DNA of 32,685 nucleotides, taken from contig JAITFE010000095.1 in assembly GCA_031281585.1 (NCBI GenBank), positions 1 to 32,685 of the forward strand, written 5' to 3'. The notes under the pieces were generated by a model, which made no database searches, was not told where the DNA came from, and worked only from the letters and a program-made list of their open reading frames with translations. A program made the translations under genes and the position numbers. This stretch comes from Bifidobacteriaceae bacterium. GTDB taxonomy: Bacteria > Actinomycetota > Actinomycetes > Actinomycetales > WQXJ01. Position 1 is the stretch's first letter. The number at the start of each line of letters is the position of its first letter. Positions 1 to 32,685 of the stretch are shown here, one piece after another.

Positions 1-1
1 C

Positions 2-160
2 GACCACGCGGTCTACAAGACCAGGAACGTCGTCGAGCGGTTCTTCGCCCGGATCAAACAGTTCCGGGCAGTGGCCACCCGCTACGACAAACACGCCCGC
101 AACCACCGGGCCGGGATAGCCCTCGCCGGAATCATAACCTGCCTCCGAGACACCTTATGA
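2..160 (+). CDS. IS5-family transposase, C-terminal fragment (cut by window edge)
   Basis: The reading frame is open from the first bases and ends at TGA 158-160. The 52 visible residues include VVERFFARIKQFR and end in ACLRDTL-like sequence (ITCLRDTL). This is the end of the DDE domain of IS5-family (IS427-like) transposases, where the E of the DDE triad lies in the ExFFxxxKxFR helix, here E15 of the visible part. The upstream part lies outside the window, so it is unknown whether the gene is complete. The stop codon is embedded in the sequence TTATGAGACACGCC, which looks like the right terminal repeat of the element, as is usual for this group. It lies next to a second, unrelated mobile module, so the region is an insertion hot spot. 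Confidence 0.85.
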   Translation, partial: DHAVYKTRNVVERFFARIKQFRAVATRYDKHARNHRAGIALAGIITCLRDTL

Positions 161-168
161 GACACGCC
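156..168. repeat. Probable right terminal inverted repeat of the IS5-type element
   Basis: TATGAGACACGCC sits across the transposase stop codon. Its reverse complement, beginning GGCGTGTCTCATA, resembles the outer ends I recall for IS5/IS427-type elements. It is followed at 169-172 by CTAG, a tetranucleotide often used as a target by this family. The left end is outside the window, so the repeat pairing cannot be confirmed here. Confidence 0.5.
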
Positions 169-172
169 CTAG

Positions 173-422
173 TCGGATTGGGTTCTGGACGAGGGCCGGG
201 CAAGGTTGCGTTGACCAGCGGCGGCGAGGGTGCCGAGCTCTCCGAGGAACGCGTCGCGTTCCTAGTCGGGACCAGCCTGCCGGACGCGGAGGGAACCGAT
301 CCCGAAGGAGGCGGCATCGTGTTCGTATTCGACGGCGCCTATAGGGCGCTGGCGGGTTCTCGTCTTTCCGGTCGTGTTCCGCTTGGCCTGGGCGACTGTT
401 TGCGTTGTTAGGGTGGAGTGCG
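173..422. other. Stretch between IS end and DUF6881 gene, no convincing gene
   Basis: About 250 bp with no convincing gene. An 84-codon frame at 157-411 begins inside the IS end, has no ribosome-binding site and gives low-complexity Gly/Arg-rich protein. Another frame continues from 173 as SDWVLDEGRARLR then a stop, which could be the tail of a gene interrupted by the IS, but it is too short to identify. I treat the stretch as remnant or non-coding DNA. Confidence 0.4.
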
Positions 423-710
423 ATGGTCTATTACTTGCGGGTGATTTGGGGTCACGCATTCGTGGACGAGCCCGTCCTGCTTCTCTGCGAGGTGACGGAC
501 GGCGAGGAGACGAGGAAGGTGGAGGTGTACCGTGACGGCCATGCCGATCTGGCGGACCGCCGGCGCTCGACAGGGTCGACTCGCTTGTCCGTGTCGCCCT
601 TGCCCTCGGTTGAGGAGATTTCCGCCCAGGACGAGTTCACGGCGGAGCGGATCACGCGGCCCGAGTTCGACAGGGCGTGGCTGGCGGCTCTGCGAGGGCA
701 TCGGCTCTGA
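423..710 (+). CDS. DUF6881 domain protein (small, possibly immunity-like)
   Basis: A 95-residue protein matching my memory of the DUF6881 family along its whole length: N-terminal YYLRVIWGH, then DEPVLLLCEV, RKVEVYRDG, the STGSTRL segment, LPSVEEI and the closing EFDRAWLAAL helix. The family is short, cytoplasmic and has no known reaction; no catalytic pattern is visible. The ATG at 423 is chosen because the conserved domain begins directly there and GGAG at 414-417 lies 5 nt upstream. An in-frame ATG at 405 would add only six unconserved residues. It stands alone between an IS5 end and the DUF6431 transposition module. Solitary small proteins of this kind often occur beside polymorphic toxins as immunity proteins, but no toxin gene is visible here, so that role is a guess. 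Confidence 0.75.
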   Translation: MVYYLRVIWGHAFVDEPVLLLCEVTDGEETRKVEVYRDGHADLADRRRSTGSTRLSVSPLPSVEEISAQDEFTAERITRPEFDRAWLAALRGHRL

Positions 711-939
711 GCTGCGCGGCCCGGGGTGGCGACCCCCCCAGCGGTGACGCGCGTGAGGCTGAGGCCGATGTCCAGCGTCGTGTTGTTTGGCGGTGTTTGA
801 GGCGGGTTGTTTGACGGTGCGGGGGGGTGGCGTTGGGGCGGGGGTTGCCGTCAGGATTGTGACGGTCTTTGTCGGGCGGCCCCCGGCGGCCCGTTGATCG
901 GTTGGGCGGCCGGGGGCCTGGCGCGTTGGGAGCGCGCTT
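711..939. other. Left end of the three-gene transposition module
   Basis: Non-coding, very GC-rich. It holds repeated boxes of the form TTG(A/G)CGGT: GTTGTTTGGCGGTG at 782-795, GTTGTTTGACGGTG at 806-819 (24 bp apart, one mismatch), a weaker TGTGACGGT near 859-866, and TTGACGGT at 943-950 over the DUF6431 start codon. The outermost TGTTGT at 781 pairs with ACAACA at 4064-4069. This looks like a transposase-binding end rather than an ordinary promoter region. Confidence 0.5.
781..819 (+). repeat. Left end repeat of transposition module
   Basis: Outer TGTTGT (781-786) and inner TTTGACGGTG (810-819). It also contains a direct repeat GTTGTTTG(G/A)CGGTG at 782-795 and 806-819. The arrangement of several similar sites at one end is typical of transposases of the Mu/Tn7/Tn5053 group. 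Confidence 0.5.
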
Positions 940-1605
940 GTGTTGACGGTATGCGTTAATCAGCTGGTTGTCGAGGCGAGGTTGCTGGCCGGGGGTTACC
1001 GTTGCCCGGTCTGCGGCGGGGTGTTGCGGCCTTGGGGATGGGCCCGGTTCCGCGTGGTGTGGGACGGTTTCGCGGGGCGGGGCGTGTCGCGGGCGCGGTT
1101 CGCGCCGAGGCGGGCGCGGTGCTCGGCGTGCGGGGCGACGCATGTGCTGTTGCCGGTGTTGTTTTTCTCCAGGCGGGCGGACTCGGCCCGCGTGATCGCC
1201 CGCGCGGTGGAGTGGCGGGCGGCGGGTCTGGGTTGGCGGCGGATCGCGTCGCGGCTGGCCCGGCCGCCGACCACGGTCAGGCGCTGGCTCAAGGCCGCCG
1301 GGACGGCGGCCGAGGCGGGGGCGGGCGTGTTGCTGGCCGCCGCGTTCGAGGTCGCCCCGGATCCGGCCGCGGTGTCGCCGAGGCCGGCCGGGTCCCCGCT
1401 TGGGGGCCTGGTGGCCGTGTTGTCGGCGTTGGCGGCGGCCGTGGGGGCGCGTTGGCGGCGCCCGGCGGGTTCGTGGCAGTCGGCGGGCGCGGCGGCGTGC
1501 CGGTCCCGGTTGTTGCAGGCGTCTTGGTGGGCGGGGGAAGCGCAACACGAGTTGGCGCTTATGCCGGCGTGGTGGTCTGAGACAGGGTTGGCTCCGGGCC
1601 TGTGA
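940..1605 (+). CDS. DUF6431 zinc-ribbon and helix-turn-helix protein of a transposition module
   Basis: A 221-residue protein starting at GTG 940 with GGGAG at 928-932, 7 nt upstream. Residues 20-70 form a zinc ribbon with C22-P-V-C25 and C61-S-A-C64. Residues 84-125 are a predicted helix-turn-helix: ARAVEWRAAGLGWRRIASRL followed by TTVRRWLKAA, the form of an HTH that recognises DNA. The C-terminal 90 residues are Ala/Gly/Arg-rich with several Trp and no recognised domain. I recognise the N-terminal part as DUF6431, seen in actinobacteria next to DDE transposase and AAA genes. It lies about 80 bp before the transposase and inside the same end repeats, so it is probably part of the element. 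Possible roles are end recognition, target choice or repression of the element's own promoter; one end-like box overlaps its start codon. No enzyme activity is evident. Confidence 0.75.
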   Translation: MLTVCVNQLVVEARLLAGGYRCPVCGGVLRPWGWARFRVVWDGFAGRGVSRARFAPRRARCSACGATHVLLPVLFFSRRADSARVIARAVEWRAAGLGWRRIASRLARPPTTVRRWLKAAGTAAEAGAGVLLAAAFEVAPDPAAVSPRPAGSPLGGLVAVLSALAAAVGARWRRPAGSWQSAGAAACRSRLLQASWWAGEAQHELALMPAWWSETGLAPGL

Positions 1606-1684
1606 GGGGCGGGCCCGGCGCCCGGCGCCGGCCGGTAAGGGCCGGCGGGGCGCCTGTTTCGATCCCGGGAGGGGGATGGCTGGC

Positions 1685-3118
1685 ATGGTTGAGGCGGTTT
1701 CGAGGTCTGAGAGGGCCGACAGGGTGGCGATGTGGCGTTGGGGGGTGATACGCGACGCGATCGATCCGGAGCTGACCGCGAAGCAGCGCGGCCGGGTGGT
1801 GCGGCGGATCGCGGGGGAGGCTCATCCCGCGCCGGGCGGGGGGACCAGGCGGGTGTCCAGGGAGACGGTCGACCGGTGGCTGCGCGCGTGGCGGCGCGGC
1901 GGCCTGATGGGGCTGCGGCCGTCGGGCAGGCAGTCCGAGCCGAGGACCCCGCAAGAGGTTTTGGACATGGCGGCGGCGTTGAAGAAGGAGCGGCCGGAGC
2001 GGACCGCGGCGCAGGTGCGGAGGGTGATGCTGCGCGCGGCGGGGGACGCGCCGTCCGAGTCGACGATCTTGAGGCATTTCCGCAGGCTCGGGTTGAACAC
2101 GGCCGCGCCGCCGGAGGCCCACGGCCGTTTCCAGGCGGACTTCCCGAACGAGATCTGGGTCGGGGACGCTTTGCACGGCCCCAGGGTCGCGGGCCGGAAG
2201 GCGTACCTGTTCGCGTTCCTCGACGACCATTCCCGGTACGTGACGGGCGCGAGGTGGGCCTGGTCCGAGGACCACGCCCGCCTCGCGATCGCGTTGCGGC
2301 CGGCGCTGGCCGCGCACGGGATCCCGTCTTCCCTGTACCTGGACAATGGCGCCGCGATGGTGGACGGCGCGCTGGGGCGGGCGTGCGCCCGCCTCGGGAT
2401 CCGGCTGGTCCACTCCGCGCCGGGCCGCCCGCAGGGCCGCGGCAAGATCGAAAGATTTTTCAACACGGTCGACGGCCAGTTCCTCGCCGAGGTCGCCCCA
2501 GCCGGCGGCGAGGGCCCCGCCGGCGGCTCCCCGGTCGGCTCGCTGGAGGAGCTGAACTCCTTGTTCGACGCGTGGGTGGCGTCCGTCTACCACCGGGCGC
2601 CGAACGACACGACCGGGCAGGCGCCCGCCGACCGGTGGGCGGCGGGGTGGGCCAGGGCGGAGCCCAGGCGCGCCACCCTGGAGCAGATCGCGGACGCGTT
2701 CAAATGGTCCGCCACGAGGAAGGTCCGCAAAGACGCGACCGTCCAGCTGGCCGGGAACACCTACGAGGTGGACGCGTCCCTCGCCGGCCGGAGGGTCGAG
2801 GTCGTCTACGACCCCTACCAGATGGGCTCCCCGGTCGAGGTGCTCCTCGACGGCGAGCCCGCCGGGCGGGGCGAACCGGCGGTGATCGGCCGGCACGTCC
2901 ACAAGAAAGCGCAGGCCGCGGCCCGCGACGAGGACAAAGGCGCCGAGGGCGGCGCGGCGACCGGGATCGACTACCTCAGGCTGGTGGAGCGGGACCGCCG
3001 CGACGAGATAGCGGCCGCCGGGATCGACTACCGGGCGCTGTCCGACGACGAGGCCGCCCAAGACCTCGACGGCGGCCCGGGCGGGGACGACGGCTGGGAG
3101 CAGGGGGCGCTGCTGTGA
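1685..3118 (+). CDS. DDE transposase/integrase (TniA/Mu-like, rve domain)
   Basis: A 477-residue transposase that would join the element ends to target DNA. Residues about 20-145 carry HTH segments (VSRETVDRWLRAWRRGG; SESTILRHFRRLGL). The RNase H-like catalytic domain spans about 150-330 with D161 (WVGDALHGP), D220 (LYLDNGAAM) and E256 (GRGKIERFF), giving a D-D-35-E spacing as in the IS3/Mu/retroviral integrase superfamily. The C-terminal part (about 375-450) resembles the beta-barrel Mu-C domain (VQLAGNTYEVDASLAGRRVEVVYDP-like, seen at about 2740-2820). ATG 1685 is preferred because GGGAGG at 1667-1672 is well placed; ATG 1676 lies directly after the purine run. The next gene starts inside its stop codon (GTGA), so transposase and ATPase are translationally coupled. 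All catalytic residues are intact. Confidence 0.85.
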   Translation: MVEAVSRSERADRVAMWRWGVIRDAIDPELTAKQRGRVVRRIAGEAHPAPGGGTRRVSRETVDRWLRAWRRGGLMGLRPSGRQSEPRTPQEVLDMAAALKKERPERTAAQVRRVMLRAAGDAPSESTILRHFRRLGLNTAAPPEAHGRFQADFPNEIWVGDALHGPRVAGRKAYLFAFLDDHSRYVTGARWAWSEDHARLAIALRPALAAHGIPSSLYLDNGAAMVDGALGRACARLGIRLVHSAPGRPQGRGKIERFFNTVDGQFLAEVAPAGGEGPAGGSPVGSLEELNSLFDAWVASVYHRAPNDTTGQAPADRWAAGWARAEPRRATLEQIADAFKWSATRKVRKDATVQLAGNTYEVDASLAGRRVEVVYDPYQMGSPVEVLLDGEPAGRGEPAVIGRHVHKKAQAAARDEDKGAEGGAATGIDYLRLVERDRRDEIAAAGIDYRALSDDEAAQDLDGGPGGDDGWEQGALL

Positions 3119-3927
3119 GCGTCGACCGCCTCCAAACCCACTGGGGCCTGACCCGGATGCCGTTCGGCAAGGGCGTGCCAGTCGAGTCCCTGTCCCGGCA
3201 CAAATCGTTCCAAGAGGCGGTCGCGAGGGTGTCGTGGGCGGTCGCGCAACGCCAGGTCGCGGTCGTCACCGGCGAAGTCGGGTCCGGGAAGACCATGGCC
3301 GTCAGGGCCGCCCTCGCCGGACTCGAGCCCGCCCGGCACCTTCCCGTCTACATCCCCGACCCGACCATCACCCTGCGCGGCGTCCACTCCCAGATCACCG
3401 CCGCGCTGGGCGGGCAGCCCCAGTTCCACACCGGGATGCTCGCCACCCAGACCGCCAAACTCCTCGCCGGCGAGCTCGACGAAAGAGGCCGCCTCCCCGT
3501 CGTCGTGATAGACGAAGCGCACCTCCTGTCCAACCAGGAGCTCGAGTCCCTGCGGATGCTGACGAACTGCGACATGGACTCCCAGTCGGTGTTCGCGCTG
3601 GTCCTCGTCGGCCAGCCGACCCTGCGCCGCAGGCTGAAGCTCGCCGTCCTCGCCGCCCTCGACCAAAGGATAGGAGTCCGCTACCAGATGGCCGGCATGG
3701 ACCCGGCCGAGACGACCGCCTACCTCAAAACCCACCTCGCGTGGGCGGGCCGGTCCGAGCTGCTCTTCGCCGACGACGCGGTCGCCGAGATCTGGCAGGC
3801 GTCCCGCGGCCACCCCAGAGCCGTCAACAACCTCGCCACCGCCGCGATGGTCGCCGCCTACGCCGCCGGCAAAGCCATCGTCGACAAAGAATGCGCCGTC
3901 GCCGCCGTCATAGAGAACACCGACTAA
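3115..3927 (+). CDS. AAA+ ATPase of transposition module (TniB/ExeA-like)
   Basis: A 270-residue ATP-binding protein. It begins with the segment THWGLTRMPFGKGVP, typical of ExeA/TniB-like AAA proteins. Walker A is GEVGSGKT at 53-60, and Walker B is VVVIDEAH at 129-136. A sensor-like stretch LVLVGQPTLRRRL follows, then the C-terminal SRGHPRAVNNLATAA motif of this family. In MuB/TniB/IS21 systems such ATPases bind target DNA and stimulate or direct the transposase; that is the likely job here. GTG 3115 overlaps the transposase TGA by the tetranucleotide GTGA, so the partner is unambiguous. The gene is intact, and a strong hairpin follows at 3970-3995. Confidence 0.85.
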   Translation: MSVDRLQTHWGLTRMPFGKGVPVESLSRHKSFQEAVARVSWAVAQRQVAVVTGEVGSGKTMAVRAALAGLEPARHLPVYIPDPTITLRGVHSQITAALGGQPQFHTGMLATQTAKLLAGELDERGRLPVVVIDEAHLLSNQELESLRMLTNCDMDSQSVFALVLVGQPTLRRRLKLAVLAALDQRIGVRYQMAGMDPAETTAYLKTHLAWAGRSELLFADDAVAEIWQASRGHPRAVNNLATAAMVAAYAAGKAIVDKECAVAAVIENTD

Positions 3928-3969
3928 CCCCGCCGCCGCCAGCCTGGCGACCAACGCGGCAACACGACC

Positions 3970-3995
3970 ATGGGGCCCCCACCCGGGGGCCCCAT
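3970..3995 (+). terminator. GC hairpin after the transposition genes
   Basis: Perfect 11-bp inverted repeat ATGGGGCCCCC / GGGGGCCCCAT around an ACCC loop, 43 bp after the ATPase stop. There is no T-tract, as is common in high-GC actinobacteria. It could stop transcription leaving the element or insulate it from outside transcription. Confidence 0.55.
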
Positions 3996-4030
3996 CCCCA
4001 TGCCCGCATCGGCGCCCCCAACGACGCCAA

Positions 4031-4069
4031 CACCGTCAAATCAGGTGACGGCTAACAGCCGAGACAACA
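4031..4069 (-). repeat. Right end repeat of transposition module
   Basis: On the minus strand this reads TGTTGTCTCGG... ending in TTTGACGGTG, with the outer TGTTGT and inner TTTGACGGTG boxes at the same spacing as in the left end. The middle differs from the left copy, so the inverted repeat is in blocks rather than continuous. Confidence 0.5.
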
Positions 4070-4136
4070 ACGAACAGCCCGATAGGGCAATTGTTTCCTA
4101 CGATGCCGAACACACCCAAATTGGGAGGCCGTCGAA

Positions 4137-4748
4137 ATGGCGGGAAGCGGACTCAGTTTGACTGGCGGCCAGCGCCGCCGGTGGGAGGATTGTCGAGTGG
4201 ACCGGGCGGATGAGTTGAGGCGGTTGGATTCGGGGCCGCGCCCGGGCGAGCGGTCGGGTTTGGCGGGGGTCGTGGAGATCCGGTTGGAGACCGGCGTCGA
4301 CGCGGACCTGGTGATCCATAGGGTCAAGGACGTGCTGCGCATCGTGTTGTCCACGACCGAGGAAGAGTTGGAGCGAGGCGAGGCGTCCGGGCTGCCGGAC
4401 TGGCTGATGGAGACATTCGCGCCCAACGGCCCCGAAGACGACCTGGACGGCCGCCTCTGGTGGGCGTCGCCCGAACGGGAGAAATGGTGGGGCGGGTTGA
4501 GCAGCCGCACGCGGCGGCTCGTCACGACCTATACCCCCTGGCGCGAATGGTACGCGCCCTACACGCTTGACGCTTGGGTGTATTCGTTTTCGGAGGAGTT
4601 CCGGACGTGGTTTTGGTGGGACGCGCGGGTTGACGGGCCGGACCGTGCGAGCGTGTTCATCGAAGTCGACGGGTGGCCGTACTCGTGGTTCCAGTTGGAA
4701 TGGCTGTTGGCCGTGGCTGGCGCGGACGTGGTCGACAACCTGGGCTGA
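4137..4748 (+). CDS. Unrecognised Trp-rich acidic protein
   Basis: A 203-residue protein that I cannot assign to a family. It has no signal peptide or membrane segment. The middle and C-terminal parts are rich in Trp and acidic residues (DGRLWWASPEREKWWGG; FRTWFWWDARVDG; ending GWPYSWFQLEWLLAV). It carries a long acidic helix around LSTTEEELERGE. Two in-frame starts each have a GGGAGG: ATG 4137 (GGGAGG 4123-4128, 8-nt spacer) and GTG 4197 (GGGAGG 4183-4188, 8-nt spacer), the latter giving 183 residues. I keep ATG 4137 as primary. The composition, solitary position and mobile surroundings resemble immunity proteins of toxin systems, but this is only an analogy. Codon use is as GC-biased as its neighbours. 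Confidence 0.65.
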   Translation: MAGSGLSLTGGQRRRWEDCRVDRADELRRLDSGPRPGERSGLAGVVEIRLETGVDADLVIHRVKDVLRIVLSTTEEELERGEASGLPDWLMETFAPNGPEDDLDGRLWWASPEREKWWGGLSSRTRRLVTTYTPWREWYAPYTLDAWVYSFSEEFRTWFWWDARVDGPDRASVFIEVDGWPYSWFQLEWLLAVAGADVVDNLG

Positions 4749-5190
4749 TCGGCCTGTGTGATCGGGTTCCTTCGCGGCAGGTGCGGGCGGTGTTCGACGC
4801 CGTGCCGGCGTCCTCGCGTCGTACGAATGCGCGGGCGGTCGCCGACGCGGGACGCCGCGAGCCCGTTGGCGGAGGAGACTCGGCGACCGGGCGGACCTCG
4901 CCGATGTTGACGCGAGGCCGACCGTGGCGCGCGACCCGGCGGCACCCGCCGACCCGTGACGGCCGGGGCACCTCGAGACCGCAGGAGCCCCGCCGGGCCG
5001 GGAACAAACCAAGGCGGAGGCGAGAACCTTCGGGGCACGGCATCGTCGGCTTCGCTTGGGGCGGCCCGGGGCCCGTCTGCGGCGGCGCGGGGCCGCTGGT
5101 CGCGGGCCGGCCGATCAGCTCCAGTGACCTGATCCAACCACGCGAAAAGGGCTGAGAGCGTTCACGCCGGTCGGGCGATTGCCGCCGAGC
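4749..5190. other. 440-bp stretch with no supportable gene
   Basis: Several overlapping open frames occur on both strands, as expected at this GC content. None has a ribosome-binding site joined to a plausible protein, and the translations are Arg/Pro/Gly-rich without motifs. I looked specifically for a VapB-type antitoxin ahead of the VapC-like gene and found none. Confidence 0.4.
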
Positions 5191-5192
5191 GG

Positions 5193-5210
5193 CATATGTT
5201 GCCATATGTT
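5193..5210. promoter_or_regulatory. CATATGTT direct repeat, possible operator/-10 region of the PIN gene
   Basis: CATATGTT occurs at 5193-5200 and again at 5203-5210, a 10-bp period (one helical turn), and the first copy also lies in the interrupted palindrome GGCAtatgtTGCC (5191-5203). Each copy contains TATGTT, a TANNNT -10 box. This is an isolated AT-rich patch in GC-rich DNA, 26 bp before an AAAGGAG and about 60 bp before the VapC-like ATG. Toxin-antitoxin operons often carry such operators. Confidence 0.4.
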
Positions 5211-5268
5211 ATGGCGCCGGTGTTGAAAGGAGCGGATCACGCCACGAGCGGTCCCCGCGCCGGCATAC

Positions 5269-5670
5269 ATGCTCGACACGAGCACGTGCTCCTTTCTGAT
5301 GCGCGCGCTGCCCGCAGTCGTCGCAAACCTGGGAAGAGCGCAGGCCAGCGGCGCCAGCATCGTAATATCCGCCATCGTCCACTCGAAGCTCCGCGACGGC
5401 ACCCTCGGGTCGAAGGCTTCCCCGAAACACGCCGCCATGGTGGCCGACTCCACCGCCCGGCTCGACGGCGTTGTCCCATGGGACCAGGCCGCCGCAGACC
5501 AAACCGCTTTGATCCGCCGCGACCTGCGGCGGGCGGGAACGCCCATCGGCGTCAACGACTCCGCCATCGCCGGACGCTGTTTGGCTGCGGGCGCGACTAT
5601 CGTGACGAACAACACCGGCAAGTTCCGCCGCGTGAAGGGCCTCGCGGTCGAAGACTGGGCCAACTCCTGA
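5269..5670 (+). CDS. VapC-like PIN-domain protein with substituted active-site Glu, no antitoxin seen
   Basis: A 133-residue PIN-domain protein close to the tRNA(fMet)-type VapC family: N-terminal MLDTSTCSFLMR, then VISAIVHSKLRDG, PWDQAAADQTALIRRDL, GTPIGVNDSAIAG, VTNNTGKF and the end GLAVEDWAN. VapC toxins are Mg-dependent ribonucleases using an Asp/Glu/Asp cluster. D3 and D97 are present, but the glutamate normally found in the AEL motif is K40 (HSKL), so activity is doubtful. The ATG at 5269 lacks a good ribosome site. A strong AAAGGAG at 5226-5232 instead points to the in-frame codon ATC 5236, which would add 11 residues ending in AY before MLDT, so the original start may have mutated. 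No antitoxin gene precedes or follows. It may be a decaying toxin or an orphan with another role. Confidence 0.75.
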   Translation: MLDTSTCSFLMRALPAVVANLGRAQASGASIVISAIVHSKLRDGTLGSKASPKHAAMVADSTARLDGVVPWDQAAADQTALIRRDLRRAGTPIGVNDSAIAGRCLAAGATIVTNNTGKFRRVKGLAVEDWANS

Positions 5671-5922
5671 GCACAGGGCGGCCGATCCGATGGTGTTGGC
5701 GCGGGCGGCCAGTTCGGCTTGTGGTTCGGGTGCAGGGTGCTTCCCCGCAGCGAAACACTTGGTCGGACCTCTATGCAACCGATGGTCGCCACTGTATGTA
5801 ACGGAACGTCGGCCGGTTGCCGCCTCCCCCGACTGCGCTTTGGGCGGTCGCCGCAGGGGCCGGCCCGCCTGATCCAACAGACCGATCGCCCGACGGCCTA
5901 TGCCAAGTGGGTCCCGCGGTTC
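5671..5922. other. Gap between VapC-like and Fic-like genes, nothing recognised
   Basis: About 250 bp with no convincing gene on either strand. Short frames have no ribosome site or motif. The last part holds the probable promoter of the Fic-like gene. Confidence 0.4.
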
Positions 5923-5928
5923 TAGCCT
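5923..5928 (+). promoter_or_regulatory. -10 box (TAGCCT) of a probable leaderless transcript, Fic-like gene
   Basis: TAGCCT fits TANNNT and ends 7 nt before ATG 5936, so transcription would start at or next to the A of the start codon. The GGGAGG between them is too close to the ATG (1 nt) to serve as a normal ribosome site. Confidence 0.45.
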
Positions 5929-5935
5929 GGGAGGC

Positions 5936-6994
5936 ATGTTCGATCCTTTCTATTCCCTCACCCCCCGGTTTCTCGCCGCCGTCTCCTTGATTGAACGCGC
6001 CCGCGGCCGGATCGACGCCGCCCGCCTGACCACCGAGCAAGCGGACTCGCTGCACCGGCAGGCCGAAAGCGACATGGCAGTCGCCTCGGCCGGCCTTTCC
6101 GACACCTCCCTGACCAAGCGGGAAATCGAGGCCATCTTGGCCGGCGAGGAGGTCCACGCGCCCGCCCGCGCGGTGACGGAGGTCCACAACGCCCGCGAGG
6201 GCATGCGCTGGGGGCTGGCCCGCGAACAGGACCGCTCCCCCCTCGCCCTGGAGGACATCGTGGAAATGCACCGCATTTTCGCCCAGGGGCTGATCCCGGA
6301 CGTGCACCTGGGCGCCTTCAGGCCCGGACCCGCGCTGATCGGCGACCAGTTCGTCGGCTCGGACTGGGGCAAGTACAAGGCCCCGCCGGCCGAGTTGGTC
6401 GAGGCCCGCCTGGAGGCGCTGCTGCGGTGGCTGGCGACGGCCGGGGACGACCCGCATCCCGTCATCGCGGCCGGCATTGCCCACCAGGAGATCGCCTCGA
6501 TCCGGCCGTTCAACGTTTCCACCGGGCAGATCGCGCGCCTGACCTCGCGGATCGTGTTGGGCCAGCACGGCTATTCCTTCCAGGACGGTTTGGCCCTGGG
6601 CTTGTATTACCTTGACAACCGCTCGGCCTATTACGCCGCCTTGGACAACGGCGCCAGCTATTTGGAGCGGGCCCACAACTCCCGCAACACCTGGCTGTCC
6701 TTCTACCTGCGCGGCCTGCTGAACGAGGTCGACCGGCTCACCGCGCTGTTCTCCGGCTTCGAGGTGGGCGACGAGTTCGCCCAGGCCTGGCCCGCCATGC
6801 GCCGCGACGAGGCGGCCCTGCTCGCCTTCGCGGACCACTACGGCTCGCTTTCCCTGCACGATGCCGTCGCCATCCTCTCCCCCACCCCCAAACGTTTGGT
6901 GTCCCGCCGGTTGGAGGCCATGGTCAAGGAGGGCCACCTGGTCAAGGACCAGGATGCCGACCCGGTGCGCTACCGCCCGTCGGTGACCGCCTGA
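5936..6994 (+). CDS. Fic-fold protein with degenerate active site and C-terminal winged-helix-like region
   Basis: A 352-residue Fic-family protein. Fic enzymes transfer AMP or other groups to proteins using HPFx(D/E)GN(G/K)R. The corresponding loop here is RPFNVSTGQIAR at 190-201, aligned securely by H183 (IAHQEIASI) before it. The catalytic His is R190, the Asp/Glu is V194, the Gly-Asn pair is Ser-Thr and the following Arg is Q198. The inhibitory (S/T)xxxE(G/N) helix that precedes many Fic domains is represented by VASAGLSDTSL (49-59), where the Glu position is Ser. The C-terminal 90 residues (SLSLHDAVAILSPTPKRLVSRRLEAMVKEGHL) look like a winged helix, as in many class II Fic proteins. ATG 5936 is chosen because the family begins MFDPF-like. 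It ends 25 bp inside the convergent DUF6020 gene. AMPylation is unlikely; binding or regulation is more plausible. Confidence 0.8.
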   Translation: MFDPFYSLTPRFLAAVSLIERARGRIDAARLTTEQADSLHRQAESDMAVASAGLSDTSLTKREIEAILAGEEVHAPARAVTEVHNAREGMRWGLAREQDRSPLALEDIVEMHRIFAQGLIPDVHLGAFRPGPALIGDQFVGSDWGKYKAPPAELVEARLEALLRWLATAGDDPHPVIAAGIAHQEIASIRPFNVSTGQIARLTSRIVLGQHGYSFQDGLALGLYYLDNRSAYYAALDNGASYLERAHNSRNTWLSFYLRGLLNEVDRLTALFSGFEVGDEFAQAWPAMRRDEAALLAFADHYGSLSLHDAVAILSPTPKRLVSRRLEAMVKEGHLVKDQDADPVRYRPSVTA

Positions 6995-8673
6995 CGCCGG
7001 AGGTCGAAGACCCTCGGGTCGGCCAGGAACGCCGCCACCAGCGGCGCGCAGTAGAAGAACGGCAGGAAGTAGCGCACCAGCATGCCCGGTCCGGCGAAGA
7101 CCGGGACGCAGGTGGCCAGGAGCAGCAATCCGACCGGCAGGAAGGCGGTCGGCTGCCCGCTCCGGCCCCTGGCCCAGGCGAGCGCCGCCGCGAATCCGGT
7201 CAACCAGAGGTAGGTGGCCGGGGACCACAGCCAGGCCAGAATGGGCGTCTCGAAGGGCACCTTCGACTTGGAGGAGAAGGCGGCATACGCCTGGTGCACA
7301 AACGCGGGTCCTTTTGGATCCGCTACCCCAGGGCTTTCCGTGTTGTAACAGAAGTAGCTGGTGCCCGTGGCCGGGTAAAGGGCGTCAGGTCCGGACACCG
7401 AGTACACGTCCACCACGGCGCCCGGCAGCCACCCTTGGACGGTGTTGGCGGCCAGCGCGTCCGCGTAAATGCCGGGGTGGGCCAGGCCCACCTCCGCCCA
7501 GAGCTTCACGAAACGTTTGGTGTCCATCTGGAGGCGGGCGGTGTCAGCGCCGAGCATGACCGGGTCGGCCAGTTGGGGCCGGTAGACCGCGAGCGCCTCC
7601 GGCTTCACGTAGGACTCGAGGACGGCCCGTTGGTCCGGCGTCATGGCGCTCGGGGAAGCGTTGTAGGCGCGGGCGAGTTGCTGCAGCGGCACCGAGTAGG
7701 CGGCGACGGCGTTGCCGGCGGGCAAATGGAGGATCCCCTTGTACACCAGCGGGTCAAGCAGCAGGCCCGCCACCGCGGCGCTGATGAAGCAGGCCGCCAG
7801 CGCCTTGCGGGCGGGCTGTCTGACAATCACCGCCAGCAGCGCGAACAGGATGAACCCGTAGACGGCGTCCCGGCGCATGGCGATGGCGGCCACCGCCAAC
7901 GCCGCGACCAGCCACCAGCGCCAGCGGCGGGGCTGTTTGAGCGCGTCGACTGTGCAGACGGCCAACGCCAGGACGACCGCCGAGAAGGCGGTGTTGCGCG
8001 CCCAGTTGAGCGAGAACAGCGCGATGGTGGGGAAGACCGCGAAGTAGGCCAAAGCCCCCCAGCGGACGCCGCGGGGAACCCGCCACGCCCGCAGGCGCCG
8101 CAAGGCGAAGGCGAACACCGCGGCGACGGCCACGGACTGCAGCATGATCCAGGCGGCTATCCCGTAGTTGTCGTGGCCGGTCAGCTTGGCCACCCCGATT
8201 TCCACCCCCGTGGCCAGGAAGGTGTGCAGCGGCGGCATGGCCGTGGTCAGCGCGTGGCCGGAGGCCAGCCTGTGGGCGGTGGCCGCGTCATAGCACCAGA
8301 AGCCCGGCCAGCCGGACAGCCAGACGGGAGTCCAGGCCAGCCAGATGACGGCCCAGTCGAAGAAGAAGGCCCGTGGGCGGTTCCGCCAAACGGCCATGGG
8401 GCGGAGGCGGGGACGTTCGACCAGCCAGCGGGCCGCCGCCACGGCGCCCGCGAAGACGGCGGCCAGAGCCGCGATGGTCACATAAAGCCAAGGCGAGGTC
8501 CAGTGCGCCGAACCGTCCCTGATGACCGCCACGCCCACGGCGGTGGCGGCGCCGAAGACCACGCCGAGGACCCAGGTCAACGGGCCGCGCAAGGCCTGGT
8601 CCCAGCCGAGGAGCGCCCTGGACCAACGCCCGCCGCCAGACGCCGCCTCTTCCCGTGGTCGCGCCAACTTCAT
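6970..8673 (-). CDS. DUF6020 polytopic membrane protein
   Basis: A 567-residue protein with about 10-12 membrane segments, for example WVLGVVFGAATAVGVAVI, WLYVTIAALAAVFAGAVAAA, FAVFPTIALFSLNW and FLPVGLLLLATCVPVFAG. The motif near 125-160, SGWPGFWCYDAATAHRL then TTAMPPLHTFLATG, is characteristic of DUF6020 proteins, which resemble GT-C glycosyltransferases and are found in actinobacterial and firmicute surface-polysaccharide loci. A large extracytoplasmic segment (about 320-470) follows the eighth or ninth helix. It is the last gene of a four-gene minus-strand operon; its ATG overlaps the stop of the preceding glycosyltransferase (ATGA). A role in adding sugars outside the membrane or in polymer handling is inferred from context. 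Its 3' end overlaps the Fic-like gene by 25 bp. Confidence 0.8.
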   Translation of the reverse strand: MKLARPREEAASGGGRWSRALLGWDQALRGPLTWVLGVVFGAATAVGVAVIRDGSAHWTSPWLYVTIAALAAVFAGAVAAARWLVERPRLRPMAVWRNRPRAFFFDWAVIWLAWTPVWLSGWPGFWCYDAATAHRLASGHALTTAMPPLHTFLATGVEIGVAKLTGHDNYGIAAWIMLQSVAVAAVFAFALRRLRAWRVPRGVRWGALAYFAVFPTIALFSLNWARNTAFSAVVLALAVCTVDALKQPRRWRWWLVAALAVAAIAMRRDAVYGFILFALLAVIVRQPARKALAACFISAAVAGLLLDPLVYKGILHLPAGNAVAAYSVPLQQLARAYNASPSAMTPDQRAVLESYVKPEALAVYRPQLADPVMLGADTARLQMDTKRFVKLWAEVGLAHPGIYADALAANTVQGWLPGAVVDVYSVSGPDALYPATGTSYFCYNTESPGVADPKGPAFVHQAYAAFSSKSKVPFETPILAWLWSPATYLWLTGFAAALAWARGRSGQPTAFLPVGLLLLATCVPVFAGPGMLVRYFLPFFYCAPLVAAFLADPRVFDLRRQAVTDGR

Positions 8674-10406
8674 GAACCGGCCCGCCCGCCTAAGGGTGGC
8701 GTGGCAGAAGCGGTCGCCCTTGAGGCTGGCCCCCGCGCCTCGGACGGGGGAGTCAATAACTCCGCGCCGTCCGCGCGGCGGGACCGCACAACCAGAGCCA
8801 GACGGCGGGCACGGCGCGGGCTGGTGCTCCGCCGCCGAATGGCGGCCTCAAGGCCGCGCCGCCACGCGGCCACCCGCAACTCCGCCTCGGCCAGCGCGTT
8901 CGCCCGGTCCCGGCTCGGCTCACCCAGCCAGCGGCCGGCCCGGCGGACGACAACCGACCGGCCCTTCAGCGGCGCCACCGCCAACCGGCCGACAAGGCGG
9001 GCCAACGGCGGCGCCCAGGGGGCCGGGTCGGGCGCGCGGGCGGCCTTGATCCGGGGGTCGAGCCCCCGCGCGACCCGCCCGCTCACCACCACGGCCGTGA
9101 CCGGCCGGCCGTCGAACAGGGCCTGGCCAACCAGGCCGGACAACTCGTCCCAGCCGCTCTCCGTCAACGCCGCCGCCACCAGCGGGGCGGCCAACGCCGG
9201 GGCCGCGCCCCCGGCGGGCGCCTCGGCGAACGGCGCGCGACCCGCCGCGACCCGCCGTTCCATAGCGCCGAATTGGTCCGCGCCGTAACGCAGCGCAATC
9301 GCCTCTCTGACCGCCCGCGCCGCGCCGGGGGCGCCCCGGCGCAAAGACCCCTCCAAGTCCCCCACCGCCCGCGCCACCGCCGCGCCCGCGCCGGGCCCCA
9401 GAGGCGGGTCGATCATCACCGCCCGCCCGGCGGCGACGGCTGGGGCCATGGTCTGCAAAGTGCCGTGGTTACGGGCCACGACCAGCGGCAACCCGCCGAG
9501 CAGGCCCTCCAGCGGGGCCAAACCGAAGGTCTCGGCGGGCGAGAGGTGGAGTTGGAGGTCCGCCGCCGCCATCGCTTGGGCCACCTCGACGCGGTTCAGC
9601 GCCCCCAAGAAGAAAATCCTGTCCGCCACGCCGAGCCGCAAGGCCAAGGCCTCCAAGTCGGCCCGGGCCGGCCCATGGCCGGCCAACGAGAGCCGCAGGC
9701 CCGCGCGCCGACGCGCGGAGCAGACGGCGGCGAAGCCGCGGACCACCGCGAACACGCCCTTCGCGGCGTCCAGGTTGCCCACGTACAACCAATGGTCCAG
9801 GCCCGCCTCGACCGGACGGTCCAGGAACGGGAACTCGGCCGGGTCCACGGGGTTGCCGACGGCCCAGACCTTGGCCCGGTCGGCCGGGAAGGCGCGCCGA
9901 ATCCGACTGGCGGCGTCCTCCCCGGCGGTCAAGACGGCATCGGACATAGACACAACCCGGCCGTACAGCGAACGCGACGCCCGCTTCCGCAAAAGTTGCG
10001 GCAGGTAGGAGGCGTGCTCCGCCAAAACGAGCCGCTGGCCGGGCCGCAGGGCCTGGGCGGCCGCGAACCCGGTGGGCAGGCCGACGTGCGCGAACACCAC
10101 GTCCGCCGCCTCGACCGCCGCCCGCGCGGCGCCGGTCAGGGCGCGGGCCTGCGCCTCGGCGGCCTCCGCCCTGGGCAGGGAATGGCCCACTTTGACTGGC
10201 ATCCACAGGACGCGGCCCTCCGGCGCCCGCCGCTCCGAGGCCGCGCGCGGGTCGTCCGGGGCCACCAGCTCCAGGTGGACCACGGTCAGCTTGTCCTCGG
10301 GCCAGGCCAGGGCGCGCGCCCAATCGCGGACAAAGGCGCCGGCGTAGGGCTTGTCCTCGGTGGGGTACCAGGGGGTCGCCACGACGGCCTGGCCGGAACC
10401 GCTCAC
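8670..10406 (-). CDS. GT4-family glycosyltransferase with long C-terminal extension
   Basis: A 578-residue protein. Residues 1-385 form a GT-B glycosyltransferase of family 4: N-terminal ATPWYPTEDKPYAGAFVRDWA, then the nucleotide-sugar side LYVGNLDAAKGVFAV (207-221), LSLAGHGPARADLEAL and SPAETFGLAPLE, where E292 and E300 form the EX7E motif of retaining enzymes. After about residue 390 there are nearly 190 residues with no recognised domain, Ala/Arg-rich and basic toward the end. GTG 10406 is used because it overlaps the preceding gene's TGA (GTGA), just ahead of the conserved strand VVATPWYP. It is third in the minus-strand operon and most likely adds one sugar of a surface glycan from a nucleotide donor on the cytoplasmic face. 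Substrate is not predictable from sequence. Confidence 0.85.
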   Translation of the reverse strand: MSGSGQAVVATPWYPTEDKPYAGAFVRDWARALAWPEDKLTVVHLELVAPDDPRAASERRAPEGRVLWMPVKVGHSLPRAEAAEAQARALTGAARAAVEAADVVFAHVGLPTGFAAAQALRPGQRLVLAEHASYLPQLLRKRASRSLYGRVVSMSDAVLTAGEDAASRIRRAFPADRAKVWAVGNPVDPAEFPFLDRPVEAGLDHWLYVGNLDAAKGVFAVVRGFAAVCSARRRAGLRLSLAGHGPARADLEALALRLGVADRIFFLGALNRVEVAQAMAAADLQLHLSPAETFGLAPLEGLLGGLPLVVARNHGTLQTMAPAVAAGRAVMIDPPLGPGAGAAVARAVGDLEGSLRRGAPGAARAVREAIALRYGADQFGAMERRVAAGRAPFAEAPAGGAAPALAAPLVAAALTESGWDELSGLVGQALFDGRPVTAVVVSGRVARGLDPRIKAARAPDPAPWAPPLARLVGRLAVAPLKGRSVVVRRAGRWLGEPSRDRANALAEAELRVAAWRRGLEAAIRRRSTSPRRARRLALVVRSRRADGAELLTPPSEARGPASRATASATPPLGGRAGS

Positions 10407-11848
10407 GGGTCCGCCAGCGGCACGAGGCCGGCGTACAGCTCCGCCAGCTTCTCCGCTTGGGTCTCCCACGCGAAACGCTCTTTCAGCGCGGGCGCGCGGG
10501 CGGCCCGCGCCAAAGCCTCCCGGTCCGCCAGGACCAATCGGATCGCCTCCGCGATCGAGGCCGGGTCGGCCGGGTCGAACGTGACGCCAATCCCGGCTTC
10601 CGCCACCAACTCCCCCATAGCCTTGACGCGGCTCACCGCCACCGGCAGGCCGGCCCACAGGTAGTCGAACAGTTTGTTCGGCAACGCCATCTCATGGTTC
10701 GGCAGGCCAAGGGCCATGGGGTGGATGCCGAAAGTCGCGCTCGACAAGAACCGCACCACCTCTTCCGGGGTCACCGGCTCCACCAGGTGGACCCGGTCCC
10801 CCACGCCCAGCTTGGCCGCGTGCTCGGCCAGGCCGAGCGCCACCGGGTAATGGGCGTTCGGGACGCAGACCAAGGCCAAGTGCACGTTTTCCACCAGCGC
10901 CACGCCCTCGATCAGTTGTTTGAGGTTGCGGTTGGCGGCCAGCACACCGGCGTACACACCAAGGGGAACATCCAAGCCCAGGCCCAACGCCGCGCGCAGG
11001 TCCGGCCCGCAGGCCTGCTCCTGGCCCGCGCGCAACAGCGGGGTGTTCAACACCACCGTGGGACGCGTCGGCAAGCCCAACTCCTGCGGCAACAGGTCGG
11101 CGATCGGCTCGGAGACGGTGATGACGGCGTCCGCCTCACGCGCGAACTCCCTCTCCATGGCCGTGTAGGCGGCCTCCCAGAAGGGGTTGCCGCCCAGCAT
11201 CCCGGCGACGTATTCGTGGGCGTCGTAGACCAGCTTGACCTGTTTGCCGCGCGCCGCCAGCCGCCGCTTCGCATGGACGCCGGCGCCCAGCAGGTGCACG
11301 TCGTGGAGGTGCAACAAGTCCGGCTCCAGCTTGACAAGCCAGGGGTTGAAGACGCCTTCCAAATCCGCCACGTTGGCCAGTTCTTTGCGCCACGGCTGGC
11401 GGCGCCGCCACGCCTCGTAGCGGCTTTGGCGCCGCTCGGTCCGCACGGACAACGCCTTGGAGCGCACGCGGTGGGCCAGTTGGGCCGCCCGCAGCGAAAC
11501 CGGCACGCGGTCGGTGTCGAGGCGGGCCCGCCGGGCCGCCAGTTCGGCCGCCCGGATGCGGCGGGCGCGCGCGTTCGCGTAGCCGATCGGCAGCCAGTTG
11601 CGCCCCGCGGCCGCCTTCTTCGACACCCGGCGCTGCGCCTCTTGCCGCAGTTCGTAGGCGACGGGCAGGCCGACCGTCCGGGCGCCGCCCAGCTCGCCTT
11701 CGGTGACCACATGGCCCGTGTCGTCCGCCCACAGCAGCGTCACCCGGTAGCCCATCGCCGCCGCCGATGCCGCCGACTTGCGCACCCTCGCGTCCGCCGT
11801 TATCGGGTTGGCCACGGCCATCACCAAGTGGGGCCCCTTAGCCGACAC
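10403..11848 (-). CDS. GT4-like glycosyltransferase
   Basis: A 481-residue GT-B glycosyltransferase. It starts with GPHLVMAVANPITADARVRKSA, shows the acceptor-domain signature LLHLHDVHLLGAG and KLVYDAHEYVAG, then TVSEPIADLL, VVLNTP, and in the donor domain GVYAGVLAANRNLKQLIEG and LPNKLFDYLWAGLPVAVS. A basic insertion of about 80 residues (about 75-155) contains the segment SVRTERRQSRYEAWRRRQPW. The gene is clearly paralogous to the one at 14291-15763, which shares the HDVY/YDARE/SEPLADLL and NKFFEYLFAGLP motifs. GTG 11848 is preceded by AGGAGG at a normal distance and overlaps the upstream gene by 11 bp. It probably acts on the cytoplasmic face in assembly of the locus polysaccharide. Confidence 0.85.
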   Translation of the reverse strand: MSAKGPHLVMAVANPITADARVRKSAASAAAMGYRVTLLWADDTGHVVTEGELGGARTVGLPVAYELRQEAQRRVSKKAAAGRNWLPIGYANARARRIRAAELAARRARLDTDRVPVSLRAAQLAHRVRSKALSVRTERRQSRYEAWRRRQPWRKELANVADLEGVFNPWLVKLEPDLLHLHDVHLLGAGVHAKRRLAARGKQVKLVYDAHEYVAGMLGGNPFWEAAYTAMEREFAREADAVITVSEPIADLLPQELGLPTRPTVVLNTPLLRAGQEQACGPDLRAALGLGLDVPLGVYAGVLAANRNLKQLIEGVALVENVHLALVCVPNAHYPVALGLAEHAAKLGVGDRVHLVEPVTPEEVVRFLSSATFGIHPMALGLPNHEMALPNKLFDYLWAGLPVAVSRVKAMGELVAEAGIGVTFDPADPASIAEAIRLVLADREALARAARAPALKERFAWETQAEKLAELYAGLVPLADP

Positions 11849-14255
11849 CCGTCCCCTCCTTCAACAGCGCGATTTCCTGGGCGGCCATCTGGGCCATAGT
11901 CATACTAGACCGGACGCGCCGGGCGGCCGCCGCCGACTTGGCCGCGAACACGTCGGGGTGGCGGTACAGGTCGCCGATCGCCTGGACAATCCCGTTCGGG
12001 TCGTCCGGCGCCGCCAGGTAGCCCTCCGCCTCCGACATGAACTCCGGCACCGCCGCCACGGCGTTGGAGATCACCACCAGCCCGCACGCCATCGCCTCGT
12101 CGCGGGAGACCCCTTGCGAGTCCCAGCGGGTCGGTTGGAGCATCACCCCGTAGTCCTGTTGGAGTTCGGCGATCTCCTGGTGGGTGGCGAAGCCGCGCCG
12201 CAGCTCCACATTGGCGAATCGCGCCAGCGGCTCCGCGTCCTGCCCCCACAATTCGCCGTCGCCAATGATCAGGAACCGCAGTTCGCCGAAGAACGGCTCT
12301 CGGCTCAGCGCCTCGATCGCCTGGGCGGCCAGGTCGGTGCCGTATTTCCGGCTGGCGAAACTCCTGATCATCAGCACGCGCAGACGTTGGGCGGGCGGTT
12401 TGGGCCGGTAGGCGAACAAGTCGGTGTCAACGCCGTTGTTGACCACCGCCGTGCCGCCGGGCGGCAGCCGCAGGTCAAATTCGGCCAGGTCTTCGGCGAC
12501 TTCCGCCGCGAAGGTGCGCGAGACGAACACCAGCTTGACCGCTTCGCCGACATGGGGCACAACCTGGCGCCACATGTCCATCAGGTTTTCGGTGTGCCGC
12601 ACCAGCCGGTCATGGTCCTCGGCGGATTCGATCGCGAAGCCGCGCCGCCACCAGGGTTGGATGTCGCTGCCGTGGACCCAGATGGTCAAAGCCACCGCGC
12701 CGACGTGCTCCTTGAGGGCCTCCCACACGTGGGGTTTGAGGAAGTGCACCCCCACGGCGGCGTAGCGGCCCGACTCGATGAGTTGGTGGAGCAGTTCGGG
12801 CGGGCCCTGAAGCACCTGGACTCCCAGGTGCTCGCGCCATTCTTTGGCCCCGCTCGGCTGCAGCACCATCACGTCGACCTCGAAGCCCAGTTCTTGGTAC
12901 ACCTTCACGCGGGTGTGGACAAACCCGAAGCTGTAGAGGTTGTCGGCGCTGGGATAGCCCGCGCTGATCAGCAGCACCCGGTCGCGGGAGCTCTTCAGCG
13001 GCAGGGTCTCCCTCCGCTCGTGGTCCGCGAGCTTCACACCGGTGAAGCGCGAGACGCCGGAGCCGAGAGCCCGCACGGCGAGCCTCACCCGCGCCGCCTC
13101 TGGCGGCGGGACCACTCGGTGCCGGGCGTTCCAGCCGTGCCAGCGGCTCTGGACCACGCCGCCGTTGGCGTCCATCAGCGTGATCGCCACCTGGCCCTCG
13201 GCCGTCCCCTGCCCGGACAGTTCGACGTGCAGCGCCCCGCCGGCCGCCACCCGCGTCAGGGGCAGCGAGCCGCGCAGGCCCAACGACATGGTGGTGCCCT
13301 CTCCGCGAGCGACCTCCCAGACCAGGTCGGCCCCGTCCCGCCAGGCGTGAAGGGCGCCGCCCAGGGCCGCGAAGCGGCCGGTCCGCCAAGCCGCGGGTTT
13401 GACCTGCCAGCCCCGGTCGCGGTCTTGGGGCCGCGCCGCCGCCTGCGCCAACTGCCGGGCGATGGCCGGCCACGGCTCCCGCTCCAGCGGCTTCCCCGTC
13501 GCCTGGGCCACCATCTGGCACAGCCGTGCCCGGTGGGAGTGCTCGCCGGCTACGGCGGCCGGGTCGAGGACAACCGGCCGGCCGGGACCGGCCGCCTGGT
13601 CGAAATAGTTCCAAATCGCCCGCGAGTAGGCGGCGTCCGCGTGGCCCTCGGTGATGAGTTGGCCCAGGAGGCCCGCGCTCATGCGGGTCTCGGAGGAGGC
13701 GTCCGGTTCGGCCGGCTCCTCCCCGCCCCGGCGCCCCGGCAGGGGCGCCACGCCCACGCGCTCCGGGCCCAGTTCCCGGCTGAGCTCCAGGGCGACTGAC
13801 AGTTCGGCGGCGAAGACGAAGTCGAATCCCTCCGCCACGCCCAGGAAGGGCGCGGCCTGGTCTGCGTCGCCCGTCAGCCACAAGAACCGGGCCGGACCGT
13901 CCACTTCGCCAAGGCTGGCTTCCCGGACGACCGGCAACGGCAAACCGGTCGGCTCGACTATCACAACGTCCGGCGCGCTGGAGCCATCCGCCAGGAGCCC
14001 CGCCTCGTCCAGACCGGCACGCAGGTCGGCGCCGCCGACCAGTTGGACCGCCAGGTTTCCGCCCGCCTCGGCTTTGGCGGCCAGGCGGCTGAGCCGCTCC
14101 GCGCGACCGGCGGGGACTGTTCGGGGCGCCTTCGACAACTGCCCGGCGGGGTAGCGCGCGACGGGGATGGAACGGTAAACCAACCCCGGGTACCGGTGAC
14201 CCGCCAACCTCTGGATCCTGATCAGAACCCGCCGGATCCGGCGCCTCAAACGCAT
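11838..14255 (-). CDS. Large multidomain glycosyltransferase (N-terminal unknown, beta-rich middle, GT4 C-terminal)
   Basis: An 805-residue protein with three parts. Residues 1-290 begin with a very basic stretch (MRLRRRIRRVLIRIQRLAG) and contain Rossmann-like strands (LAVQLVGG, DVVIVEP, DFVFAAELSVALELSREL) resembling half of a GT-B fold. Residues about 295-420 are beta-rich with sequence like a sugar-binding jelly roll (WRTGRFAALGGALHAWRDG; AITLMDANGGVVQSRWHGW). Residues about 420-800 are a GT4 enzyme: LLISAGYPSADNLYSFGFVHTR at its start, then VHGSDIQPWW, VFVSRTFAAEV, VVNNGVDTDLF, MIRSFASRKYGTDL and RWDSQGVSRDEAMACG, an EX7E variant with Asp first. First gene of the operon, with TATCCT 7 nt before ATG 14255 and no ribosome site, so probably leaderless. 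It could make a linkage at the membrane; the sugar is unknown. Confidence 0.8.
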   Translation of the reverse strand: MRLRRRIRRVLIRIQRLAGHRYPGLVYRSIPVARYPAGQLSKAPRTVPAGRAERLSRLAAKAEAGGNLAVQLVGGADLRAGLDEAGLLADGSSAPDVVIVEPTGLPLPVVREASLGEVDGPARFLWLTGDADQAAPFLGVAEGFDFVFAAELSVALELSRELGPERVGVAPLPGRRGGEEPAEPDASSETRMSAGLLGQLITEGHADAAYSRAIWNYFDQAAGPGRPVVLDPAAVAGEHSHRARLCQMVAQATGKPLEREPWPAIARQLAQAAARPQDRDRGWQVKPAAWRTGRFAALGGALHAWRDGADLVWEVARGEGTTMSLGLRGSLPLTRVAAGGALHVELSGQGTAEGQVAITLMDANGGVVQSRWHGWNARHRVVPPPEAARVRLAVRALGSGVSRFTGVKLADHERRETLPLKSSRDRVLLISAGYPSADNLYSFGFVHTRVKVYQELGFEVDVMVLQPSGAKEWREHLGVQVLQGPPELLHQLIESGRYAAVGVHFLKPHVWEALKEHVGAVALTIWVHGSDIQPWWRRGFAIESAEDHDRLVRHTENLMDMWRQVVPHVGEAVKLVFVSRTFAAEVAEDLAEFDLRLPPGGTAVVNNGVDTDLFAYRPKPPAQRLRVLMIRSFASRKYGTDLAAQAIEALSREPFFGELRFLIIGDGELWGQDAEPLARFANVELRRGFATHQEIAELQQDYGVMLQPTRWDSQGVSRDEAMACGLVVISNAVAAVPEFMSEAEGYLAAPDDPNGIVQAIGDLYRHPDVFAAKSAAAARRVRSSMTMAQMAAQEIALLKEGTGVG

Positions 14256-14262
14256 CCGGAGC

Positions 14263-14268
14263 AGGATA
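14263..14268 (-). promoter_or_regulatory. -10 box (TATCCT) of the minus-strand glycosyltransferase operon
   Basis: On the minus strand TATCCT is followed by exactly 7 nt and then ATG 14255. No Shine-Dalgarno sequence lies between them. Only 35 bp separate this start from the divergent GTG 14291, so the two promoters must overlap. Confidence 0.5.
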
Positions 14269-14278
14269 ACAGATATGG

Positions 14279-14284
14279 CAGAAT
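14279..14284 (+). promoter_or_regulatory. Weak -10 candidate (CAGAAT) for the divergent GT4/wecB unit
   Basis: CAGAAT keeps the A at position 2 and T at position 6 of a -10 box and lies 6 nt before GTG 14291. No ribosome site precedes that GTG, so a leaderless start is plausible, less certain than on the opposite strand. Confidence 0.3.
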
Positions 14285-14290
14285 GATCCG

Positions 14291-15763
14291 GTGACCGCAG
14301 GTAGGATCGTTTTCTTGTCCGCCAACAACAACGCTTTGGTCGACGCGAGGATGCTGCGGCAAGTCGAGGCGGCGAACCAATTCGGCTATGAGGCGACCGC
14401 CGTCGGCACGGCGTTTTGGGGCGGGGACGAGGAACACGAGGTGCCCGGCGGCCGGGTGATCGTCAAACGCCTGCCGCGCCGTTTGGAGGGGCGGGGCGTG
14501 ACCGCCCGGCTGCGGGCCGTGAAGGAAGCGTTGCTCCCTTTCTCGCTAACGGCCAGCCCCAACACCGTCCGGGCGCTGGCCGCGTTCTTGGCCCGTGACG
14601 CCGCCCACGGCGGCGGGCCCGCGCCGGCGCGGGCGGCCCGCAAGCTGCACTCCCGGGCGATCGCCGCGGTGGCGAAGGCCCGCTTGACGGTGCGCCGGCC
14701 CAAGGCCGGCGTGGAGGTCTACGCGGAGGCGGCCCGCTGGGAGCGCGCCAGGGCCCGTCGGCTGTTCTTCTACCGCCTGTTCCCCTGGGCCGCCCGGTGG
14801 CGGGTGGTCGCGCCGGACCGAATCGAGGAGGAGTTGGCCGTGGGGCCACTCCTGGACCAGCTGAGACCGGACATCATCCACGTGCATGACGTGTACATGA
14901 CCGACGTGGCGGCGCGGGCGCAGTCGCGGGCCGCCGCCCAGGGCCGGCGGATCGCCTTGGTCTACGACGCCCGCGAATTCGTCCCGGGCCTGGCGTACAC
15001 GAACCCGCGCCTGGTGGCGGCCCACGCCCGCCTGGAGAGGGAATACATCAAGCGTTTCGACCGCGTCATCACGGTCTCCGAGCCCCTCGCGGACCTGCTG
15101 CGCCGCCACTACAAGCTGCCGCGGCGCCCGGAGCTGGTCATGAACGTGCCCGTGCTGGCGCCCCGCCGCCCGGAGACTCCGGACATACGGACTGCGGCGG
15201 GCGTGGCCGAAGGCGTTCCGCTGTTGGTCTACGGCGGCGGCGTCCATCCCGGCCGCGGCGTCCAGACCGCCATCCAGGCGTTGCCGCTCCTGCCGGACGC
15301 GCATCTCGCGGTTGTGGTGCGCACGGTCGCCTGGATGCCCGCCGAGCTGATCGAGCTGGCCAAGCGGGAAGGCGTCCAAGACCGGCTCCACGTGGTGCCG
15401 TTCGTGGACCACGACCAGGTGGTCCACTATTTCCGTTCCGCGGACATCGGGTTGAGCCCGCTGCTCGCGGCCGTCAACCACGAAGTGGCCCTGACCAACA
15501 AGTTCTTCGAGTACCTTTTCGCGGGGCTGCCGATCGTCACCAGCCTGGGCGCCCAAGCCGACCTGGTCCGCCGCCTCGACCTGGGCGCCTCCCACCGGCC
15601 GGACGACCCGGCCGACTTGGCGCGGGCCGTGGGCGAAGTGATGCTCCGCCTGGCGGAACTGAAAGAGCGCATTCAAAACGACCACGAGTTGCTGGCCAAG
15701 TTCAGCTGGGAGGCCCAGCTGCCGGTGCTGGAGCGCGTCTACCGGGAGGTGTCACAGCCATGA
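14291..15763 (+). CDS. GT4-like glycosyltransferase
   Basis: A 490-residue GT-B glycosyltransferase paralogous to the gene at 10403-11848. Motifs in order: RIVFLSANNNALVDARMLRQ at the N-terminus, IIHVHDVYMTDVAARA (about 195-210), LVYDAREFVPG, RVITVSEPLADLLRRHY, VMNVPVLAP, then the donor side LLVYGGGVHPGRGVQTAIQAL, LHVVPFVDHDQVVHYF, NHEVALTNKFFEYLFAGLPIV and a final helix SWEAQLPVLERVYRE. Residues 70-160 form the same kind of basic insert as in the paralogue. It begins at GTG 14291, divergent from the minus operon, and its TGA overlaps the wecB ATG (ATGA), so the two are translationally coupled. The coupling suggests, without proof, a ManNAc or related sugar donor. Confidence 0.85.
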   Translation: MTAGRIVFLSANNNALVDARMLRQVEAANQFGYEATAVGTAFWGGDEEHEVPGGRVIVKRLPRRLEGRGVTARLRAVKEALLPFSLTASPNTVRALAAFLARDAAHGGGPAPARAARKLHSRAIAAVAKARLTVRRPKAGVEVYAEAARWERARARRLFFYRLFPWAARWRVVAPDRIEEELAVGPLLDQLRPDIIHVHDVYMTDVAARAQSRAAAQGRRIALVYDAREFVPGLAYTNPRLVAAHARLEREYIKRFDRVITVSEPLADLLRRHYKLPRRPELVMNVPVLAPRRPETPDIRTAAGVAEGVPLLVYGGGVHPGRGVQTAIQALPLLPDAHLAVVVRTVAWMPAELIELAKREGVQDRLHVVPFVDHDQVVHYFRSADIGLSPLLAAVNHEVALTNKFFEYLFAGLPIVTSLGAQADLVRRLDLGASHRPDDPADLARAVGEVMLRLAELKERIQNDHELLAKFSWEAQLPVLERVYREVSQP

Positions 15764-16818
15764 GCTCGACGCAGAAGATCATCAGCGTGGTTGGCGCCCG
15801 CCCGCAGTTCGTCAAGCTGGCCCCGGTGGCGGAGGCCATGGCGGCGGCCGGGGTGGACCACCGGATTGTCCATTCCGGCCAGCACTACGACGCGGCCATG
15901 TCGCAAGCCTTTTTCGCCGACCTGGCGATTCCCGCCCCGGACGTCAACCTGGGTCTGGGCTCGGGTTCGCACGGCCACCAGACCGGCGCCATGCTGGGGG
16001 CCCTCGAAGACGTGTTCCTGGCCGAACGCCCGGACTGGGTGCTGGTCTACGGCGACACCAACACCACGCTCGCCGCCGCCATAGCCGCCGTCAAACTGCA
16101 CCTGCCGCTGGCCCATTTGGAGGCCGGGCTGCGCTCCTTCAACCGCCGCATGCCGGAAGAGCACAACCGCGTGCTCACGGACCACGCCGCCGACCTGCTC
16201 CTGGCGCCCACGGCGGTGGCGATGGCCCACCTCGCGCGCGAGGGCCTGGCCAAGACCTCGCGCCTGGTCGGCGACGTCATGACGGACGTCTGCTACCGGG
16301 TGGCGAACGCCGTCCGGCCGAAGTGGCGAAGCCAGCCCGGACCGGTCGACGATTACAGCCTGGCCACCATCCACCGCCCGGCCAACACTGACGACCGGGC
16401 CCGCCTTGACGCCATCCTGGACGCCCTGGCGGCCCTGCCCGGCCACGTCCGCCTGGCCACCCATCCCCGCCTGCGGGACAAGGCCGCCGAATTCGGGCTC
16501 AACCTGGCGCGCGGCGGGATCGAGCCGATTGAGCCCCTGAGCTACCCCGCCATGGTGGCCGAGGTCCTCGACTCGAAGAACGTGGTGACCGACTCGGGCG
16601 GCCTGCAAAAGGAGGCCTACCTGCTGGGGCGCCCCTGCACCACGGTGCGCCCGGAGACCGAATGGGTGGAAACCCTGGAGGGCGGATGGAACGTGCTGGC
16701 GAACCAGCCGGACCGGATCGTCGCCGCCGTCACCCGCCCCCGGCCGACCGCCGAACGCTCCCAGCCTTACGGCGACGGACACGCCGCCGCCAGGGTTGTC
16801 GCAGAGCTGACCGCCTAG
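15760..16818 (+). CDS. wecB: UDP-N-acetylglucosamine 2-epimerase (non-hydrolysing)
   Basis: A 352-residue cytosolic enzyme that interconverts UDP-GlcNAc and UDP-ManNAc. The N-terminal GARPQFVKLAP (12-22), HSGQHYDAAMSQAFF, and the catalytic residues D99 (YGDTNTT), E121 (HLEAGLRS), E133/E134 (MPEEHNR) and H205 (TIHRPAN) are all present, as are TDSGGLQKEAYLLGRPC and RPETEWVETLEGGWN at the C-terminal end. The length is typical (350-380). The ATG overlaps the stop of the upstream glycosyltransferase, with GGGAGG at 15744-15749. It runs convergently into the WecC-type dehydrogenase gene, and both stop codons lie within a shared CTAG at 16815-16818. Together the two enzymes would make UDP-ManNAcA. 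The symbol wecB is used by function; mnaA is the equivalent name in Gram-positive bacteria. Confidence 0.93.
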   Translation: MSSTQKIISVVGARPQFVKLAPVAEAMAAAGVDHRIVHSGQHYDAAMSQAFFADLAIPAPDVNLGLGSGSHGHQTGAMLGALEDVFLAERPDWVLVYGDTNTTLAAAIAAVKLHLPLAHLEAGLRSFNRRMPEEHNRVLTDHAADLLLAPTAVAMAHLAREGLAKTSRLVGDVMTDVCYRVANAVRPKWRSQPGPVDDYSLATIHRPANTDDRARLDAILDALAALPGHVRLATHPRLRDKAAEFGLNLARGGIEPIEPLSYPAMVAEVLDSKNVVTDSGGLQKEAYLLGRPCTTVRPETEWVETLEGGWNVLANQPDRIVAAVTRPRPTAERSQPYGDGHAAARVVAELTA

Positions 16819-18113
16819 CGGCCCGCGCCGATCACCAGGCGGGTGGCCCCCGCCCAGCGCTCCGGCCTGGTCACCCGCCGCCCGTCCACCAGCACTTTGA
16901 CGCCCGGCAGGTCGGCTGGCTCCAAGTCGGCGTAGACGGGATGGTCCGCCTGGATGATGGCGGCGTCGACCGGCTCGCCCAAGTGATACGGCGCCCAGCC
17001 GAAGCCCTCCAATTCCTCATCGGCGAACATCGGGTCGTGGACCAGCACGCGGGCTCCGCGTTCCGCCAGCGCCGCCACCACCGGGAAGACCCCTGAGAAC
17101 GCGGTCTCTTTGACCCGCCCCCGGTAGGACGCCCCCAGCACCGCCACGGTCTTGCCCGCCAGGTCGCCGTCCAGCGCCGAGGCCGCCAGTTCGACGGCGT
17201 GCGCGGGCATGCCCATGTTGGCCTCGCGGGCGGCCCGGACGATTGTCGCCTCCGGGTCGTTGTACAGGTAAAGCCTGGGGTAGACGGGGATGCAGTGGCC
17301 GCCCACCGCGATCCCCGGCCGGTGGATGTGCGAATACGGCTGCGAGTTGGCGGCCTCGATGACTTGGTGCACGTCAATCCCATGGCGCTCGGCGAACTTG
17401 GCGTACTGGTTGGCCAGGCCAATGTTGACGTCGCGGAAGGTCGTCTCCGCCAGTTTGGCGAGCTCCGCCGCCTCCGGCGAGCCGAGGTCCCACACCCCGT
17501 TGGCCCTGGGCAGGTCGGGCCGCTCGTCAAAGTCCAGGACGGCCTGGTAGAACGCGGTGGCCCGTTCCGCGCCCCTGGCGCTCAGCGCCCCGATCAGCTT
17601 CGGGTAGCGCCTAAGGTCCCGGAAGACCCGCCCGGTCAGAACCCGCTCCGGCGAGAAGACCAGGTCGAAGTCAACCCCTTCGACCAGGCCGGAGACCTCC
17701 TCGATCAGCGGCTTCCAGCGCCCGCGGGTGGTCCCGACCGGCAAGGTCGTCTCATAGGAGATCAACGTGCCCGGCGTCAGATTGGCGGCGAGCGACCGGG
17801 TCGCGGACTCCATCCAGCCGAAGTCCGGCTCCCAGGTTTGGTCGTCCACCAGCAAAGGCACCACCACCACGATCACGTCCGCGCCCGGAATGGCCTGGCC
17901 GTAGTCCGTGGTGGCCGTCAGGCGCCCGGCGGGCACCAATCGGCCCAGCCGCTCCCCCAGTCCCGCCTCGCCCGGAAACGGCTCGCGCCCCTCGTTCACC
18001 CTGGCGACCAGCGCGGGATTGACGTCCACGCCCACCACCTGGTGGCCTTTGGCGGCGAATTGGACCGCCAGCGGCAGGCCGATCTTGCCCAGTGCCACGA
18101 CCGCAATCTTCAC
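16815..18113 (-). CDS. wecC: UDP-sugar dehydrogenase, probably UDP-ManNAc dehydrogenase
   Basis: A 432-residue nucleotide-sugar dehydrogenase that oxidises the C6 hydroxyl to a carboxylate in two NAD-dependent steps. The NAD-binding start is MKIAVVALGKIGLPLA with D30 (VVGVD). The family motifs FSPERV (153-158), AELAKLAET with K220, N230 and the catalytic C274 in GGHCIPVYP are intact. The pattern SPERVLTGRVFRDL and the GGHC form are closer to UDP-ManNAc dehydrogenases than to UDP-glucose dehydrogenases, and a UDP-ManNAc-forming epimerase is encoded next door, so UDP-ManNAcA is the likely product. UDP-GlcA cannot be excluded and would suit the C5-epimerase-like gene nearby. It starts at GTG 18113 with GGAGG 10 nt upstream and is last in the 21177-16815 operon, 39 bp after the coiled-coil gene. 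Confidence 0.85.
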   Translation of the reverse strand: MKIAVVALGKIGLPLAVQFAAKGHQVVGVDVNPALVARVNEGREPFPGEAGLGERLGRLVPAGRLTATTDYGQAIPGADVIVVVVPLLVDDQTWEPDFGWMESATRSLAANLTPGTLISYETTLPVGTTRGRWKPLIEEVSGLVEGVDFDLVFSPERVLTGRVFRDLRRYPKLIGALSARGAERATAFYQAVLDFDERPDLPRANGVWDLGSPEAAELAKLAETTFRDVNIGLANQYAKFAERHGIDVHQVIEAANSQPYSHIHRPGIAVGGHCIPVYPRLYLYNDPEATIVRAAREANMGMPAHAVELAASALDGDLAGKTVAVLGASYRGRVKETAFSGVFPVVAALAERGARVLVHDPMFADEELEGFGWAPYHLGEPVDAAIIQADHPVYADLEPADLPGVKVLVDGRRVTRPERWAGATRLVIGAGR

Positions 18114-18152
18114 TTCTCCGAAACCTCCACTGCTCGTTTTGCCCGCCTCAGC

Positions 18153-18902
18153 CTAACGCCCCGCCAGCCGTTTGATCCGGCGGACCGCGCGGTAGAAGGG
18201 CGAGCGGCGGATCCGCGCCAGTTCGGCCCGCAGGGCGTCCTCCCGCCGGTAGCGCTCGGTCAGCTCGCCCTTCAGCCGCGCCACGTCCGCCTCAAGGCGT
18301 TCCGCGCGCCGTTCGGACGCTTCCGCCGCCGCGCGCAGGGCCCGGCGTTCCGCCTCGGACTGTTCCTCCAGGCCGCCGCGCAGCGGGGCGACCTCCGCCA
18401 GGTACCGGTCCGCCAGTTGGGCGCCCGCCAGCGAAGCCTCCTCCCGCGCCAGCACGGCCGCGTTGGCCATGGTCAACAGCTCGACGTCCGATGCCGTCGG
18501 GGCGCCTTCCAGCCACCCCCGCGCCGCCCGCGTCAAGTCGAAAGCCGGCCCCGCCGCTTGCGGCCGGACGGCGGCGTGGGCCACCAGGACGGTCCTTGGC
18601 CCCGGCAGGCGCACCAGCTCGTGAATCTGCGCCCCGACGGCCGCCGTTTGGGCCGCCAACGCCCGGACGCCCAGCACCTCGCTGCCGCCGGGCAAGTCCG
18701 CCACGAGCCAATCGCCCTGGGCCAACGGGACCGGCTTGGCGGCTATCACCAATTTGGCCTGGCCGGGCGCCGAGCCGTCCGAAACGGCGCCCGTGGCGGC
18801 GGCCTGGACGGCATCGGACAAATAGCCGGGCAGGCCGGGCCTCGGGTCGAAACTGAGCCCCTGCGCCCGGGCCGCGGCGAACAACTCCGCCAACTGCCTC
18901 AT
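18153..18902 (-). CDS. Coiled-coil protein between glycosyltransferase and dehydrogenase genes
   Basis: A 249-residue protein of unknown function. The first 130 residues are a soluble domain with alternating strands and helices (AKLVIAAKPVPLAQGDWLVADLP; PRTVLVAHAAVRPQAAG), without a recognisable enzyme motif. Residues about 165-235 are a charged coiled coil dense in Glu, Arg, Ala and Leu (EQSEAERRALRAAAEASERRA; LEADVARLKGELTERY). The end is strongly basic (RIRRSPFYRAVRRIKRLAGR), which suggests contact with membrane phospholipid or an acidic partner. Similar coiled-coil plus basic tails occur at the ends of glycosyltransferases and methyltransferases in polysaccharide loci. Its ATG overlaps the stop of the upstream glycosyltransferase (ATGA), so the two are made together. 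A scaffold or chain-length role is conceivable but unproven. Confidence 0.75.
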   Translation of the reverse strand: MRQLAELFAAARAQGLSFDPRPGLPGYLSDAVQAAATGAVSDGSAPGQAKLVIAAKPVPLAQGDWLVADLPGGSEVLGVRALAAQTAAVGAQIHELVRLPGPRTVLVAHAAVRPQAAGPAFDLTRAARGWLEGAPTASDVELLTMANAAVLAREEASLAGAQLADRYLAEVAPLRGGLEEQSEAERRALRAAAEASERRAERLEADVARLKGELTERYRREDALRAELARIRRSPFYRAVRRIKRLAGR

Positions 18903-20509
18903 CGGCGGCCCTCCAACGCGAGGAAATGCCGGTTCAGGACCTCGGCGCTGAAGCGCCCGTCGTGGAAGCGGCGGACGAAGTCCGGGCCGGCCTCCGCCAA
19001 GGCGCGGTAGGCGGACGGGTCGGCGGCGATGTCCGCCACGACCTCGGCGATCGTGGACGGGTCGGCCTCCACCACGGGCAGGGGCTCGGGATAGCGGCGG
19101 CGGGTCGCCGCGCCGATGTGGGCCACCGCCAGGCGTCCGGCCGCCATGGTCTGGCTCAGCAACGTGTCCGGGTTGCCCAGCACCACCTGGTCCACCACCA
19201 CGTCGACCTGCCGCAACAGGCGCGGCACCGCCACGGGGGGAAGGCCCCGGACGGACGTGTACTCGATCATCCCCGCGTGGGCCAGGCGCCATAACGCCGC
19301 GTCCACGAATTCCGACCCTTTCATCACATCCGAGCTGGGCGCGTGGGCCACTTTCAGCTTCGCGCCCGGCTCCCACGGCGGCGCCGGGGCGAGGTCGTCG
19401 GAACTCACCACGACCGGCAGCCAGTGCGCCTCCTCGAAGTAGTCGAGCATGTCCAACGTGGACACGAACACCGGCACCCCCAGCGCGCCAAGCGCCTGGT
19501 GCAGCCATTCGGCCGCGCGGGCCCGGCTCTGGAAGAACTCCGAACGCTCGTCGTGGTAGGGGCTCCAGGGCTCCAAAGACCGGTGCAGCGCGGGCGTCCG
19601 GCCGGCCGTGCCGTGCACCATGCAGGCCACCCGCCGCCCGCTGGCCAAGAGCTGCTCGGCCTCCATCAGGCCGAACTCCTGGGCGAGGTCCGGTTCGCGC
19701 AGGTCGTTTACGCCGATCAGCCCGCGCAGATCTTCCAACAGTATGTGGCTGGCGGGCGCCACCAACTCCAACGCCAGGTCCACGCGGGCCACGGGATCCG
19801 GCAGGTCTTCTACGCGGACCAACTGGTCGGCCTCGAACACCCGGGCGGTGAACGTCCGCAACTGGATGTTCAGGGCCCTGAAGCCGGGCACGTGGCGGTT
19901 CACCGCGTCCGCCCAGGCCCGGCCTTGGCCGGCGTAGTTGGCCGAGCCGATCAGCAGGCGGCCGGGGGCGGGTGCGGCGGGCGGCGCCGACCCGCCGACG
20001 GCCGCGCGCTCGGCCAAGGCGGCCCGTTCCAACGGCGTTAGCCCTAGGGCGGCGACTTTGACGCCCTCGGGGGTGACGGTCAACCAGGTCGGCATGGGTT
20101 CGGGCGTCAATTCGAGCGGCCACGGCCTGTCGGCGAAACGCTCTTGCCCCAACCCGGCCTGGCTCAAGACCCGGTCGGTTGTGGATGGCGGCGGGTAGAC
20201 AACTCCGGCCACGGATTGCCCTGCCTCCAGCGCCCTGACGGCGCCCACCGCCGCGGACTCGGTGGCCACCGCCAACACGTTGTCGAAACGCCTGGCGGCG
20301 CGGGCCAACGCGAGCGCCGCCTGTTCGTTCAGCGCCCAGGCCACAACCTGGCCCGCTGGCTGCGCCGTCAGCTCCTGGGCCAGTTGGTCTTCCCATTGGA
20401 CCCGTTCCGCCGGCCGCAGCGTGACGGGCCGCGCGTGCAGGCCCGCCAGCTTGGCCGGGACCTGCGCCAACCCGGGCGCCTCGACCGCCACCACCACCAG
20501 GCTCACCAT
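18899..20509 (-). CDS. Glycosyltransferase (GT-B, GT4/GT1-like C-terminal domain)
   Basis: A 536-residue protein. The N-terminal 185 residues contain Rossmann-like strands (VSLVVVAVEAPGL, QVVAWALNEQAALALARA, VLAVATESAAVGAV) and then a linker. The rest is a glycosyltransferase-like segment: LLIGSANYAGQGRAWADAVNR (about 192), SHILLEDLRGLIG, MVHGTAGRTPALHR, VPVFVSTLDML, LKVAHAPSSDVMKGSEFVD and the donor-site region VDVVVDQVVLGNPDTLLSQTMAAGRLAVAHIG with VVEADPSTIAEVVADIAADPSAYRAL. The ATG overlaps the preceding gene by 7 bp, and the stop overlaps the coiled-coil gene. It may make a bond needed by the same glycan; donor and acceptor are unknown. Confidence 0.75.
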   Translation of the reverse strand: MVSLVVVAVEAPGLAQVPAKLAGLHARPVTLRPAERVQWEDQLAQELTAQPAGQVVAWALNEQAALALARAARRFDNVLAVATESAAVGAVRALEAGQSVAGVVYPPPSTTDRVLSQAGLGQERFADRPWPLELTPEPMPTWLTVTPEGVKVAALGLTPLERAALAERAAVGGSAPPAAPAPGRLLIGSANYAGQGRAWADAVNRHVPGFRALNIQLRTFTARVFEADQLVRVEDLPDPVARVDLALELVAPASHILLEDLRGLIGVNDLREPDLAQEFGLMEAEQLLASGRRVACMVHGTAGRTPALHRSLEPWSPYHDERSEFFQSRARAAEWLHQALGALGVPVFVSTLDMLDYFEEAHWLPVVVSSDDLAPAPPWEPGAKLKVAHAPSSDVMKGSEFVDAALWRLAHAGMIEYTSVRGLPPVAVPRLLRQVDVVVDQVVLGNPDTLLSQTMAAGRLAVAHIGAATRRRYPEPLPVVEADPSTIAEVVADIAADPSAYRALAEAGPDFVRRFHDGRFSAEVLNRHFLALEGRR

Positions 20510-21177
20510 CCGGGCGACTCCTCGAGCTGGCCGAAGGCGGCGTCAAAGGTCTGGGACGCCCGGTCCAGGATCTGTTCGAACAGCGCGTTCGGCGCGCCCA
20601 GCGCGTCCTGGCCGGCCGGGCCGCTGAGGATGCCCCCTTCCCAGGGATAGGGTTCGTAGAGCACAAACGGGACGGCGCGGGCGGCGTTCAGGCTAAGCGC
20701 CACGCCAGCGCTGACCGCCGGCGGCAGAACGGCGACCACAAGGTCAAAAGGGCGGGCGTCATGCAACGTCCGGGCCGCCGCCGAGGCGCCTGGGAGCCAA
20801 GCCGCAGGCCAATGGTCCTCAGTCGGCTCGGGGAACACCCTGGCGTCCACTTCCCTCAGCCATTGCGGGGCGGCGCCGCCGTACCGCAACAGCAGGTCCG
20901 ACCAGCGGTTGACGATCGGCTCCCGCCAGGCGGCGGGCTGGTCCACCCGCACCACGGTCACCGCCGGGTCGGTCCCGCCGGCGGCCCCCGAGTCCGGCCC
21001 CAAGGGGCCCGCCCCCATGGTCAGGACCGTCACCGTGTGGCCGCGCCGCGCCAAGGCGTTGACCGCCCCCAGCGCGTTTGCCGCGACCGGACCCGTGTGC
21101 GGCGGAAAGCGCCAAGCGACGAACAGCACACGCTTTGCGCCTGCGGCCGCCACGCCTCGATCCGCCACGTCTGCCAC
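20503..21177 (-). CDS. Short glycosyltransferase-like protein (GT4 N-terminal domain only)
   Basis: A 224-residue protein with the acceptor-side half of a GT-B glycosyltransferase: KRVLFVAWRFPPHTGPVAANALGAVNALARRGHTVTVLT is the usual start of Glyco_transf_4-like domains, and FDLVVAVLPPAVSAGVALSLNAA and VPFVLYEPYPW continue it. No donor-binding half or EX7E motif follows; the frame ends at 20503, overlapping the next glycosyltransferase by 7 bp. It could be a true half-protein that works with that neighbour, or the relic of a longer enzyme shortened by rearrangement. No frameshift is evident because the downstream frame starts with its own ATG. The start (GTG 21177) has no clear ribosome site; an internal start nearer to VLFVAW is possible. 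Confidence 0.7.
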   Translation of the reverse strand: MADVADRGVAAAGAKRVLFVAWRFPPHTGPVAANALGAVNALARRGHTVTVLTMGAGPLGPDSGAAGGTDPAVTVVRVDQPAAWREPIVNRWSDLLLRYGGAAPQWLREVDARVFPEPTEDHWPAAWLPGASAAARTLHDARPFDLVVAVLPPAVSAGVALSLNAARAVPFVLYEPYPWEGGILSGPAGQDALGAPNALFEQILDRASQTFDAAFGQLEESPGW

Positions 21178-21224
21178 CCTAGTGGAGAGCCGGGAGATGG
21201 GCTAGGTCGGCCGGCGCCTCTTGA

Positions 21225-21230
21225 TATGGT
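21225..21230 (+). promoter_or_regulatory. -10 box (TATGGT) of a probable leaderless transcript, C5-epimerase-like gene
   Basis: TATGGT ends exactly 7 nt before GTG 21238. There is no Shine-Dalgarno sequence between them, so the mRNA probably starts at the GTG. It lies in the 60-bp divergent gap opposite the 21177 start. Confidence 0.5.
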
Positions 21231-21237
21231 GTAGCCC

Positions 21238-22404
21238 GTGACGGCCAACCCCCTGCTCCGGCGGCCGGCCGGCCGGCTGGCGGCCGGAATCGCTTTGCTG
21301 GGCGTGGCCCTCCTGGCCGCCGCTTACTTCGGCTACTGGGTCGGCAGGCCGGGCGGGATCGACTTCTTCGGCGGGCCGGCGGCCCCCGCGTCGCCAACCC
21401 CGCCCGCCACGCCTGCGGGGACGCCCGCCTCCCCCGGGCCGTCAGTGAACCCGCTGCCGGATCCGCCCTCGCTGGAGCCGCCGCCGGTCGACCCGGCGCT
21501 GGGCTACCGGGTCTCCGGTTACCGCCCGCAGGCGATCGACCAACCGTTCGTCACGCGGAACGAGGCGACCGGGCGGACTGTCGAACTGGACGCCGACGGC
21601 GGCCTGGTCTACCGCATGAGCGAGGGCGCCGACCCGCTCTTTCAACCGGTCACCATCTCGCAATGGGCCATGAGCGCCCACACCCAGTATTGGCTGACCG
21701 GCCATGACCTTTGGCTTGACCTCGCCCGCGCCTCGGCTGAGAAGCTGCTGGACGGCAAAGTCGAGGCGGACGGCGCCTATTTCTACCCGTATCTGTACGA
21801 ATGGAAAAACGCCGATTACGGCTTCGACTTCCAACCGCCCTGGTATTCGGGCATGGCCCAGGGCGAGGCGCTGTCCGTGTTCGTCCAACTGGCGCAGGAG
21901 TTCCCCGACCAGCCGGTCTGGCGCGAGGCGGCCGACGCCACCTTCGAATCCTTCCTGGCGCCGGTCAGCGCGGAACAACCCTGGGTGACCAGAGTGGAGG
22001 ACGGGTACGTCTGGTTCGAAGAGTACGCCGACCCGGATCCCTTCCAGGTCTTCAACGGCCAGGTCTTCGCGCTGTTCGGGATCTACGAATACGCGCTGTT
22101 GACGGGCGATCAGCGGGCCGTCGACTTGTTCGACGGCGGCGCGACAACGGCGCTCGCCGCAATGCCGCAGCTCAGGGTGCCCGGCGAAACCTCGCTGTAC
22201 TGCGTCGAGTTGGAGCGCTGCGTGGAGGCGAAGTGGCAGAACTCCAACTACCAGTCGATCCATGTCGCCCAGTTGGAGATGCTGGCGGCCATGACCGGCG
22301 ACGCGGCCTTCGCCCACTGGGCACAGGCCCTGCGGAGCGACGTTTCGGACTTCACGCCCTGGCCCCCCGCCGAATACTGGCCGAAACCAGATGAAAGGCT
22401 CTAG
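21238..22404 (+). CDS. Membrane-anchored D-glucuronyl C5-epimerase-family protein
   Basis: A 388-residue exported protein. Residues 13-34 form one membrane segment (LAAGIALLGVALLAAAYFGYWV). Residues 46-88 are a Pro/Ala/Ser-rich spacer typical of a tether, and the domain from about 95 to 388 lies outside the cell. That domain carries the C-terminal C5-epimerase (GLCE_C) signatures: PWYSGMAQGEALSVFVQL (201-218), YVWFEEYADP (257-266) and VFNGQVFALFGIYEYALLTG (271-290), with several conserved Tyr. In animals and some bacteria this fold converts D-glucuronate units in a chain to L-iduronate. In this locus the substrate would be the assembled surface glycan. Start GTG 21238 fits a leaderless transcript. 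It lies 3 nt before the cytidylyltransferase/SDR gene, so the two are co-transcribed. Epimerase activity on this polymer is an inference; related enzymes might act as lyases. Confidence 0.8.
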   Translation: MTANPLLRRPAGRLAAGIALLGVALLAAAYFGYWVGRPGGIDFFGGPAAPASPTPPATPAGTPASPGPSVNPLPDPPSLEPPPVDPALGYRVSGYRPQAIDQPFVTRNEATGRTVELDADGGLVYRMSEGADPLFQPVTISQWAMSAHTQYWLTGHDLWLDLARASAEKLLDGKVEADGAYFYPYLYEWKNADYGFDFQPPWYSGMAQGEALSVFVQLAQEFPDQPVWREAADATFESFLAPVSAEQPWVTRVEDGYVWFEEYADPDPFQVFNGQVFALFGIYEYALLTGDQRAVDLFDGGATTALAAMPQLRVPGETSLYCVELERCVEAKWQNSNYQSIHVAQLEMLAAMTGDAAFAHWAQALRSDVSDFTPWPPAEYWPKPDERL

Positions 22405-22407
22405 AGC

Positions 22408-23784
22408 GTGAAAACGTATGGTGTTGTGCTGGCCGGCGGCGTGGGCGCGCGGCTCGGCCTGTCGGTTCCCAAGCAGATGGTCAAGGTGGCGGGCAAGACA
22501 ATCCTGGAGCACACCGTCGCCGCGTTCGACTCCCACCCGCTGATCGACGAGGTCATCGTCATGATCACGCCCGGTTGGACCGAGCGGGTGGCCACGCTGT
22601 TGGGCAGCCGCTTCCGCAAACTCAGCTTGATTCTGGAGGGCGGCGTCACCCGCAACGAGACCACGCGCCGGGTGTTGGAGGCGATCGACGCGGATGAGGC
22701 GAAGGTGTTGCTGCATGACGCGGTTCGCCCGCTGGTCGACGAGCGGATCATCGCCGAATGCGTCCGGGCGTTGGACCGCCACGAGGCGGTGGACGTGGCC
22801 ATCCCGTCCTCCGACACGGTGGTCATGGTGGACGACGACGAGGTCATCACCCGCATTCCCGACCGCTCCCGGTTGCGGCGCGGCCAGACGCCCCAGGCCT
22901 TCAAGCTCTCGACCTTGCGGGCGGCCTATGCGAAGGCCATCGAGGACCCGTACTTCCACGCCACCGACGATTGCGGCGTGGTGGTCCGCTACCTGCCGGA
23001 AGTGGACGTCAAGTGCGTTCTCGGGTCGGAGAACAACATCAAAGTGACGCATCCGGTCGACTTGACCATTGCGGACAAGCTGTTCCAGTTGGCCACCCAG
23101 GCGGCGCCGCACAAGTCTTTGGAGGAGTTGACCTTGGCGCTGAGCGGGAAAGTGCTGGTGGTGCTGGGCGGCTCTTACGGGATTGGCGCGGAGATCGCGC
23201 GGATCGCGCGCGCGGCCGGAGCGGTCGTGGTGGCGCACGGGCGCTCGACCACCGGTTTGCACGTGCAGGACCTGGACGCGCTGGAGGAGGCCCTGGGCGA
23301 AGTGCGCGCGGAGCACGGCCAAATCGACGCGGTGGTCCTGACCGCGGGCGTCCTGAAGGTGGGTCCGCTGGCCACCACCTCGCCCGAGGAGATCAACCAG
23401 TCGATCGCGGTCAACTACACGGCGGCGGTCAACGTGGCGCGGGCCGCGTACCCGCATTTGGCGGCCAGCCACGGCCACCTGCTGCTGTTCACGTCATCCT
23501 CCTACACCCGCGGCCGGGAGAACTACGCGCTCTATTCCTCATCCAAGGCGGCGGTGGTCAACTTGACCCAGGCCCTGTCTGAGGAGTGGGCGGGGGACGG
23601 GATCAAAGTCAACGTGGTCAACCCGGAGCGGACCGACACGCCCATGCGCGTCAACGCCTTCGGCGAGGAGCCGGCCGGAACGTTGCTATCCGCCGAACAG
23701 GTGGCCCAGGCTTCCCTGGACACGATCACCTCCGAGTTGACGGGGATCGTGGTGGACGTGCGCCGGCCCGATCCGGGGCCCTGA
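22408..23784 (+). CDS. Bifunctional cytidylyltransferase / SDR oxidoreductase (CDP-ribitol type)
   Basis: A 458-residue fusion. Residues 1-235 are an IspD/TarI-like cytidylyltransferase: VVLAGGVGARLGLSVPKQM (7-24), GGVTRNETTRRVL, LLHDAVRPLVDERII, RGQTPQAFKLSTL and HATDDCGVVVRYLP. Residues about 245-458 are a short-chain dehydrogenase with GGSYGIGAEIARIA (254-267), LTAGVLKVGP, and the catalytic Y376-SSS-K380. This domain order matches the bifunctional ribulose-5-phosphate reductase/CDP-ribitol pyrophosphorylase proteins (Bcs1/Acs1 of Haemophilus) that make CDP-ribitol. IspD (MEP pathway) is less likely because of the fusion and the context. It starts at GTG 22408, 3 nt after the C5-epimerase-like gene, with AAAGG at 22394-22398. 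No ribitol-phosphate polymerase is present in the window, so polymer assembly genes must be elsewhere. Confidence 0.85.
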   Translation: MKTYGVVLAGGVGARLGLSVPKQMVKVAGKTILEHTVAAFDSHPLIDEVIVMITPGWTERVATLLGSRFRKLSLILEGGVTRNETTRRVLEAIDADEAKVLLHDAVRPLVDERIIAECVRALDRHEAVDVAIPSSDTVVMVDDDEVITRIPDRSRLRRGQTPQAFKLSTLRAAYAKAIEDPYFHATDDCGVVVRYLPEVDVKCVLGSENNIKVTHPVDLTIADKLFQLATQAAPHKSLEELTLALSGKVLVVLGGSYGIGAEIARIARAAGAVVVAHGRSTTGLHVQDLDALEEALGEVRAEHGQIDAVVLTAGVLKVGPLATTSPEEINQSIAVNYTAAVNVARAAYPHLAASHGHLLLFTSSSYTRGRENYALYSSSKAAVVNLTQALSEEWAGDGIKVNVVNPERTDTPMRVNAFGEEPAGTLLSAEQVAQASLDTITSELTGIVVDVRRPDPGP

Positions 23785-23804
23785 TTGGCGCGAACGGCGT
23801 GCGT

Positions 23805-23810
23805 TAGCAT
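23805..23810 (+). promoter_or_regulatory. -10 box (TAGCAT) before the DUF2804 gene
   Basis: TAGCAT fits TANNNT and ends 5 nt before ATG 23816. The GGGG in between is too close to the ATG to act as a ribosome site, which again suggests a leaderless transcript. Confidence 0.4.
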
Positions 23811-23815
23811 GGGGC

Positions 23816-24814
23816 ATGATCGACGCTGATTCACTGGTCCAAGACGGCCAACGCCATTTTGGGCGCTTCGTCGCCACTCCCGCTGCCAACCCCCTGGACG
23901 CCTACCCGCGCCACCGCCGCGCCTGGGCGGATTTCCGCACCAAGGAGTGGGCGGGCTTCACCTTGACCCACCCGGAGTTGTTCAGCTCCATGATCCTGCA
24001 GGACGCGAAGTACCTGGCCAGCTCCGAGATCTACGTTTACGACAGGGCCAGCGGCGAGTTGACCCAGCACGCCGCCAACGCCGCCGGCGGCTCCCTGCGC
24101 CTGCCGACCAGGCTGGCCGATTCGACGGTGGCGCTGCACGCCCCCGGCTACCGGATCGCCTACAACTTCGAGCCGGAGCGGATCCGCGTCATGGTGCGCA
24201 TCAGGCCGGACGGCGACACGGCTGGCGTCAACGCCAACCTCACACTGGATCCGGCGGGCGCCTCTCCCCCGTTGGCGGTCTCAGCCCGGCTCCCCGGCGG
24301 CCGCGACGCCTCCCTTTACACCAACAAGGTTGTCTACCCCGCCAGCGGCGCGGTGGAAGTGGGCGGCCGCCGCTACGAGTTCGACCCGGCGCGGGACTTC
24401 GCCATCCTCGACGAGCACAAGTCCCGCCTGCCCTACCGCACCGAATGGACCTGGGGCACCTTCGCCACGCCCGCGCCCGGCGGCGGCTACCTGGGCGCCA
24501 ACCTGGCCGCCCGCCCGCAGTTCCCGGACGAGGACGAGGAGTCCTGCATTTGGACGCCGGCGGCGGCCGAGCCGCTGCGCGACGTGACGTTCGAGCCCCT
24601 TGGGGACGGCGATTTGGCCCCCTGGTCGGTCAAGTCCGCCGACGGCCGCGTCGACCTGGTTTTCACCCCGGAGGGCGCCAAGGGCGTGGACCACCAGCTA
24701 GGCCTGGCGGAGATCGTCTACCAGCAGCGCTACGGCGCCTACGCCGGCAAGCTCGCCGACCACCGCGTGGAAGGCGTCCACGGGGTCCTGGAGCACATGC
24801 GCGCCCGCCTCTAA
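23816..24814 (+). CDS. DUF2804 family protein
   Basis: A 332-residue protein recognised as DUF2804 from its length and the sequence run YPRHRRAWADFRTKEWAGFTLTHPELFSSMILQDAKYLASSEIYVYDR at about 22-70, followed by mainly beta segments (YNFEPERIRVMVRIRPDG; PLAVSARLPGGRDASLYTNKVVYPASG) and the end LAEIVYQQRYGAYAGKLADHRVEGVHG. The family looks like a large beta sandwich, sometimes compared to lipid-binding or carotenoid-modifying proteins; the function is not established. No signal peptide is visible. ATG 23816 has no normal ribosome site and probably starts a leaderless mRNA. The stop codon overlaps that of the convergent PutA gene in the sequence CTAA (24811-24814). There is no obvious link to the glycan cluster upstream. 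Confidence 0.8.
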   Translation: MIDADSLVQDGQRHFGRFVATPAANPLDAYPRHRRAWADFRTKEWAGFTLTHPELFSSMILQDAKYLASSEIYVYDRASGELTQHAANAAGGSLRLPTRLADSTVALHAPGYRIAYNFEPERIRVMVRIRPDGDTAGVNANLTLDPAGASPPLAVSARLPGGRDASLYTNKVVYPASGAVEVGGRRYEFDPARDFAILDEHKSRLPYRTEWTWGTFATPAPGGGYLGANLAARPQFPDEDEESCIWTPAAAEPLRDVTFEPLGDGDLAPWSVKSADGRVDLVFTPEGAKGVDHQLGLAEIVYQQRYGAYAGKLADHRVEGVHGVLEHMRARL

Positions 24815-27800
24815 ACCAAGCCCTCGGTCATCGCGTCCGGCATCCCGAAGCGGTGCGCCGAAATCGCGACCGCCTGCTCCGCCACGAACGGCAGGATTTC
24901 CAGCCGGCCCGCCTCCGTGGGCGGCTGCGCGTAGACGGCCACGTCCGGACGGCCGCCGATGCCGTCCAGCAGGGTTTCCGCGCTCTCCCCGACCAGGCGG
25001 ACGCGGCCGCCCGGCCCGGCGGCGACGCGGTCCGCGAAAGCCTGGTCCTCCTCGACCAAGACGGGCAGGCCGCACGCGGCCAGCGCCCCGGCCAGCCAGG
25101 CGGGCAGGTCGCTCGCGGCGGAGACCACCACGTCCGCCTGGGCGGTCAGGGCCGCCGCCAGGACCTTCGCCAGGTCGGCTACCTCGCCGCCGGCGGCGAG
25201 GCGGACCTCGACCGGGCGGATCACGGGCCGGTAGCGGAAGACGTTGTGTTCTGCGGCCAGTTGGCTGACGTCCCGCGCCGCGAAGTGCCCCGCCCAGGCC
25301 TGGGCGGCTGACGCGGCCGCGCGTCGCAGGCTGGCGGCCTCAGACTGGCCCAAACTCCCGTCCGCCGCCTTGACCAGGGCTTCGACCGGCGGGGCCAGCG
25401 CCGGACCGGAGTCAGGTGCCCCATCCGCCGGAGCCCAGTCGGCCAGTCCGATCAAATAGTTGGCGCCGCCAGCCTTCGCGCCCGCGCCCACGGCGGAGCG
25501 CTTCCAGCCGCCGAACGGCTGACGCTGGACGATCGCGCCGGTGATGGTGCGGTTGACGTAGACGTTGCCCGCCTGGATGTGCTCCAGCCAGTACTCGATC
25601 TCCGCGCGGTCCAGCGAGTGCAGGCCGCTGGTCAGGCCGTAGTCCACCTGGTTGGCGATCTCCACCGCCTGGGCCAGCGAAGCGGCCCGCATCACGCCCA
25701 GCACCGGGCCGAAGTACTCGGTCAGGTGGAATTCGCTGCCCGGCTCCACCCCGGCGCGGATTCCCGGCGTCCACAGCCGGCCGGAGGCGTCCAGCAAACG
25801 GGGCCGCAACACCCAGTTCTGGCCCGGCTCCAACCGGGTCAACCCGCGCTCCAGCTTGGCGCCCGGCGGCTCGATCAACGGTCCCATGGTGGTGGCGGCA
25901 TTGACGGGCCAGCCGACCCTCAGCGACCTGGCCGCGTCGATCAACTGGTCGCGGAAGCGGCGCGACCGCGCCGCCGATCCGACCAGGATGACCAAGGACG
26001 CCGCCGAGCACTTCTGCCCCGCGTGGGCAAAAGCCGAGGCGACCACGTCCTTGGCCGCCAGGTTCATGTCCGCAGAGGGGGTCACAATGATCGCGTTCTT
26101 GCCGGACGTCTCCGCCAACAGGGTCAGCCCCGGCCGGATGGACCGGAACAACTCGGCGGTCTCATAGGCGCCGGTCAAGATCACCTGGTCAACTTTCGGA
26201 TGGCTGATCAAGTGCCGCCCCAGGTCCCGCCCGCCCACGTTCACCAGCGCCAGCGCCTCCCGTGGCACACCGGCCTGCCAGAGCGCCTCCGCGACCACGG
26301 CCCCGGTCCTAAATGTCAGCCGCGCGGGCTTGAAAACCACCGCGCTGCCCGTCGCCAACGCGGCCAGCACGCCTCCGGCCGGGATTGAGGCGGGGAAGTT
26401 CCACGGCGGGGTGACCACCGTGACCCGGCGCGGGACCGCCCGCGCGCCCGGGATTCGCTCCAATTCCAGCGCCGCCTCGGCGTAGTAGTGCGCGAAGTCG
26501 ACCGCCTCCGAAACCTCCGGGTCGCCCTGGTCCAGGGTCTTGCCCGCCTCCGCCGCCATGATCTCCAGCAGGTCGAAGCGGCGCTCCTCCAGCGCCTGGC
26601 CGGCGGCGTGCAGAATCCGGGACCGCTCGGCGGCGGCCCGTGCCGCCCATTCGGCGCCGGCCCGGGCCGCCGCCTCGATCACCTCTGACACCTGCTGGGC
26701 CGTCGTCAGCTTCGCCGCCTCGGCCGTCGCCAACCCCAACTCGGTCGAACGCGCCCGCGCCAAAATGGCGGCAGCAGCCACCTGGTTGGCCGCCACGGAG
26801 GGGTCCGTGTCCGGAGTCTCGGCGAAGCGCCCGGGCCCCGGCCGGGGGGCGGCCGCGAAACGGTCGGCGCCGCGGTACGGAACCGGCTGCACGGCATCGA
26901 GCGCCGCTATGGACTCAAGGAAACGCCGGCTCTCGCGTTCGAACATTTCGGGGCTGTCCGCCAAGTCGAACACGGCGGACATGAAGTTCGCCTCGTCGGC
27001 GCCCTCCTCCAGCCGCCGGACCAGGTACGCGATCGCCACGTCGAACTGGGAGGGGGCCACCACGGGCGTGTAGAGGCGGACGGACCCGACCGCGCGCTTG
27101 ACGGCGTCCACCTGGCCCTTGGCCATCCCCAGCAGCATCTCGAATTCGACGGCCGGGCGGACCTGGCGGCGGCCGGCCAGCAGCCAGGCGTAGGCGATGT
27201 CGAACAGGTTGTGCCCGGCCACGCCCAGCCGGACCGCGTCCGCCCGGGCCGGGTCCAGCGCGTAGTCCAACACCCTGAGGTAGTTGGCGTCCGTCTCCAG
27301 CTTGGACCGGCACGTCGCCAAGGGCCAGCCGTGCAGGGACGCCTGGATGCGCTCCATCGGCAGGTTCGCGCCCTTGACCAGCCGAACCTTGACGCGGGCA
27401 CCCCCGCGCGCCCGCCGGGCCGAGGCCCAATCCTGCAGATCCACCATGGCGCCCAGCGCGTCCGGCAGGTAGGCCTGCAACACGATCCCCGCTTCCAAGC
27501 CCAAGAACTCCGGCTGGTCGAGGATCGCCTTGAACACCGCCACGGTCATGTCGAGGTCGTGGTACTCCTCCATGTCGAGGTTCACGAACTTGCCCTCGCG
27601 CTTGGCGACCTCGAACAGCGGGCGGAGCTTTTGGGCCACGTCCGCCACCGTCTCCGCGAACGCCCAGGGCGCGTGCGGTGCCACGGCCGAGGACACCTTG
27701 ATCGAGACGTAATCCACGTCCGGGCGGCCCAGCAGCCTGATGGTGCCGTCCAAGCGGGCGGCGGCCTCCCTCTCCCCCAGCACCGCCTCGCCCAGCAGAT

Positions 27801-28299
27801 TGATGTTCAGCCTGGTCGAACCGTCAGCTTTGAGCTTCGCCAACGCGGGCCCCAGCCGGCGGTCGGTCGCGTCGATCACCAGATGCCCAACCATCTCGCG
27901 GAGCACCCGCCGGGCGATCGGCACCACCACGCCGGGGATGACCGGCGCCAGGGCGCCGCCCGCCCTGACCGCCGCCCGCATGGGCGCGGGCACAAACGCG
28001 GGCGCCTCCGGCGCGATCCGCGCCAGGACGCCGCCCGCCACGGCGGGGTCCTCCGGCCGGATCACACCGTCGATGAAGCGGGTGGTGAAACCCAGCCCCG
28101 CCGGGTCTTTCAGCAGCCCGGCCAACAGCGCGGCGGACGCGTCCGCCGGGGCCGCTCCCGCCTCGCGAAGCCAGGCGCGGACCAGCGCGATCGTCTCCTG
28201 AACGAGGGATTCGTCAATGGCGTCGGGGCCGGCCGGGCGCTTCGCTGCGCCAGCCAACCGGACCGCCTCCGCTGCGGTCAGCGGGGTAATGGAAGTCAC
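24811..28299 (-). CDS. putA: Bifunctional proline dehydrogenase / L-glutamate gamma-semialdehyde dehydrogenase (PutA)
   Basis: An 1162-residue enzyme that oxidises proline to glutamate in two steps (FAD-dependent proline dehydrogenase, then NAD-dependent aldehyde dehydrogenase). Residues about 100-460 are the TIM-barrel dehydrogenase, with GIVLQAYLPDALGAM, VKVRLVKGANLPMERIQ (about 300-316) and GMAKGQVDAVKR. Residues about 540-960 are the aldehyde dehydrogenase, with PPWNFPASIPAGG, LAETSGKNAIIV carrying the general-base Glu (about 728) and HAGQKCSAASL carrying the nucleophile Cys (about 762), then YFGPVLGVM and PFGGWKRS. The last 200 residues are an aldehyde-dehydrogenase-like tail common in longer PutA proteins. 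There is no N-terminal ribbon-helix-helix, so it does not act as its own repressor. GGGAGG abuts GTG 28299 with no spacer, whereas CACAAT (28312-28307) ends 7 nt upstream, so the start may be leaderless. Confidence 0.92.
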   Translation of the reverse strand: MTSITPLTAAEAVRLAGAAKRPAGPDAIDESLVQETIALVRAWLREAGAAPADASAALLAGLLKDPAGLGFTTRFIDGVIRPEDPAVAGGVLARIAPEAPAFVPAPMRAAVRAGGALAPVIPGVVVPIARRVLREMVGHLVIDATDRRLGPALAKLKADGSTRLNINLLGEAVLGEREAAARLDGTIRLLGRPDVDYVSIKVSSAVAPHAPWAFAETVADVAQKLRPLFEVAKREGKFVNLDMEEYHDLDMTVAVFKAILDQPEFLGLEAGIVLQAYLPDALGAMVDLQDWASARRARGGARVKVRLVKGANLPMERIQASLHGWPLATCRSKLETDANYLRVLDYALDPARADAVRLGVAGHNLFDIAYAWLLAGRRQVRPAVEFEMLLGMAKGQVDAVKRAVGSVRLYTPVVAPSQFDVAIAYLVRRLEEGADEANFMSAVFDLADSPEMFERESRRFLESIAALDAVQPVPYRGADRFAAAPRPGPGRFAETPDTDPSVAANQVAAAAILARARSTELGLATAEAAKLTTAQQVSEVIEAAARAGAEWAARAAAERSRILHAAGQALEERRFDLLEIMAAEAGKTLDQGDPEVSEAVDFAHYYAEAALELERIPGARAVPRRVTVVTPPWNFPASIPAGGVLAALATGSAVVFKPARLTFRTGAVVAEALWQAGVPREALALVNVGGRDLGRHLISHPKVDQVILTGAYETAELFRSIRPGLTLLAETSGKNAIIVTPSADMNLAAKDVVASAFAHAGQKCSAASLVILVGSAARSRRFRDQLIDAARSLRVGWPVNAATTMGPLIEPPGAKLERGLTRLEPGQNWVLRPRLLDASGRLWTPGIRAGVEPGSEFHLTEYFGPVLGVMRAASLAQAVEIANQVDYGLTSGLHSLDRAEIEYWLEHIQAGNVYVNRTITGAIVQRQPFGGWKRSAVGAGAKAGGANYLIGLADWAPADGAPDSGPALAPPVEALVKAADGSLGQSEAASLRRAAASAAQAWAGHFAARDVSQLAAEHNVFRYRPVIRPVEVRLAAGGEVADLAKVLAAALTAQADVVVSAASDLPAWLAGALAACGLPVLVEEDQAFADRVAAGPGGRVRLVGESAETLLDGIGGRPDVAVYAQPPTEAGRLEILPFVAEQAVAISAHRFGMPDAMTEGLV

Positions 28300-28306
28300 C
28301 CTCCCA

Positions 28307-28312
28307 ATTGTG
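28307..28312 (-). promoter_or_regulatory. Weak -10 candidate (CACAAT) before putA
   Basis: Minus-strand CACAAT, keeping the A at position 2 and T at position 6, ends 7 nt before GTG 28299. GGGAGG directly touches the GTG and cannot function in the usual way at that distance. Confidence 0.3.
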
Positions 28313-28342
28313 CCGGATCAACCCGTCCGGCGGCGCCCCTAT

Positions 28343-29518
28343 TTATCCGCCCGGAGCGGACCAGCGGATCAACGGCACCGTCATCTCCGCCGCCGTCAGC
28401 GAACCGTGGTGGCCCACCATCTTGGCCGCCCCGCCGGGCATCCGGCTGTCCAGCACGGTGGCGCGGCCCGCCAAGGCCACGATCACGTCCCCCAGGTACG
28501 GTTCGACCCGCTCCTCGACCTCCCCGAACAGCCCGGCGGCGATGGCCTCAGCCTTGGTCAAAACCCAGGCGTGCTCCCCTAGGCGGCCCCGCCAGCGTGC
28601 GGCGACCGCTGCCGGATCCTCCGCGTAAAGGTGGACGGCCCGCGCCTCGCCGGCCACCAATCCGACGCCCTCCGCCAGGATCGGGTCCCCGGCCACATCC
28701 CAAACCGGCGCGCCCGTCACGTCGACCATGCCGTGGTCAGCCGTCAGCCAAAGCTCCCAGGCGCGGGGCAGTTCGGCGACAATGCGGCGGACGGCCTGGT
28801 CGAGCGCCTCCAAAGCCGCCGCCCACTGGGACGACTCCCAGCCCACGGCGTGGCCCGCTTTGTCCAACTGGCCCCAGTAGACGTAAACCAAGCCGTCGCC
28901 GGCCCGCGCCGCGTTCCGGGTCGCCTCGACAATCGAAGCCGGCTTGGGGTCCGCGGGATAGAAGCGGGCGCCCCGCAGCGAGGACCGGGTCATGGCCGAA
29001 TCCGCGAAGCGCCCCTCGCCCACGAATGCGGCCGGCCGGCCGATCGCGTCCAAGCGTTCGAACACCGTCGCGTGCGGTTGCCACGCCGTGGGCGGCGTGG
29101 GGGTGTCCCACTTGATCAGATTGGCACGCCGGCCCGTCGCCGGGTCGCGCAGGGAATAGCCCGCCAGGCCGGTCCGCCCCGGCGGCAGCCCCGTGCCCAG
29201 GCTGGCCAGCGCCGCCACCGTGGTCGAGGGGAAGCCGGTGACCAGTTCGCCGCGCCGCCCCGCGTTCAAGAACGGGGCGTGGCCGGCGCGAGCCGCCAGA
29301 TTCGCCACCCCCAGGCCGTCCACCAAGAGCACCACAATCCCGCGCGGCGTCTCCGCCGCCCTTTCGTCGCCCGGCTCGCTCCAGTCCGCGCCAACCGGCC
29401 CGGCCGCAGGCAGCTCTATGCCAAGGCGCTCGACTGCGGCGGGCAAAACGGAATTGAGGCTGGGACCGCGGTAGCACGGCATCGTGACCCAGGCGGGGAC
29501 CGGTGCGCTGGATGGCAT
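28343..29518 (-). CDS. Alkaline-phosphatase-superfamily nucleotide pyrophosphatase/phosphodiesterase
   Basis: A 391-residue hydrolase of the type I phosphodiesterase/nucleotide pyrophosphatase group. Metal and catalytic residues are visible in order: D67 (VVLLVDGLG), the nucleophile Thr in FPSTTVAALASLGTG (about 99-100), D219 and H223 (QLDKAGHAVG), D261 and H262 (TADHGMVD), and a late His in KMVGHHGSLT. All of the usual two-metal set is there, so the enzyme is probably active on a phosphodiester or pyrophosphate substrate that cannot be named. No signal peptide is evident, so it is likely cytosolic. The gene follows DUF5998 by 12 bp on the same strand, a pairing common in actinobacteria next to the topoisomerase gene. 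The ATG at 29518 lacks a strong ribosome site, consistent with coupling to the upstream gene. Confidence 0.85.
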   Translation of the reverse strand: MPSSAPVPAWVTMPCYRGPSLNSVLPAAVERLGIELPAAGPVGADWSEPGDERAAETPRGIVVLLVDGLGVANLAARAGHAPFLNAGRRGELVTGFPSTTVAALASLGTGLPPGRTGLAGYSLRDPATGRRANLIKWDTPTPPTAWQPHATVFERLDAIGRPAAFVGEGRFADSAMTRSSLRGARFYPADPKPASIVEATRNAARAGDGLVYVYWGQLDKAGHAVGWESSQWAAALEALDQAVRRIVAELPRAWELWLTADHGMVDVTGAPVWDVAGDPILAEGVGLVAGEARAVHLYAEDPAAVAARWRGRLGEHAWVLTKAEAIAAGLFGEVEERVEPYLGDVIVALAGRATVLDSRMPGGAAKMVGHHGSLTAAEMTVPLIRWSAPGG

Positions 29519-29530
29519 AGGCCGTCCCGC

Positions 29531-30100
29531 CTACGCGGCCTGGGCGGTCGCGGCGTAAAGCTTGCGGGCGAATTCGACCAGTTTGGCGGCCAGGTCATGG
29601 CCGTTCACGTCCGCGGCGACCTGCAAGCCGATGTCTTCGCTGGTCAACGAGCCGGAATAGCCGTGGTCGGCCAGGCACTCCGGGTCGCCGCAGCCCGCCG
29701 GCTCAAGGTCCAGCAACTGGTTCGCGCCCCACCTGACGGCCAGGCGCACAACTCCGGGCGTGTCCCCGGGGAGGTGCTCGGACGGCTCGCCGGTGATATG
29801 CGTGAGCGTCACCGACTCGATTCGCCTCAGCGGCACGGCCTCCGTCGAGGCGGCCACAGCGGCCGGCGCCAGCTCATCCGCCGCGTGGTCGTCGGCGTGG
29901 GCCGAAATCAGGCGGGTCGGGGTCAACAACACCACCGTCAGGTGCTGCCCAATGGTGCCCACCCCGAACGCCACATCCGGGTGGACGTAGAACGCCACCG
30001 GCTGCTCGCCCGCCAGGGCGATGTCCAGCGCGTCGGCCACAATCCTGGGGAAATAGCCGACCCGCTCGAGTTCGGCCACCAAGGCCGCGTGTTGAAGCAT
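29531..30100 (-). CDS. DUF5998 family protein
   Basis: A 189-residue protein recognised as the actinobacterial DUF5998 family from [39 protein letters not shown] at the N-terminus, [34 protein letters not shown] and a C-terminal [15 protein letters not shown] segment in which two Cys and a His could bind metal. Function is unknown; I see no enzyme motif. ATG 30100 is chosen over an in-frame ATG at 30127 because GAGGA (30112-30108) lies 7 nt upstream and the domain begins there. The gene is divergent from parC with about 95 bp between the starts, and is followed after 12 bp by the phosphodiesterase gene. This gene order is typical core-genome actinobacterial synteny. Confidence 0.85.
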
Positions 30101-30164
30101 GCTTCCATCCTCGCAGATGGGCGGCACGGCAACGGTTTGCCCTGTGGACGGGAGCCAAAACGGC

Positions 30165-30170
30165 TATGGT
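30165..30170 (+). promoter_or_regulatory. -10 box (TATGGT) of parC
   Basis: TATGGT would place the transcription start near 30177, giving a leader of about 20 nt that contains AAAGGA at 30185-30190. No clear -35 box is visible at 16-18 bp. Confidence 0.4.
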
Positions 30171-30195
30171 GAAGGCCCTAGACGAAAGGACCAGC

Positions 30196-32673
30196 ATGGC
30201 GAGGCGGGCGGCGGCCACATTGACGGAGCCGGCGGAAGAGCGGATCACCGACATCGACGTCAGCACGGAGATGTCCCAGTCCTTCCTCGAATACGCCTAC
30301 TCGGTCATTTACGCCCGCGCTCTGCCGGACGCCCGCGACGGCCTCAAACCCGTCCAGCGCCGCATCCTCTACCAGATGTCGCAGATGCGGCTGACGCCGG
30401 ACCGCCCGCACGTCAAATCCGCCCGCGTTGTCGGCGACGTCATGGGGCGCCTCCACCCGCACGGGGACACGGCCATCTACGACGCCCTGGTGCGCCTGGC
30501 CCAGCCCTTCTCGCTGCGGCTGCCCCTGGTTGACGGCCACGGCAACTTCGGCTCGCTGGACGACGGCCCGGCCGCGCCCCGGTACACCGAAGCCCGCCTG
30601 GCGCCCGCCGCGGTCGCCATGACCGCCGGGTTGGACGAGGACATGGTGGACTTCGTCCCCAACTACGACTCGTCCACCACGCAGCCCGCCGTCCTGCCCG
30701 CCGCGATCCCGAACCTTCTGGTCAACGGCGCCAGCGGGATAGCAGTCGGCATGGCCACCAACATGCCCCCGCACAACCTGGTCGAAGTCTGCGCGGCCGC
30801 CCGCCACCTGCTGGACGCCCCGGACGCCACCCCGGAGGACCTGATGCGCCTGGTGCCGGGGCCGGACCTGCCCGGCGGCGGCCGCATTGTGGGCCTGGAC
30901 GGCATCCGCGAGGCGTACCTGACCGGACGCGGCGCCTTCCGCACCCGCGCCGTGGCGCGCGTCGAGAAGGTCACCGCCCGCCGCATGGGGATCGTGGTCA
31001 CCGAACTGCCGTATCTGGTGGGCCCGGAAAAAGTCATCGACAAAATCAAGGACCAGGTTCAGGCGCGCCGCCTCCAAGGCGTCTCAGCCGTCACCGACCT
31101 GACCGACCGCAAGCGAGGCCTGCGCCTGTTGATCGAGGTCAAATCGGGTTTCAACCCGGAGGCGGTCTTGTCGGAGTTGTACCGCCTGACGCCCATGGAG
31201 GAGTCCTTCTCCATCAACAGCCTGGCGCTGGTGGACGGCCAGCCCCGCACTTTGGGCCTAAAAGACCTGCTCCAGGTCTTCATTGACCACCGCCTGACCG
31301 TGGTCCGCCGCCGCACCAGCCACCGGTTGGAACGCCGCCGCGAGCGCCGCCATTTGGTGGAGGGGCTGCTGATCGCGGTGTTGAACATTGACGAGGTGAT
31401 CGAGGTCATCCGCAGCTCGGATGACGCCGCCACCGCGAAGGCGCGCCTGATCGGCGTGTTCGACTTGAGCGACGCCCAGGCCGAATACATCCTCGAGTTG
31501 CGCCTGCGGCGCCTGACTAAGTTCTCCCGCCTCGAATTGGAGCGCGAGGCCGACCAACTGGCTTCCGAAATAGCCGCTTTGGAGGCCATTTTGGCTTCCG
31601 ACCAGGCTTTGCGCGCCGTGGTCGGCGAGGAGTTGGTGGAGGTCGCGGCCGAGTTCGGCACGCCCCGCCGCACTGTGTTGTTGGAGTCGGACGGGCCTTT
31701 GGACGGCCCGCGTTCCGCCGCCGCCGCCGCCCGGCCCGCCGGGACGGCCTCGCCGTTGGAGGTCCAGGACACCCCCTGCTGGGTGGTGTTGTCCGCCACC
31801 GGTCTGCTGGCCCGCACGGCCAGTCCGGATCCCGTGGCCCGTGATGGAGAACGCTCCGCGCACGATGCCGTCCGGTCGGTTGTCCCCGCCACCTCCCGCG
31901 GCAACGTGGCGGTGATAACCAGCGCCGGTCGCGCTTTGAAGATCTCGTGTTTGGATTTGCCCGTGCTCCCGCCAGCGGCCGGGGCGCCGTCGTTGGCGGG
32001 CGGCGCCCGCGTCGGCGAGCTATTCGAACTGGACCGCTCCGAATCCGTGGTGGGGCTCGCGCCCCTCGCCCCATCCACTCCGGGGGCGGCCCCTTTGGCT
32101 TTGGGCACGGCGCTGGGCGTGGTCAAGCGGTTGGCGGACGACGACGTGCCCGCGAACAAGGACGAATGGCAGGTGATCGCCCTGCGGGACGGCGACCAGG
32201 TGGTCGGCTGCGGCCCCGCCCCTGATTCGGCTTGGCTGACGTTCATCGCGTCTGACGCCCAGTTGCTGCGCTTTGAGGCTTCGGCCGTGCGCCCGCAGGG
32301 GCGGTCGGCCGGCGGGATGGCCGGCATCAAGCTGTCCGGCGGGGCGCGGGCCATCTTCTTCGGCGTGATCGAGTCGCCTGAGGATTCCCTGGTCGTGTCG
32401 ATCGCGGGCTCCGACCGCGTGCTGCCCGGCCTGGAGGCGGGCGCCGCCAAGGTCACGCCGCTGGCCGAATACCCGTCCAAGGGCCGCGCCACCGGCGGCG
32501 TCCGCTGCCAACGCTTCCTGAAGGGCCAGGATCTGCTGATCAGGGCTTGGGCCGGGCCGGCCCCGGCCCGCGCGGTGTCCGCCTCCGGCAAGCCGGTCCC
32601 CCTCCCGGACGTCGACCCGCGCCGCGACGGCTCCGGCACCCCTCTGAAGGCCCCTGTTGGCGCCCTCGGCTAA
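30196..32673 (+). CDS. parC: DNA topoisomerase IV subunit A
   Basis: An 825-residue type IIA topoisomerase subunit that cuts and rejoins DNA, partnered with ParE (not in the window). The N-terminal part has [20 protein letters not shown] and [19 protein letters not shown]. The quinolone region is [17 protein letters not shown], with Thr92 at the E. coli Ser83 position and D96 at the Asp87 position. The active-site tyrosine is Y130 ([10 protein letters not shown]). Tower and coiled-coil segments ([40 protein letters not shown]) follow, then the C-terminal beta-pinwheel. The pinwheel carries only a degenerate GyrA box ([11 protein letters not shown]), which argues for ParC rather than GyrA. AAAGGA at 30185-30190 lies 5 nt before ATG 30196, and TATGGT at 30165-30170 is a likely -10 box. 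The gene ends 12 bp from the window edge. Confidence 0.85.
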
Positions 32674-32685
32674 CCCCATCGCGCC

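Follow-up and report, generated by a model that had tools for sequence, protein, structure and literature searches.

What polymer does a hexuronyl C5-epimerase homologue act on in a gut actinobacterium, and is the cytidylyltransferase fusion encoded directly downstream its partner? Both questions arise from a contig of 32,685 nt from a Bifidobacteriaceae bacterium (JAITFE010000095.1), analysed here and referred to as the window; its genome is designated G000. The two genes concerned are as follows.

21238 to 22404, plus strand: membrane-anchored hexuronyl C5-epimerase homologue, 388 aa (PF06662, GLCE matches in the PDB, structural model)
22408 to 23784, plus strand: IspD/TarI-type cytidylyltransferase fused to a short-chain dehydrogenase (SDR), 458 aa (PF01128, PF00106)

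A sequence-only reading had proposed that this pair is co-transcribed and serves a wall polymer containing ribitol phosphate and glucuronate, with the glucuronate being epimerised outside the membrane to iduronate-like units.

The first gene encodes a GLCE-type fold with its catalytic residues

The C5-epimerase motifs on which the earlier reading was based (SGMAQGEALS, WFEEY, and FNGQ...GIYEY) were all located in the product of the first gene. An Arg-containing N terminus precedes a predicted transmembrane helix (residues 13 to 35), followed by a Pro-rich linker (∼45 to 85) and a GLCE-like helical domain (∼98 to 372); this agrees with the one-helix, Pro-linker architecture described previously, and helix and linker together make an extracytoplasmic location likely. 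The protein matched C5-epim_C (PF06662) with 94.8 bits (E value, 6.1e−27; curated cut-off, 23.3) and, using phmmer, the GLCE structure 6hzz (E value, 1.1e−9). Comparison of an AlphaFold model (pLDDT, 74; pTM, 0.76) with known structures, human GLCE included, bore out the proposed fold, as GLCE was the top match (Z, 26.4 over 278 residues; rmsd, 3.6) and the next fold reached a Z of 17.5.

The GLCE catalytic residues E499, Y500, N510, Y560, and Y578 (PMC13308652) align by phmmer with E262, Y263, N273, Y321, and Y338 of the window protein, although the pairing of Y321 with Y560 comes from phmmer alone, MAFFT placing GLCE one residue off at this point. The three catalytic Tyr residues are thus kept, along with Glu and Asn, and catalytic-site residues are conserved in most homologues in the alignment. 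The only two Cys residues, C322 and C328, both adjoin the catalytic site. Second copies in Agromyces lack the EEY motif, suggesting that some family members have drifted. This drift, and the fact that the fold is common to GH8, GH76, unsaturated glucuronyl hydrolases, and AGE epimerases, would fit a protein that handles a wall polymer with no epimerisation, either as a carbohydrate-binding or scaffolding relative or as a uronate lyase or hydrolase of the alpha/alpha toroid superfamily. Such a role is improbable, however, given the wide gap in Z between GLCE and every other fold and the intact Glu, Tyr, and Asn in the window copy and most relatives.

The epimerase was found in about half of the window organism's genus. 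Three CWB2 wall-binding repeats are fused to the epimerase domain in 7/7 homologues from Microbacterium, Agromyces, and the family of G038 (10 homologues scanned), the fused form belonging to Microbacteriaceae-type genomes. These fusions support the earlier view that a wall polymer is the target.

A probable teichuronic-acid-like cluster lies to the left of the epimerase

The region upstream of the epimerase carries the following genes.

6970 to 8673, minus strand: DUF6020 protein, possibly of the same cluster (PF19484; E value, 3e−30)
8670 to 14255, minus strand: three further GT4 glycosyltransferases (8670 to 10658, 10403 to 11848, and 11838 to 14255)
14291 to 15763, plus strand: GT4 glycosyltransferase of the wall-glycan cluster (PF13692)
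15760 to 16818, plus strand: non-hydrolysing UDP-GlcNAc 2-epimerase, WecB/WbpI type (PF02350; E value, 7e−88; TIGR00236 wecB, 251.5 bits; cut-off, 210)
16815 to 18113, minus strand: nucleotide-sugar 6-dehydrogenase, nearest to UDP-ManNAc dehydrogenases (WecC/WbpA/UtrD-like; TIGR03026, 307 bits)
18153 to 18902, minus strand: 249-aa ORF of the wall-glycan cluster (codon statistics; no Pfam match)
18899 to 20509, minus strand: glycosyltransferase-like protein of GT-B (GT4-like) fold, 536 aa (model pLDDT, 83.5; Foldseek matches to GT4 enzymes, E value ∼1e−10)
20503 to 21177, minus strand: short GT4-like protein whose match covers just the N-terminal half of the family (the homologue in G005 has 436 aa)

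The clustering of UDP-uronic-acid genes with glycosyltransferases that marks a teichuronic-acid locus is found here in WecB, WecC, the GT4 enzymes, and the GT-B protein. The last had no match in Pfam or in a sequence search of the PDB, and its homologues occur in other WecB/WecC loci; a gene similar in size to the 249-aa ORF occupies the same position in G005 and G007. The dehydrogenase scored 255 bits against the ManNAc dehydrogenase model NF040825 versus 105.5 for the UDP-glucose dehydrogenase TuaD, and its nearest PDB chain was the UDP-ManNAcA dehydrogenase 4r16 (E value, 3.5e−64). Its scores fall below the curated cut-offs for UDP-ManNAc dehydrogenases (NF040825, 254.9 against 750; NF008286, 177 against 459), these being still the nearest equivalogs. 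The matches of G000 to the polyol-phosphate polymerase family PF04464 were all weak and partial, and came from two proteins encoded on contig C80.

Dehydrogenase partners point to an amino-uronic acid

Taken alone, the GLCE fold points to D-glucuronate. The recurrent neighbours of the epimerase, however, belong to the uronic-acid pathway from UDP-ManNAc and not to that from UDP-GlcA, which counts against the glucuronate-to-iduronate conversion first proposed. Across seven actinobacterial genera these neighbours are a UDP-ManNAc-dehydrogenase-type WecC and the 2-epimerase WecB. In the window and G005, in Microbacterium gorillae, M. aoyamense, and a Microbacterium MAG, and in Agromyces cavernae and Streptomyces aurantiogriseus, one or both genes adjoin the epimerase or lie close to it. 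PF03721 scores had raised UDP-glucose dehydrogenase as the partner of the distant epimerases of Pseudarthrobacter, Ornithinimicrobium, and Brevibacterium; this was ruled out, as the nearby dehydrogenases scored 540 to 575 bits, above the NCBIfam cut-off of 459 for UDP-ManNAc dehydrogenase.

The distribution of the genes agrees. Within the order (n = 396), the WecC type of the window was present in 12/14 epimerase-positive versus 118/382 epimerase-negative genomes (Fisher P = 5e−5, kinship ignored), and outside the window's family in 6/7 epimerase-positive genomes (Fisher P = 0.005, kinship again ignored). Both G005 (a MAG of 92% completeness) and Arthrobacter koreensis carry a single nucleotide-sugar 6-dehydrogenase, of the WecC type, and no UDP-glucose dehydrogenase was detected in either. 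Nor did one lie within 20 kb of any actinobacterial epimerase with a classified dehydrogenase. Elsewhere in G000 (contig C30) there is a TuaD/AglM-type UDP-glucose dehydrogenase, and G002 and G004 encode another type, that of G002 at ∼30 kb from the epimerase; UDP-GlcA could therefore be made in these three genomes. The epimerase is away from WecC in G002, G004, and G038. Wall-glycan genes tend to cluster whether or not they are functionally linked, so nearness to WecC is suggestive of the substrate rather than proof of it. Conversion of D-GlcA to L-IdoA would match the characterised GLCE-type relatives named in the literature consulted, GLCE itself and the Bermanella enzyme, both of which act on GlcA, and a gene of the required dehydrogenase type exists in G000, but the dehydrogenase survey makes this reading unlikely.

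G000 has a WbpD/WbpE/WbpB-like set of three aminosugar genes; such a trio was found in loci L146 to L154 and sits beside WecC in G022, G026, G030, and G050, and a similar one accompanies the described ManNAc3NAcA polymer of S. griseus (PMC13274773). In G000 the trio is on a different contig from the epimerase, so ManNAcA and ManNAc3NAcA are indistinguishable here. Genes of 335 and 383 aa beside WecC in L059, L063, and L066 were considered as WbpB and WbpE and rejected, the genes being UDP-galactopyranose mutase, GT2, and GalE.

The downstream fusion is probably a household gene

Both ORFs and the 3-nt gap between them were confirmed, and this spacing makes co-transcription plausible. Only in G000 and its nearest relative, G001, do the two genes stand next to each other, and in G001 a VapBC-like pair on the opposite strand lies between them. 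To the right of the fusion follows a conserved block of DUF2804, PutA, phosphodiesterase, DUF5998, and gyrA/parC genes, beginning with this feature.

23816 to 24814, plus strand: DUF2804 protein, opening the conserved right-hand block

In G004 the same block follows the cytidylyltransferase gene, and the epimerase is missing there. The expectation that the pair would be conserved in relatives thus largely fails, and a conserved operon of the two genes is ruled out. The fusion occurs across the whole family and looks like a separate, family-wide gene rather than a partner of the epimerase.

As described previously, the fusion has intact motifs: IspD (PF01128; E value, 3.9e−52) is joined to adh_short (E value, 1.1e−31), GGSYGIG and YxxxK indicate an intact reductase, and the start (GTG AAA ACG TAT) agrees with that of relatives. 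It fell just short of the curated models for both TarI (NF001183, 159.6 bits; cut-off, 166) and IspD (TIGR00453, 180.9 bits; cut-off, 181.3), and a tree of the cytidylyltransferase domain placed it apart from both, with weak support. In nine family genomes checked it is the sole strong IspD homologue, the remainder being weak, partial matches in other frames. IspF and IspG, the MEP genes covered besides IspD, are present in the group, no ispD was found between carD and ispF, and no HMG-CoA reductase was found in the group, which rules out a mevalonate pathway as the explanation for the missing IspD. From this gene content, the fusion probably supplies the IspD activity of the MEP pathway, with or without CDP-ribitol synthesis, and is therefore probably a household gene.

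A dedicated CDP-ribitol synthase of the Bcs1/Acs1 type, with isoprenoid synthesis relying on an IspD that escaped detection, is doubtful. TarI chains outscored IspD among the PDB matches (120.8 versus 102 bits), GQTPQ and DAVRP are TarI-like, the SDR domain is intact, and the fusion adjoins wall-glycan genes in several relatives; the gene content of the nine genomes and the position in the tree argue against it. The same TarI matches would favor ribitol phosphate in a glucuronate polymer, and a polymer combining uronic acid with ribitol phosphate is indeed known from Streptomyces, where a teichuronic-acid-like chain is joined to ribitol-phosphate teichoic acid (PMC13274773). Against this stand the adjacency in two genomes only and the likely household role of the fusion.

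Proposed epimerisation of a teichuronic-acid-like polymer

The reading preferred here, with a probability of roughly 0.6, is that 21238 to 22404 encodes a C5-epimerase that acts outside the cytoplasm on a teichuronic-acid-like polymer and turns its D-ManNAcA or D-ManNAc3NAcA into the L-gulo epimer, this substrate being suggested by gene context. The cluster to the left would make the polymer, its uronic acid most likely being D-ManNAcA or D-ManNAc3NAcA produced by WecC/WecB-type enzymes. The epimerase would work outside the membrane after polymerisation; by homology to GLCE, H-5 next to the carboxylate would be abstracted and the kept Tyr/Glu residues would re-protonate from the opposite face. 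From these sugars the reaction would yield an L-gulo product, either L-GulNAcA or L-GulNAc3NAcA.

More tentatively, a wall-anchored GLCE-fold family may carry out this conversion directly on actinobacterial teichuronic acids. L-gulo amino-uronic acids could then arise after polymerisation, and these enzymes would be, to our knowledge, the first known to epimerise amino-uronic acids at C5 within a polymer; the literature searched yielded no such enzyme and nothing joining a C5-epimerase with CWB2 or teichuronic acid. Homologues in Microbacterium and Agromyces come from named strains, so the prediction is testable. In alginate and heparin, C5-epimerisation governs ion binding and chain shape. 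Teichuronic acids are binding sites for antibacterial umbrella toxins in Streptomyces (PMC13274773), so a change in surface stereochemistry could be a simple way to alter toxin recognition.

Comparison with known systems

The window protein shares PF06662, the alpha-helical catalytic fold, and catalytic-site residues with GLCE/Hsepi (PDB 6hzz and 4pw2) and Bermanella RED65_08024, and presumably also their action on polymer. At 388 aa it is shorter and lacks most of the N-terminal part of GLCE, and it differs further in its ManNAc-type partner genes, the conserved Cys pair by the site, and the CWB2 fusions of its homologues. The mannuronan C5-epimerases AlgG and AlgE carry out the same type of reaction as proposed here, D-manno to L-gulo on polymer outside the membrane, but have a beta-helical fold unlike the GLCE type and act on plain ManA rather than an amino-uronic acid. 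GulNAcA occurs in Vibrio cholerae VPS, where C5 inversion of D-ManNAcA has been proposed as its origin; VPS is a Gram-negative exopolysaccharide, and the literature consulted names no enzyme for this step. The fusion has its cytidylyltransferase domain in common with TarI, Bcs1-type CDP-ribitol synthases, and IspD, and it shares the SDR fusion with Bcs1/Acs1, but its genomes have no other strong IspD homologue; if IspD activity does come from a TarI-like/SDR fusion, a household enzyme would have been replaced in an unusual way.

Among wall polymers, the Streptomyces Utr teichuronic-acid locus (PMC13274773) has a UDP-sugar dehydrogenase and 2-epimerase pathway like that of the window, and it and Micrococcus luteus teichuronic acid (PMC3005890) contain ManNAc3NAcA or ManNAcA; the accessible portions of these reports describe no C5-epimerase or L-gulo product. 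Halobacterium Agl32 likewise acts as a uronyl C5-epimerase on a prokaryotic surface glycan, but the GLCE catalytic residues, which the window protein has, are reported to be missing from it (PMC13308652).

Fold and active site of the putative C5-epimerase

The window is one entire contig of a 3.98-Mb genome in 169 contigs; its same-genus relatives are MAGs that we take, from isolate names, to be of termite-gut origin. The features concerned are as follows.

5900-6994: Fic-domain protein adjoining the wall-glycan cluster
15760-16818: UDP-GlcNAc 2-epimerase (WecB), scoring above the wecB cut-off
16815-18113: nucleotide-sugar dehydrogenase (WecC), closest to UDP-ManNAc dehydrogenases
18899-20509: 536-aa protein without a Pfam match, modeled as a GT-B glycosyltransferase
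20503-21177: GT4-like protein limited to the N-terminal half of its family, whose member in relative G005 is 436 aa; also short in G007
21238-22404: putative epimerase
22408-23784: cytidylyltransferase-SDR fusion

The last two ORFs, separated by 3 nt, are present as claimed in the sequence-only reading, which had paired an epimerase with a CDP-ribitol synthase. ORF 21238-22404 encodes the sole PF06662 protein found in the genome (E value, 6.1e-27) and matched chains of heparan-sulfate D-glucuronyl C5-epimerase (GLCE) using phmmer (E value, 1e-9). A model generated from six aligned sequences (pLDDT 74; pTM 0.76) fell below pLDDT 50 in the transmembrane and linker part only. Foldseek placed GLCE far ahead of all other matches (E value, 3.7e-9), and structural comparison gave Z scores of 26.4 over 278 residues for GLCE versus 17.5 for cellobiose 2-epimerase. 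Using the GLCE catalytic residues from PMC13308652, the phmmer alignment identified E262, Y263, N273, Y321, and Y338 as the corresponding positions. MAFFT agreed on E262, Y263, N273, and Y338, which were conserved in nearly all of ∼35 homologues, and placed GLCE one residue off at Y321. Since the catalytic residues align, the loss of catalytic Tyr that the earlier reading had held would count against it was not found. Judged by fold and residues, the ORF is a predicted C5-epimerase. Its only two Cys residues, 322 and 328, adjoin the catalytic site and are conserved in the window's clade and in a clade carrying wall-binding (CWB2) repeats.

Second epimerase copies in Agromyces (L059:10901-12940; L060:10865-12994) have EGF or EAF at the EEY site, and thus look like putative inactive partners or binding proteins. 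In the relative G012, a pair of divergently oriented epimerases belongs to a different clade that resembles GLCE more closely (L037:8959-11417).

Predicted site of action

A single N-terminal transmembrane helix, flanked by Arg at its N-terminal end and followed by a Pro-rich linker, suggests that the catalytic domain lies outside the membrane. Three CWB2 repeats precede the epimerase domain in three compared genomes (G038, G215, and G315) and in the scanned Microbacterium and Agromyces loci, and Streptomyces copies start with a twin-Arg-like stretch. Together, these architectures suggest an extracytoplasmic enzyme acting on a wall polymer.

CWB2-epimerase fusions in Microbacteriaceae-type genomes (locus:coordinates)
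L058:8933-10924
L059:10901-12940
L061:8876-10861
L063:9014-11017
L115:9765-11927
L116:9428-11632
L038:8752-10776

Conservation of the gene pair and role of the fusion

The proposed pairing was largely not conserved in relatives, the other outcome that the sequence-only reading had named as counting against it. The fusion was found in all 18 family genomes searched, entire or in pieces at contig ends (64 to 93% identity); the epimerase was carried by G000 (the window's genome), G001, G002, G004, G005 (truncated by a contig end), and G016. The two were neighbors in G000 and G001 only, and in G001, the closest relative sharing this gene order, an opposite-strand VapBC-like pair lies between them (L033:4690-5309). 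G004 has the window's right-hand block (DUF2804, PutA, phosphodiesterase, DUF5998, and gyrA/parC), with the fusion in it and the epimerase absent. Other wall-glycan genes (WecC, the 536-aa protein, or glycosyltransferases) lie near the fusion in G007, G013, G016, G012, and G002. The two genes meet at the border of a variable wall-glycan cluster with a conserved block.

The fusion matched IspD and adh_short; its cytidylyltransferase domain scored 120.8 bits for TarI versus 102 bits for IspD, narrowly below the curated cut-offs of both, and a small tree placed it, with weak support, apart from either. It was the sole strong IspD-family protein in nine family genomes. IspF and IspG were present in 10/10 genomes of the genus, HMG-CoA reductase was found in none of them, and no ispD lay in the carD-ispF-cysS stretch of G000 or G004 (L133:3654-6117; L134:4829-7305). 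Given these observations, a normal IspD seems to be missing from the family, and on the simplest reading the fusion would supply IspD activity; it may also make CDP-ribitol.

Recurrent partners of the epimerase

WecB, WecC, GT4 glycosyltransferases, and the 536-aa protein lie left of the epimerase. A scan of 84,980 species identified 25 related loci. In Microbacterium gorillae, Agromyces cavernae, and a Microbacterium MAG, the epimerase has WecC (69 to 71% identity) and WecB (62 to 64%) beside it, as it does in Streptomyces aurantiogriseus (67% and 61%); WecC lies 17 kb from the epimerase in M. aoyamense. Near distant epimerases of ∼750 aa, dehydrogenases exceeding the UDP-ManNAc dehydrogenase cut-off lie at 3 kb (Pseudarthrobacter), 11 kb (Ornithinimicrobium), and 18 kb (Brevibacterium). 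These dehydrogenases are unlike the window's WecC type (35% identity for the Pseudarthrobacter enzyme); the association therefore appears for two dehydrogenase kinds. Ignoring kinship, the window's WecC type occurred in 12 of 14 epimerase genomes versus 118 of 382 without, among 396 genomes of the order (P = 5e-5), and in 6/7 once the window's family was removed (P = 0.005). G005 and Arthrobacter koreensis each encode a single nucleotide-sugar 6-dehydrogenase, both WecC-type.

The ∼750-aa epimerases of Ornithinimicrobium, Brevibacterium, Arthrobacter, and Pseudarthrobacter have a long N-terminal region (L070:8969-11266; L071:8795-11068; L072:8424-10664; L073:8966-11227). The 536-aa family recurs in actinobacterial WecB/WecC loci, at times in two copies (L127).

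Candidate uronic acids

Gene context makes a manno-configured amino-uronic acid the most likely epimerase substrate. This is the weakest step of the reading, because wall-glycan genes cluster anyway and UDP-glucose dehydrogenases are encoded elsewhere in G000 and ∼30 kb from the epimerase in G002. Inversion of ManNAcA or ManNAc3NAcA at C5 yields an L-gulo residue. L-GulNAcA has been reported in a Vibrio cholerae polysaccharide, with C5 inversion of ManNAcA as its proposed origin.

Three genes, for a hexapeptide acetyltransferase, a DegT aminotransferase, and a Gfo/Idh oxidoreductase, tend to occur as a trio in WecC-type genomes, with strong DegT matches in 22/26 genomes with WecC versus 5/33 without. 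The trio adjoins or lies near WecC in G022, G026, G030, and G050; in G000, a WbpD/WbpE/WbpB-like trio (2,3-diamino-sugar type) is on another contig (L146:8309-10990). The acetyltransferase was closest to PDB 3mqg, the aminotransferase matched WbpE, among others, and the oxidoreductase matched UDP-GlcNAc 3-dehydrogenase models below cut-off. Such a gene set in Streptomyces griseus is assigned to UDP-ManNAc3NAcA, and the ManNAc3NAcA polymer is attached to teichoic-acid ribitol phosphate (PMC13274773). The trio of WecC-type genomes is the same kind of gene set as described there, and by this resemblance ManNAc3NAcA and ManNAcA are the leading candidates for the uronic acid.
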